From positions 168,947,315 to 169,011,314 of the forward strand of contig OV050030.1 of the NCBI GenBank assembly GCA_920105625.2: a stretch of DNA of 64,000 bases, read 5' to 3'. The position numbers and the translations under genes are program-made. Source of the DNA: Clusia tigrina (lineage: Eukaryota; Arthropoda; Insecta; Diptera; Clusiidae). Numbering within the stretch: position 1 is the first letter of the stretch; each line of letters starts with the position of its first letter. Shown here piece by piece: positions 1-64,000 of the stretch. Under the pieces are notes generated by a model. The model did no database searches, was not told where the DNA came from, and saw only the letters and a program-made list of their open reading frames with translations.

Positions 1-138
1 AGGCTTTACCACACGACCTATCCCTTCTGGACTTAAATACTCCAGCCAGCGAACCCTTCCGGAGTTAAATACTCCGGCCAGAATACTCCGGCAGTGCTAG
101 TACTGTCTGCGTTTGAATTTGAGAGGTTGAAACCGATC

Positions 139-684
139 TCACTCTTGCTGACTTTCCGTCCGACTCTGAATAGTAGCTAACGCTTGGTCTGTTGCTTCCA
201 GAGTTGACAGGTTTTCACCGTCCCTCGCTAATCTCCAGAGTACCTGGGCTTCACTCTTGCTGGTTGCCGCTTCCAATTGTTCAAACAATTTTTCTGCGAA
301 CAATTTTACCTCAGTTTGTAGAGACCTAAGCTTGTCCCGGGCCTTGTCCTCCTGCAAACTAGGACTATCTCTCTGTGCTTCCAGCTCTTTTAGATCCAGT
401 CTGAATTCTGTCAACCAGTCCCGTGTCAAACCGTTGACGTGTAAAGGGTAATCCTTGGTAAAGTACTCCTTGTCACCACAATAGTCCTTAAACTTTAACA
501 ACTCCTCGTTGTTGTTATTGAATACATTCAACAAGGCTTCTAAAGCCGTTATGCGCTTGCGGTAGTACGCGCTGTTTTTCCTTGCTTTGCTATCCTTCCT
601 ACAATTTCTGATTCTCCTATGGATGACCTCACTCTGCCTCTTTTGCTCTTCCAGCAATATTTTCGCCTCTGCTGGTGTTTCCAT
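139..684 (-). CDS. Gag-like protein of the gypsy-like element (181 aa)
   Basis: An uninterrupted 181-residue frame with a genuine ATG (METPAEAKIL) close to the 3' side of the leader. It is charged and strongly helical, with many Lys/Glu/Arg/Gln, as expected of a retroelement Gag coat protein or a coiled-coil segment. No zinc knuckle is present, so this is at most the N-terminal part of Gag. The stretch around residues 136-155 (EQLEAATSKSEAQVLWRLAR) recurs almost unchanged in the degenerate plus-strand relative at about 11.58-11.65 kb, which is followed by zinc-knuckle-like, RT, RNase H and integrase traces. That is the main reason to call it Gag. The stop at 139 is followed by non-coding sequence, so the frame may be truncated relative to the family. 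Confidence 0.6.
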   Translation of the reverse strand: METPAEAKILLEEQKRQSEVIHRRIRNCRKDSKARKNSAYYRKRITALEALLNVFNNNNEELLKFKDYCGDKEYFTKDYPLHVNGLTRDWLTEFRLDLKELEAQRDSPSLQEDKARDKLRSLQTEVKLFAEKLFEQLEAATSKSEAQVLWRLARDGENLSTLEATDQALATIQSRTESQQE

Positions 685-1242
685 AGACAGAATTAATCCT
701 CACTTTTAACCCAAACTCCAAAAACCAAGTGTTACTGTATCCTAATTTTAAAACCTCACTTGAAAATTCCTTTCGAAAATCCAATATGACTACCCCAAAT
801 CCAATTAGTCCCCAAATATAAGCATAGCAGTATACCAAGTTTATTCATAATTTCATTTACTTTATTTCACAAAAGTACTACCAGAAAATCTTTACACCCA
901 AAGAAGCATTTTACCGCAGAATTATATGCATATTCATTTCTGAACAACGCTCTGTTGAGCGGTTTCGCTTTTCCGTGCGAAATATTGGTTCATTATTACT
1001 GCGGAAATTGTAGTTTCGGAACTACGCAAACTTTGATGCGATAACATATGTTGACGGCACCTCGTCAAATATTTTCACCTAATACCCTAACTCAAATGCC
1101 AAAAATCTAAAACAACCATTTAAATTATTGCACAATGTATTTATTGACTCAATTCATAACGGGAAAGGAATGTATTTGCTAAATAAAAATATAAATAACA
1201 CTTCGACTTTATTTTCAAAAATTCTTACAGCTAATTATAAAA

Positions 1243-1527
1243 TTAAATCTCTGCTTGTTCTAGCCTGAACATTTCCTGCCATAGTCTATTGGCTTCGCTC
1301 CAAGGCAGAGGAATTTTCAGATTCGCCTGTTCTGCCAGAAACTTCCTTAGAAATGCCAGCCGCTTTCTCTCCCGTGCTGCTTTTCCACCACGTCTATGCC
1401 AATAGGGGTGCGTCCGCGGCACCTCTGAAATGGGCCTTAGCTCAATCCTCCGACCTTCTGCAACCGTTACGCCTTTGGTACTCTGGTCATTTATTTCCTG
1501 ATGTTCAAAGAAAATATATACCCAATT
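1243..1527 (-). other. Orphan 95-codon open frame without ATG in the leader
   Basis: On the minus strand a frame is open from 1527 down to a TAA at 1243-1245. Its composition is protein-like: basic N-terminal half (EGRRIELRPISEV, then HRRGGKAARERKRLAFLRKF), then KIPLPWSEANRLWQEMFRLE. There is no usable ATG, but its upstream edge looks like a pyrimidine-rich stretch ending in AG (near ACATCAG/GAAAT), so it could be a 3' terminal exon. I do not recognise the family. It lies between the primer site (2188) and gag (684), where gypsy-like elements normally have only leader, so it may be a captured or pre-existing sequence. Chance is possible at this length, but the low frequency of odd codons argues mildly against it. 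Confidence 0.35.
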
Positions 1528-2187
1528 TTACTATACGAATTGAGATTTAGATTTTCCTAACCGCAGCCATGAAACACGCTGCCAAACAAAACACACGCGA
1601 TGCCCCCAAAAAGGGAAGCTAACTTTATTCCGGTACTTGACACGGACAGAAAAATCAAACGTTAGTCCCGCGAATGAACATAAGAAACACCATCCACTAT
1701 TATGAATGCGTAAGCTCTATACCGTGGCACGTTCTTTCCGAACCAAACCAACTGGTATGCACGAGTTCGCAATACAACAGAGATTAGCGAGGAAATTTGT
1801 TTCCTTTAAAAAAAACTTCACACATTTCACGCCCCCCGAGAATGCTGAAATAATCGGTTATTATAAAAAATGAACCTAATTTCAGTGGAACAACCCTATT
1901 CAACCTGACCGTAAGTAAAAAATTTTCCTTTTGGATCGACCTATTGTCACCTAACCGCAGCGGCTAATCAGCCCCAATGCTGCTTCTTCTGCATGACCGG
2001 CGCAAAAGCGCCCACACGGCCACCGAAGAATCGTCGGCAAAATTTTCTTATATACTAGGATGTCCTACTATAGACATACTCACCATTTTCGTTCCCTCCA
2101 TTGCCCTCCTTTGGGATGGTTATCCTGATGGTTTCGTATTGGTGGATTCCCGCGTAGGAGTGCTTTTTTCCTGGCACTCGACGTTGG

Positions 2188-2205
2188 ATCCTACCGGCTG
2201 CGCCA
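2188..2205 (-). promoter_or_regulatory. Primer-binding site, tRNA-Ser type
   Basis: Minus strand reads TGGCGCAGCCGGTAGGAT, three bases inside the LTR end. Its complement ends CGGCTGCGCCA and includes ATCCTACC, matching the T-arm and acceptor end expected for an insect tRNA-Ser plus CCA. This fixes the LTR at 2209-2712 as the 5' LTR and sets the direction of transcription leftward. Confidence 0.8.
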
Positions 2206-2208
2206 AAA

Positions 2209-2712
2209 TGTTGTGGTATGGTGTCCTTGCTTGTTTGGCGGGGGACGTCCTGTCGCGGTTCCTTTGGGCGCGTGGCTGAAAACTTAAAAACCCTAACGTT
2301 AAACTGAAACACTTTACACTTTTAAGATTTAAATCACATGAGATTTATTCTTACGAAACCTAGATCTTATATACTATTTTTTTACATCTATCTCAGTCTG
2401 TGAACTGACCTTTCTGGTGTTCCAGTTCCGCACCTGCTAATTGGTGTCAGTTGGTCAAGCCAACCGACCTACTTCAAAAGTGACTACGGTGCATTACGCT
2501 GCCCTCGTCGACTCGACTGCGGAACTGTAATACCCTAAAAGCACACATAGTATAAGTTCACAAACCATTTTAGCTTAAAATACTTAGACCCTATAAGTAT
2601 GTCTTATCGTAAAACAATTTTAGCACATGCTAATCCAACAGAGTGTGGCATCTATTAGGAGTCGATGCTGTGAGTCAACTACACGTAGGTACCTTGGTTC
2701 TAACTCACAACA
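2209..2712 (-). repeat. 5' LTR of the gypsy-like family (504 bp)
   Basis: Minus strand begins TGTTGTGAGTTAGAACCAAG and ends CCACAACA, so the ends are short inverted repeats TGTTG/CAACA. Alignment by eye to the solo LTR at 20782-21230 shows shared blocks along its length, including GACTCACAGCA near the start and ACGCGCCC near the end. The primer site follows directly. The right flank is a Jockey ORF1 codon run broken at 2713. Confidence 0.85.
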
Positions 2713-3520
2713 ATTTGTTTGCAAGTATGGATTTCAAAAGTTGATTTTGATTATTTATTAGTTCTTGCATCATTGATTGCATTAAGGACATGAACTGTGT
2801 CATACATTGCATTAAGGTTAAGTGCACTGCCTCTAGATTTTGCGATTGTTTATTGGTATTTGAATTTTTAGCTAAATTTGATTTCAGTACATCAGAGTAA
2901 CTCATGACAGGTGGAGCATGTTTGTAGTTGAATTGGGTGCAGTCGGGATTTAATTTGGAAGCGCTACGTAAGTAACTTCGTGTCGACCTCTATCCTTATG
3001 TTGGCGCATTTTATTTTTCAAGTCAGCATACACACTGGGCAACCTCCATAGTTTGCTGTATGTCTTCCGCCGCAATTATTGCATTTTTTAGTAGGAACAT
3101 TTTCATTTTTTTTTTTTGGAGCGTACAGGCAGAGGATGGGTGGACGGCACTACAACCAACGCAAATGTGGCGTAGGGTGCAATATGATTTGGTATGACCA
3201 AACTCCTGGCAGTTTGTACATTGTACAGGGCCGTTGCGTTTGTGGGGTTCTTCAACTGAAATTCGGCTGTGCATAAGGTATCGCATATTATAGATTGGAT
3301 GAACTTCGTTTTTTTGCAGATTTCTTGATTCTGGTTCAAGCTTCACTAGGAACATTGGTTGGAGGAAATTATTCTTATTTTTTATGTTAAATATGAATTT
3401 TGGGTTGAAACCGGCTTCGATCTGTGCTTCTTTCATCTCAGATATCTGATTCAATTCCTTTTAATACGACAATCAAACATTTACAGCTTTTCAGGGCACG
3501 TTATATAAATCAAAAGAAGA
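2713..3520 (-). pseudogene. Jockey-clade LINE ORF1 fragment (nucleic-acid-binding protein)
   Basis: Minus-strand frames at 3023-3454 and 2713-2905 encode the second half of a Jockey-type ORF1. The stretch GPVQCTNCQEFGHTKSYC is a CCHC zinc knuckle, followed by a second set, CVGCSAVHPSSAC. The C-terminal piece (SYSDVLKS, then Met/Gln-rich LMQCMTQFMSLMQSMMQ) is the helical tail typical of these proteins. These proteins coat LINE RNA in the retrotransposition particle. The frame is broken between 2905 and 3023 and its beginning near 3480 is degraded by stops. The last codons are cut at 2712/2713 by the LTR insertion; the rest of the LINE, with its RT, must lie past the left edge. Confidence 0.8.
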
Positions 3521-3624
3521 AGAGGTTGTAGTGGCCAACCGAAGTTTTAATGGTAAACAAAATCGCCAGCCTAGAATATTATACGTACCGGTCCAGAAAG
3601 AAGGGAGGGGTCTGCAGAGTTCAT
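3521..3624. other. Short unassigned spacer
   Basis: About 100 bp between the Jockey ORF1 remnant and the left direct repeat; probably Jockey 5' untranslated sequence. No frame or motif seen. Confidence 0.3.
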
Positions 3625-3839
3625 CGAGGGATTTCACTCCGACAACGACGGTCGTCAACCGGACCAGCAGTAGCAGAGGTCGCAGTATAATATAAGATTT
3701 TAGGTATAGAATAGAATTGTGTTATTGTATAGATGTTTGTATGTCAGTGAGAAAAGAGTCAACGAAAGACCAAATTATTAAAAGGGGAATATAAAAAAAA
3801 TTATAGATAAAAATACAAGAACAAAAATAAAGTAAAGAG
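3625..3839. repeat. Left copy of ~220-bp direct repeat flanking the I-clade LINE
   Basis: Begins TCGAGGGATTTCACTCCGAC and ends near GTAAAGAG. The same sequence, with scattered substitutions and small indels, recurs at 8399-8632. The A-rich tail of the LINE abuts its right edge, exactly where the repeat stops matching. Confidence 0.8.
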
Positions 3840-4012
3840 CAAAATTTATTTTATTTATTTATTTTATTTTATTAAAATTAATTACAATTCAAATTATAAA
3901 TAATAATATAAGCTCTAGCTGCGAGGGCTATCGGCTTATGATGTTGAGATTTTATATAATAGGAAAAAAGAAAATTCAATTGTATTTATATTATATTTTC
4001 AATTCTTAGTTG

Positions 4013-6811
4013 TTATAGAAAACTGTATATTGTAAAAATACTCTCATGACAGGGGGATGAAAGAATTTCTAAAGGATTTTTATTTTGGAATGCTAAGGTT
4101 CGGATGGTGAAAATGGATTGACAGGAAGAAAGGAGATGTGAGATGCTGAGAGCTGAATTATTGCAGAAGCAACATCGGAGTTGTGGTTCCTTTTTAAAAA
4201 GATGCATGTGGGTTATTAGTGTGTGATCCAATCGAAGTAGTGAGTAGCATTTTTTTATGGTGATAGATGTTGTGTGAGGATGGATCAGAGGGGATCTTGC
4301 AGGGTTGATCCTTTTATAAGGGCGGTCACATCGTACCCATTCATCGCTTAATTTTTTGTATATACTCGTATATCTCTTGGCTGATGAAATAATACTTTTT
4401 TTGGAGAATGGCTTAAAGTATTCTAATGGACAGTTCAGAGCATCTTTAGCTACTAAGTCAGCTAGCTCGATTCCAGGTATACCTGAATGTCCTGGTATCC
4501 ACATGATTTTGACTTTTTTTCATTGCAGTGAGCAATTGTTTGGCTTTTTCTATATACTATAAACTGTTAGAATAGGTTTTTGTTGCCTCATGGACTGATC
4601 CACTGTCAGTGCAGAAGACGTACTTTCCCTTTCTGTTTTCAATCCATTGTAGAGTAGTCTATTTTGGAGAGAATTGTAAGTTTCGTTGCAGAAATTAGAG
4701 TGTTAGTGTGGATATGACTTTTAGGGTATGAGAGGTATTTCAAAACGTTAAGTCTGGCAGATAGACAATTTTTTAAATATATGCAATGGTGCTTAAAGTT
4801 TTTTTATTGTCAAATATTAGGCCAAGAATTTTTAAATAGATAACATTTTCAATAGTTAAAATTAATTATTGTATTGTTGCATTTATTTTGTCTACAAATG
4901 TGTAAATTTTAAATTTAATAAAATAAATTTTTGCCCCTGAGTATAAGGACCCACTGTCAATAATCAATGTGTATCAACTAGATTTCTGTTTATTTGGTTG
5001 ATATCTTGATTCATCTGCATATAAGCAATGCCAATCTTATCGAAAGATTTTTGGAAATCTATGGAGAGCACAGATATGTGGTTTTTTGCAGAAAGACATT
5101 TACTGACTAGATGATCTATGTACAATAAAGCGTCTGTGCTACAGAGACGTGGCCTGAATCCAGTTTGGTATGCTGGGAGGAGGTTAGAATTATTTAAGAA
5201 CCACGAAAGTCTTTTGGCTATAATTTTTTCAAGAAGTTTTCCTATGCATGGTAGTAGCGAAATTGGACGATAGCTTTCCATATCGACTAAATCCTTGTTT
5301 GGCTTTTTTATGGGTATTATTAAGGCCGATTTGTAAATTTGGGGGATGATCCCAGTAGTATATATCTGATTATACAGAGATATGATTCTGGAGTGCAAAA
5401 CACGAGGTAAATTCCGTACAATTTCATAAGTAATTTTATCCTGCCCCGGAGAAGATCCGGAAACTGATTTAAGGCAAGTTGTTAGCTTATTTAAATTTAT
5501 ATCTGTATCTAGATGCTTTGAAAATTTGTTGTTAGTGTGTGAGATGCGTATTGAGAGAGAGTTGTATTTGTCTGTTAAAAATTGTGAAGAAAAATTGTGG
5601 TCTTTAGAGTTTTCAGAGAATAATTGCGCAAAATTATTTGATATTTGTAATGGGTCAGTTAGAGAGATGTGGTTCACTTGAACCATTTTTATAAAATTTG
5701 TACTATAGGTACCTGTTAGTGATTCAATTCCTCGCCAGATGTCTAATACTGAGATACTTGGATTAAGGGTTTTAGTGAAGTTTTCAAAACTTTTATTTTT
5801 AGAATTTTTTTTCTCCGTGTTAAATAAAGCGTTCTTTTTGCGATGGTCTATAAGGTTGGGTGTGGTCATATATCTTTTATAAGTCCTCCTAGCAGATTGT
5901 TTTTCGTTTCTATATTTATTTAGTTCTCTTGACTACCATGGTACATTTCTAGTTCTTTTATTTAAACGAGTTTGTGGAATAGAGGAGTTATCAGCAGAGC
6001 GAACTATTTTATGAATTTTCGAGGCTTCTTTGTTAACGTTAGTGGAAGAGTGATCAGTTGAATTGTTATCTAAGAGGAGTTTCTGAAATATAATCCAATT
6101 CGCACGTTTGCAATTAAATGTTGGTCTTTTAGGAGGAATTGGAGAGTGATTTGTGGATATTTTAAAGCTAGTGAAGATGGGGAAGTGGTCGCTATTATAA
6201 AGATCATCCAAAACATTCCACGTGGCGTGTGGGAAAAGCGAGGGTGAGCAGAGGGTTAAATCAGTATTAGAGAATGTGCCGTGAGTTGAGAAGTGTGTTG
6301 GGCTATGATTGTTTAGTAAAGAAATATTGTAATTGAGTACAAAATTCTCTATTTTTTTCTACGCTGGTTATGACAACGAGAACCCCACATGGGACTCCAT
6401 CCGTTGAAGTCTCCTGTTAATATTGTGGGTGTATTGAAGGAGTTTAAAATGTTCGGTAGGTCAGTGTCTGATATGCTCTGTTCGGGTGGTACGTAAATTG
6501 AAGCTATTGTTATAGGATATTTAATATTTACCTCGAGAGCAAATAATTGCAATATTTGATTGTATTTGGGAGAGTTTATGTGGGACACTTTTATGTACAA
6601 GAATACCAGTTCCTTGTTTACAAACGGTATTAGTTGGAAAGTTGTGAAAATATCCAGTGTTTTGGTGAGGGGTGTAAGGATTCGTGTTATGGGGTATGTG
6701 CGTTTCTTGAAGACATATTATTAGGGGGGAGAAGGTTTTAATCAGAATTTCAAGTTCTTGGTAGTTATTTTGAAAACCTTTAATATTCCATTGTAAAATA
6801 TTAAGTATCAT
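4013..6811 (-). pseudogene. I-clade LINE ORF2: endonuclease, reverse transcriptase, RNase H (broken)
   Basis: Starts at ATG 6811 (MILNILQWNIKGFQ), the QWN entry of an AP endonuclease, with LQETH following. A second frame (6600-6349) carries YVPPEQ and GDFNGWSPMWG, and a third (6211-5933) carries SDHFPIF and the PTFNCKRANW linker. RT occupies 5869-4964: SPGQDKI, SYRPISLLPCIGKLLEKI, QTGFRP and VLSIDFQKSFDKIG (motif A). Directly after DKIG comes IAYMQMNQDIN, where the YADD box should be, so motifs B and C are deleted or destroyed. RNase H ends in WIPGHSGIPGIELADLVAKD (4504 leftward), followed by a zinc-finger-like CCFCNNSALSISHLLSSC. At least four breaks; no active enzyme is possible. Confidence 0.85.
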
Positions 6812-6870
6812 TTTAGCTACTATACTTGAAAAATACTACGTAAACTATTCTTACAAATAGTTAAGTGTAT

Positions 6871-7989
6871 TTACATGAATTCTTCATCAGATGTAGTGAG
6901 GGGGTTATGGTGTTGAGTGGACTGAATTTGATTTCCAGTTTTAGTATTGCTTGTTATGTACTGGTTAATTGAATTTTGAGAGATGGAGTGAGAGGGAGAG
7001 TGAGTGATCGTGCTATTGCTGCAAGAGGTAGATTGACTGTGTGAAGCTGTGAGAGAAAAATTGTTGGTATGGCTATTTTTTGGGATTGAGAGAGAATTCT
7101 GATTGGAATTAGTGTGGCTTTTGAGTGTGTGTTCGATTGTGGAATGAGAGGCAAGAAGCTTGCAATCGTATGACTGTGTCTTGGTGTCTTTGATAGTAGT
7201 ATTTTTCTTTGAAACGGTGTTTTCAGCAAGAAGCTCCAAATCAATTGTTGGGTGAGTAATTTCTGGTTTGTTGTGTTTATTTGAGAGAGAGTTTTCGGTG
7301 CTGTTGTTGTGATTTTTTTGCGATATGAGCGTAAGTAGTTTTCATAGTGGTATCATTCGGGTATTGTTGTTGGTACATTTTTCTAGCTTCACCAATGGTG
7401 CACTTATTTTGTGTTTTGATGTTCAGTACTTCTTTTTAAACTGGTATTTGGGGCAGGTGTTAGAGAGGATGCGGGGTGCTCGCCTAAACAGTTGGCGCAC
7501 ATGACACGTGTACTGGCAACAGGTGTGTGGGGAGGGAGAGTGCAATTAAAACAGGACGGGTTATTGTTACAGTATTTCATCGTATGCCCCAGCTTTTGGC
7601 AATTTTTACGTCTCATGGGATTTGGGAAATAGTCTCTAACTTTAAGAGAGTACCATGCTATATCGAGTGAGTCGGGGATCTGATAAAGACCAAAGGTAAA
7701 GAGAACTTGTCCAGTTGCCATTTTCTGCCCATCAACTACTTTCACAAATTTGTAACCTTGTTCTTTTTACACCTTGTTCTTTTAAAAAATTTAAAATCTC
7801 TTCCTCACTAGAGGGAATCAAATTTCGATCAAAAATTGTCCCTTTTAACGAGTTAAGAGAATCGTGATAAGTAATAGCCACTGGGCGCAGTCCACCAACA
7901 TTTTTAGATTTCACAAACTTCTCTGCTACTTTTAAAGAATTTGCAAGTATTAGAAGACTTCCGTCCCGCAACATACTTACAGATTCCAC
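6871..7989 (-). pseudogene. I-clade LINE ORF1 (gag-like, zinc knuckles), frameshifted
   Basis: Three minus-strand frames in succession. 7989-7732 (begins MESVSMLRDGSLLILANS) resembles the RRM-like part of LINE ORF1 proteins. 7745-7404 carries CQKLGHTMKYC, CFNC and CANCLGEHPAS, a set of zinc knuckles. 7239-6871 is a Ser/Thr/Asn/His-rich low-complexity tail. The three sit in different frames, so small indels separate them. The protein would bind the LINE transcript. The stop at 6871 lies 60 bp before the ORF2 start, a normal spacing for bicistronic LINEs. Confidence 0.75.
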
Positions 7990-8398
7990 GTTAGTGCTGA
8001 TGGACTCAATTGCCTTTTTTTTGCGAAAATACTGAAGGAAGTTAGAGGTTTATCGCTATCCGTTGAATTAACCACAACAAATTTTGGATTTTTTTGTGTG
8101 TTTTCTGTGTTGAAGTAGCTTGGAAAGGGGTCTTTTATATTATTTTTTCTTTTTTCTCTTAGTTTTTGGGCGTGGATATGTCCAGTTCCAAAAACCTATT
8201 CCCGGAAGGGATCGGTTGATTATTTTGCATACTACTTAATTAGTTGAATGCTAATTGAAAGTTTCATATAGAACAGAAGAAGTAGTGAGGTGAGGGTAAA
8301 GCACTGTAAACTATCAAAAGAACTGTCAAAAGAACACACAATTAGAGCCAAAATCAGAACCTATCGCAACGAAAGCTAGTCGATGACTGAAAGAGATA

Positions 8399-8632
8399 GT
8401 CGAGGGATTTCACTCCGACAACGACGGTCGTGAACCGGAGCAGCAGGTAGCAGAGGTCGCAGAGAATGTAAGATTTTAGGTATAGAATAGAATTGTGTTA
8501 TTGTATAGATGTTTGTATATACGCCAATGAGAAAAAAGTCAACGAAAGACCAAATTATAAAAAGGGGAATATAAAAAAAGTCAGAGTTAAAAATACAAGA
8601 ACAAAAATATAGTAAAGAGAAACTACAAAAGA
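8399..8632. repeat. Right copy of ~220-bp direct repeat flanking the I-clade LINE
   Basis: Matches 3625-3839 from TCGAGGGATTTCACTCCGAC to GTAAAGAG, same orientation, with visible differences such as GTGAACCGGAG versus GTCAACCGGAC. It lies at the 5' (right) end of the LINE. Confidence 0.8.
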
Positions 8633-8734
8633 AAACAAAAGCTAGAGAAAAAATATGGAAAAGAAAACAAAAAAAAAACCGCGATAGAACCCAAATAAGG
8701 CGATTTTAAGGAAAAAAAATAAAATAAATTATAT

Positions 8735-8972
8735 ATATGTACTATGGAGTTAAATAAATGCACATAATTCTTTACACTGCAAGAAAAATATTGTAAAGAT
8801 TTAATGGAAGTTAGTTGCACAAACTTCTTTTAGCAAGAGGGGAGGGATCTTGTGAGTTAGAATCAAGCTGCCTGCGAGTAGTTGACTCACCGCACCGACT
8901 TCTAACAGATACTACACATTTGGTGTTGTTCGCTTTAAGCAGTGAAGTTAAGTAAGAAAGCACATATTTTTA
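8735..8972 (+). repeat. 3' end and truncated LTR of the gypsy-like family
   Basis: A purine run (AAGAGGGGAGGGATC) directly precedes TTGTGAGTTAGAATCAAGC, the start of the family LTR, so this is a polypurine tract plus 3' LTR. The preceding AAATGCACATAATT..TTACACTGCAA is shared with the corresponding place at about 11.07 kb. LTR similarity continues to AAGAAAGCACATATTTTTAG at about 8971 and then stops, so the LTR is truncated. Confidence 0.65.
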
Positions 8973-9850
8973 GTAGTTCAATCTTTGATGTTTGTTTTGC
9001 TGATAATTCCCAGAGGAATTGTAAGTTTTTTTTAGGGATTATCTGCTGAATTATTTCAACATTTCTATGCATACGCCTAAGCTGGGACAAGAACGGTTTA
9101 TCCAACATTAATTCTTCAGGATGTACTATTACAGTCTCCAGGTTAGAAGGGCACATTCCCTTTTATTAGTTGCTTAAAGGCTGGGACCAACCGTTAATAG
9201 TCACATTTAAAGCTTCCTGGCAAGCTTCTTCATTCATTTTTCTCATTGTAATCGTATCTGTTCCATAAGTCATAATGATTTATTAGTAACTAACGTCAGT
9301 ATAATGCTAATTTTGTCGTAAAATTATCTAGGACTGAGAGTATTCATCCTTACCGAAGCCAATTACAGCATCAACGACCGCGTAGAGAATTTGTCTTGAT
9401 ACGTCATGTCCAATATTCTAATTATTGCGTCAAAATGTAATACAGTTTTACAGGTTTTAATATGTCTTGTAATTTTCACCCGTACCAGCCCTCATACAGT
9501 GAAATATGGTTCTTTAGCATTTTTATTGTCAGCATTCGTGAAACTTCACATGGCTACAGTTGCTCGTTTGTGCCAATTAGCGTATTAATTAATATCACCA
9601 TCAAAATTAAGTAAAGCTTCTACTAGTCTCATTATGCCTGCATCTAACGGTTATATTGTAGCTGCAGTCCTGGTGCGTACTGTGTGCATTAGCAAATGTC
9701 TAAGAGGAGCCAATTCTCGTTCGTGTAAGTTTTCTGTCTCTGCGGCAATGAGGCGTGTCACTTCTTGGGGAGTCATATACATATTTTCGTTTATATGTAA
9801 ATTTCTCTGTTCGTCAAATGCGTTATTTCTTTTATAATTTCGTTTCAAAT
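8973..9850 (-). pseudogene. Degenerate coding region, possibly retroelement gag (unrecognised)
   Basis: Minus-strand frames at 9651-9848 (containing MTPQEVTRLIAAETENLHER) and 8935-9156 (containing FLSQLRRMHRNVEIIQQI), with a further piece at about 9170-9270 beginning from an ATG (MTYGTDTITMRKMNEEA), run in the same direction with stops between them. Charged, helical, no zinc knuckle. Their collinearity and the retroelement surroundings suggest an old gag, but I do not recognise the family. Confidence 0.35.
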
Positions 9851-10495
9851 CACTTCAAAATCACTATTTTTATATGAAAATATACTGTCTTCAAATTAAT
9901 TTTATACAGCTTCTTTGTGCAGATGTGGAATAGTTTAGTTAATCAGTCGCTGAGTAACTCGATGACCTCTCGAATTTCTGTTGCTTCTTCAATGCGATTT
10001 TTCTTTTAATGAATCAGGTTTAAGATGTCCTCGAACTTGTTGAGTATTTAAATATGAAATTATTTTTCACACTGTACGCCTTTATAGCAGGATAAAATTT
10101 TGTGCTACACTTTGTTCACTTCAAAATCTTTTTACTCGGATTCGAGATTTATGTGATTACTCAATATTGCACTTTTCACAAGTTTTCTTTAATAAAAAAA
10201 TTGTTCATCAATGCTGTAGAATATCTAGCCTCGGTGGAGCCCCCAATTAGAGATTGAATGGTTTGTAACTTTCAAAAAAAAAAAAAATATATATATATAT
10301 ACTCGTATATATATATTTAAATAAATTCTGCTGAAATCAGCTTTGAGTGTACATGAAAATCCGAAAATCTGTCTCAGCAAGTCACACTTGCATGAGTCCC
10401 AGAATTAGTTTACAATACAACTAATACTAAGACATTTCTGGCATATAAAATGTGTATGTGCCACATAACCAACAGCGCTTATACAACATAAACAA
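9851..10495. other. No gene seen; includes short TA run
   Basis: AT-rich sequence with an A-run then TATATATATATA at about 10271-10320. No supportable coding or structural signal. Confidence 0.5.
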
Positions 10496-10771
10496 ATGTA
10501 TGAAGCTTCTCCAGACATTAGGTCCACGCTGCAAAAATACTATTTAACAACACATACCAATACCAATATAAAAGCTTTTAAGATATATAATGTAAACAAT
10601 TTTACTTATACTATATTTAATCTAAACACTTTAACGAAATCTTTTCCAGAAACAATAACAACGCACTCCAATTTGCAGGCAATATGTGTACGTTGCAAAA
10701 AATTTAATTTCACAAGAATGAATTAAGAGCTTTTGTGCGACAGAAAAATATTGAAGTGGGCAATAGGTACG

Positions 10772-10984
10772 ATGGACTACCAAGACGCGGACCGCATTTA
10801 TGGCCATCTACAGGAGCTCGACGTGAAACAAGCTACAAAATTATTGTTACTACTGAAAGAGACAGCCGTTATGAGGGGAGGATACAAGGGCCTACAAGAA
10901 GCAGAATCTAACACTTTCAAGGAAATGGAACAAAGGCCCCAGTTATTGAATACGTGGGAAAGTGACAAAAGGAAGCTCAACTGA
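10772..10984 (+). CDS. Small unrecognised frame just before an LTR (70 aa)
   Basis: ATG at 10772 opens MDYQDADRIYGHLQELDVKQ and ends at the TGA at 10982-10984. The frame is also open a little upstream. Helical and charged. It lies about 170 bp before a purine-rich tract and the diverged gypsy-family LTR at 11155, so it would be the last reading frame of that element. No family recognised. Confidence 0.35.
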   Translation: MDYQDADRIYGHLQELDVKQATKLLLLLKETAVMRGGYKGLQEAESNTFKEMEQRPQLLNTWESDKRKLN

Positions 10985-11154
10985 ATTTATCACAGTATTT
11001 TAGCCGATCATTATTACCGACAATTTAACAGACATGGCGAACTTAATAAGAGAAATCAATTGGATATATTATTGGATTTATGAAATGCACAAAATTGTTT
11101 ACTGTGCAACAAAAAATCTTGGAAAATTCTCCACTAGAAGATAGTTGCAGATAG

Positions 11155-11513
11155 GGATGCTGCGTGTCAAAACAAGGCTACCTGCGTATACCTTGAATCA
11201 CAGCACGAACTACTGAAAGACAATAAACACATTGCAGTTATTGTTAAAATTCTTTTATTAAGCAGGCATATATTTCAAAGGTGCCAGTATTATATATAAA
11301 TAACAATTAGTAATAAGACATCGTGTAAACTTTCAGGGTGTTATATTTCTGCATTCGAGTTGACTTCGGCAATAGACTATGCATTAGCAGCATTTGTATT
11401 CAGTAGGTTAGTTTATTAAGAAACTCATGAAGTAAGACATAATTTTAAATAGTATACATATAAGTTGGTGAGAAATAATTAATAAGGTGATTTTTATGTT
11501 TTTTTATTTACTC
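11155..11513 (+). repeat. Diverged gypsy-family LTR
   Basis: Starts about TGCTGCGTGTCAAAACAAGG after a purine-rich AGATAGGGA and shares blocks with the solo LTR at 20782-21230 (for example GTAAACTTTCAGGGTGTTA and GCATTCGAGTTGAC). The sequence TGGCAGCCAC at about 11514 may be a worn Ser-type primer site. Both ends are approximate. Confidence 0.5.
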
Positions 11514-11559
11514 TGGCAGCCACAAACGTCTTTATGCAAAGTTAAGGTCTTTATAGACC

Positions 11560-13053
11560 GAAGTAACATCTTTCACCGAAAAACTTTATGAGCAATTGGA
11601 AGCAGCAACGAGCAAAAGTGAAGCCCAGGTACTGTGGAGATTAACTAGGGACAGTGGAATCTTGTCGCCATTTGAAGCGGCAGTTCAAGCAATATCGACT
11701 ATTTAGAACCGAACGGAAGATAAATTTTTCAAGGCCTTCAAGGATACGGATGCCTTGAAGGCAAACACGGAATATCTCAAGAATAAAACTAAGGAGCTTT
11801 CTAAGCAACTGCTGAATACCGTAGAGACAACATCGTATTTTCAGAGGAAAAATCAAGAGCTCAGGAGGATCAGGATAAATGTTAAGACAGGCACAATAAG
11901 GGTAAGATCAGCATCAACTTCCCAAATACATACACAAACAGTAGTAGCGTTGCCACCAGAAGAGCGATAGCCGGAGTACATATCACCCGAAAGAACACAT
12001 CCGCTTACTAAACCGAAAATTGTTCTGGGTGTTCAACCAGTATTTTTGTCTGGAGATACTGAAGACCTTTATCTTCTGAAAGACCGGAATTTGAGCAGAC
12101 TTCTGCTGGAAGAGAAGTAGCAGGGTGCCAATTCGGCAATCACTGAATCTCCCGCACGAGAAGAACATAGGATACCAATTGACTTGCATCCATCCTTTCT
12201 CACGACCCTTCTAGACCGGAAGGAAGGAGGTGTGGAAATAGGCCCAGGAATTAACGACACCCAAGAAGCAACACTGAATAATATATTCGAAGTTTGTACG
12301 ATGGGAATACTGGAGGTTGCTCTTACGGTGGAAAATTTAATGTTCTCAGTGGTCGAGATGTATGACCTGAGAACTGAGATCAGGCGCTTCAAAGATGGTT
12401 GTGAGCTTGCAGTGCAAAGTCTCGCAGGGGCAGACGGGGAATACTTAATAAAGTTCATTAGATAAAGGACCACAGGGATACATTTGATTTACTAGCGCAT
12501 AGGTCAGTAAGCACCCTGTCGGATTGTGTGCACTTTTAGACAGAATACATCTGAAACAGAAATCTTATAGCACGCTCATAAAAGAGATCCGGTGAGGACC
12601 TGAGAAATTCGGGATGAAGGCTTAGATCTTTGGGGAATGCTGCTGAGGCGGGAGCCAACGGGCAGTTCCCAGAAAACATTGCAGCATACAAGGTTCAAGT
12701 GGAACAGACTATGATTTCTGTATTCAAGGCAGACCTAATAAATAGGGACTTAGCGAATTAATATAAAGCAGAGAAGTATGGCAGAGTTAGTGGAAGCGGT
12801 GTCTTCCGCTGAAGCAGCAATTCAAAAGCGAACGACGACAGGTGGAATCTGCTGGACTAACACGCCTACAGAGTCAGATGCGGTACATCAACGGAACACA
12901 CGAGATGTCGGTAGATGTGGGCCATTTTCCGCAACAGAAGGTCCAAGGGTTCTCGGTCGAAACATTCCAACAAAGAAACCCATTTGCTCATTCTACAGTA
13001 AGCCAGATCATATAAGGGATGAGAGCTTTACACGCAAAAACAGGCGCTACTGA
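11560..13053 (+). pseudogene. Degenerate gag of the gypsy-like element
   Basis: Pieces: about 11.58 kb EQLEAATSKSEAQVLWRLTR (matching the gag at 139-684), 11755-11970, 12184-12465 (helical, MGILEVALTVENLMFS), and 12778-13053 ending in CSFYSKPDHIRDESF, a zinc knuckle that has lost Cys residues. Several stops separate the pieces. Non-functional. Confidence 0.6.
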
Positions 13054-14289
13054 ATTAAATGCCAAACATGTGGTCATGAGGCAAAGCAACAGTGCATGGG
13101 GTGCACAGAGTGCGATCCAAGTATGACATAGCAAGCGACGAGGCCCTCGGATCCGCCCAGAGGGAGAGAAGGCGGGAGTAATTTCAGCAAAACTAGAATT
13201 AATTCCACGAAATAAATTAGCCAAGGAAGGAATTTCGTCAACACTGGGGTAGTCAGTAGCGTTCAAATTTGAATTCCAGAAGTGAAGCGAGGATGAGAAA
13301 CACCATACATGGGTTGCACTGATTTTCATGTGGGCGAATGGGACATCGAGCAGCAGAGTGCAGGCAAAGACAATCCCAACAAAGGGACCAGATAAACTTG
13401 CAGCTCCCCATTAAATTCCAATAGACTGGAAGCCAAGAAGAAAAAATAAATAGTGGGTCGAAATTTGCAAAGAGTATGAATCGCGTGTCAAGCGATGTAG
13501 GGGCAATGACCGAAGAAAAAGTGGAGCATGAGACACTCCAGAATATTCTTCTTGATTGCGTTTCGATTTTATTTATAGTGGTAGTTCTTCTACCAAGGTT
13601 TCGATAAAAGTAGGAAGTATACACTGGTAGCCGTAAAAGCAGTATGGGACTACAATAATAAGATAACTAGGCTAGAACGTAATGAGTATAGGTATATAAG
13701 GTAGAACTAGAACTCATGGTGGCAGAATATCAGAATGAGGGAACAGATACGCATCCGTTTTAGGAACAAGAATGCGTTGTTTCGTGGTTTGTAGAAGAGT
13801 CGAGGGGTTCCTCGAGATACCCTGTAAGGAGGCAGCTAGTGGAAACCTAGTGTTCCTGGTAGACTCACCAGTCTCGTTAAATATAGTGTTCTACGAAAAG
13901 AATTGTCAACTGATGCAACGAGTATGAAGACCCTCCACAAGCAGCAGCTAGCAGAAGGTGTATACATGGGACAATGTACGTTGACAAGTACGCTTGCATA
14001 CTAAATGCATCAGAAGAGGACTAAGGATTTTAGGGAACAGTATACTAGTTATGATAATTTTAAGGAACCGAATGTTGGGTCGGTTAGCGTGATTAAGTAG
14101 ATGGATATAAGAAAAATGATGAAAGAGTACTAGAATCATTGACGTTAGACCCAACAGTAAATTCGGAGGAGAAATCATCTATTGAAGCCATCTGTACGTC
14201 GTTCCATGACATATTTCTGCACGACGGAGACCAGCTAACATACATACAATAAATAAAACATGAATACAGAATACCGCTGGCACACAAGG

Positions 14290-15834
14290 AAGAAGTGAAT
14301 AGACAAATTCAGGAGATGTTAAAGGATTACTTAATTTCACCAAGTATATCGCCTTGGAATTCACCAATTATTTTCGTGCCTAAGAAGGGGGTGCTCAGTG
14401 TCAGAAGAAGTGGAGAATGTCGTTGATTTCAAAAAATTGAACGACGCCTCTATCAAGCAGGTGTTCCCGATCCCAAGGATAGAAGAAATCCTGGATCAAT
14501 AGGGGCATAGTCGATACTCTTCTACACTTGATTTAGTAAGTGGCTATCACGTACTGGTGGATACCCAGGAAAAGCAGAAAACAGCGTTAAGTACCGGTAT
14601 GTGGCACTATGAGTTCAATAGGATGCCGTTTCGATTAAAAGGAGCACCGGCAACCTTCCAGCGGCTAATTAACCATGTGCTAACCGGTTTACGAGGGATA
14701 TGTCTTTTTCTGTATCTCGATGATATTTGAATCTATGGATAGAACTTGCTGGAGCATTCGCAAAGTTTGTGCAAAAACGAGAACACAATTTGAAATTGAA
14801 CAGGGAGAAGCGTAAATTTTTTGCGGAGATGCAGGTGCATTGCCAGATCCTCAGAAGGTAGAATGCGTAAAGAATATAGGAATGCCGAGATAATAAGTGC
14901 AAGCATCCCTAGGACTAGTGAACAATTATATAAACTTCGCAGAAGAAAGCAAAGTTTTAATGGACAAAGAGCTGCCAATATCATTCAAAAAGCTAAAAGA
15001 AATAATGAGCTCACATCCGATTTCGGCGTACGCCGCTTTTGAACAAACTTTTTTGTTGACCACCGATGCTATTAACGAAGCATGGGGAACAGTGCGTAGC
15101 AGGGGAAGTCTGGCATAACCATCAATTAGCATTCGCCAGTATTGCGGTCAGTGATAGGGAGAAAAGGTATTCTACAATAGAATAGGAATTCCTAGCCTAA
15201 TAGCCTAACTGTGGGCTATGGAAAATATCCGTTGGGGCCGCGTTTTAGAATCTACACCGATCCAAAGCCACTGGAGCGGATAGCAAATTTGAAGGATCAT
15301 ACCTCTAAGTTCAGACACAAGTTGTCTGAGTGTAATTTTGAAATCACATACAAACCTCGGATGAAAAATCAGAATGCAGATCCGCTTACCAGAGTGCCAC
15401 AAACAAGAGATATGGGTAGATCAAACCAGAGCAAAGCCAAAGGCCGACAGGGAGAAGGCACATGTCAAACGGTCAGTAAACGACGCAACGGCGACAGAAG
15501 TGAAAGAAATGTAATGACGAAACAGAAAACAGCCAGCCGACAGAGTAGAGTTGCTGGAGAATTATAAAGATATTCAATGGGTACTGAAAGGTTTCCAGGA
15601 ATCACCCCTAGGTGGTCACCAGGCGCTTGGAAAACCTACGAGAGAATCAGACGAGTATACGCCTGAAAAGGCATACTCAGAGACATAAAAAAATATGTGA
15701 GGAATTGTTCAAAATGTTCTGTCAACAAAAGTTCCAAGTTAACAAAGTTATCAATGGTGTTCACGGATACACCGAAACAACCGTTTGACAAAATCGACAT
15801 GGATATTGTAAGCATTTTACCTGAGACAGTTACG
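14290..15834 (+). pseudogene. Degenerate pol: reverse transcriptase, RNase H, integrase start
   Basis: RT is recognised by SPWNSPIIFVPKKG, then FNRMPFRLKGAPATFQRLIN and FLYLDDI (14.32-14.73 kb), the gypsy-type thumb and catalytic region. RNase H follows as PISAYAAFEQTFLLTTDAI (about 15.02 kb) and YTDPKPLERIANLKDHTSKF with ITYKPRMKNQNADPLTRV (15.25-15.4 kb). Integrase begins with LGGHQALG and a Cys pair near 15.7 kb and is cut at 15834. Multiple in-frame stops. Confidence 0.75.
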
Positions 15835-16052
15835 GTATTTAGGTAAAATGCGACCGACTTTATTCATTGCTCCATTTCAACTGTCCTTATTCTTCACAGT
15901 TTTTAGTAAAAAAGCGATTTACCGTTACAATCAAAAATGCATTGTAAATTAAAAGTTTTCGTACTTTTAATTTACAGTGTGTCAACAAGGTTTTCGTACT
16001 TCAAAAAGAACTTAATTTCTTAACATTCTGAACTTGGTTTTTAATACGCAAC
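15835..16052 (-). repeat. BEL/Pao 3' LTR
   Basis: GTATTTAGGTAAAATGCGAC through TAATACGCAAC, matching 22132-22331. It contains an extra ~16 bp (TTTTTAGTAAAAAAGC) absent from the other copy. The integrase frame runs into it, ending at 16012. Confidence 0.85.
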
Positions 16053-17993
16053 GTGCCGGCGCCCTTGATGTGTCTGCAGACATATCAACCGACTTTATCC
16101 GCAGCCGTGCAACCTTGTGTATCGCGCGCCGAATGTTTCCATTTCTGGTCTTTATGTCGATTACGCGCACTTGACCTGCTGCATCTGCTACGGTTTTCGT
16201 TACTCTTCCAAGTAGCCACACTTTTGGCGGTAAGTTGTCTTCTGACACCAACACTAAGTCTCCTGCTGCCACGTTGCGCCTTTTCGCAGTCCACTTCGCT
16301 TTTCGCTGCAACTCATGCAAATACTCTGATGACCACCTCCGCCAAAAGTGTTGTTTTATGGCCGGCCGCATCCAGCGGTTGAGAAGCGAAATATTTTTGT
16401 TGTCGACAGTAGGCTCCGTAATGCCAATAAGAGGCCCACCTGTCTGGAATTTCGCTGGTGTTATCACTGCTTCGTAGTTGGGATTAGTCGAAATCGTTGT
16501 TAATGGGCGCGATTTTAGTATTGCCTTGATTTCTGTAACCACTGTGCACAGTTCCTCTAAAGTCAGAAATGACTCGCCTAATATGCGGGTCAAATGGTAT
16601 TTGACAGATTTTACCGCCCCCTTCCACAGTCCACCAGAGTGGGGGAACCGCGCTGGTATGTGACGGAAGTCGATGTTGCTGGTGACACAAAACTGTAATA
16701 TTTCGCCTTGCAACTGCTGCTCTTGAAAGTTTTCCCTGAACTCTTTCAGCTCACGGCGAGCACCCACAAAATTGGTGCCGTTGTCGCAGAACAGCTGTGT
16801 GCACAATCCTCGGCGTGCGACAAACCGCTTGAGTGCTGTGATAAACGCCTTGGCCGAGAAGTCAGAGACCACCTCCATATGAACCGCCTTAGTTGCGAAA
16901 CATATGAATACTGTGATGTAGCTTTTTGTGACGCATACTCCCCTAAGCGTGTACGTAGTTATAACAGGGCCACTGTAGTCTACCCCACTCGTCGTAAATG
17001 GCCTGGCCACGTTCACTCGTTCAGTGGGCAATTTCCCATAATTTGTTGCTTCAGACGCGGGCGGCATCGAAAACACCGCAAGCATTTCGTCGTCACCAAT
17101 CGTACCACTTTGCTTACATACACGATCCAAAATTGCTGTGGCATCAAAGCTTGCGAGCCCAAATGCATATGTTTCTCATGCACATATCGCACATAACAAC
17201 GAACGAAGTTACTATTGCCAGGTAGCAAAATAATATGTTTTTCATCATACGGCAAGCTTGCATTCTGTAAACGGCCTCCTACTCGGAGAATGTCGATGCC
17301 ATGGCAACTTTGGATGAAAACACTCAAGCCCTTCACCTTGCTTGACGAGTGCACTTCGCCCTTTCTTTGTAGCTCCCTGTACTTTTTGCCGAAGTAGTGT
17401 TGCTGCAAGCAATATACAATTCGAATTAACGCATCCTCTTGCATTGAGGTGCTCAGCGTCGGTATCTCTCCTTGCACACCCTTTATTTGCCGCAAAAGGC
17501 AGAGAAACAGTGCTACTCCTTTTAGAGTTTTTTCCAATTCACTTCGCCTCTCTAACCAACCAAAAATATGGTTATCTTGCTCCGCAGCAATCAACGTTGT
17601 GGTCTGCTTGCGCCGTTCATCAATGACTTCAGCTGACTTTTTGCATACCTTATTGGATGACCACTGATCACAAGACTTCCTTAGGAACGATGGACCTGAG
17701 AACCAGAAAAAGTTTAGTAATTCGTCAACATACGCACCTCTGAATATGATGTCTGCAGGATTTTGTCGAGAAAGAACATGTCTCCAAATTGCTGAATTAG
17801 TTGCCTCCTGGATCAAGGCAACCCTGTCGGCAACGAAAGATGTCCAAGTCGATGGATGCGCTCTCAGCCACTCGAGCACAATCTCCAAGTCACTCCCCAG
17901 ATACAGCGCATCAGGTTGAATCGCAAAATTCGCTTGTGTCTTTTCCACCAATATAGACAGCAGATGAGCTATCCTCAGCTCCAATCTAGGCAA
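16012..17993 (-). pseudogene. BEL/Pao pol, C-terminal half: RNase H and integrase
   Basis: Frame 17993-17013 starts MPRLELRIAHLLSILVEKTQ, the BEL RNase H region, with ADIIFRGAYVDEL (normally SRG) and then an HHCC-type integrase zinc finger around HEKHMHLGSQALMPQQFW and CLRCFRC. Frame 17130-16012 is the integrase core and tail: TSGVDYSGPV, FICFATKAVHMEVVSDFSAK, LFCDNGTNFVGARREL and PHSGGLWKGAVKSVKYHL supply the D,D,E residues. The basic C-terminus ends in the LTR. The two frames overlap out of phase near 17.05-17.13 kb, so one frameshift separates them. The core integrase part is otherwise clean. Confidence 0.85.
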
Positions 17994-18207
17994 TGATTTT
18001 GTTTTGGGCGCAACTCTTGATTTTGCACGTAGAGGCAGCAGCCGTAGGCCCGCTCTGATGCATCAACGAACCCTTGCATTTCTACTCTTGCGACGTCTTT
18101 TGCTTTTAAAATATAACGTGGAACCTTGACCTCTTGCATCGCTTTCAACTTGTTACGAAACTAAGTCAATTGACTGTGATACTGCATGGATAATGATTCA
18201 TCTCAAG

Positions 18208-19950
18208 CTACCTTCTGAAGCCATAAGTCTTGCAAAAAAAAAACTTCGCCTTTACCACGACCGGATTCACTTGTCCAAGGGGATCAAACAATGCCAACAT
18301 TTCCGACAATACAACCCTTTTGGTTATGGATTTGGAGGAGGATATATCTGTCCAAACATACCTGAACAAGTCCGATGCTGGTTTCCAAATAATACCAAGC
18401 GTTTTGATGATTTCGGCATCGCTAACACGCAGCGTCTTTTCTTTTTTGGCTTCTGGCACCTGCCGCAGGAAACTGTTGTTGTTTGATTGCCACTTGCGTC
18501 GTGTAAAATTTGCGAAGTTTGTGAGCGTTGACACGCCCCCGTAGATTTCGAATAACTTTTCTTCGGTGTCAGCTCCACTAATGAAATCATCTATATAAAA
18601 ATCGGACTGCACTTTCTGCGATGCCAGTGGTAACCTATTAGCATTATCTTCGCCCAACTTCTTTAGGCAGCGTGTGGCTAGGTATGGAGCTGCTGTAGTT
18701 CCATATGTGATCGTGAGCAGCCGGTACGCTTCCAGTTTCTCCTCACTAGATCGTCTCCACAAAATTGCTTGATAGTTTGTGTGTTCATCCGTAACCCACG
18801 CCTGACGATACATTTTCGTCACGTCGGCAGCTAACGCAAATCAATAACATCGAAAGCGTAGCACGATGGACAGCAAGTCATCTTGCACTATAGGCCCTTT
18901 CATCATCACGTCGTTCAGAGATAAGCCGCTACTAGTTTTACAGATGCAATCGAAGACTACCCGGAGCTTAGTACTAGTAGACTCCGGACGAAGCACATGT
19001 TGATGCGGCAAAAAATACTTCAGCTTTCCAACATCCAATGTTTCCACTTTCTCATATGTCCTAGCCGCAAATATTCGTCCATGAACTCCGTATATGCTTT
19101 TTTCGTTAATTGATCTTTATTGAGGCGTCTCTCTAATACTAGAAAGCACCGTTCACATGCATGAAAAGACTCGCCTATTTCCTTGGCATTATGTTTGAAC
19201 GGAATTTTTACAACGAATTTACCACTGTCATCTCTAGTCACGCTGCTTTGAAATATGCGCGCGCACTCTGCTTCTTCGTCGGTAAGAAAAGTTGATTTGT
19301 TATAAATTTTCTCCAGCTCCCAGAAACGCTCTACCAAAGTATTAAGCTCATCCTGTCTCTCGTCTACTCGTACTAGATCGCTCACTAAACTTTGAGCTGT
19401 CACATGACCATCTTCGTTCATTTTCGTTCCGCCTGATACAATCCATCCCAGTGTTGTTTTCTGCAATCTTGTGAAACCCTCGCACAGCTTTATTTGTCCC
19501 ACAGGTAGTAAGACCAAAAATACTTCTGCGCCTAGCAAAACGTCCACTCGCGCTGGAATTTGAATCCTACATCTGCTAGCTTCACGTTTTTTGGTATTTT
19601 CGAAGCTGATATATCCACAAATTTATCAGGCTTCCTTCCTGTTATTTTAGGCAAATGTAAAATTGTAGCGCTATCTCAAAGTCACTAAGGTGCGACTTTA
19701 TCGTTGATTGTACCTTCTTCGATATGTTCATGCCGACACCATTTACACCATTGAACTCCATTGAGCACGCTGCTTTCGGCAATCTCAACGCCTGCGTCAC
19801 GTAATCGCATATCAGATTTATTTGCGACGAGGAATCTAAAAGTGCGCGCGCAGAGTGGGATCGATCACATGCATCTTTCACCAGTATGACAGCAGTCTCC
19901 AGGAAAACCTCCCCTACAGAAGAGGTCTTTGTGCTCATTTGCAACGCCAC
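18208..19950 (-). pseudogene. BEL/Pao protease and reverse transcriptase
   Basis: 19950-19642 is the aspartic protease: RALLDSSSQINLI, where DSGSQ is usual, so Gly is replaced by Ser. 19547-19020 is the connector and RT start (VLLGAEVFLVLLPVGQIKL; TRLQKTTLGWIVSG). 19047-18841 gives YFLPHQHVLRPES and KLRVVFDC. 18822-18208 holds the palm with DFYIDDFISGAD as the catalytic box, and FDPLGQVNPVVVKAK, the BEL-specific region after the RT. A stop (18841) and frameshifts separate the frames. Confidence 0.85.
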
Positions 19951-20116
19951 CTTCTTTGTTGTTGAGTTGCCATCGCGCCATCTTCAGTATAACCTGACAC
20001 AGTAAATTGGCACTTTGCGCATTTCGGTGCTTTACATTGCCTGGACCAATGTCCTTTACTCAAAAGCAGAAGGCACAACTTAGATGTTCGTGCAGCTAAG
20101 TGGTGCTCCTCTTCAC

Positions 20117-21680
20117 TCAGCGTATGAATTTCGAGCAATTCACTACGTCATGTCTACCTTTGTGGCAAATGCTGCAAGACGTCTGCTCTATTGTCAGCGA
20201 CGTTGTTGTATTTCGCTTCACGAACGTACCGTTTGGCTTGGTTTTCCGTTGAACATTCCTCCCCGAATCCTGCTTTACATCGACTCGTACCGTCTTCGCT
20301 TCTCGTGCTTCCAAAGTTTGGCACCGCCGAGATAATACCACTGAACAATCTTCCCATGTAGACAACTTCGTATAGTAAACGGCTTCTTCCAAATTGGCTT
20401 GCGATTCGGTATCTAAAGTCTCCATCACCAGAAATATGATGAGAGCATTAGCCACATCTTCATAGTTCCCAAGCGAAAGCATCGCGCTCAAGCGCGCGTT
20501 GGTGGTGTCAATTACCTTACTTAATTCCGCAGCAGATCCTTTGGTTGTCTTTTGCAATTCGAAAAGTGCAGCGATGTGCTCTTCAAAAATAAGAGCTTTC
20601 TTATCGAAACACGACTGCTGCATCGCCTTCGGATAATTCTCATCCGTTTCATCGAAGTTTGCGATTGCTGATAGTGGTCTTGGACCCAAGCTCTCTTTGA
20701 GTATCAGAAACCGTTCGCAACGTTTCATCATGATGAACCATCTTATTGAATAACGCGATGAATTTAGGGAATTCAGCATATTGTTGGGGTCCTTGCTGCT
20801 CGTCGGGAGACGTCCTGTCTCGGTTCGCTGGGCGCGTAGCTGAAAACACTGAACCACTTTCCTAAATAAGCACTGCACTATTTTTGGTTTAAAATAACAA
20901 GCAACTTTATTCTTAATACAATTCTCAATTACAATACAAAAACTGACCTTTCTGGTGTTCCAGTTTCGCACATGTTAATTGGTGTCAGTTGGTCAAGCCA
21001 ACTGATCTACTTTACTGTACAAATGTCGACGGTGCATTCTAAATTCCAACGCCCTTCGTCGACTCGACTGCGGAACTGTAACACGCTAAAAGTTTACATA
21101 ATCTTTAATACATAAATTCTAGGTACTTACAATACTTGCACCCTAAAAATATGTGCTTTCTTAATAAATTTAATAGGAGCCGGTGCTGTGAGTCAACTAC
21201 TCGTAGTTAGCTTGATTCTAACTCACAACAATATTTTCCATCGAATTTGAGAATCTTAATTTCGCGCCGTAAGCGCGGTGGTGATGCCGCAAATGACGCC
21301 GTGTGTGACCTACTAATATCAGCTACAGATGTTCGTCTTTCTGGAATCAACGCCATTTTGGTTGATTTCGCACTCACATATAGCTCCTCCACATCACCAA
21401 TGAAAACAGCATTGGCAGACGTGTCTGCTTCTGGGCAAATTTTATCGATGCTTGCCTGCACGCTGAGAATCTGCTTGAAGTGGGCTTCCAAAATACCAAG
21501 CCGGCACTCCAACTCTTCTGCAAGCAGAGCAGCACCCTTTTTTGCCACCAAATTCCTAATTTGTGTTATACTCCCTTTATTCGACGCTCGCAGAGACTTT
21601 AGGTCCACGAGCTTTTGACCACACTTCATCGTAGCTGCCGCTTCAACTGCAATATCATCTTTCTCATCGTCAGAGGCCAT
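20117..21680 (-). pseudogene. BEL/Pao gag, split by a solo LTR
   Basis: ATG at 21680 (MASDDEKDDIAVEAAATM). The N-terminal coiled-coil part runs to KILKFDGKY at 21235, where the frame is broken by the 449-bp insertion. On the far side it resumes as AEFPKFIALFNKMVHHDETL, the conserved BEL gag core, then a frameshift near 20.71 kb, then SLGPRPLSAIANFDETDENY and FEEHIAALFELQK. It ends with zinc knuckles (CSICHKGRHDVVNC, then GHWSRQCKAPKC in the next frame at 20138-19935). Without the insertion the reading would be continuous at this point, which dates the LTR insertion after BEL integration. Confidence 0.85.
20778..21234 (-). mobile_element. Solo LTR (20782-21230) of the gypsy-like family with 4-bp target duplication
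   Basis: Minus strand starts TGTTGTGAGTTAGAATCAAG and ends CCCCAACA, 449 bp. ATAT flanks it at 20778-20781 and 21231-21234. Removing the LTR and one ATAT leaves the BEL gag codons contiguous. Solo LTRs arise by recombination between the two LTRs of a full element, leaving exactly this footprint. Confidence 0.92.
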
Positions 21681-22131
21681 ATTTTTTTTTCTTTTTCAAT
21701 TCGTTATGATTATCGAAAACTATTCTCCGTATAGAACTTATTCTTCTATGCTCTGTATTTTTCATTTAAATATCAAATTTTAAACCAGAGCTTTTGCAGC
21801 TGCTATAAACTCGTTCTGCTTCTGCGCTACTGACGCTACTGCAGGCTCGCACCGCTGCTGCGCCACTGGAACCAACAAAAAAAAACCGACGCCAACGTTG
21901 TTATACGCAATTTTTAAACCCGAACGAATTTTTTTTCAATTTTCTTCGAGAATCACTTGCTTATTAGTTAATTCCAAATTCTTTATATTTCTATTTGCTT
22001 CCACTGAAGCTTCACAAAATTTAATTCAATACAAATGTTAGAACGTAATTATTTTTGCGATCCCGCAATATAAAAAAAATTACTAATTAAGCAACAAATT
22101 ATTAGGAAAAAAAACTCTTTGAACTTTTTCA

Positions 22132-22331
22132 GTATTTAGGTAAAATGCGACCGACTTTATTCATTACTCCATTTCAACTGTCCTTATTCTTCACAGCGAT
22201 TGCCGTTACAATAAAAATACATTGTAAATTAAAAGTTTTCGTACCTTTAATTTACACTGTGTCAACAAGGTTTTCGTACTTCAAAAAGAACTTAATACTT
22301 AAAATTCTGAACTTGCTTTATAATACGCAAC
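22132..22331 (-). repeat. BEL/Pao 5' LTR
   Basis: Direct repeat of 15835-16052; minus strand starts near GTTGCGTATTA. The gag leader lies to its left (21681-22131), AT-rich with no obvious primer site. Confidence 0.85.
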
Positions 22332-22364
22332 ACATACAGTCAGCATATATACTCAGCGCGCTAA

Positions 22365-23105
22365 GAGTGGCCTGTTGACTTGCTGGCGAAGGAGATGCGC
22401 CGCCTTTATAAACAGAAAGCGAAACCCACAAACGTCGCCAAAGCAGTGGAAAGTGCCAGTACCATTGCGGAATGGTAACGCAGATGGAAGCAAACGGACA
22501 AAGGTAGATGGACCTTCAGTCTGATCCCATGCCTAACAACATGGGTAACAGGAAAGCATAGGGAACTAAACCATTATGTCACCCAGCTAATAAGTGGCCA
22601 CGGATGCTTTAAGCTGTACCTATTTGAGCGGAAGTTTGAGGAGGACCCGTACTGCCCGCACTGCCCGGGGATGCACAAGAACGCTCAACACGCGTTATTC
22701 TACTGCCAGCAATTTAAGGACGTTCGGGAGACACTGGGCATTGTCTTAGAGGAGCCGTCAACAATGGATAACCTCTGTGAGCACATATGCGATACGCTCA
22801 CTAAGTGGGAAGCAGTATGCTCGGCAGCGGCCTCCATTATGATTGGACTGCGAAAAGCAGAACTAGCGCGGTATGCTGAATGCAATAGCCAGCGCCATGC
22901 AGATGCGGAACTTGTGGTATATATGACTGACACATAGACAGACCTAATACTGACGTGTGAGCAGTAAATGCTCTAACGGCCTACCGACGTAAAACCTAAT
23001 CAGTGTCTCCGGGGGGAAACACCGTAATGACGAGATGAGGTTTTACCGGAGTTAGAGTCCCGCACTGACGGGGTTCTAACTTTAGATTTTCTCTTCCTCG
23101 TTAAG
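22365..23105 (+). pseudogene. R1-clade LINE, C-terminus of RT protein plus 3' untranslated region
   Basis: Plus strand reads VDLLAKEMRRLYKQKAKP, one stop (near 22.47 kb), then GRWTFSLIPCLTTWVTGKHR, ELNHYVTQLISGHGCFKLYL and CPHCPGMHKNAQHALFYC, the conserved GHG and CCHC-type C-terminal zinc region of R1-like proteins. The frame 22671-22937 closes at TAG. A GC-richer 3' untranslated stretch follows, ending at TTAAGTATTAAAAAAACCC (about 23105). 5' truncated, as LINE copies usually are. The same family C-terminus appears unfinished at the right edge of the window. Confidence 0.85.
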
Positions 23106-23239
23106 TATTAAAAAAACCCATCCACTATAGACTGATAGTTGGTGGCATCTACTTTTCTGCAATACTTTTTTTACTGCAGAATTCCATACCATACTAATTT
23201 AAGAGATTTTGAATGTATTGATGAAGACACAAAGTAACC

Positions 23240-23520
23240 GAACTTGTTAGGCCATCTCGGTAAAGGCACCACCATCAACCACATCAAACGCTGAGCAATT
23301 TGTGCCTTGATTTCATCTAGTTCCTAGTTCTAGAAGAGCTTGCGAATAGAACATAATCAACAAACATGGAAATGAAATTTTTCTGATTTGCACAATTTTT
23401 TGTGTAAACACATGGATCGGTCTCACCGGGTATAAAGTCCATTATGCTTAGAACAGTTTCTAACTTATTGTTCCACTCAAGAAACCTTTGTTTCAAATCA
23501 TACAGTCCTTTGTGCAGCTA
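23240..23520 (-). pseudogene. Copia reverse transcriptase fragment
   Basis: Minus strand reads LHKGLYDLKQRFLEWNNKLE, then DPCVYTKN and FISMFVDYVLFASSS, where the copia YVDD box is FVDY. A frameshift follows, then a stretch fitting the next part of copia RT (around FDVVDGG). About 90 codons, inactive. Confidence 0.75.
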
Positions 23521-24410
23521 AAGCATATGCTTAGGAGGCTTTTCCCTGATGAAATCCTCTGGCCCATCTTTAATTTCCTGGGGCTCCCCCCGGAGAGCTC
23601 CTTAACTGGCCATCGAGCACGAACCCACAATAAAACGTATATGTGGGCTTCCAGAGGATTTCTTGCGAAGACCAAGGGTCTCATAATTAAATAGAAAAAC
23701 TGCGAATCCTTACGCGACTTTATAAAATAAATTAGAAGATTAATTCTAAACCTATGTCCAGAACCTAAAAATTTTTAAGGATTCTTAAAGGATACTATAT
23801 CAGCACTTTATGAGTCGTTCCGCATTCTCAAGGAGTATAACAAAAAATTAATTGATAAACTAAGCTACAAAAGCTACGAGAACCTCGATCCGCTAAAAAA
23901 ATAAAAATATAACCACTGCGAAATCTACGGGTCCCTCTAGTAGGTAAAATATAAAAATAATAAGAAAAGAAGCGTGCGATCCTGCAGCCCGTAAGGCCAG
24001 AGACTCCCGGTTAATATAATTGTAACTAGAAACACCATTATCAGCAACATGGAACAATTGGTCTCCGTGGTCCTCGAAAAAATGGTTAGCAGACTTTGCG
24101 GTCCTGCAACATCTACCGCATAGTTCATAGTACATGGTACGCCCAATTGGGTGCATTTTGTCGTTCACTTGAGAACACGAAAACCATTCCAAGACTACGG
24201 TAGTAATATTCCAGTGTTCACGAAAGAACACACTGGAGGTTGCGATAGGCCCAAGAAATGCTGTGAAGCAAGCTGTGTCCTAGTAGGCTGACCGCAATCT
24301 GATTGTGGAGAACTAAAAAGGAGCAGCACAGCCCTTCTAGGACCAAAAAGAAAAAAACTTATAAGGACGAGTGTGATATGAAAAACCCACAGGGTACATG
24401 TCGCCGTTGC
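23521..24410 (-). other. Unassigned, possibly further copia debris
   Basis: Minus-strand frames at 23893-24231 and 23937-24146 overlap and look faintly like a scrambled copia integrase region, but no diagnostic motif survives. The plus strand has GCCGTT repeated three times near 24402-24420. Nothing else supportable. Confidence 0.3.
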
Positions 24411-24439
24411 CGTTGCCGTTGCACACGGTCAATATTTCA

Positions 24440-24942
24440 CAAAATTTGTAAACATTTCTTTTCTTCTTTTTACAGATTAAAACAATTTTTTTTTTTATAA
24501 CACAGATAAAAGTGCATGAAGAAATAAAAGTGACTAAATAAAAGAACGTAGAAAAATTCTAACAAAGTGCTAAAACAAAAAGTGCCTAAATAATAAAATA
24601 TAGATATTTCTTGACATAAAAAAACGTTAAAAAGGTGCCTAAATAATTTAATATAGATATTTTTTTTTTTTTTATAAAAAACGTTCAAACAAAAAAGTGC
24701 CTAAATAGATATTTTTTCTTAAAAAAAAAAGAAGAAAAAAATATATTTACCAAGATATTAGAAATAAAAGTGCCCAAATAAAGCAATATATAAAAAATAT
24801 TTTCAAAAGATAAAAGAAAGAAGTGCCGGGTAGAACGGAAAAGTTTAAAGAAGGTGCTATTTTAAAAATAAAACTAGTAATAAGTGTCAAATGGTGTCAA
24901 ATTTAAAAAATGGGAGAGAGAAGATATTCAAAAGAGAAGTTT
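24440..24942 (+). repeat. Retroelement leader with reiterated AAAGTGCC(T/C)AAATA motif
   Basis: A-rich sequence in which a motif of the type AAAGTGCCTAAATA recurs at uneven spacing, for example near 24578, 24632, 24700 and 24770, with intervening ATATAGATATTT blocks. A comparable array, with GTGTGCCA or GTGCCA in place of GTGCC, lies on the minus strand at about 45.9-46.3 kb, upstream of a gypsy RT. It is probably the untranslated leader of the plus-strand errantivirus-like element whose gag resumes at 29.34 kb. Confidence 0.5.
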
Positions 24943-25407
24943 TGTAAAGATGGGCTCAATTAATTTATTTAGCGGCGCGAGATCTAGCGCACAATTTCAA
25001 TCGGCGACTACTAGTGTACAGCCAAATATTTGATGAGAAACGAAAGGTTTGGTTTCCAGTTCGAATCTGATTTATTGATAAAATCTTATTGCTATTTATA
25101 CTTTTAATTTCTTATGTGCTAAGACTTAGTATATAATATGGTTCTTAATACATAAAGAGGGCTTTTGCAATGTCAGCGGAAATTATCACGGTCAATGCCA
25201 GCGTACAGCGTACAGCGTCGTTTGAGGGCATCGAATATTAGAATGCAACGTAATCAAAAACGTGCGTGCTGTTCGCGCTTCATAACGTAAATATTCTTAT
25301 ATATGAGATATCGATGTACTTACGTTGGGTCTCCACTTACATTGCATGTGCCTACGCCGCGTATGGTGTTGGCGTTTGTGTGTACATTATGCTTTTCATA
25401 CACTACA
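24943..25407 (-). repeat. 3' LTR of the mdg1/412-like element (465 bp)
   Basis: Minus strand TGTAGTGTATGAAAAGC to CATCTTTACA, proper TG..CA ends. Preceded on the minus strand by CAGTAGGATAAGGG, the polypurine tract. Very similar to 28655-29107. Confidence 0.9.
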
Positions 25408-25518
25408 CCCTTATCCTACTGGGAAAAAAAAATTTTTTGTTGGTGTTTAAACAAAAAAATTTTTTTTTGTAAAAGTATTTATGTTATATTAATTACTTAA
25501 AATTTTACTTGTTTATCT

Positions 25519-26445
25519 TTACAACGGTGTATATTTTTTTAATAAGTTTTTATGGAGTTCTTTTATTTCTCCTTTTATTTCTAATAGACAATTTACGTTC
25601 CGAAATTTAATTACTCTATAAGGACCATTGTAGGGTTTTTGGTTTTTCTTTCTATTCATATTACTTACTAATACCATATCTCCTATATTTAAATCTAGTG
25701 TGTTTATGTGTTTTTGTGTTACAATACTTTTTTGTAGTTTCGATTTTTCGATTAATGCTTTTGCATTTTTTATTGAATAATGTAATCTAATTCTGAGTTC
25801 GTTAGCGTAGTTATCCATATTGTATATTTTTGGATTTTCTTGGCTGTCAGTACTTGAGATGTGTGGTAATTTGCCATATACAAGCTCAAAAGGTGTGTAT
25901 TGTGTGTCTACATGAGGGGTTGTATTATATGCAAAGGTATAGAACGGGATCCAATTGTGAAAGTTATAGTCGTTGGTAAAAGATAACATGAATTCATTTA
26001 ATACGGGGTGATTTCTTTCTACTGATCCTAATGTTTGGTGATGGTATGGTGTTGAGAATTTTTGTTTAATATCTAGTAATTTGCAAATGTTGTGCATGAG
26101 CTCATTTGCGAACTCAGTGCCTCTATCTGATTTTAAGGTGTTAAAATGGCCATATTTTAGGATACATTGTTCTACTACTGTTTTAGCTACGGTTTTAGCG
26201 TCTTTGGCTTCTATTGGGTGTGCTATTACAAATTTTGTCAGTTAGCACTGTATTGTGAGTATGTATCTGAATCTGTCTGACATTCTTAGTGGTCCAACTG
26301 TGTCTATTTCAAGTACTTCAAAACTAGTGTTTGGTGTGTCTGTTATTATTTCTTTTTCGTGTATATGTTTAGTTATTTTGTTCTGTGCGCATTTGTCACA
26401 GTTTTTTATAAAATCTTTCACCATTCGACTCATATTTTTCCACAC
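25519..26445 (-). pseudogene. Integrase of the mdg1/412-like element
   Basis: 26445-26242 holds the zinc-finger end (NCDKCAQNK) and EVLEIDTVGPL, the first catalytic Asp region. 26097-25519 holds the core end and C-terminal domain: FSTPYHHQTLGSVERNHPVL (catalytic Glu in VERNH), GDMVLVSNMNRKKNQKPYNG and a basic tail ending LLKKYTPL. Between 26242 and 26097 the frame is interrupted near GTKCAN-like sequence. A gypsy-superfamily integrase joins the cDNA ends to host DNA; this copy is broken once. Confidence 0.8.
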
Positions 26446-26537
26446 ATATCTTTGTTTTAGTTTTATAGTGGTTTTTCTTATACCAAAGTGTCCTCAATGT
26501 GTTGAGTTGTGATATTCATTTATTAATTTATATTTAA

Positions 26538-27323
26538 TTATATCGTTTTCAATTCCTTTAGGAATATATAATAATCTTCATATATAATAATCTTGTATCC
26601 GAAACGATTTTCTTTAATTTGCTGTTCCTGCAGCTTGTTAAATATATTTTTAAATTCTTCTTTTTGTATACCTTCAAAAATTATATCTTTATTCGATAGC
26701 GCGAAAATGTCGACTTTTAATTTTTTTATTTCAGATGCTAGCTTCTCCATAATCGAAACGTATTTCGTATAGTTATCACTAGATCTACTATGCATAGTTT
26801 TTGTATTAAGAGGTGACAGCTTCTCCTGAATCGAAACGGATTTCGGTGGATTATCGTTGTACCTTACGCGCAATATATTCTTATATTTTTCATAGATTAA
26901 TTGAGTACTCTTCATATTTATATCGTTCGCTTTTGCAAATTTCAATTTTGTAATGTATCTGACGTCAGTAACAGATGTACAGTCCCAGATATGAAGTTGA
27001 TCAGACTTCTCTTGGGTTTTGTATTTTACTTGTTTTTGTTGGTATGCATGTTTTTTGGCAGCCATTCTCCTTGTTATAATTAATGTTCTTTTAGCTTTTT
27101 CATCGGGCTCTTTAGGAATCATTTGTTTGAAAGTTCCTGAATAAATTTTGATTCTGGAAAGTGCGTCTGCGTTGGTATTTGATTTTCCTCTTTGTAGTAT
27201 GTCAAAATCAAAATGGTATTCTTGTCATTGTAAAAAGTGATACTAATGGTTAGTGGCAACTGTAAATTTGTTGACTATTTAAAATTGCTAAAATTTCTTT
27301 TCAATTACTGGTTTAACTACACA
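26538..27323 (-). pseudogene. RNase H remnant and linker of the mdg1/412-like pol
   Basis: The minus strand resumes retroelement sequence just after the A-tract of the host insert. Traces of RNase H (KFTVATNH, about 27.26 kb) lead to RGKSNTNADALSRIKIYSG near 27.16-27.21 kb, the usual end of a gypsy RNase H. The open frame 27122-26538 (MIPKEPDEKAKRTLIITRRM) is the Lys-rich linker found between RNase H and integrase in 412/mdg1-type elements. The RNase H itself lacks its front half. Confidence 0.7.
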
Positions 27324-27775
27324 TTTTTTTTTTCAAAACTTAAATGTAAAAATTTGTTTTTGTGAATTTACTTTTAAAATTTAAGCACAAAATTTATTTC
27401 ATTTTAATCTGCGATTTTACATAACAAAATTTTGTTGTTGTATTTGCAACATTTTGCAATAAATTTTATATTTTTTCTGCGTTTCCTAATGCTTTTGTTT
27501 AATGTTTCTCCATTACATATGTAAATGAATTATTAACTCCATATTAATATAATTATAATAATAACATTTATATTATATATGGTCTTTAAATTAAATTAAA
27601 AGTCACGTATGTATAGGTATATAAAAATATTAAAGATTCTTAACTAATATTTAAATGTATTAAGTTGCTTACCTATAATATTAATATCTGTTTCTAAAGA
27701 CAAAATTATGCAAAGCTAAAATTATAACCATTTCTTTTGTTATTTTTTTTTTTTATAAACATTTACAATTAAAGT

Positions 27776-27837
<62 letters not shown>

Positions 27838-27893
27838 ATATTAAATACAAAAATAGTTTAAGAAAATGAGATTAAAAAAATAGTCTTAAATGT
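27324..27893 (-). other. 3' untranslated sequence of the captured host transcript, with A-tract
   Basis: Downstream (minus) of the PP1-inhibitor-like frame lie about 560 bp of AT-rich non-coding sequence, a (TA)n run at about 27779-27835, an AATAAA at 27393-27398, and ten A residues at 27324-27333. Retroelement RNase H sequence begins directly afterwards. This is what the 3' end of a polyadenylated mRNA would leave, although 60 bp from AATAAA to the A-tract is on the long side. Confidence 0.6.
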
Positions 27894-28267
27894 TTACAGC
27901 GTTTTAGCACGCTCCAAAAGATCACTGCTAAATTTCGATATTTCCGATTATGGTCGTTTACAGACTGACAATAAATTAATGACATGAGATATTCTTATGT
28001 CATCTGTGTCCATATCTAAAATGTCATCGTTGTCTACCTCGATGGCCTCGCCTGGTGGATCAAAGACTTTCTGCAGTTCATCATACAGCCACATCTCCAA
28101 GCCAGTCTCTTTCGTATTACACTCATCTGATGGAAACTATATTTGGCGGTTAGGAACTTCTCCTGTCGCTTCTTAACTTCGGAACTTCTCTCATTAAAAT
28201 TGACGCGTAAATTTTGTTGGTTCGGTAAACGCTCACAAATATTCAGTTTTTTGGGACCGCACTGCAT
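27894..28267 (-). pseudogene. PP1 inhibitor (PPP1R14/CPI-17-like) retrocopy inside an LTR element
   Basis: ATG at 28267. The first frame contains NFNERSSEVKKRQEKFLTAK and HQMSVIRKRLA; after a one-base loss at about 28101 the next frame continues EMWLYDELQKVFD, EAIEVDNDDILDMDTDD and NLLSVCKRP, then an in-frame TAA (27948-27950), then SEISKFSSDLLERAKTL and a final TAA at 27894. The phosphorylatable loop region before RKRL, the E-W-L..L helix, the acidic DxDDxLDM stretch and the Leu/Cys/Lys-Pro helix are the ordered landmarks of the PP1 inhibitor family, small cytosolic proteins that block protein phosphatase 1 when phosphorylated. Length (~124 codons) suits the family. No intron is visible. One frameshift and one stop make it a pseudogene. 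It lies between the retroelement gag start and RNase H, same strand. Confidence 0.85.
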
Positions 28268-28338
28268 TTTGAAAACAACTTTGGTCGATTTTATGTTGTC
28301 TTATTACTGCATTTTTTGAACTGGGTGTGAGATTGTAG

Positions 28339-28416
28339 CTAGGAGTCTCCCTTCTGAATGTGTTGCTCTGCCAGTTGTTGAAATTTTTCGAATGGTCGGT
28401 GGAAATCGGTATTCAT
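28339..28416 (-). CDS. Truncated gag start (25 codons)
   Basis: ATG at 28414-28416 opens MNTDFHRPFEKFQQLAEQHI and reaches a TAG at 28339-28341. It lies about 95 bp after the primer site, where gag begins in mdg1/412-like elements, and host-derived sequence follows shortly. Called gag by position only. Confidence 0.45.
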   Translation of the reverse strand: MNTDFHRPFEKFQQLAEQHIQKGDS

Positions 28417-28511
28417 CTTCTTATTGCAGTTTTAGGATTATTTTAGGATTGTTTAAAATTTTGGGGTTTTTAATAAAGTGCCAGTTTGGCAGGATTGATA
28501 AGAGAATTGCC

Positions 28512-28529
28512 AGTTTGGCAGGATCGCCA
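28512..28529 (-). promoter_or_regulatory. Primer-binding site, tRNA-Arg type
   Basis: Minus strand TGGCGATCCTGCCAAACT directly after the LTR end. The first 14 bases complement the CCTGGCAGGATCG-CCA type 3' end expected for an insect tRNA-Arg, the primer class known for mdg1/412. A second, partial copy of CCAGTTTGGCAGGAT lies 25 bp further in (28480-28497). Confidence 0.7.
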
Positions 28530-29107
28530 AGTAAAGATGGGCTCAATTAATTAATTTAGCGGCGCGAGAGCTAGCGCACAATTTCAATCGGCGACTACTA
28601 GAGTACAGCCAAATATTTGTGTATGAAGCGAAAGATATGATGGCTATGTACAGATGGGCTCAAAGTATTATTTAGCGACACGAGAGCTAGCGCACAATTT
28701 CAATCGGCGACTACTAGAGTACAGCCAAATATTTGATGAGAAATGAAAGGTTTGGTTTCCAGATCGAATCTGATTTATGGATAAAATCTTATTGCTATTT
28801 ATACTTTTAATTTCTTATGTGCTAAGACTTAGTATATAATATGGTTCTTTATACATAAAGAGGGCTTTTGCAATGTCAGCGTAAAGTATCACGGTCAATG
28901 CCAGCGGACATTCGTTCGAGGGCATCGAACATTAGAATGCAACGTAATCAAAAACGTGCGTGCTGTTCGCGCTTCATAACGTAAATATTCTTATATGAGA
29001 GTTCGATGTACTTACGTTGGGTCTCCGCTCACATTGCATGTGCCTACGCCGCGTATGGTGTTGGCGTTTGTGTATATATATATACATTATGCTTTTCATA
29101 CACTACT
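28530..29107 (-). repeat. 5' LTR of the mdg1/412-like element (578 bp, with internal duplication)
   Basis: Matches 24943-25407 but is longer because about 110-125 bp at its 3' end is present twice (28531-28621 and 28652-28740, both containing GCGCACAATTTCAATCGGCG). Its right terminus reads CAGTAGTG instead of TGTAGTG on the minus strand. Confidence 0.85.
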
Positions 29108-29339
29108 GTTTAAACTGAGAACATAAAATCAATAGAGGAGAGAATCGGTGAGTGTTAATAAATATTACTATAGACGATTTAAGGAAATCTGGGACCGAAC
29201 TAACGTGGGCTGTCAGCGCTCTCTTGTCCAACCGCGTCTGACAGCAGTTGAAGGTTCTGGGGATAGATTCTAACGGTCTCTTGTAGCTATCGAAGCATGA
29301 GTAAGTAAGCAGTTTCTTTAGATCAAGACTGGACGAGTC

Positions 29340-29875
29340 TTATGTCACGGTTAATCACCAATTGTCTTTAATAATCAATAAAATGAAATCTGAAGATTAT
29401 TCACAGGAAAGGGCCGATGGTCTGGTTGAGACCTATAGAAAGAGAGCTTTGGATATGATAATCCGAGGTCTCAATGGTGAATTATTCCGAATGAGCATCA
29501 TTCAGAAACCAAGGACAAGGAGCATACTCTGCATGTCTCGACATTTAAAATATGTCTTACAAAACAAGAACAAAACACCCGTCCTCATAAACCTTACCGA
29601 ACAATATTCAAAGGCCATCCTTATCCCCTCGTAGTACAGGAAATCCCGGTAATCTACGAACATATTTAAACAGATAATCGAGGTACAAGCGCGCCACCTC
29701 CAGTCAGACTTACCGGACCAAAGTCTTCTGAGAGTGCTTCCGGTTTTTGAAGCTTTTGATGCTATTATAGGAGATGATACTCTAAAACAGCTCGGAGCCG
29801 TAGTATGCCGTAAGAATCACACTCTTACAATACACCCAAATATCACCATACCCATACATATTTCCCATCGTTTAG
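29340..29875 (+). pseudogene. Errantivirus-like gag end and protease fragment
   Basis: Frame 29362-29634 includes LVETYRKRALDMIIRGLNGE, typical of the C-terminal Gag capsid region of gypsy-type elements. After stops, 29734-29870 reads VFEAFDAIIGDDTLKQLGAV, matching the flap/C-terminal part of a gypsy aspartic protease (the GxD-L-L helix). The active-site triad itself is missing. It passes into copia gag at about 29875. Confidence 0.65.
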
Positions 29876-32661
29876 ACAACAGCAACTACAGGTTGTGGAA
29901 GTTCAATATCGATGCGGTATTAAAAGGCCACGGTTACTAGAATAGTACAAGGGATATCGAAACTCAATGATTCGGTCTCCTAATAACAAAACGATTTGTG
30001 GATGAAGCGTGACGGTAAAGCCATGGGAATTCTTATTTCTTCTATAGAAAAACTTCAACCAAACCATGTGCTTTCCTGTACCAGTTCGAACGAAACTTGT
30101 GATAAGTTGAGTAATCTCCACGACAAGCAAAGTGAAGTAAAGAGTATGTGCCTTTATGAAGAATATTTCTCGCTACGAATGCAGGAAGATGTGTTAGTTG
30201 CAGCATATGTGTCGAAGGTGTCATCCTTAGCAGCAGAAATAGACGCCCAAGGAGAAAAGTTATCCGACAACATCAAGGTGGTACGAATAATAAGTAGTTT
30301 GCCACCAAGGTACCAAAACTTCAAAACCGTGTGGTAGAACATAAAGGAAGCCAGACCTATAAAAATCTTTGTGGGAAAGCTACAACTAGAAGAAGATCAA
30401 ATCAAAAAGAACAGCGATGCAGAGGTGACAAAAGGTGCTTTCAATGCAAAGAAAGCGAACATCAAAATGCAATTTTTGTAATGAAAAGGGACACTGGGAG
30501 AGAGAATGCCGTGCAAAGAAAATACAAATCAAGCAAGCACATGAAAGCGATAAGCAGACAGACAAAAACCGTGATGAGGTAGCGTTTATTGAGTCGACGT
30601 CATATGTTATCTCAGCTTCATATAGTGACGTGTGGATAGAGGACTAAGGTGCAACAGAGCACATGACTTCATGCATAGAGTGGTTCGCTTACTTAGAGAT
30701 GTTAAATTCAGACCGGTTTGTTTACATTGCAAATAATGAGAAACTGTTCATTAGAGGTTTCGACACCATAAAAATCCATGCTTTGTTGTGAGCTGACAGA
30801 TAAAAACAAAAACTTGTTGGTAGCAGCCATTCATGACTCCAAAAATCAATTCCGAATGATGTTTAAGCAAAAAAATTATTACGCAGCAAATTCAGCAAAG
30901 CTTGATACATTGCAGCTATGTCATTGCAGACTTGGGCACAGAAATGCAACAACAATTAAAAACCTGTGCGAAAAACATTTATCTGATCGCATAAATGTGA
31001 CGGATAAAAACTATTTTTTTTTGTGAAGATGGCAAACGAGGCAAAATGCATCGGATATCACATGGAACTGTAGAAAAGCGCGAAGCAAGTAAGTCTGAAT
31101 ATTTTCACATGGATTTATGCGGCCCTATGTCTGAACCTCGTACTGGCGGAAATTGCTATTTCATGTTGCTTAAGGATGAAAGCACATCCTTCAAGTATAT
31201 TTATTTTTTATTTAACAAATCTGAAATGCTTCAAAAACTGAAAAGTTTAATTTTTATGGTACGCAACATGACTGGCGAATCGGTGAAATACATACGGTGC
31301 GACAACGGTTCAGAGTTTATAAATATACGTTGCTGAGCATCCATAGATTCAGTTAATGATACAAGGGAGCACTAGCGGTATGGTATACGGAGAGAAGCTA
31401 TACCCACTCAACGATTTGCTGACGATTACATGAGCTGTTTGGCAAGTATCCCAGAACCTGATTCATATGATGACGCAACGAATTCAGAATTTGTAGAGGA
31501 TTGGAAATCGACGATAAAATAAATTCTCTTAAGCTGAATCAAACTTGGAAGTTGGTTGAAAAACCCATGATATAAATATTGTGGAATGCAAATGGGTGTT
31601 TAAAATTAAATGAAATCCAAATCAAAAACCAGTATTTAAGGCGCGATTAGTGGCCAAATGCTATTCGCAAGAACCTGCTATAGACTTGAGGAGACATATT
31701 CGCCAGTAGTGCGATATGATTCAGTGAGAGTTGCCATGTCGATAGCTGCCTATGAAGACATGGAAATTATGCAATTTGACGTAAAAACTGCGTTTTTATA
31801 TGTAAACCTCAGTGAGGAAATTTATATGAGCAATCCAAAACGCATCAATGTTACTCCAGGTAAAAGTTTAGTTTTTCGTCTCAAAAAGGGTCTTTATGGC
31901 CTTAAAATTTACTGAATTTAGATTTAAAATTAGGCAATCGAGTACTGACCATTGTGTCTTTTATGGAAATATTCAAAATATTAAGATTATTTTGCTTCTA
32001 TACGTTGATGATGGGTTGATAATATCTCCAAGCAAAGCTGTTTTACAATTATTTATTTAAAAACCATCAAACAATTTTAGTATCACTTATGGTGAAAACA
32101 ATTATTATCTTGGACTTGAAACCGAGGTAGATTTAAAAATCTACAAAAATTAGCCAGTATTCCTATGTAATGAAAATACTTAAACGATTTAATATGGATG
32201 ATACAAAAGGTATTTCAATACCAAGTGACAGTAACCTGTATCTATCGAAATCGAGTGAGCAAGTCAATGTAAGATATCCATTCAGAGAAGCTGTGGGCTG
32301 TTTGATGTTTGCTGCTACAGTATCCAGACCTGATATATATGCAGTTAGCAAATTCACCGAAAATCCTAAAAACTGCGACGTAGAAGCCGTCAAGAGGATA
32401 TTTCGCTACTTGAAAGTTACCATAGACTACTGCATAGAATACAGATCAGGTAATTCTCTTAAATTTGAACGTAATATTGCCGCAGGTTTCATTCGTGACA
32501 TCGATATAAGTTGATCTACAATAGGCTATGAGTTTGTAACTTGGAGGAGCCTTCGTCAAAAAACTGTTGTTTTGTCCACAATGGAAGCCAAATGTATGGC
32601 CGCGTGTGAAGGAGCTAAGGAGTTAATTTTGCTTCAAAAACTTTTGACTGATGTTGGTTAT
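29876..32661 (+). mobile_element. Copia element relic, no LTRs
   Basis: Plus-strand pieces in copia order: Gag (LDNSNYRLWKFNIDAVLKGH; the UBN2-type capsid), CCHC knuckle (CNFCNEKGHWEREC, 30.46 kb), protease (ATEHMTSCIEWF), integrase (CRLGHRNATTIKNLC zinc region; MDLCGPMS and IRCDNGSEFI core), RT (EETYSPVVRYDSVR, QFDVKTAFLYVNLSEEIYM, RLKKGLYGLK, LYVDDG) and RNase H (LSTMEAKCMAACEGAKELIL). The integrase C-terminal end and the integrase-RT spacer are shortened. Stops are frequent. Its ends run straight into gypsy sequence without LTRs, so both termini were lost. Confidence 0.85.
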
Positions 32662-33070
32662 TTTGTATATTGACTGAATTACTTATTTCGTCTGATATCC
32701 TAGCCTTTCCTGACTTTAATAAACCTTTTAGCTTAACCACCTATTCTTCCAACTAAGCTATCTGCGGAATATCTCAAGGGGAATCGGGGAAAGATCATCC
32801 TATCGCGTTTATATCTCGCTCGCTAAGTGCGACCGAAGACAATTTTGCGACCAACGAAAAAGAAATGCTAGCAATAGTATGGACTTCGGACAAACTTTAG
32901 GTCTAAAAATATCAAAATTTTCACAGACCACCAGCCGCTCACTTTCGCTTTGGGAAATGGGAATTTCGATGCGAAGCTGAAGAGGTGGAAGGTAATAATG
33001 AAGGAATAAAACCACGAATTAATTTGCACTCCTGGTAAATCGAACTTCATCCACAGAAAGAGCTAGCGAA
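32662..33070 (+). pseudogene. Errantivirus-like RT end and RNase H
   Basis: Plus strand: TELLISSDILAFPDFNKPFS, then GKDHPIAFISRSLSATEDNF, NEKEMLAIVWT, IFTDHQPLTFAL and ICTPGKSNFI, the gypsy-type RNase H with its acidic residues partly kept. It matches by family the minus-strand pieces at 44.5-45.3 and 53.2-53.85 kb. Stops and shifts between segments. Confidence 0.75.
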
Positions 33071-33479
33071 GGCGTCGCCTTTAGCAGCAGGCACATGTAG
33101 GGACTCAACTACCGACACAGCAAGCGAAATAGGAACAATTCAGAGTGCCGCTCAGGACGCATCAGACCATATCCCCCACGTAGAGGTACCTTTAACCGTT
33201 TTCAGGCATCTAATTATATTCAGGGAAAGCAAGGGATTAGTTTGTAAATGGAACCCCTATCCTGGTTTCACTCGTGATTACATTGCGTTGGGTACTATAT
33301 AAAAAGATATGTTAATTAAAACACTGAAGGAATACCTTAACCTATCGGTCATTAATGGACCTTGAACATTTCCTATTCTATAAAATTAGGATATCACAGA
33401 GTCGTGGAGGATGTCGCTAAAGTGGATAGAGTCTGCAGGGTAATGGAGGAAGAGCATAAACGTGCCCATAGAAATCCTA
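33071..33479 (+). other. Degenerate linker between RNase H and integrase
   Basis: No long frame; Position and scattered Lys/Glu-rich codons fit the tether region of the same pol. Nothing else seen. Confidence 0.35.
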
Positions 33480-34330
33480 GCGAAAACAGGGAACAACTAT
33501 TAAATATTACTTCTCAAATTGACAAGTAAAATTAAAAAGTACACAGCTGCTTGTGAGGTTTGTCGATTAAATAAGTATGATAGATGTCCTCCCGTACCAC
33601 CACTGAAAGACACTCCGGTTCACAAGTATCCCTGACAATTAGTCTACGTAGACATTTTAAAAATTCAAGAAGAAAAATATACTCGTATAGACCAATTTTC
33701 CAAATTTGTGAAGCTCTTCCACATAAAAAATAGGTCCTCACTTACCCAAGAGCAACATTCGCAAAACTTTGACACTACTTTACAATTCCAAAAATAGTCG
33801 TCGCCGATAATGAAATGGGTTTCATGAGTCCAGTCGTATCAAATTGAATAAGAGGACTGGGTATTGAAATCTGCCTCACCCCAGTACAAAAAAGTGAGTT
33901 GAATGGTCAAGCTGAAAAATTTCTTTCAAGTATTACTGAAATATATCGCTGTCTCCAAAGGGAAATGAAAATAAACAATCTAAAGGAGCTTCTCTATATG
34001 GCAGTTGATCGCTAAAACACCACGGCCCCCTCTGTAAAGAATAAAAAGCCTAGCGACTCATTTTTCAATAGAACAGAGCGCATTAATTACCAACGACTGA
34101 CCGATTTTCGCAGTAGAGAGGGAAATTGGAACACGAATAAAGAAAAAATAGGAGACACGAAACATACGTTTGAACACGATAGTAATAAACTGGCAAATTT
34201 AAAGAGTAGTGGTAGTATACGTTAGGGGAAAGCAAATTAAATGGAAATAGAAAGCTCTTTATAAGGAGGAAAATATAACTCTGACTTGACATAAGGGCAC
34301 GAAAAATGGTAAAAAAAATATATATATTAA
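33480..34330 (+). pseudogene. Errantivirus-like integrase
   Basis: CEVCRLNKYDR closes the zinc finger (about 33.55 kb), then VYVDILKIQEEKYTRIDQFS (first Asp region), KFVKLFHIKNRSSLT, and a later ELNGQAEKFLSSITEIYRCL with the catalytic Glu helix altered. The rest to 34.3 kb is the basic C-terminus in broken frames. Family match to 43969-44295, 52659-52985 and 41105-41696. Confidence 0.75.
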
Positions 34331-34449
34331 ATATTTATAAGTAAGGCACCAGTATAAGAATATAAAATTTTCTAATGTAATGGCACAAATGAATGAAACC
34401 AATTTGTATAAAATAAAAACACAAAGATAAGAATATACAATTTTTTTTC

Positions 34450-35720
34450 TACACCATATTGAGGAAGCTAACTAACTCAGAACGGAATGAATTGAAAAAC
34501 GACGTAGTGAAAGCAGTTCTGCAATTCTATCTGCACCAATCCAAACTACTACTCGACTAATTGCAGATGGGCAATCCAAGTAGAAGACGCTCTATCGATT
34601 GAATGGGATCCGCATGGAAGTGGAGCGCCATCATCAGATGCTGCGGACTGGGATAATATCCCAGAAATCCAAATTAAATGGTAGCCAACTGTATCCACAA
34701 ATACCTTGTTAATGAAAAACTGTTTACAAGCACAAGTGAAGCAATTGAGGGAGCTAAGAAAATTGACCAAAATATCACAGAAGAAAACTTGGAATTGATC
34801 GATATAAGCAGAGTCCTGAAGAAGCAAGTATCAGTAGTGGTACAAGCTTGTCAGATAGTAAAGACTGGCACCATAAACACAGCAAGAAAAAATTCAGCGA
34901 AACATACTAGAGGAAGCAGCACTGCGATACTAAATTATTGTTGAAGCTATTGAATATGGAAAAGCTTCCGTCTACTCGAATGAACAATCCTCTTATATGT
35001 CCTATCAATGCCAAAAGTCAAAACAAAAAGATACCGCCTACTTATTTAGCGAGCTACGATAGAGGGCTTACATGTTGAGCTAGCTGATAAGAAAATGCTA
35101 ATAAACCAGGCGGAGACGTACGGTTTGATAGAAGATTGTGCTTCTATTAGTAATACAACGATCTGTGCAGCGAAATCCTTAAAGGAATTAACCGAGAATG
35201 AATACCTGTCTAGTTAATAAAAGGGCGGAGATGCGAAATGTCATTTTGGAGCAGATAACGTCAAGGTGGTTGAGCTAGTTGACGAGTACATGATTTTCCT
35301 GACAAATTTCAAAGGAACGGTGCAAAGTGAAGGCTCTTAAAGTTCCGTAATGGAACCTTCATCATTCTCCTCAATAATGAAAAGGTTATAATAAAGAACC
35401 AATCATTCACCAGTAAATTTACAAGAACCCTTGAAGCCCTGCCCCCTGTGCCACTTAATTTAACAAGTAATGGACCGAAACTATATCTGGATTAAGTTCA
35501 TCAGCTAAGTGTGAAGAACATAAAGGATTTCGAAAAACTTGACAAAGCTTCCACTTCTCCTTGCTCGCCGATGCAATCTTATTGGTAACCCTTGCTGCCG
35601 CCTGTTACACAACCTGGAAGAAGCCAACCGCTACCATCATCATCCTAAAGTACGTCAGAATACGGATCCAGCATTAGTGACCGCCCACTAAAAGCCTCTT
35701 TCAATCGTGCTCAAACTTTG
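34450..35720 (+). pseudogene. Envelope (env) remnant of the errantivirus-like element
   Basis: Frame 34678-34944 is helical and uninformative. From about 35.05 kb broken frames contain HVELADKKMLINQAETYGLI, CASISNTTICAAKSLKEL and KVVELVDEYMIFLTNF, which resemble by eye the cysteine-bearing ectodomain part of gypsy-type Env. Insect errantivirus Env is a membrane fusion glycoprotein. This copy has multiple stops and no complete signal, furin or membrane segment that I can identify, so it is inactive. Assigned from position after integrase and these motifs. Confidence 0.55.
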
Positions 35721-35801
35721 GCAATCCTAAAATCTAACAAAATGAAATATTTTAGGTGGGTGCCCCCAAAAAAAATCCGACATCGATTTTTTAAAACCAC
35801 C

Positions 35802-35941
<140 letters not shown>

Positions 35942-36247
35942 AATGTGCAGCCCTACTCAACGAATTGGCAACATAAAATTTTGAAATTTTTTTTTTACCT
36001 TATGAGATAAAACCACTCTACTGCTCATATACTCATATATACACGTTGCACATAGGGTTGCACAGTGAATAAAATTCTACATCACTAATTGCTAAAATTA
36101 CTGCTCTGAGTAACTTACTTTATTGGCAGTGAGCGGTCAAAGTTAAACAATTTTTACAAATTTTGCGTGAAGTGGCTAAAATAGAAAATTGAGATATTTC
36201 GACTACTTATAATTTTTATTAAGTCTTCTAAAAGTAAAAATATTACA

Positions 36248-36266
36248 ATGGAACCATCAACTTCAG
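36248..36266 (+). other. Candidate 5' coding exon of the transposase (speculative)
   Basis: ATGGAACCATCAACTTCAG followed by GTATTT at 36267, a plausible donor. A plausible acceptor (AAAAATACAG) ends at 37020. Joining them keeps the phase and would give an N-terminus MEPSTS leading into EPQFLKDKF. A 751-bp intron would be removed. Inference only. Confidence 0.3.
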
Positions 36267-37007
36267 GTATTTGGGTATATAATTAAATATATTTTGTTTA
36301 GATAAATGTTTTGCAAATATTTTTAATGTGTTTTTTAAAAGTGCTCCATATATGTGGTATTTTCGATATATACATTGAGTTTTAACAAGTTTCTGGGCGA
36401 GATCAAGCAAATTTTATTAAACGCTCTTATAATATCATATATCAGCTTATATATCCACAAAAAAAAATCTTGCGAGTTTACTGCGTTTTTTTTACTTATT
36501 TAAGTTATTGCGATTGAACTCCAGTTGCTAAAAACATATGCTGAAAAATCAAACAAACATTCAACTTGTTTGTTTCTTACTCTCTTTTGTCTTTATTTTC
36601 GGTATTAAAGTTATTGTTGTTAATGAGTTTCCTTTCTATTAGAGATGGGTGCGTGAGTTAGTTTTGACTCACGCTCACTTACGAAAAAAAAGTTCTGTGT
36701 TAATTCCAACGAATAAAAATGTTCACATATGTCCATGCTATAATGGCGTCAGTAGTTTAAAGTGCACGGAATTATCACCGAAACACTTAGGGCCAATATT
36801 ATATTGTCATATTAATTTGTATTTTGTATTGATTGTGTCTTTGTGTCTTTGTTTTATTTGAAGTGTTGTGTAATTGTAAAGTACATTATCGTTATTTGGT
36901 ACAAGGGAAAAGAATAAAATTTTGCAAATTTTAAACAATAAATCTTCCTTTTTTTGGGAACAACTCCGAAAACAATTTTTATTTCTCGTCGTGAACTACA
37001 TAATTTT

Positions 37008-39011
37008 ATGAAAAATACAGAACCTCAGTTCCTTAAAGATAAATTTAAGCTTCTGAGATGGGAAGTAATCAAACTTATCAACCCTTCACATATGGTCGAT
37101 TTTATGAAAAGATTTAATTATTTCTGCTCAGAATATAAGCTTCGGTGGGAAAAATGTCACAGGAAAGAACAATTTCTTTTAAACAATAATAAGAATTGGC
37201 TTGATGCTTCCATCTCGTTTGTTCCACCACCAACACCGTTAATAAAACCAGGACGCAAAGATCTCTCATTTGAGGAGTGTAAAGAAAACACAAAAGCTAA
37301 GAAGTGTAAGGAGTTAAGAGACAATATTCCTTTGCACGTTTTGGCTTATGCCACACAAATGAGCTTGAGAGCTTCTGGAAAAACTGATGCGTCAGAAATA
37401 GTTAAGGAATTAATATCATCTCCAAGAAGAGCGACAAAATATGGAAAAAGTTCCAAACAGGTACCAACACAACAATTAAGTGCTGAGGAAGCTCTTTCGG
37501 TTTTAGTTGAAGCGAAGCTAACTCGACACCAATATAATGTCATTAGAAACGAAGTGCCTGATAAATTTCCGTCATATAAAAAAGTCCAAGAAGTTAAGAA
37601 AAAATGTTATCCAAAACAAGAACATATGAACTTTTCTGAAACATCAGCGCAAGTCAGTCTACAAGGACTCTTAGATCATACCACTGAGCGTCTAGCTTTG
37701 GTACAGAACTCTGTGCTGGATTCGTTTAACGCTGAGGAACTATCACAAATGACTTTGTACTCTAAGTGGGGCTTTGATGGAAGTTCCGGTCATAGCTCTT
37801 ATAAACAAGCATTTCACGGCTCTGACGCTAGTGATTCTGCTGTATTTTTTACATCTTTAGTGCCATTAAAAATTGTCTGTATGAATAAAACCATTTGGCA
37901 AAATCCTCGACCTTCTTCTACTAGATTTTGCAGACCCATAAAAATTGAATTTTTGAAAGAAACAGTAAGTACTTCAAAACTTGAAAAAGAAAGAGTAGAG
38001 GATGAAATAAAAGCTCTCAAGGAATCCGTTGTATTAGTCGGTGATAAATCAATGAAAATAAATCACAAACTAATGTTAGTGATGATTGATGGCAAAGTGT
38101 GTAATGCTATTACCGAAACAACATCCACACAAAAATTTTACGTTTGTGGTGCTACGAGCAAAGATTTTAACTGTATTGATCAAATGATTACAAGAAGTGT
38201 AAACAAAGATACGTATCAGTTCGGATTATCTATTCTCCATGGCTGGATTAGGTTTTTTGAGTGTCTTCTCTCACTTAAAAAGTGGCAAGCTAGATCAGAT
38301 AATGACAAACAAGTTGTTAAAGACACAAAAACGAGAATTCAAAAAGATTTCAGAGAAAGAACTGGATTGATCATTGACCAACCAAAACCAGGCTTTGGCA
38401 ACACAAATGATGGCAATACCGCGAGAAGGTTTTTTAAGAATGCAGAAGTTTCCTCAGAAATAACAAAACTTGATCTAGAGTTAATTAACAGAATGCACAT
38501 AATACTTATTGTCGTGTCATGTGGCCACGAGGTAAATAGTGAAAAGTTTAGAGACTTTGCTCACAATACTGCCAGGCATTTTGTTGAAAAATATCCATGG
38601 TATATAATGTCAACTACCCTTCATAAATTGTTTATTCATGGACCGGAAATAATATCTAATGCCCTTTTGCCGATTGGTGAGCTTTCAGAGGAACCACAAG
38701 AGGCTAGAAACAAAGATTTTATAAACTATAGGGAATACTTTGCTCGTAAATCCAGCCGGGAAAAAACTAAGGAAGACATATTTAATAGATTTCTGCTTAC
38801 TTCAGATCCATTCTTTACCAGCATGAGTAAAACTAATAGAAAAAAAAATTCACACAAAATACCACAGTTGGCATTGGAATTATTAATTCTACCCGAAGAA
38901 TGCGACAAGGATGATGATGATGATGAAGAAGATGATGATGATGATGGTGGTGATGATGATGATGATAATGATGATGATGATGATGTTGACTTTTATCACA
39001 ATAATACCTAA
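37008..39011 (+). CDS. Transib/RAG1-like transposase
   Basis: Open from the stop at 36939 to TAA at 39009; the first ATG is 37008 (667 aa; residue numbers here count from the TTG at 36954, 685 aa). Landmarks, in the order of the RAG1 core: KWGFDGSSGHSSYKQAF (Asp275), LMLVMIDGKVCNAITE (Asp379), FYVCGATSKDFN (Cys398), GFGNTNDGNTARRFF (482-494), TLHKLFIHGPEII (His557, His562) and LPIGELSEEPQEARNKDF (Glu579/580). In RAG1 the matching places hold D600, D708, a CxxC pair, GNFARKL, HKTLAH and E962. The enzyme would nick and hairpin DNA at the element ends, in the nucleus. The first Cys of the CxxC is Phe here. The C-terminus (649-679) is almost all Asp/Glu from GAT repeats. No stop or frameshift seen. 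No membrane segments. Confidence 0.82.
   Translation: MKNTEPQFLKDKFKLLRWEVIKLINPSHMVDFMKRFNYFCSEYKLRWEKCHRKEQFLLNNNKNWLDASISFVPPPTPLIKPGRKDLSFEECKENTKAKKCKELRDNIPLHVLAYATQMSLRASGKTDASEIVKELISSPRRATKYGKSSKQVPTQQLSAEEALSVLVEAKLTRHQYNVIRNEVPDKFPSYKKVQEVKKKCYPKQEHMNFSETSAQVSLQGLLDHTTERLALVQNSVLDSFNAEELSQMTLYSKWGFDGSSGHSSYKQAFHGSDASDSAVFFTSLVPLKIVCMNKTIWQNPRPSSTRFCRPIKIEFLKETVSTSKLEKERVEDEIKALKESVVLVGDKSMKINHKLMLVMIDGKVCNAITETTSTQKFYVCGATSKDFNCIDQMITRSVNKDTYQFGLSILHGWIRFFECLLSLKKWQARSDNDKQVVKDTKTRIQKDFRERTGLIIDQPKPGFGNTNDGNTARRFFKNAEVSSEITKLDLELINRMHIILIVVSCGHEVNSEKFRDFAHNTARHFVEKYPWYIMSTTLHKLFIHGPEIISNALLPIGELSEEPQEARNKDFINYREYFARKSSREKTKEDIFNRFLLTSDPFFTSMSKTNRKKNSHKIPQLALELLILPEECDKDDDDDEEDDDDDGGDDDDDNDDDDDVDFYHNNT
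38910..38990 (+). repeat. (GAT)n repeat encoding the acidic tail
   Basis: GATGATGAT-type repeats interrupted by GAA, GGT and AAT codons, in frame with the transposase. Confidence 0.9.
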
Positions 39012-39291
39012 AATAGGTTCAAATGCATATATGTACATATTATTTTTCTCTTATTTTTTAAATAAAAAAAATATTTTCTATCAATTTTTTTCAAAAACCT
39101 TTTTTTTTTACTAAATAATGTATAGTTATTCCAAAGAAATATAAATATCAATAATAATGGGCTTCCCTGAATTAATCCCCACTTTACCTATATCTGAACC
39201 CACTGTCGTTGGTTGGTTGGTTCAGAGGTCAGATCCACAGCATCCTTGCATGAATTACAGTTAATGCTTTGGCGCTGTTTTATAACCACTC

Positions 39292-41060
39292 CTAAACGCT
39301 AGAAAAAGATGGGTTGTTGTAGATCCACTTTGTGGAATTTAGGTATTTTACAGCATCCTTCGGTTTTATAGCCGAGAGGTCGGATAGTCCTGCTAGAAAA
39401 TAGTTTCCAAGGGGTATATTTATTGCGGCCGCTAGAGGTGGGCATTCGCAAAGAAAGTGAGTTATTATTTTCCTCTCGTCCGAGTCTTTATGACTTCTAC
39501 AATAGGTATTGAACAGTCTATGCATTTTCTCCGCATACGTACCTACTAGCCAGTGACCTCGAAAAACCGCCATTAGTCGTCTGGTGTCTCTACGCTCGCT
39601 GTTTATAAGATCCCGTGACCTGGCTATATTGGCCAGGTCGCCCGGGATGTATTGCACGTTGTAAGTGCCCTCCATCTTCTACCCGCCAAGGCGAGACAGT
39701 TTAGTTAGCCTACACCCAGATCCATTTTGGACCCGCCTGTATAAATAGGTATATCGTATTCCGTTGCAAATTTTCGCCTTGACCACTCTTCTCTTGAAGG
39801 AAATCTAATCGTGAAGTCCTTTTTAAGTCTAGTTGTGGTACCATGTAGTCTGTTGTTATTTGTGTTAGTTCCCTCGGTATTGCGTAAAGCACCCTACCAT
39901 GACCATACGGTCGCTCAGCCCAGGTCAACGGGGAGAAAATGTAGCATTACATTTAGTGCCTTCGAAGGACATGTTCGCAGGCACCCCCCAACGCCACCGC
40001 CAGCTGCTCTTTGGACTGAGTCTCTAATAATTATTGCCTTTATCTAGAGGAGGCCACCAAACTATTGAGCCGTAATTGAGTATTGGACGCACAATTGCAT
40101 TGTACATCCAATGAGTGATATGGGGACGTAGTCCACATTTTTTCCCGAACATTGTTTTGGATGAGTAGAAAGCTACACATGGATTCCGGACCAGTAACTC
40201 TATATTGGTTCTTCAATTTAGCTCGGGATACTTAGGTGTTAGTATTTGGACTCCTCTGCAAGTTTTACCCGTCGCTCATTAAGAGTCGGAAGCTTAAAGA
40301 TCGGAATTTTGGTCTTGTTAGTGAAGAGTATCAATTCTGTGTTTTCCGGATTCACACCTAGTCCTCATTCTGTGGACCAGGAATTCAGTTTGTCCAGCTC
40401 CTTTTGCATAATATTACTTATTATGCTGGGAAACATACCAGATTCAGGCATCACCACATCGTCAGCACATGCTCCCGTCTTAACCACCATGGCGTATAGT
40501 ATGTTAAGAAATTTGCCAATGACCAGTAGCCACAATAGTGGTAAAATCACCCCTTCTTGTGGTGCTCTTCTACCGACATGTTTTTTCCGAACTGTATTGC
40601 CAAGCTCTGACTGAATGATCCTAGTCTTAGGCATAGAATCTATCCAACAACTTCTTCTACACGTACCCTGTTAACAGAGTTCAGGATTGCGTTATTTCGA
40701 ACATTGTTGAAAACCCCTTCTATGTCTAGGAAGGCTGCTAAAGTATACTGTTTATGGTGAATAGTTTTTACCACTATTCAAATCACCCATTGTTAAGCTG
40801 TTTCAGTAGATTTACCCTTTAAGTACACATATTGTGATTTCGAAAGGGGAAACTAATCCACTATATGCCTAAGATGGATTTCTAAAGCCCTCTCCATCGT
40901 TTTGAGGAGAAACGATATAAGACTAATTTGTTTGAAGTCCTTTGCTGTGACTCGTGGCCAATTCTTCTTGCCATTGGGATGAAGACCACCTTCACTTTCC
41001 TCCAACTAACTTTGCTCCAACACGACCATTATATTTTTGATCTTATTGAGGAATAATGAA
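39292..41060 (-). pseudogene. LOA-clade LINE fragment (RT to C-terminus)
   Basis: Minus strand, from right: FLLKTMERALEIHLR near 40.9 kb, AAFLDIEGVFNNVRNN (RT motif A, about 40.72 kb), APQEGVILPLLWLLVIG (motif B), ACADDVV (motif C, YADD with Cys), an early connection region, then a jump to RLMAVFRGHWLVGTYAEKMH and HFLCECPPLA, the C-terminal zinc region (39675-39292). RNase H appears to be missing. The motif set matches the LINE at 47.3-50.2 kb. Numerous stops. Confidence 0.8.
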
Positions 41061-41104
41061 GGACATTTTTTGAGTTGTGCCTTATGAATTTTTTTCCCTT
41101 TATC

Positions 41105-41696
41105 CGTATTGGTCTTTGTTTGGGTTTAATCTGTTTGTCCCTAATATAGATCGTGAAATCTTTTTCATACTTCGGCGGAGGTCGCCTACTCTTATTTAAC
41201 CTTAAATTCCTTATTTCCTGATTTGAGACTTGATTTCCTTATGAACTCTACTTTTAAAATCTGTCAAATTTTGATAGTTAATTCTATGCGCTCTGTTAAA
41301 AAATATCGCTTGGTTTTTGCTTTATGATGGAGTGGATAGTGGTATTATAGCGGTCCACTGCAATATTAAGTAGCTCTCTTGCGCTCATGTTCTTTATTTC
41401 TTTTTGTATTCATCGATATATCTCAATAATGGTCGAGTCCAGTTTTTCACTTGGCCATTTACCTCACTCCTTTCAATGGAAGTTTGATAGAGCTTTATAC
41501 CGAGACTTCTTATATAATGGTAGACAACAGGACTCATAAACCAACGTTCGTTGTCTGTAACTATTATCCTAGGTGCCGTAAATTAATGCAAAAGTTTTGA
41601 ACATTTTTTACTAAGGGTAATTGCTGATCGGTCCTTGATATGGAAAAACTTAGCGAACTTGGAAAATTTATCAATGCATGACAGAAACATCAGTTC
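41105..41696 (-). pseudogene. Errantivirus-like integrase fragment C
   Basis: Closely resembles 43.72-44.30 kb and 52.41-52.99 kb, in the same orientation, with substitutions that differ from both. It begins (minus) at the same first codons (MFLSCIDKFSKFAKFF) and joins directly to gag/leader sequence at 41697, so pro, RT and RNase H are deleted between. Confidence 0.8.
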
Positions 41697-41754
41697 GTTG
41701 TTGTCGTAGTATTCAACTGCTGATGGTCAACCACCTCACTCCAGCGGCCTCTAG

Positions 41755-42825
41755 TTGGGCTGCAGTATTGTTGGCTGCAAGCAGCGCTGTCCGAAATCCT
41801 GTAGTGTTGTTGTTGTTAAATATTATTATATTCAATTTAACTTGAAGCTAGCATATTCATTATCATTCCTCTTTCTGCTTTCTACTTGTTGGCCGTTGGC
41901 TTGGTGGTCGCTCTGTCGTTGTCCCTCTTGTGCTTTGCTCTCGTTGCTGCGTGTTGTTATTGTAAAATTTACCGAGCGGGCGTACTCGGCAAATTCTACC
42001 GCTTGAGTTCGTGCACTCACCTTCTCTTGTCATACAAGTATTTGTTGTATTCTTCGTCGCTGTGTTTTTTCTCTCTTCGCAAGCGTGGCGCTGGTTGGCA
42101 TGATGGTTGGCTGTGCGTGAGGTTGCTTTTCTTGTAATCCTAGTAATTATTCCAACTTGTATAATAAGCTGCTGGTGGTCTGTACTCCCGCCACTGCTGA
42201 GCTGATTGGTTACAACGTATGTAGTTTTTCGTTAAATTTCTAATGCAGTTGCTTGGGTTTGTAATTGTGGGCGTTTCCTTGATGCAACTGTTCGGGTCTA
42301 TTACCCGTGATGTGTGTGTGTGGATATAGCTGCATAGCGACTCTGTCACATGTAGTGTGGGCCAAAATTTCCCACAGATGATTTTAGTCATTACACATTT
42401 TAGAGTAGCTTATCGCTGGCCCAGCAAACCCAGCAGTTTGATAATAATGGATCGAGGAAAGCTAGTCTAGATGTTTAGACGGGTAGGGTTACCTGATCCA
42501 AAGTTGATGCCGGAAGAATCCAAGGCAATGCCACTACCATGTTTCGCGCAGAGTACAATGAAGAAAAATATTAATTTTTTTTTTTGCTTTTAAAATAGTC
42601 TGAGGAACTTCGGGGTCACAGATCTTTTTATTTGTTATATCCTGGAGGGTCCCGTAGGAATCGCAGGATGTAGACATAAGGATTTATATGTTTCAATTAT
42701 TAACTTTTTTTTATTTTTTCACTGCATCTGACTCACTTTAGCCAGCAGCATCACCCGAGATCCTGCCGCACACTGCGATCTCCTCTTTTAAGGAGTTTTC
42801 TTCAAGGAACACACATTACCAGTGG
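41755..42825 (-). pseudogene. Leader and probable gag of the errantivirus-like element (copy A)
   Basis: Following the primer site the minus strand has about 430 bp of leader, then frames 42391-42140 (MTKIICGKFWPTLHVTESLC) and 42020-41832 (Gln/Ser/Arg-rich QRQSDHQANGQQVESRKR). No capsid motif or zinc knuckle seen, so Gag is assumed from position. Copy B carries the same frames at 50522-51081 plus a longer continuation. Confidence 0.45.
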
Positions 42826-42843
42826 GTCCCTGCTCGGGCGCCA
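42826..42843 (-). promoter_or_regulatory. Primer-binding site, tRNA-Lys type
   Basis: Minus strand TGGCGCCCGAGCAGGGAC, directly adjoining the LTR end CCCTAA. Complementary to the 3' end of a tRNA-Lys-type primer. The same site lies at 51517-51534 in copy B. Confidence 0.85.
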
Positions 42844-43198
42844 TTAGGGAGCACCAAAAACTTAAATAGGGGCCGTCAACTGGCCACGTCTTCTATACTT
42901 GTAAAATAAATTAAACTGGTTTACAGTTTTAATCTTTATTGTTTCAGCTCCAAAATAAGAATGCGTTACAATTTTAATTATTCTTAACACTACAGCTTTC
43001 TCGCTACCCTACTTAGCCTGTCATATTGCTGATGCCTGCACTTCTGCCAGTGCAACGTGCCCACGATTCGGTAGTGCACCGGATGCTAGTGCAGGTCTGT
43101 GTAGACATGGTGTCAGCATAATTCCTATTCGTGTGATAGCACAGGTATGCGGGTAGGCTGGCATATTAACTGTGTATTAGTAAGGTAGCGTGTTAACT
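42844..43198 (-). repeat. Errantivirus-type LTR (355 bp), copy A
   Basis: Minus strand starts AGTTAACACGCTACC and ends GGTGCTCCCTAA; errantivirus LTRs typically start AGTTA rather than TG. The primer site follows and an env start precedes it, so one LTR serves both sides. Confidence 0.8.
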
Positions 43199-43380
43199 AT
43201 GACAGCGTTCCGCACAGCATTAGCCGATACCTTAAGTTTCGGTAGTGTGGTCCCGAAGGACTCCCAGTCGATAGTATGTATTAATTTAAAATGTCCATTA
43301 ACAATCCAGGCGTCGCCGTGACGAATAACCACAAGGTTGTATTCAAAAAAGTTGAATCTGGAGGCGCTGAATATCAGCAA
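43177..43380 (-). pseudogene. Env start fragment (copy A)
   Basis: Minus-strand frame containing RHGDAWIVNGHFKLIHTID, resembling the N-terminal region of errantivirus Env; it runs into the LTR after about 60 codons, so nearly all of env is deleted. Copy B has the same at 51868-52071. Assigned by position after integrase and by this resemblance. Confidence 0.5.
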
Positions 43381-43968
43381 TGATCCAGTTCAAGGAAAAT
43401 GTTATCAACTTATATATATATTTTTAAATATAGTCTTAACATTATTATAGTAGCATTTTGCTTAGTGCCGACTGTGTATTTTTTTGTTGTTAATAGAAAT
43501 TAGAAAAAAAATTTTTTTTATGTCTTAAATACTATTTATTTTTTGAGTAGGTTCTTTTTTCTTTTTCTTGTGAGCAGCTTTTACATAGTAAGGTGACTTT
43601 CTAAAATTTTTCTTTTATTCATATAATAAGATGCCATTAATTTCTTTATATAAATAGTGGGATGCCATTTTTCTAATAAAAATAAAAAGTATTGTCCTTT
43701 CCTTCAATTGCCTTTTTTTATACAACGGACTTTGTTTGGGTTTAATCTGTTTGTCTCTGATATAGATCGTGTCATCTTTTTCATAATTCCACGGAGCTCG
43801 CCTACTTTTATTTAACCTTAAATTCCTTATTTCTTGATTTTTCGTAATTTGAGACTTGATTTCCCTTCAAATTTTGGTAGTTAATTCACTGCGTTCTGTT
43901 AAAAAATATCGCTTGGTTTTTGCTTTATGATGGAGTGGATGGTGGTATTATAGCGGTCCACTGCAACA
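43381..43968. other. AT-rich stretch between integrase and env
   Basis: No frame; contains a degenerate integrase C-terminus near 43.73-43.97 kb. Confidence 0.4.
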
Positions 43969-44295
43969 TTAAGTAGCTCTATTGCGCTCATGTTTTTCAT
44001 TTTTTTTTTGGAGGCATCGATATATCTCAATAATGGTCAAGTGTAGTTTATCCACTTGGCCATTTACTTCACTCCTTTGAATGGGAGTTTGATAGAGCTT
44101 TATACCGAAACTTCTTATATAATGGGAGACAACAGGACTCATAAACCAACGTTCGTTGTCTGTAACTATTATCCTAGGTGCCGTAAATGAATGCAAATGT
44201 TTTGAACATTTTTTACTAAGGGTAATTGCTGATCGGTCCTTGATATGGAAAAACTTAGCGAACTTGGAAAATTTATCAATGCATGACAGAAACAT
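43969..44295 (-). pseudogene. Errantivirus-like integrase core (copy A)
   Basis: Frame begins MFLSCIDKFSKFAKFFHIKD and includes PRIIVTDNERWFMSPVVSHY (second catalytic Asp) and SEVNGQVDKLHLTIIEIYRC, where the catalytic Glu of VERFH is replaced by Asp. The core Asp pair region is intact over 108 codons but the frame is cut at both ends. Confidence 0.8.
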
Positions 44296-44510
44296 CCTCT
44301 CCTATTCTCTAATTAATTCGAATTTTGTAAAATAAGAAGTTTTGAATAGTTGTGGTTTTCTGGTTAACTATAGACGGCTCCAGACACTCCTTTAAAATGT
44401 TTGTTAAAAAGGTTTTTTTTCGATTTTGGCTAGAGTGTAACCTGGATGAGGACTCTCTTTACAACTGAACTCCTTGCCTTCCCTGAAGATAATTCGGTTT
44501 TTAAAGACGT

Positions 44511-45792
44511 TTAGCGGTGCTTCCACATAAGGCAATAAGTCTGTCGCGTCTTGGTCAGCAATATGAGCTGACAATTTTTACTTGACGTGTCTGTTGTAGA
44601 GCCTCTTCCCTTGCTAGCTGAAACTATCCTTGAAGCATTACTGTCCTCGCTGGCTGTCGCCGTAGTTAAATTTTCTCCATCAATCTCCGTTGGCGTGGGT
44701 AGTTCTTCAAGGTGATTGATCTGGCTCTTCAATCTTGATAGAGCATCTGCTACCAAATTAGATTTACCAGGAGTGTAAATCAATTCGTAGTTACACTCTT
44801 CTATACGGGCCTTCCATCATTTCAATTTCGCATTATAATTCCTATTGCTTAAGGCGAAAGTGAGAGGCTGATGATCCTTAATATTCGGACCTTCTTTGCG
44901 CCGTATAGGTCTGATCGTAGGTTATCAAGGGACCAAACTATCGCTAACATCTCTTTCTCGTGAGTGGCATAGTTTTCTTCCATTTTGCTCAGTGAACGAG
45001 AGATGCAACCGACGGGTTTATCTTTGCCAGGTTCTCCCTGACGCCTATGGCATAATTAAATGCATCAGTCGTTAGATTAAATGGCTTTTCAAAATGTGGA
45101 AAAATCAATACATCAGATGAAGTAAGGAGTTGTTTAAAATCCATAAATACCTTTAGTGCTCCGGAATCGAGATTGATGGGCACCTTTTTTGACTGATTGG
45201 CTTTTACCTGTGCATTCTCTCCTCGCGTCAAATTTGTCAAAGGCTTGGCCATTTTCGCGTAGTCGCGGATGAATTTCCTATAGTACGAGGTCATTGCGGG
45301 GAAGCTTTTCAAGTCCTTTAGAGTCTAAGGGGGTGCCAAGTTGTGAATAGTTACCACTTTTTTTGGGTCAGGCTTAACACCGTTACTAGTAATTACATAC
45401 CCAAGGAGTTCCACTTCAGTTCTCTTGAAATGAGTTTTCTCAAGATTCACTTAATTGCTGGCCTTGCTCTAGCGTGCAAAGACGATATCGACATTTTTGA
45501 TATGCACCTCTCCATTTTTCACAAAGACAATTATATATTCTTTATGGACATCGTCGATCATGCGTTGGAAGATCGCAGGAGCATTCTTAAGCCCTAAAGG
45601 TAGCCTCAAAAACTCACATTTCCCTTTCATCGTTGACAATGCCGTCTTGGGTATGTCGGACTCTTTCATTTTGATCTGGTGAAATCTCGATGTTAGGTCT
45701 ATTGTAGTAAAGTATTTGGCTGCCGCCAGACTAGCTAGTGTCGCATTAACGTCGGGGATGGGGTATGTGTCTGCAATGGTGACAGCGTTCAA
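44511..45792 (-). pseudogene. Errantivirus-like RT and RNase H (upstream of copy A)
   Basis: 45792-45469: DTYPIPDVNATLASLAAAKY, FTTIDLTSRFHQIKM, LPLGLKNAPAIFQRMIDDV, then FVKNGE where YxDD should be (IVFVKNGEVH), so the catalytic box is mutated. 45312-44989: MTSYYRKFIRDYAKMAKPLT and FEKPFNLTTDAFNYAIG (RNase H start). 44783-44511: IYTPGKSNLVADALSRLKSQ, end of RNase H and tether. Stops between pieces. Confidence 0.8.
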
Positions 45793-45879
45793 ACGTTTGA
45801 GACAATACTTTGTCAGTAAAACTGTCCATTCTTATAAAAATTCAAATAAAAACCACGAACTTTACTCCGCAAGATGTCC

Positions 45880-46340
45880 TCAGAATTCCTCTCGATTTTT
45901 TGCCTTCTCAAAAGCACTACAATATTTTCCTTTTTGGAATTATAATTTATTTTCTTTTTGGTACACTCTAATTAAATTTACGTTAAATTTTGTTTCTTAT
46001 ATTCTTTTGGCACACCGGAACTTTATTTTTTTATTTTTACTTTTATTTTTCTTTTTGGCAATTTTATTTTTTATCTTAACTTTTTATTGGCACACTAGAA
46101 TTTTATTTTTTATGTTTATTTCTATTTTTCTTTGTCATATTTGGAATTTTATTTTTTATCTTGACTTTTTATTGGCACACTGGAATTATAATTTATTTTT
46201 TATCTTTGTTATTTCTTTTTTGGCACACTAGAATTAAATATTAACTAAAATTTTTTCTTTTGGCACTTTTAAATATTGTTTTGTTTTTTTTTTGTTTTTT
46301 CGGCACTGAAATTATTTTTAAATATTTCTTACAAGTTTAT
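45880..46340 (-). repeat. Retroelement leader with reiterated GTGTGCCA motif
   Basis: On the minus strand GTGTGCCAA or GTGCCAAAA recurs about seven times (for example near 46274, 46226, 46170, 46095, 46008), separated by AAATAAAATTC-type blocks of about 30-75 bp. It lies upstream of the RT at 45792, gag and protease being deleted. Compare 24440-24942. Confidence 0.55.
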
Positions 46341-46900
46341 TGTCACCAACATATTCTGTAAAATAAAGAAAATAATATTAATAAACGAAAAATTGATGAA
46401 TCCTTTTATTTCTTTCTAGTACCGTTTTCTTATGTTGACGGCGTCAAGCACTGGAAAAACATGCTCTGAACTTGAAACTCTTCCATGGCCATCATAGCCA
46501 AGGAACGACTGCATTTTCCTCTTTAGTCGTTTAGTAGTTTAGATTGTAGGCAACTTACTAGGGAACAGTCTACAGCCAGGGTTTTGAACAATGCTTACCT
46601 CCAACATGTAGTCATAGTGCTCTCATGTGTACTATGATGTGATCCCATTTGGGCGTATCGTGGACACTTGTAATGACTCTTTTTATAGCTGGGGTAAACT
46701 CAGCGGCTTACAGGGGTCGTATACAGAAAAATATAAAAATCCTGCGGTTAGATTAGTTTTAGTGTGTTTATTCAGAATAATGATTGTGGAATGTTGTTAG
46801 TCCTAACTCAAAACAAATCTACTTCCCTAATTTTATATTTATGCAAATAAATTTTTCCTAGGTGTACCTGTTTTCATGTCCCGGTAAGTGTGTATCTCCG
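46341..46900. other. No gene seen
   Basis: Mixed AT-rich sequence; no frame, repeat end or motif I can support. Confidence 0.5.
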
Positions 46901-46925
46901 TGATTCAGTGAGAGAACGGCATATG

Positions 46926-47034
46926 ACTTAGTGAGAAAACGATTAAAAAGCAGTGGTTCTCACTAAGTCCCTAAGTGTCGGTGGCATATGTGTCTCAGTG
47001 AGAAAACGATTAAAAACCAGATGTTCTCACTAAG
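46926..47034. repeat. Two tandem stem-loops
   Basis: ACTTAGTGAGAA (46926-46937) pairs perfectly with TTCTCACTAAGT (46957-46968), loop 19 bases. A second copy about 68 bp on, CTCAGTGAGAA (46994-47004) with TTCTCACTAAG (47024-47034), has one mismatch. Both loops share AACGATTAAAAA. A third half-site TCAGTGAGAGAACGG lies at about 46903-46917. Confidence 0.85.
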
Positions 47035-47086
47035 CTTTCTATGATCGTATTGTACTTTGTGTGGCGTAGAGCTGTTGCTATTCAGG

Positions 47087-47110
47087 ATGTTAATAATAAT
47101 AATAATAATT
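47087..47110. repeat. (AAT)n microsatellite
   Basis: About seven AAT units; may be the tail of the LOA-clade LINE to its right (minus strand), but 200 bp of unassigned sequence lies between. Confidence 0.7.
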
Positions 47111-47316
47111 TAGCTTTTTTAGTTTGCCCAATGGCCGACACTGCGACCTAAAATATGTTTTGTGTCATACTACATTTGTCATCAATGATCGATGTGATCA
47201 CAATTGTCCGATCTACTATGCCCTATAGGTTTAGTACCGGCGTTTCTTCCGTAATGCCATAGCATTTCGTTCGTTTGGTGATGTCAAATCGTCACAATAA
47301 TTTATCAGGTTCTTTT

Positions 47317-50200
47317 CTACCTAGATGATCCTTCTCTAGAGAAATGAAGTAGCTGAAAATCATGTTCCTTCATTATCCTCTCCGCTTTATGTATGCATTT
47401 GAGAATGTCCATAACAGGAGCATTCTTTATTTCCTCCAGAGCCAACTGGTCGCGGTGGAATATATTCATTCTGGTTCTTGCCAACGCAATGCAGTCGCAC
47501 AGTAAGTGTTCCGTGGTTTCGTCTTCTTCTAGACAGAGCCGGCACTCCGTATCATCAAGAATATGGATTCTAGTCAGGTGATATTTCAGGTAATAATGAC
47601 CTGATAGAAAACCTATTATTTTTCCTATGTCTGCTTTGCACATATTGCGCAATTCTTTATTGTAGGTGAATGGCCTTACCAGTCTTTTGGCTTGGCGAAG
47701 CCCCTCTATCCCTTCCCAGTGTGATATTCTGAGACTTTATTCCCAGTTATCTACCCTGGATTTAGCCTCCGCCCAGTTGATACCACAGTATGGCTCCGGA
47801 CCTATGAGGCTTGCTGCGGAACCGGCCCTAGCCAGCTCGTCAGCAATTTCATTGCCTTCCATCCCCGAGTGACCCGGGACCCAGCAAATTGCACCCTTAT
47901 TTGTTGCCCCTAGAGATTGTAGGTTGTTGAAGCATTCTTCCACCAGTTTCGATTCTAAAGAATATGAAGCTAATGCCTGTAATGCGGCTTGACTATCTGA
48001 ATAGATAGCTATGTGTGCGCCCTTGATACCCGTTTTCAGATTTGTCCTCGCACAGATTGAGATTGCTTGAATTTCAGCCTGGAAGACGCTAGGCCACCTG
48101 CCCATTGGTTCTGAGATTTTGGTATTTGGTCCATAGACCCCTGCATCGACTCCGGTGTTTGTTTTTGAACCGTCTGTGAACCATTCTAGACTTCTAGGGT
48201 CGACCCAAGGTCCTCCTATTTCCCATTCATCACGGTCTGAGATAATAATCTCAAAATTGCGATCAAACTGTCGTTTTGGAATCATATAGTCCGTTATTGA
48301 GCAGATTTTGTTTTGATCTGTAATGTTATTTAGAATATTGAAATGACCATAGTCATGAGGTTCTTGTCTAGACAAGATCTTCATCTTTAATCACGAATGC
48401 TCATTTTTTCACGAATGCGTGAAGTGGGGATAGTCCTATTATGGCCTCAATAGCAGCGGTTGGGCAGTTTCGCATGGCACCGGTGATTGCCAGGCAAGCC
48501 TACCTTTAAAAACTTGTAAGTATTTTCTTACCAGATTCTTGTGTTGTTTTAGGCCATCACACAAGGGATGCATAGGAAATGATTGGGTCTAACCATCATT
48601 ACATACATCCAGTGTATAATTTTAGAGTCAAGACCCCATGTTCTACCAAAGAGACTTCGACATGCCCACATTGCTCTTGTGACTTTGTTTATCAACGAGT
48701 GTAGGTGAGAGTTCCGCTTATCCAGAACTACACCTAGATATTTGATCTCATCGGAATATTCTATATTGATTCCCTCAACAGCTATTGTACCAAACTTCAA
48801 TTTTTATCTGTTTGTAAAAGGAACGAGAATAGTTTTGCTAGGATTTATGCATAACCCCTCTGCGCGACACCATTCTGAGATGAAGGCTAGAGCCTGATAT
48901 ATAATGTCGGATACTGTTCTTTCTCCACTAATAATGACAGCAAGATCGTCAGCATATCCAGTTGCCTCAAAGCCTAACCCTTATAGTTTGACTAAGAGAT
49001 CGTCAATAACTAAAGACCATAGAAGGGGTGACAACACACCGCCTTGGGGACAACCTTTCATTGCCTTGACTGATACGGGCTCGTCTCTCAGAGATGAGCG
49101 AATTTCTCGGCTTTTTAACATCGTTTTAACCCATCCAACAAACGGTTTATCGATATTTTTGCAGAGCATAGCCCCCTCTATAGAGCCGTTACCGGTATTA
49201 TCAAAGGCGCCCTCGACATCTAAGAATGCACATAAAGCAATTTCCTTGGAATATTGAGCTTTCTCTATCTTTGTTACAAGGTAATGAAGCGCTCCCTCCG
49301 TGGATTTTCCCCTATTATATGCAAACTGAGATTGGTGCAGAGGTGTTGTTCTGTCTAGCGTTTCTCTAATATGTAGCTCCACCAATCTTTCCATAGTTTT
49401 TAGAAGAAACGACGTGAGACTGATAGGTCTGTAAGATTTAGGCAGTTCCTCTTGCCCAATTTTGGTCCTCTTGCCCAATTTTGGAATAAATACCACATTG
49501 ACTTTACGCCATATGGATGGTATGTACTCCCTGCTGAAACTGTTCCTAAAAATATAAACAAGTGATTCAAGCATTGTATCCAGTCCTCTTATCAAGAGGG
49601 CTGGAAAAATGTTATTCTCACCTGGTGTCTTGAATGGTTTAAAGGACCCAATAAATATTACTCCAGACAAACAACAGGATCTTTTGTCTAATACGGCCCA
49701 TTGGTCGCATGACGACTGATCCAGTGTCATTGACACTCTAGTTGACCCCGGGAAGTGCACTTGAAGCAGGTATTCTAAAGTGTCCCTCCTGTTCATTGTA
49801 CAAGACCCATCTGGTCTTCTTAAAGTTGCAACACCGTTCGAGTGTTCTTTGCGTAAAGCTTTATGGAGTCTAGCGCTCTCTGGCGTTTCGACTATGCTTT
49901 CGCAAAATTTCCTCCAAGACTCACGGTTGGATCTTCTTAGTTCTTTGTTGTAGTTTGTCAGAGTGACCCTATAGTCGTCCCACACCTTCATGCGTTTACA
50001 ACGATTGAACAGTTTTCTTATCTTTTTACGCATATCTGCAAGCTTGTCATTCCAAGATTGGAACTTGCGAGTCACATTGTGAGGTTTGACCACAGTGCTT
50101 TCATGATATGCTGAGATTATTATATCGTTTAGTGGATACACCGCTTCCTCGAGTTCACCAACAGAACTTATACGTGTACGCAACGTCAGGATGTTGGTGA
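47317..50200 (-). mobile_element. LOA-clade LINE, 5' truncated, ORF2 largely recognisable
   Basis: RT (50183-48981) is one 400-residue frame: YRPISLTSFLLKTMERLVEL, QFAYNRGKSTEGAL, ALCAFLDVEGAFDNTGNG (motif A), GCPQGGVLSPLLWSLVIDDL (motif B). After a stop, ATGYADDLAVIISGERTVSD (motif C) lies at about 48.97-48.9 kb, then EIKYLGVVLDKR. RNase H (48384-47737): FTDGSKTNTGVDAGVYG, IYSDSQAALQAL and CWVPGHSGMEGNEIADELAR. The C-terminal zinc region (47652-47317) has CRLCLEEDETTEHLLCDC. The endonuclease is missing; the element begins about 50200 inside the gag of the neighbouring errantivirus-like block. Three or four breaks. Confidence 0.85.
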
Positions 50201-50424
50201 TCGACGAAAAGACCTACTGCTGGGGCCACATGGTTTATATAGCCCAATTGGTCACAGCGGCTGTTGCATGTTGTTATTGGCGGGCCACCATTGTGTAACT
50301 TTACTTTCGTTGGCCGGCCTCGCTTTCTACTAGTCGTCATGCCTGTTGTTATTGTGGTCACGCTTCTTGTTGTTGTGGTCAGGCTTGTTGTTGTCGTAGT
50401 ATTCAACTGCTGATGGTCAACCAC
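50190..50424 (-). pseudogene. Thr-rich, AT-hook-bearing part of the errantivirus-like gag region (copy B)
   Basis: Minus frame: a Thr run (NTTTTTSLTTTTRSVTT), then SRKRGRPTKVKLHNGGPP, whose KRGRPTK is an AT-hook, the minor-groove DNA-binding motif. It continues the gag-like frames of copy B and is deleted in copy A. The frame is cut by the LOA LINE at about 50200. The start is a GTG, so the true beginning is uncertain. Confidence 0.5.
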
Positions 50425-51534
50425 CTCACTCCAGCGGCCTCTAGTTGGGCTGCAGTATTGTTGGCTGCAAGCAGCGCTGTCCGAAATCCTGTAGTGTTGT
50501 TGTTGTTAAATATTATTATATTCAATTTAACTTGAAGCTAGCATATTCATTATCATTCCTCTTTCTGCTTTCTACTTGTTGGCCGTTGGCTTGGTGGTCG
50601 CTCTGTCGTTGTCCCTCTTGTGCTTTGCTCTCGTTGCTGCATGTTGTTATTGTAAAATTTACCGAGCGGGCGTACTCGGCAAATTCTACCGCTTGAGTTC
50701 GTGCACTCACCTTCTCTTGTCATGCAAGTATTTGTTGTATTCTTCGTCGCTGTGTTTTTTCTCTCTTCGCAAGCGTGGCGCTGGTTGGCATGATCGTTGG
50801 CTGTGCGTGAGGTTGCTTTTCTTGTAATCCTAGTAATTATTCCAACTGGTATAATAAGCTGCTGGTGGTCTGTACTCCCGCCACTGCTGAGCTGATTGGT
50901 TACAACGTATGTAGTTTTTCGTTAAATTTCTAATGCAGTTGCTTGGGTTTGTAATTGTGGGCGTTTCCTTGATGCAACTGTTCGGGTCTATTACCCGTGA
51001 TGTGTGTGTGTGGATATAGCTGCATAGCGACTCTGTCACATGTAGTGTGGGCCAAAATTTCCCACAGATGATTTTAGTCATTACACATTTTAGAGTAGCT
51101 TATCGCTGGCCCAGCAAACCCAGCTGTTTGATAATAATGGATCAAGGAAAGCTAGTCTAGATGTTTAGATGGGTAGGGTTACCTGATCCAAAGTTGATGC
51201 CGGAAGAATCCAAGGCAATGCCACTACCATGTTTCGCGCAGAGTACAATGAAGAAAAATATTAATTTTTTTTTTTTACTTTTAAAATAGTCTGAGGAACT
51301 TCGGGGTCACAGATCTTTTTATTTGTTATATCCTGGAGGGTCCCGTAGGAATCGCAGGATGTAGACATAAGGATTTATATGTTTCAATTATTAACTTTTT
51401 TTTATTTTTTCACTGCATCTGACTCACTTTAGCCAGCAGCATCACCCGAGATCCTGCCGCACCCTGCGATCTCCTCTTTTAAGGAGTTTTCTTCAAGGAA
51501 CACACATTAACAGTGGGTCCCTGCTCGGGCGCCA

Positions 51535-51889
51535 TTAGGGAGCACCAAAAACTTAAATAGGGGCCGTCAACTGGCCACGTCTTCTATACTTGTAAAATAA
51601 ATTAAACTGGTTTACAGTTTTAATCTTTATTGTTTCAGCTCCAAAATAAGAATGCGTTACAATTTTAATTATTCTTAACACTACAGCTTTCTCGCTACCC
51701 TACTTAGCCTGTCATATTGCTGATGCCTGCATTTCTGCTAGTGCAACGTGCCCACGATTCGGTAGTGCACCGGATGCTAGTGCAGGCCTGTGTAGACATG
51801 GTGTCAGCATAATTCCTATTCGTGTGATAGCACAGGTATGCGGGTAGGCTGGCATATTAACTGTGTATTAGTAAGGTAGCGTGTTAACT
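51535..51889 (-). repeat. Errantivirus-type LTR (355 bp), copy B
   Basis: Same ends as copy A (AGTTAACACG.. to ..CTCCCTAA on the minus strand), followed by the Lys-type primer site at 51517-51534. Confidence 0.8.
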
Positions 51890-52658
51890 ATGACAGCGTT
51901 CCGCACAGCATTAGCCGATACCTTAAGTTTCGATAGTGTGGTCCCGAAGGACTCCAAGTCGATAGTATGTATTAATTTAAAATGTCCATTAACAATCCAG
52001 GCGTCGCCGTGACGAATAACCACAAGGTTGTATTCAAAAAAGTTGAATCTGGAGGCGCTGAATATCAGCAATGATCCAGTTCAAGGAAAAAGTTATCAAC
52101 TTATATATATATTTTTAAATATAGTCTTAACATTATTATAGTAGCATTTTGCTTAGTGCCGACAGTGTGTTTTTTTGTTGTTAATAGAAATTAGAAAAAA
52201 AAATTTTTTATGTCTTACATACTATTTATTTTTTGAGTGAGTTCTTTTTTCTTTTTCTTGTGAGCAGCTTTTACATAGTAAGGTGACTTTCTAAAATTTT
52301 TCTTTTATTCATATAATAAGATGCCATTAATTTCTTTATATAAATAGTGGGATGCCATTTTTCTAATAAAAATAAAAAGTATTGTCCTTTCCTTCAATTG
52401 CCTTTTTTTATACAACGGACTTTGTTTGGGTTTAATCTGTTTGTCTCTGATATAGATCGTGTCATCTTTTTCATAATTCCACGGAGCTCGCCTACTTTTA
52501 TTTAACCTTAAATTCCTTATTTCTTGATTTTTCGTAATTTGAGACTTGATTTCCCTTCAAATTTTGGTAGTTAATTCACTGCGTTCTGTTAAAAAATATC
52601 GCTTGGTTTTTGCTTTATGATGGAGTGGATGGTGGTATTATAGCGGTCCACTGCAACA

Positions 52659-52985
52659 TTAAGTAGCTCTATTGCGCTCATGTTTTTCATTTTTTTTTTG
52701 GAGGCATCGATATATCTCAATAATGGTCAAGTGTAGTTTATCCACTTGGCCATTTACTTCACTCCTTTGAATGGGAGTTTGATAGAGCTTTATACCGAAA
52801 CTTCTTATATAATGGGAGACAACAGGACTCATAAACCAACGTTCGTTGTCTGTAACTATTATCCTAGGTGCCGTAAATGAATGCAAATGTTTTGAACATT
52901 TTTTACTAAGGGTAATTGCTGATCGGTCCTTGATATGGAAAAACTTAGCGAACTTGGAAAATTTATCAATGCATGACAGAAACAT
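52659..52985 (-). pseudogene. Errantivirus-like integrase core (copy B)
   Basis: 108-codon frame indistinguishable by eye from 43969-44295, including the NGQVDK substitution at the catalytic Glu position. The shared lesion shows the block was duplicated after inactivation. Confidence 0.8.
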
Positions 52986-53560
52986 CCTCTCCTATTCTCT
53001 AATTAATTCGAATTTTGTAAAATAAGAAGTTTTGAATAGTTGTGGTTTTCTGGTTAACTATAGACGGCTCCAGACACTCCTTTAAAATGTTTGTTAAAAA
53101 GGTTTTTTTTCGATTTTGGCTAGAGTGTAACCTGGATGAGGACTCTCTTTACAACTGAACTCCTTGCCTTCCCTGAAGATAATTCGGTTTTTAAAGACGT
53201 TTAGCGGTGCTTCCACATAAGGCAATAAGTCTGTCGCGTCTTGGTCAGCAATATGAGCTGACAATTTTTACTTGACGTGTCTGTTGTAGAGCCTCTTCCC
53301 TTGCTAGCTGAAACTATCCTTGAAGCATTACTGTCCTCGCTGGCTGTCGCCGTAGTTAAATTTTCTCCATCAATCTCCGTTGGCGTGGGTAGTTCTTCAA
53401 GGTGATTGATCTGGCTCTTCAATCTTGATAGAGCATCTGCTACCAAATTAGATTTACCAGGAGTGTAAATCAATTCGTAGTTACACTCTTCTATATGGGC
53501 CTTCCATCATTTCAATTTCGCATTATAATTCCTATTGCTTAAGGCGAAAGTGAGAGGCTG

Positions 53561-53848
53561 ATGATCCGTATATAGTCGGACCTTCTTTGCACCATATAGG
53601 TATGATCGTAGATTATCATCGGTCGAAACTATCGTTAGGATCTCTTAGTTTTCTTCCGTTTTGCCCAGTGAACGAGAGATGAAAGCACAGCGCCAATGGC
53701 ATAATTAAATGCATCAGTCGTTAGATTAAATGGCTTTTCAAAATCTGGAAAAATGAATACATCAAATGAAGTAAGGACTTGTTTTACATCCATACATGCC
53801 TTTAATGCTCCGGAGTCAAGATTGATGCGCATCTTTTTTGACTTTGGC
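53561..53848 (-). pseudogene. RT/RNase H fragment joined to LOA LINE
   Basis: Contains SKKMRINLDSGALKACMDVK and FEKPFNLTTDAFNYAIGAVL, the start of RNase H, matching 44989-45312. On the right it changes at about 53846 to LOA-clade sequence (RWGVRPRVV) with no break in reading. Confidence 0.75.
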
Positions 53849-56290
53849 ACGACTCGAGGACGAACTCCCCATCGTGCACCAACCGCTATTTTACAGCAGT
53901 ATATAGCGCATGTTGCCTTACGTGCCTTCTCAGCTAGATTGGCTTTCCAATTAGGCTTCAGGGTCGAGAATCAGGCCTAAGTACTTAACGTGTGTGCTCA
54001 AAGAGAGCGGAGTGTCGTTTAGACTAGGCATTGTAAACCTTGGAATTTTGTACTTCCTAGTGAAAGGAATAGTCTCGGTTTTGGATGGGTTAACCACAAG
54101 TTCGAATTCACGACACCAGTTCGACACAATAGAGAGTGAATAGTTAAGTTTTTCGGAAAGTTTTTCGGGGAATTTGCCGGGGGCCGCGATTGCTATGTCG
54201 TCCGCATAGGCTATCAATTTGCATCCAGTAGATTCCAATCTCACCAGTAGAAGCTCTATAAATTTAAGAATGCCAAAAATTAGGTTAAGATTATAGAGTG
54301 CGAAAATACCAGCGTTGGGGCATACATTGTTGAATGCTCCCTCGATGTCCAGAAATAAGGCAAGTGTGAATTCCTTGTACGCCAAGGATTTGTCAACTTG
54401 AGAAATGAGAGAATGAAGTGCTGTTTCAACCGATTTGCCTTTAGAGTAGGCGTTTTGAGATACATAGGGAAAAGAAGGGTAGATCGATGTCCTGATATGT
54501 AGGTCAAGAGCTCTTTCTAGAACCTTAAGATGAAAGGATTTTAGACTTATGGGCCTGTAATCCTTAGGTTTGGTTTGTGAGGCCTTCCCAACTTTTGGGA
54601 TCAGGACGACCCGAGCCGTGCGCCAGCGTAAAAGAATATATTGCAATCTGAGGCTTGCATTATATATTTGTAGCAGCCAAGGTAGGATAATCTCTTCCTC
54701 CATTTGGATATCGGCAGGAATGATACCGTCCGGTCCGGGGGACTTGTATGGCTTAAAGGTTTGAATGGACAAGTCAAGGTGACTTTTTGCCAGTTGGAAT
54801 GTGGGTAGGCTATCAGGACAAACCTGCTCCACCTGGTAGAGTGCTTGATCCGCTGAGGCTAAACTCCCTTGGAAGTTGGTGTCTAGTAGGATATCAAGGG
54901 TTTCGGCGCTTGAGTGAGTCCAGCTGCACTCTGGTTTTTGGATACAGTCAAGGGCTGTGTTAGAGGAGTGGAGAATTTTACGAAGACGGCTAGCCTCGGA
55001 GATCGATTCAATGCTTTCGCAAAATTCCCTCCATGACGCTCGTTTCCCTCGCCTAATGGCGTATTTAAACTCTTTTTGTTTATTTTTGAAAGTTTTCCCC
55101 GTGGTTCGGGAGTGATGCAAGAAATATGAGTGGCTTTTTTAAAAGCTGGGGTCAGATCGTCGACCGCCCGATCATTGTCGGGACAGTTGTGGATAATGGG
55201 GGGAGTCGTTGCTAAGCATGACCCCAGTTTGAGCCGGAAAAGAGGCCAGTTCGTGTTTTTCCTATTGACTGGTTTAAGAGATCCTGTATTGCCTGTAGTC
55301 TCCCTCGAGTCAGTGTCAAAGGTGATATAGCAGTGGTCCGAAAAGAACCACTCCTGTGGGACAAACCAACTGCTTATCATGTTGGAGTAGTTATCGCTGA
55401 CGAGGGTGATGTCAAGCACTTCCTTCCTAGTAATGGCTGAGTTATTTGAAATGATAAAGTCGAAAAGACACTCACCTCGATCATTTGTGCCGGAGCTGCC
55501 CCATATTTCTTGAAGGGCACTGGCATCGGCGCCGATTATTACCGGAATCTGTTTCTGGTGGGCAACCATTTGCTTTAATATGTCTGGTGGCGGAGAGTCG
55601 CCATAGGCATGAGCCATGTTGTTAGAGGAGATCCAGAAGGTCCGTGGACCCATTTCAATGATCATGGCAACATTGTCTTTGTCACTGAATCTAGGGAGTA
55701 AAAGAGCATTATCGCTGTTTTTTACCGGAATGCAGGATCTTGGTTTACCTTGATCCTCGATATTTACCATACGATATCCGTATGCTTTGAGTCCAGAAAC
55801 CCGGTCATTTACGACCCAAGGTTCTTGAACGAGAATGAGCTCCTTCTCTATATCCAAGAGGCGAAGAAGCAGGGCTGCTGAGGCAGTTTTCAAATGCTGA
55901 AGGTTAATCTGTAGTTCCTTCATCATTGTCTGGAAGAGTGATTATAGTGGAATTCAACTCATCCTCTTCGGAGATTGGAGAGATGTGTCCACCAGCCGCA
56001 TCCGTGTCCATGTGGTCGAAGAATTTTCCGACCAGTTCGGAAGTTGAGAAGCGGCTGCTTCTGGTTGTTACGGAGCACATACTCTCGTTGTCACTACCCG
56101 GCAAAGGGGTGAGAGCCGGGCCCGAGCAACTAGGCTCTTTGGCAGTGGCTCGTGGGACAGCACCAGCTGGGGGAGGCTGTTGGGGGGCTTGGGCATCGCA
56201 CTTCTATCTAACAGCCAAGCAGCTTTGCGCTCCCTGGATTCGGCTATTATCACATCAGAAGCCGTAAAGAACTGCCGCAAATCTTTAGAC
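53846..56290 (-). mobile_element. LOA-clade LINE, 3' truncated, with ORF1 end, endonuclease and RT
   Basis: Reading minus: ORF1 C-terminus (about 56280-55904, FSTSELVGKFFDHMDTDAAG), ORF2 endonuclease (55926-54883) and RT (55120-53951, with further readable codons to 53846). ORF1 and ORF2 overlap by about 23 bp in different frames. It ends against gypsy RNase H at 53846 with no 3' tail, so the junction is not an ordinary LINE end. Confidence 0.8.
53951..55926 (-). pseudogene. LOA-clade ORF2: endonuclease and reverse transcriptase
   Basis: ATG at 55926 (MMKELQINLQHLKTASAALL) opens an AP endonuclease with LVQEPW, VIIGADASALQEIWGSSGTN, RGECLFDFI and FSDHCYITF. A frameshift at about 55.06-55.13 kb leads to the RT frame: RGKRASWREFCESIE, FKPYKSPGPDGIIPADIQ, DYRPISLKSFHLKVLERALD, QNAYSKGKSVETAL, LALFLDIEGAFNNVCPNAG (motif A) and CKLIAYADDIAIAAPG (motif C). 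Motif B (PQGGVLSPLLW) is missing between IFGILKFIE and LLLVRLE, an in-frame deletion that inactivates the enzyme. The protein would nick target DNA and reverse-transcribe the LINE RNA there. Confidence 0.85.
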
Positions 56291-56439
56291 GAGAGCTAAG
56301 CAGACCTGTCTGCATCTGCGCTGGGTTCCCGGTCACAGAGATATTCCAGGGAACTGTAAGCCGGATGAGCTTACCCATGAGGGTACTATCATACCGATTG
56401 AACAAGATAAGTCGAACTTCGATGTTCCTATTGCCACAT

Positions 56440-56890
56440 ATAAGCTCTTAGTAAATACAATATCCTTGTGTATCCAAAAGCCAGAGATAAATGTCAAGCG
56501 TTCTTAAGGACCTAGTTGCTCTAAATAGACAAAGTATAGGTTCCGTGATTCGCATCCTAACGGGACACTGGACTCTAGGCACACACGGGTGATGACTGGG
56601 GATTGCCTCTAACGACTTATGCAGGAGTTGCATGGACGAGGAGGAAGAAGACTCCGTAGCACACCTGTTGTAGAGGAAGCGCATTTTCCTAGGCGACTAC
56701 TTTCTTGGCTCTTTTGGTAATATCTCAAAAAAAAAAAGATTAGCTCCATCAACTGCTTCATTAGAAGCTCGAAATGGCTGTACCTTTGAAAGGGATGGGA
56801 CTTGAGGTCTCATGCGGTATCACAGAGGGTCAATGTTGGCCTAAGTGCGATCTTCGGGCGGCCGCCCTTCCTACCTAGCTACCATCTGTA
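56440..56890 (+). pseudogene. LOA-clade LINE 3' fragment, opposite strand
   Basis: Plus strand: DLVALNRQSIGSVIRILTGH, WTLGTHG, CRSCMDEEEEDSVAHLL and GDYFLGSFGNI, the C-terminal zinc region of LOA ORF2, with a few stops. It is followed by a 3' untranslated stretch containing GGCCTAAGTGCGATCTTCGG and CCGCCCTTCCTACC near 56.84-56.88 kb, typical of insect LINE 3' ends. Lies head to head with the LINE at 53846-56290. Confidence 0.7.
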
Positions 56891-57500
56891 ATTTTCTTTC
56901 TTCTACCTTTTCATTTGGTTTTGTTTTTCATAGGGTAATATTTTTCGTTTATTGAGTGATTCCGCTACTCCGCTATGGCCCCGGGGCTAGCAAACATTCA
57001 TACAACCCGTTTTGCAATGCTGGCAGACCTGCCGCAAAAAAAACCGTGAGATACAACAGAATAACAACACATATTACACATTTCCGGAACTTCTTACAAT
57101 CAAACAAAATTCTGAACATATGTACATATTGAAGCTACCAATACTAGTAGATATTATCGCAGTTTTCATGCTTTGATGTATACAAGTCCCTTCTAATAGA
57201 GTAAAGATGTAGAAAAAGTTACTGATATCCGAGATGGCAACTTACTATGACTTGCTAAATATAAAATAGCCGCTGAGAAATGAATAGCAGCCAAATTGCT
57301 TCATGGCATTTGCTCTATCAACGCTAAATACCATACCAATCTAAATAAAGTCAAAGGGACAATATATGCGCCATTCCAAAACTCCGTCGATGAAAATGAA
57401 ATAATCCAGGAATTATCTTCCTAGGGTGTCACATCGATAAAAAATGTGTCACAACACAAAACTATCGATGGCAAATGAATCCCAAATCCCAAAAAATTAT
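56891..57500. other. No gene seen
   Basis: Unassigned sequence; a few short repeats of ATCGAT near 57.43-57.47 kb. No coding signal. Confidence 0.5.
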
Positions 57501-57504
57501 AATT

Positions 57505-57600
57505 GTGTTTCTAATTATAAATAAATAAATAAATAAAAATTTTTTTATTTACAATTTGTAGATAGCGATAGCTACCAGGGCCTTCAGCTCAATATATATT
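57505..57600 (-). repeat. I-clade LINE 3' tail remnant
   Basis: Minus strand AGCTGAAGGCCCTGGTAGCTATCGCT followed by AAATAAATAAATAAAT-type tail; compare AGCCGATAGCCCTCGCAGCTAGAGCT plus tail at 3840-3935. No RT sequence upstream of it. Confidence 0.5.
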
Positions 57601-57983
57601 ATATTGTATACTCGTATATAAATATATTTGTGAGAAAGTAATATTTTTAAAAAAAATGTTAGGCTAGGATGGTATGGATGGGTCGGGCTCTCTTGGCAGA
57701 GGGGATGAAGAATGCGTCCGGCTGCGGATACAAAGGAGAATGGTCAGTTTTTTATCTGTGCTTCCTTCATAAATGTTGTGTGGTTTTGTTCTTATTTCTT
57801 CTATTCTACATAAAATTGTTTCTCGATTATATGTCCTTACGGGTTGTTTTTTAAACTGTCAAGAAATGTATTTATACCTTTAATGAGATATTCTAGTTCA
57901 GCCATTTACTGGTTAAGTTTTTGTCTCTTTTTTAATACAAGAATCTGAATTTCCCTTTTTCTTTTCGTCTCTAGGGGCTTCAT
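57601..57983. other. No gene seen
   Basis: AT-rich. Minus strand may continue the possible gag (weak, Lys-rich short frames near 57.86-57.98 kb). Confidence 0.35.
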
Positions 57984-58427
57984 TTAGTTTGAAATAGAGC
58001 TGTGAAAGTTTCTTCCTATACTGGTATTTTTTCCACCACGGATCTTCTTTTTGTCAAGCTGTAGTAGTGGTGGAGTAGACACCCTATTGGGTTGTTTCTG
58101 ATGGCGAAGAACTTGCTCAATGGTGCATGATTGCGGACCAAGATTCTTAGGGGTTGGTTTGTGCTCCGGGGTTTCTTTTGCTATGGCTTTTATTGGCGTA
58201 CGAACATACGGGATATTGAAGTAAGTGGTCAAAAACTTCATTGCCCTCCTTATGTGCGATATTATTTGGAATCCTTCTTCGTGTTTCAGCAGGCTCTTTT
58301 TTAAGACATAAAACTTTGGGCAGAATGAACACAGGATGACGACAATTCCTGTTTGGACCTTAAAATTTGGTTTGGAATCTTCCTTCTGGAGATGGACATG
58401 GCAGAAATTGCGTATCATTATGATCAT
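57984..58427 (-). CDS. Possible gag N-terminal frame (147 aa), family unrecognised
   Basis: Uninterrupted minus-strand frame beginning near RNFCHVHLQKEDSKPNF. Contains ISHIRRAMKFLTTYFNIPYV and a Lys/Pro-rich segment (AKETPEHKPTPKNLGPQSC, then EQVLRHQKQPNRVS). About 85 bp after the primer site, so positioned as gag. No capsid motif or zinc knuckle. Basic overall. Confidence 0.4.
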   Translation of the reverse strand: MIIMIRNFCHVHLQKEDSKPNFKVQTGIVVILCSFCPKFYVLKKSLLKHEEGFQIISHIRRAMKFLTTYFNIPYVRTPIKAIAKETPEHKPTPKNLGPQSCTIEQVLRHQKQPNRVSTPPLLQLDKKKIRGGKNTSIGRNFHSSISN

Positions 58428-58511
58428 TCATCACGTTGATCTTCGAAGGGTTTTAATCATAGCCAAGGTTTCTTTAATCGTGGACACAAGTTAATTCAGA
58501 GGTGCCAATTC

Positions 58512-58529
58512 AGTTTGGCAGAATCTCCA
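58512..58529 (-). promoter_or_regulatory. Primer-binding site, tRNA-Arg type (worn)
   Basis: Minus strand TGGAGATTCTGCCAAACT, two mismatches from the site at 28512-28529, directly after the LTR end TACA. Confidence 0.6.
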
Positions 58530-59041
58530 TGTAATGTTTGTAGTTCAGCTTTGTTTGCAAAAGAACGCCTATGCAACCAAAGTGAATTGGTCATTGTGGG
58601 CTGTATTATTATACAGCAGAGTCGGTATCGCTTATATGCAGGCGTACAACAAAATATTTCATAGCCAGTTTCGCTAAATAAGAACTACACCAATCCAAGA
58701 GTTTGGTTTCATTAAATCTGGATCTTTATTGACAAATTATGTTGGATTTCCAAACTGAATTTCCAAAAGATCGATATTTCCAAGCGCAAGCTCATAGTAT
58801 TCTGTTGAATACGCAAGTTAATTGTCACTCAAAGCGTTACAATTAAGTACGGTCAGCGCACCCAAAGTAATGAGAAACTCCTCGGGTACGTTGCCCTGCT
58901 TAGAGAGCTGTACTTTCGCATTTGAACTTTCCACGATCAGTGGACGCGCGTATGTTTGTTTACAGAGCTTTCGTGAGTTTGAGTATGTACATCTATGTGT
59001 GTATAATGATTATTTAATGTTATATGTGGCTGTACACTACA
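58530..59041 (-). repeat. mdg1/412-like LTR (512 bp)
   Basis: Minus strand TGTAGTGTACAGCCACAT to CATTACA; TG..CA ends and a primer site beyond. Only one copy is seen in the window. Confidence 0.65.
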
Positions 59042-60140
59042 CTAGGTATAATATCATTTGAGTGTGGAAGTTAATACTAATGCGGGAGGGAATCAGTACT
59101 CACCTTCCCTACCCCGCTTACAAACCATTCGAAGCACCGCCACTCGCAACAGCTATGGCAATGAAGGATGCAGAGCTGACACGTCCACAGGTTCCACTAA
59201 TTAGAATTCCGCAGTTATTACTCTGATTTTCCAAACATAGTTATGTTTGGTTGAAATATATATTTTTATTTTTAATTCAATTTATAGCTATTACAATAGT
59301 TACTGCAGTTTCTGGCAATTTCGATTTCCCATTCAATTATTAATTTACTTAGATTAGCATTCAGTCCACACTTATTTCAAATTCAATAGTGTAAATTCAC
59401 AATCTATTTTTAATTATTGATTACAATTTTAATTAAATCAATTTAGGTGAAGACGTTGCCGAATCCCAAATACGCAAGCTTTCCGTTTCCAGCCTCGTTT
59501 TCGGCAGCTGCCCTCGATTATGATACCACGCGCACATCACCCCAGCCCGGTGACAGACAGCTTGCATATTCGACTAGTTCCTTCCAGCTTATCTTTTCTG
59601 ATGATTCCATTAGCGTGTTTACGGCTTTGGCGAGTTACCGGATTTGATTTTGCGTTGCTGTGTTTATTTCAATCTGCTGCTAATGGCTACCTACTGACTA
59701 TTCCTGTACTGCAGTCATCGGCATCTGGGGTACCTGCAATGAATGATGTTGATGCTATGGGCGTGTCGGTGAGAGACCTCAAATATGTTCAATAGACACC
59801 TGATATGTTTGATGTCAGTTACGAGGAGTTTGCGGACGTGTGACACGTGGAAGTAATCTGAGACCTTATTCATTTCATTCAGCGTTTGACGCTAGTCAAT
59901 AAGATTGGAGGTGTGAGTCAGGTATCCTTTATCAGAGTGGTGGCGACGCTTCACCCTGATATGGGAACATAGTAAGATAGTGTATAGTTATCGATACTGG
60001 CCTTGAGGACACCAAAGCATGCAATTAACCTACAAAATAATTTGTAATGAATAGTTAATTCCCGACGATAGGATAGGTATGGAAAGCTGGTATTAAATAT
60101 TGTGTTTTTGTGGTTTTGAATCTTTGCTAATAGTAACTAT
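59042..60140. other. No recognisable gene; possibly degenerate env downstream of the integrase
   Basis: Minus strand has short broken frames; plus-strand frames at 59447-59795 are Ser/Ala-rich and look like chance. Nothing supportable. Confidence 0.4.
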
Positions 60141-60163
60141 AAGTTATAGGGGTTTATATTTCG

Positions 60164-60700
60164 TTATCGCAAATTATCCTTGAGAACTATCCTGCTGTTC
60201 ACGAGGATGCTCGACACGACGTCAGTTGTAGAGTTTCTGAATCTTGTTGCCCAGACTCTTATTTGCCTTGACCTAAATGGGGTTCTTGATTCCAAGGGTC
60301 TCTTGCGTCGCGCACGGTTATGGTATTTGTGTTTATTGGGCTTGCGTCTAGTCTCCCTCATGTCCTCCAAGATGAAGTGGAGAATGTCGACACAATACCT
60401 GGAGATTGTTAGAAGCATCAGCTCATCAATGTTGTCAGAATGCAGCGTGCTGTATCTGATGAGGTACTGTGAAAACGCTCCACCTGACCATTGGAGGTAC
60501 TGTACAGTGGTGGTACAGCGTAGATGATCTTGATCAGCATTTTTACTGTATGCGAAATCAGTGACATCTCGCTATCGCACACAACAATTCGTGTATTTCT
60601 GAAGATAATAGGTTTCACCAAAGCAGACCTTTGAGAACTTGTCTGATGGCCTGCCGTGGAGTAAATATTATCATGCATAATTTTCCCAGGGTGCGTTGGA
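60164..60700 (-). pseudogene. Gypsy-type integrase fragment
   Basis: Minus frame 60678-60418 includes TRIVVCDSEMSLISHTVKML (second Asp region) and STSNGQVERFHSTSSDTARC (catalytic Glu in VERFH), and 60418-60164 carries a basic tail ending VNSRIVLKDNLR, like the C-terminal end of gypsy integrases. A frameshift lies near 60.42 kb. Different family from those at 41-53 kb. Confidence 0.7.
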
Positions 60701-60889
60701 ATAGGAGTCTTTCCGATTTCTACCTTAGCTTTTTTTATCTCCAGTTATTTAACTACAATCAGTCCAGCTGGACATTCAGTACTTCTTACATTATATTGGG
60801 TTATCAACATTTGTATGAATATTCAGTAGCATTATATACATTAAGTACATTATTTTAACCAACCTAGATTTCATATATATAAATTTCAT

Positions 60890-62085
60890 TCAGGATATCA
60901 TGATATTTGTTTTTTGTTTAATTTAATCTTATTTAGTATTTAATCTTAGCGGGTACATATCTTTTTAATCTTCGCGCGCTGGTATCGCTGTATATCAAAT
61001 CTAACGCCAGGTTGTCAGGATGGACTCTGAGACGTTTGCGATATGAGTGGCTACATTTTATGATTTCATCATTTACTTTTCGGATGTTTAGATCGCTATG
61101 AATGATGTCGTTGTTGACATATCAAGGGGCATTAGCACACAGTCGTATAACTTTTGATTGGAATGGTTGTATGATGTGCCAGTTTGACTTGGTTGCTGAT
61201 CCCTCAATTTGAATACCATGGTTTCAGTATTACCCTGTATATCAGGACTTTATTTTCAAGTGTTAGGGCCGACCTTCCGCCGAAAGCTGGAACAGTGCCC
61301 TAAGCGTTAGTTCAAGTTGTTTTCGTTTGGAGAAGATGTGACAGCGCCAAGTAAAGTGCCGATCCAGGTGCACCCCAAGGTATTCTGCATGGTCTGCTTG
61401 TGGCAATTGGTAGTTATTTAGTGTCACTAAAGGCAAGTAACTGCACATAGGGTAAAAGTCGTTTGCACTGATTTTATTGCATTTGCTTTTTTGCCACTTG
61501 TCTAGCCATAAGTCGATTTGCTTTAGGTTCGCCTGCAAATGCTTCGAAGCTATCTCAGGGTTTTTGTTGCTGGCCATTTCAACAGTATCATTTGCGAAAA
61601 CTGCGGTGTATGTGGTGTCAATGAGAGGCAGATCAGCCGTGAATAGTTTGTAGAACACAGATCCTAAAGCGCTCCCTGGTGGAACACCAGCTTTGATTTG
61701 ATAAAGGGACGTTATGACGCTGTTCACTTTGACCATGAAGAATCTGCTTCCCAAGTAGGACTTAAATATGGCAAAGTACTGATAGGGTAAATGCATTTTC
61801 CATTTGTACAACAAGCCTTGTTTCCACATTTTGTCGAATGCTTGGGTGATATCCACGATTGCGGCTGAACGGTATTCTCTGTTTTCTAGTGCATTCTGTG
61901 CAAATGCATATTCTCGTACTCGGTTTATTCGCTCTATCATAGCGTGATGCTTTCGGAATCCAAATTATTGGGAAGGTGTAAGCTGTTTTGACTCAATGAT
62001 TGGGAGCAGTCGCTTCAAAAGCAGTTTCTCAAACACTTTAGATAGTATCGGAATAAAGCTTATTGGTGTGGTTGGGAACCCCTGT
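60890..62085 (-). pseudogene. Jockey-clade LINE reverse transcriptase and C-terminus
   Basis: Minus strand from 62085: ISFIPILSKVFEKLLLKRLL and IWIPKAS-like traces, then the frame 61940-61263: AAIVDITQAFDKMWKQGLLY (motif A), IKAGVPPGSALGSVFYKLFT (motif B, PQGS changed to PPGS), YTAVFANDTVEMASNKN (motif C, FADD changed to FAND), EYLGVHLDRHFTWRCHI. The C-terminus in broken frames runs to about 60965 and an A-rich 3' end to about 60890. 5' truncated at 62085. The FAND change alone would abolish catalysis. Confidence 0.8.
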
Positions 62086-62424
62086 TTAGTATTTATATAT
62101 TTAAGAAAAGAGTTCCGTTCTAACTATATGTATTTTAAATTGTCATTTATTTGTAAGCATACGCAATTTCTTTTTGTAAGTTTGCGGTATTTGTTTTCAT
62201 TTCTGTCAACGTGTCAATCGCCTTATCTCTGGTACACATGTTCGAGTTTGACTTTAGTCGTCGACCAGCAGCAACAGGTGAAGGTTTTAATTTATTTTAA
62301 TTCTCTATGTAATACTGTAGTTTTTCAGAAATAAACCAGGAAATATACTGGATAAAAAGACACATTTTTCTTGTATTAAATTCGCCAGCGGGTTGACGAC
62401 TAATCCTTATTTCGCATTGTCAAG
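62086..62424. other. Unassigned, AT-rich; possible LTR end before BEL fragment
   Basis: No frames. AATAAACC at 62331 and the boundary near ATTCGCCAGCGGGTTGACG could be a BEL/Pao LTR edge, not demonstrated. Confidence 0.3.
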
Positions 62425-63425
62425 GTGCCCAGGTGCGAGAAACATCACTGCGGAACTGGTGACTTTAGTTTTAGCCACGTTCCTGAGGTAAATCGATATG
62501 ACAACACCGGTGAGACTACCGGCAAGCGTATCAAGTGGGCAGTTTGCGCGGCTTCTTTGCACCCATATGCGACAGGCACACATTGCAGCGAGTGGCTAAT
62601 AAAATTAGCCAACGTAATCTGCACGGTGTACGATGGATGGCATGCCGCCGAATCACAACGCCAACCCAGGAGCCCAATATGCCAGGGCCAACATAGGCCA
62701 ACCGAATGTAAGCAGTTCAGCGCACTTCCAGTGTCAAAGAGGTGGGCGGAAGCAAAGCGACGTCATTTTTGCTTCGGGTGTCTCAGTGTTGGACATGGTT
62801 CACGCAATTGCCAACGGCGCAAACCGTGTGCCATCGACGGATGTAAAAGAATTCACCACAAATTGTTGCACGAAACTGGAAATGCTACCGACGAGTCGCC
62901 AAATGAGTCAACTCCGCCTCAAGACCGTACCAGACGCGAGTCCATCGCCGAACTATGTAAAGGTCTTAGCACACGGGCACAGCCAGTGTCGGTTAGTCAT
63001 CAGCAGGGTGATACAGGTGCAGCGGTTCTTAGTTGCAGTAACGATATTGCCGATGGAAAGCTGCTCTTTCGAATCGTGCCAGTCGTTCTTAATGCGAACC
63101 GAAGTGCATCGAGACATATGCGCTTTTTGACGTGGGTTCCTCAATATCAATGGTTGACAGCGGTCTATTTGAAGAACTTGGATTGCATGGCCGAGATCAA
63201 CGCTTGAATTAACAGAGGTTCGGAGGACGTGCAGCACAGGAGCCAGCCGTCGTGGTGGATTTCCTCATCAGTGGTGCCGGTATGCAAAAGAAGCACAGAT
63301 TGCGGAACGTATATGGTCTGTCAAATTTACAATTGCCGTCTCAAAGCTTGAACAAAGCAGACATGAGCTGCTACGATACACACATGAAGAAGCTGCCAGT
63401 ACAACCATATACACAAGACCGAGGC
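62425..63425 (+). pseudogene. BEL/Pao gag end and protease fragment
   Basis: Frame 62425-63207 (opens with GTG, so it began upstream) has ECKQFSALPVSKRWAEAKRR, HFCFGCLSVGHGSRNC and CAIDGCKRIHHKLLHE, the diagnostic BEL gag double zinc knuckle. Next comes ADGKLLFRIVPVVLN, the entry to the protease; after a frameshift the active-site region reads FDVGSSISMV, with DxGSS. It continues in another frame with LRNVYGLSNLQLPSQSLNKA and HMKKLPVQPYTQ, which follow the protease in BEL pol. Different family from 15835-22331. Confidence 0.8.
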
Positions 63426-64000
63426 ATCTTGGTTTCGAGCCGCAGAGTATTGGAGGTAGTGGAAAGAAGATTTGGTAGATGTGCCATAACCACGATTCCA
63501 CAACTCAAGTACCTAGGAGTGTGGATAGACGCGCGCCTTACCTTCAAAGAACATCTGCGGCGCGTGGCAGCTAAGGCAGCAAACACATGTTCTCTCCTAT
63601 GTAGAATAATGCCCAACGTGGGAGGACCCAGGCAGTGGAAAAGGCGACTCATCGCCGGGGTTGTCAGATCCATTATTCTCTATGGAGCGCCAATATGGGC
63701 CGAAAACGCGGGAGTGAAGGCTTACGTCCGCACCATTGAGGCAGCATACAGGAGAAGTGCACTACGAGTGATCTCCGCATACCGCACCGTATCCACAGAT
63801 GCCACCTTGGTAACAGCCGGCATGATTCCCGTGAACCTGCTAGCGAAAGAAGCGATGAACCTCTACCACGCCAAAGGGACACACGCGACAAATGTACAGG
63901 AGCTCTTGGAAATTGGAAAGCGGAAGACCCTTCAAGAGTGGCAAGCCCAGTGGGATACTTCTACAAATGGCCGCTGGACAAGAAGGCTGATCCCCAACAT
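63426..64000 (+). pseudogene. R1-clade LINE RT C-terminal part, running off the right edge
   Basis: From about 63426 the frame reads LVSSRRVLEVVERRFGRCAI, then LKYLGVWIDARLTFKEHLRR, MPNVGGPRQWKRRLIAGVVR, SIILYGAPIWAENAG and NGRWTRRLIPNI at the very end, the thumb and connection of R1-like RTs. Open for nearly 200 codons to the window end with no stop. 5' truncated and fused in frame to BEL sequence. Confidence 0.85.

Follow-up and report, generated by a model that had tools for sequence, protein, structure and literature searches.

A family of LTR retroelements carrying an intron-free host PP1-inhibitor gene in the fly Clusia tigrina

The window analysed here, a stretch of 64,000 nucleotides from the genome of Clusia tigrina (contig OV050030.1), contains an LTR retroelement with a reading frame of the PPP1R14/CPI-17 type, derived from a host gene that encodes a PP1 inhibitor. 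This locus raises the question of how a host gene came to lie between two LTRs, and of whether it has moved and been kept together with the element.

Structure of the window element and its PPP1R14 frame

The 4.2-kb retroelement occupies positions 24943-29107 on the minus strand and is flanked at both ends by AAAC duplications (GTTT on the plus strand), which confirmed the LTR element that an earlier sequence-only reading had placed at 24939..29111. It exhibits the hallmarks of the Ty3/Gypsy type (Metaviridae), namely two LTRs, a primer site, a polypurine tract and a short target duplication. From the 5' to the 3' end of the element, the following features were distinguished:

29108..29111, minus strand: target-site duplication AAAC on the 5' side, read directly
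28530..29107, minus strand: 5' LTR, with 116 bp of its 3' part duplicated internally
28516..28529, minus strand: primer binding site TGGCGATCCTGCCA, an identical or near word being present in copies from other subfamilies
28339..28416, minus strand: short frame in the gag position, 25 codons followed by TAG
27541..28336, minus strand: captured host cDNA (5'UTR, four spliced exons and the initial ~270 nt of 3'UTR from the parent), from alignment to the spliced parent mRNA
27894..28267, minus strand: PPP1R14 reading frame (PP1 inhibitor of the CPI-17 type), with a length of 124 codons where it is intact
27321..27540, minus strand: AT-rich stretch of ~220 nt, also present in the tested copies of types B and C (L051, L052)
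27191..27320, minus strand: RNase H remnant from the older host-gene-bearing lineage, recognized by visual inspection and from alignment with relatives
26494..27190, minus strand: last part of RNase H plus the linker to integrase, the gag-pol family backbone starting at ~27190 (crossover)
25519..26493, minus strand: integrase, with a zinc-binding domain (26242-26493) and a core (25519-26241), one stop between them
25408..25420, minus strand: polypurine tract AGTAGGATAAGGG, read directly
24943..25407, minus strand: 3' LTR
24939..24942, minus strand: target-site duplication AAAC on the 3' side

The divergence between the 5' LTR (29107-28530) and the 3' LTR (25407-24943) was 0.043, and the 116-bp duplication in the former was copied from its own 3' part. 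The primer site TGGCGATCCTGCCA matches what we take to be the 3' end of tRNA-Arg. The gag start that had been proposed corresponds to an ATG at 28416, which opens the 25 codons; the stop of this leader frame had an identical position in 19 of the 20 copies L009-L028 and came earlier in L024. Neither a gag nor a protease of its own was found in the window element, the gag position being occupied by the 25-codon frame only, and the element is thus a non-autonomous derivative of the Ty3/Gypsy type. A domain search found no RT in the window copy. RNase H and integrase were present as expected from the sequence-only reading, the former as a remnant that aligned to relatives and the latter with an Integrase_H2C2 match above cut-off (1.1e-14); the rve match was just under it (1.8e-07, 31.8 bits; cut-off 32.6). 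The 32 integrase relatives included none bearing a lineage name such as mdg1/412. Among seven targets tested, the AT-rich stretch before RNase H had matches in L051 and L052 only. Weak matches to a Borrelia domain, an RdRP, a Vp20 capsid and RnlA were considered spurious.

The PPP1R14 frame of the window copy, which is one of the broken copies, has lost 1 nt near 28100 and contains a stop at 27950-27948. Its assignment was upheld in intact copies, in which PF05361 scored 31.0 bits (L005) and 35.8 bits (L006) for a cut-off of 22.4; the pieces of the window copy (E 0.035) and the type E copy L057 (21.4 bits) were below cut-off. Thr40 of the element protein aligns with Thr38 of CPI-17 (the T of VTVKY in 1j2m, in a T-x-K-Y context) and was kept in all 41 copies compared, 20 having been picked for open frames; it was lost in the pseudogene L030. 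The frame also holds element-specific residues, for example GFHQMSVIRKRLALEM. The 124-aa product of the element is a putative PP1 inhibitor retaining the position of the inhibitory phospho-threonine. An AT-repeat stretch was observed inside the captured 3'UTR part of the window copy.

Parent gene, mobility and recombination of the element family

The parent PPP1R14 gene was located on contig C3 (locus L029). It has four exons and encodes a protein with 119 of 124 residues identical to Stomoxys P0005, as compared by eye. The element aligned with the spliced parent mRNA, all three parental introns being missing exactly at the splice sites, from 77 nt before the parent ATG, through the coding sequence and ~270 nt into the 3'UTR; the host 3' untranslated sequence recognized earlier was thereby placed. 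The junctions first proposed (28310-28340 and 27323) were correct within a few bases, since host homology runs from 28336 and RNase H begins at ~27320. The homology started at base 186 or 187 of the parent mRNA in L013, L019, L020, L051, L053, L054 and L060-L064, and this common start indicates one capture event. In L054, the captured 3'UTR extends to about L029:2515. The 3' end of the original capture was eroded in the element copies.

A genome search returned 40 long DNA matches, 33 of which covered nearly the full host segment with the same ends, and 151 protein matches. A separate protein listing covered 120 of 175 proteins. Apart from the window there were 39 long matches, and the 20 with the highest DNA scores were fetched (L009-L028); L015/L018 and L021/L022 were apparently local duplicates of each other and were not independent. 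Further copies (L031-L050, L057-L064) were chosen from the protein matches by open frame or divergence, so that types B, C and E, like half of the Thr40 count, are subject to selection bias. The copies read started at the same leader junction, with the primer site and LTR. When the leader alone was searched, 38 of the 40 places scored, among 154 candidates, adjoined a host-gene match (hand comparison). LTR pairs were compared by local alignment, with partial overlaps only for L016, L024 and L027. Target duplications were readable in four copies and differed in each: AAAC (window), GTAT (L012), CCTC (L027) and ACGT/ATGT (L009, imperfect). Because the segment ends are common to the copies and the 4-bp duplications differ, the host segment moves with the element as a unit. 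The family comprises types A, B, C and E, together with a pair of older copies (D), and has spread the intron-free host gene genome-wide in dozens of copies.

Moreover, a gag-pol family provided the backbone of subfamily A, to which the window copy belongs. Its member L055 contains a 397-aa frame in the gag position (without an accepted Pfam match), a protease (RVP at 24.8 bits, above the cut-off of 20.7), and RT, RNase H and integrase in that order; no host gene was found in it. Subfamily A was 97-99% identical to this family (L055/L056) from mid RNase H onward, the A copy L013 matching L056 at 603/611, 589/600 and 442/451 bases over 3690-5350 and matching type B at 163/170 bases just upstream. 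On these alignments, subfamily A is a recombinant in which the host module sits in a gag-pol family backbone, with the switch inside RNase H; the molecular event behind it is one that we infer. The window subfamily is a later recombinant, which corrects the interpretation proposed at first.

Copy L053, near the root of the tree, exhibited RT (8e-25) followed by RNase H (9.4e-18) downstream of the host gene, and the interval between the host gene and RT was too short for gag and protease. None of the examined copies of types A, B and C had RT. Since L053 retains RT behind the host gene, which from the tree is probably the older state, it suggests that gag and protease were replaced by the host gene and that RT was lost later. 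Loss of RT at capture was judged unlikely on the basis of this one copy, and RT loss was probably not part of the event. The capture of a spliced host transcript, as proposed by the sequence-only reading, is supported by the common segment ends with differing 4-bp duplications and by the three parental introns that the element lacks. L053 could instead have regained RT through recombination, as A swapped its 3' half, and gag and protease could have been lost after capture.

Taken together, we consider spliced-mRNA capture, mobility as a unit, splitting into types and later gag-pol recombination to be the best explanation, with a probability of about 0.9. The later homology start in types C (247) and E (239) counts against it.

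Retention of the frame and origin of the host segment

The whole frame was intact in 14 of the 21 copies taken by DNA score; L031-L050 and L057-L064 were kept out of this count because of the way they had been chosen. We give slightly less than an even chance to the frame being passive cargo of an element that lives on proteins supplied in trans, its spread being unaffected. Nonsynonymous to synonymous ratios agree with this: fixed stem changes amounted to about 36 to 10, neutrality predicting about 2.7-3.7 to 1 (four changes shared by L030 and the element, 2 N and 2 S, were attributed to the branch of the parent, and three complex sites were omitted), and dN/dS between the parent and 5 A copies was 0.84-0.95. 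With values this near neutral, no strong constraint on the protein is apparent, and purifying selection on the protein sequence was not upheld, on stems or within copies. However, no stop or frameshift was fixed on the line to subfamily A, where 3.3-4.4 were expected (P 0.037-0.013), although this test is modest, the indels not being polarised and the UTRs being AT-rich. The parent and the A copies L019, L020 and L028 showed no ORF indels, whereas the captured UTRs had 5-6 indels common to most A copies in about 290 nt (5'UTR compared in 19 of 21 copies and 3'UTR in 13 of 21, two alignment-end artefacts being dropped). In type E, a deletion of ~20 codons left the frame open to its end (3 copies read, picked for open frames). 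The frame was probably retained by selection while its amino acids drifted.

The host segment could also have originated as a processed PPP1R14 pseudogene, made by a LINE and inserted into the gag region of an element that continued to move and carried it along; we regard this as improbable. An intron-free PPP1R14 retrocopy outside the element does seem to exist (L030, a pseudogene, 82% identical, to which neither the leader nor the RNase H end of the L013 query matched), and a tail may have been lost with the eroded 3' junction. The A10 tract is not conserved, however: L020 reads GAAAAGAAAAT there, so that the tract is no evidence of a poly(A) tail, and this reading of it was rejected. Nor, in L020 and L051, did the sequence flanking the 5' junction have any word of 6 nt or more in common with the 3' flank, a weak comparison because these 3' flanks may not be original, and the short stretch between host gene and RT in L053 likewise speaks against a pseudogene added to a gag region.

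Ordinary host-gene duplicates or pseudogenes struck by retroelements by chance, for which one might invoke L030, intron-free and without the element leader, and the fact that element context was checked for part of the 151 protein matches, are refuted for the copies read by their shared leader junction, primer site and LTR, the leader-adjoining matches, the common LTR-to-LTR structure and the distinct target duplications, and are extremely improbable overall.

Proposed history of the capture and its significance

In the proposed history of spliced capture, a Metaviridae-type fly LTR element would have recombined with spliced host PPP1R14 mRNA, most probably by template switching during reverse transcription inside a particle with packaged host mRNA. 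The complete host coding sequence, with parts of the UTRs, would have been placed where relatives have gag and protease. The chimera, presumably reliant on capsid proteins in trans, moved as a unit and split into types A, B, C and E and the older D copies, many copies having open frames; RT was lost, at least from the examined members of A, B and C, and subfamily A recombined into the L055/L056 backbone through the switch inside RNase H. The LTR-driven RNA would encode the short upstream frame, followed by the 124-aa putative PP1 inhibitor.

Host gene pick-up by vertebrate retroviruses is textbook knowledge. In acute transforming retroviruses, a spliced host regulatory gene replaces structural genes, and the virus is defective and helper-dependent; those are infectious agents of vertebrates, whereas the fly case is a genomic element with many copies. 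Maize Bs1 is likewise an LTR element with spliced host gene sequence inside and, according to a review, incorporated parts of three genes, none of them complete (PMC13317346), whereas the fly element carries one whole coding sequence, in several types of animal element. A genome survey describes rice and sorghum LTR elements carrying host genes between their LTRs (PMC3726574, PMC7264820). In metazoans, including Drosophila, LTR-mediated retroposition by template switching between LTR elements and host mRNA has been reported (Tan et al. 2016, as described in two reviews, PMC5408686 and PMC8232201); these accounts concern retrocopies, whereas in the fly the chimera has become a multi-type element. 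The Burro elements of planarians, giant and gypsy-like, have a long ORF with MATH/TRAF, Ubi2/SUMO-like, BCL-2 and dUTPase-like domains (PMC6431247), and resemble the fly element as animal Ty3/Gypsy-type elements carrying cellular-type domains. There, the domains lie within a giant element keeping gag and pol, and the available text describes no parent gene or spliced capture (PMC6431247); the fly element, in contrast, is small, with a whole host cDNA replacing gag, and both its parent gene and its junction have been identified. The claim of novelty is narrowed by Burro. Capture by LTR elements is already known; what is new is the history of a capture in an animal.

Rather tentatively, the captured PP1 inhibitor may be a working accessory gene under element-level selection, an insect counterpart of a retroviral oncogene, in which PP1 inhibition in germ cells would favour transcription, packaging or escape from silencing, and whose cassette would persist beyond its backbone through recombination into new gag-pol families.

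It is seldom possible to follow how a single chimera becomes a diversifying element family with a complete host regulatory gene. In this case, one genome holds the parent gene, the form with RT, the forms without it, the recombinant and the gag-pol donor family, so that the steps of the capture can be ordered. The finding raises the question of mobile elements using host signalling proteins for their own spread.

Structure of the window element and its captured protein

The window (C1:168947315-169011314 of a 1.214-Gb genome) was found to contain an LTR element with a host PP1-inhibitor gene inside it, as the sequence-only reading had described. The element comprised the following features, listed from 5' to 3'.

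29107-24943, minus strand: LTR element, between AAAC duplications
directly after the 5' LTR, minus strand: primer site TGGCGATCCTGCCA
after the primer site, minus strand: gag-position frame of 25 codons, ending in TAG
28336 to ~27541, minus strand: host-derived stretch
between the host stretch and the RNase H remnant, minus strand: AT-rich sequence, ~220 nt
3' of the AT-rich ~220 nt and before the integrase, minus strand: RNase H remnant
after the RNase H remnant, minus strand: integrase (Integrase_H2C2, 1.1e-14; rve, 1.8e-07, slightly below cut-off)
after the integrase, minus strand: polypurine tract, then 3' LTR

The host frame of the window copy was disrupted by a 1-nt deletion and a stop, and PF05361 (PP1_inhibitor) stayed under its cut-off in a domain search of window pieces. 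The window contains several other transposons: frames resembling those of retroelements (integrase, RT and gag types, judged by eye) lie at 16012-21695, 48981-50213 and 53951-55941, all on the minus strand. A stop-to-stop open frame of 689 aa whose tail is acidic was also present (36942-39011, plus strand).

The proteins encoded by two intact copies, L005 and L006, are 124 aa long and matched PF05361 with 31.0 and 35.8 bits, respectively (cut-off 22.4). When L006 was aligned with CPI-17 (1j2m; E 0.0037), Thr40 fell on the threonine of the V-T-V-K-Y motif, which we take to be Thr38 of CPI-17. A search of 5.8 billion proteins returned 175 matches; among the 120 listed, the closest were dipteran PPP1R14B proteins of equal length and none exceeded 76% identity. 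The version carried by the element was thus not encountered, among those listed, outside this species.

Parent gene and types of element

A protein search of the same genome gave one match at C3:91262, with 92% over residues 1-77. The host parent gene, L029, has four exons (exon 1 to 1178; exon 2, 1251-1325; exon 3, 1565-1606; exon 4 from 1686) separated by GT-AG introns, and codes for 124 aa. Its spliced mRNA aligned with the element copies without interruption across all exons, from 77 nt 5' of the ATG to about L029:1999, some 270 nt inside the 3'UTR. This uninterrupted alignment shows that the host segment passed through an RNA intermediate, which bears out the earlier proposal of a spliced host transcript. 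A second intron-free PPP1R14 copy, L030 (C3:147416512-147416883; 82% identity with a Stomoxys protein), has a stop, lacks the element leader and is apparently an independent processed pseudogene.

In a tree of 41 element copies, the parent and L030, subfamily A (28 copies, including the window) was separated by a branch with a support of 100, B (4 copies) by 99 and C (7 copies) by 100; D, consisting of the older copies L048 and L050, lay closest to the parent and was not a clade. Type E (L057-L059), which is outside the tree, has an open frame of 156-158 aa that starts close to the primer site and runs through the host gene, with about 20 codons lost in frame near the C-terminus, and may encode an N-terminally extended protein; PF05361 scored 21.4 bits in L057, slightly below cut-off. 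Homology to the parent began at mRNA base 186 or 187 in L013, L019 and L020 (A), L051 (B), L053 and L054 (D), and L060-L064, at 247 in C (L052) and at 239 in E. A single capture is the simplest reading.

Position of the host gene and origin of subfamily A

L053, a longer fetch around L048, carries the host gene, then RT (PF00078, 8e-25) and RNase H (PF17917, 9.4e-18), and the interval between host gene and RT is too small to hold gag and protease. L055, from a gag-pol family sharing the A backbone, has a 397-aa gag-position frame (without an accepted Pfam match), protease (RVP, above cut-off), RT, RNase H and integrase, and a host-gene match was looked for in it and not found; L056, of the same family, has long pol frames. 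These gene orders in L053 and L055 place the host gene at the gag and protease position of its relatives. In the A copies, and in the B (L051) and C (L052) copies read at length, the host part leads on to RNase H with no RT in between. L053 might have regained its RT instead of keeping an ancestral one, and an RT behind the host gene is known from this single copy; because of the position of L053 in the tree, loss of RT after capture is the better reading. A loss of RT at the moment of capture is accordingly unlikely, since L053 has RT.

The A copy L013 matched L056 at 603/611, 589/600 and 442/451 aligned bases over 3690-5350 and at 445/459 in the LTR; just upstream of this L056-like part (3480-3650), it matched L051 (B) at 163/170. 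The switch point lies inside RNase H. L055 agreed with L013 at 95% across the corresponding 3' part, and the B and C integrases differ from that of A (e.g., 373/470 and 279/354 for C). The L056-like 3' part joined to a B-like upstream part identifies A as a recombinant, an old host-gene module inside the body of another gag-pol family.

Mobility, selection and proposed propagation

The host segment moves with the element. A genome DNA search gave at least 64 matches, 40 long (33 nearly full length) and 24 short on the AT-repeat; the best 40 of 420 candidates were scored, so these counts are a lower bound. Among the 21 copies examined for ends (the window and L009-L028), both ends were readable in four, with different 4-bp duplications: AAAC/AAAC, GTAT/GTAT, CCTC/CCTC and, with one mismatch, ACGT/ATGT. 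The protein search of the genome (150 of 346 candidates scored) gave at least 151 matches, at least 54 of which covered residues 1-124 stop-free (hand count, tandem and segmental duplicates included); element context was checked for part of the 151. LTR pairs differed, over most of their length, by 0.043 (window), 0.034 (L009), 0.014 (L012) and 0.015 (L026), and by 0.016 in the tandem copy L013.

Head-to-tail host-gene copies were observed at C1:365559497-365579090, at C2:73674386-73685514 and in L013. Their ~3.7-kb spacing equals one LTR plus interior; the element forms tandem arrays at these places, which may be developing into a satellite. Integrase matches ~6.7 kb apart occurred from C1:338158610 and C1:141570461 onward. 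In L009-L028, the border of LTR and primer site holds a 22-bp unit, TGGCGATCCTGCCATCTTTACA (primer site and LTR end), in varying numbers of repeats, which makes LTR length differ from copy to copy. A satellite array with a repeat period of about 195 bp adjoins or encloses L021 and L022 (C55).

The frame was intact in 14 of the 21 copies, chosen by DNA score, in which we tallied nine disabling events (six frameshifts and three stops) against 74 other substitutions. At that rate, 3.3-4.4 disabling events would be expected along the branch leading to A, depending on whether its 27 element-side changes or the full 36 differences are taken; not one had become fixed (P 0.037-0.013). Indels common to most copies numbered three in the captured 5'UTR (two perhaps one event) and three in a 218-nt 3'UTR block; among the copies that were compared with the parent, the 372 coding nt contained none. 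Thr40 was retained in 41/41 copies and lost in L030. Residues 35-72 (0.84) and 99-124 (0.88) were closer to the parent in identity than residues 1-18 (0.58). With moderate confidence only, selection probably preserved the frame. Against conservation of the gene, about 36 fixed changes were nonsynonymous and 10 synonymous, where neutrality would give 2.7-3.7 to 1, dN/dS was 0.84-0.95 (five copies), and within-copy ratios were 84:30, 40:12 and 45:10; the amino-acid sequence itself appears little constrained, again with moderate confidence only.

Plant LTR elements such as Bs1 are known to capture host genes (PMC13317346), and template switching with host mRNAs has been reported in animals (PMC5408686 and PMC8232201, citing Tan et al. 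2016). The planarian Burro elements, gypsy-like animal elements with cellular-type domains (PMC6431247), are a precedent for the present one. Searching the literature for PPP1R14 with retrotransposon gave only unrelated work, judged by title and abstract start, and for PP1 inhibitor, captured and retrotransposon, nothing. In the literature surveyed, again by title and abstract start and with subscription journals largely outside, we saw no LTR family of an animal that carries an entire host gene through several types; this gap falls short of proof that such families are absent.

In the mechanism we propose, the LTR promoter would serve a short upstream frame followed by the PP1-inhibitor frame, whose start (CAAAATG) is presumably a good context. 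The gag-pol relatives would supply the particles, the RT and, at the least, Gag and protease; a second related family (~59% integrase identity), in which 12 of the matches listed have frames 1309-1319 aa long, could also supply proteins.
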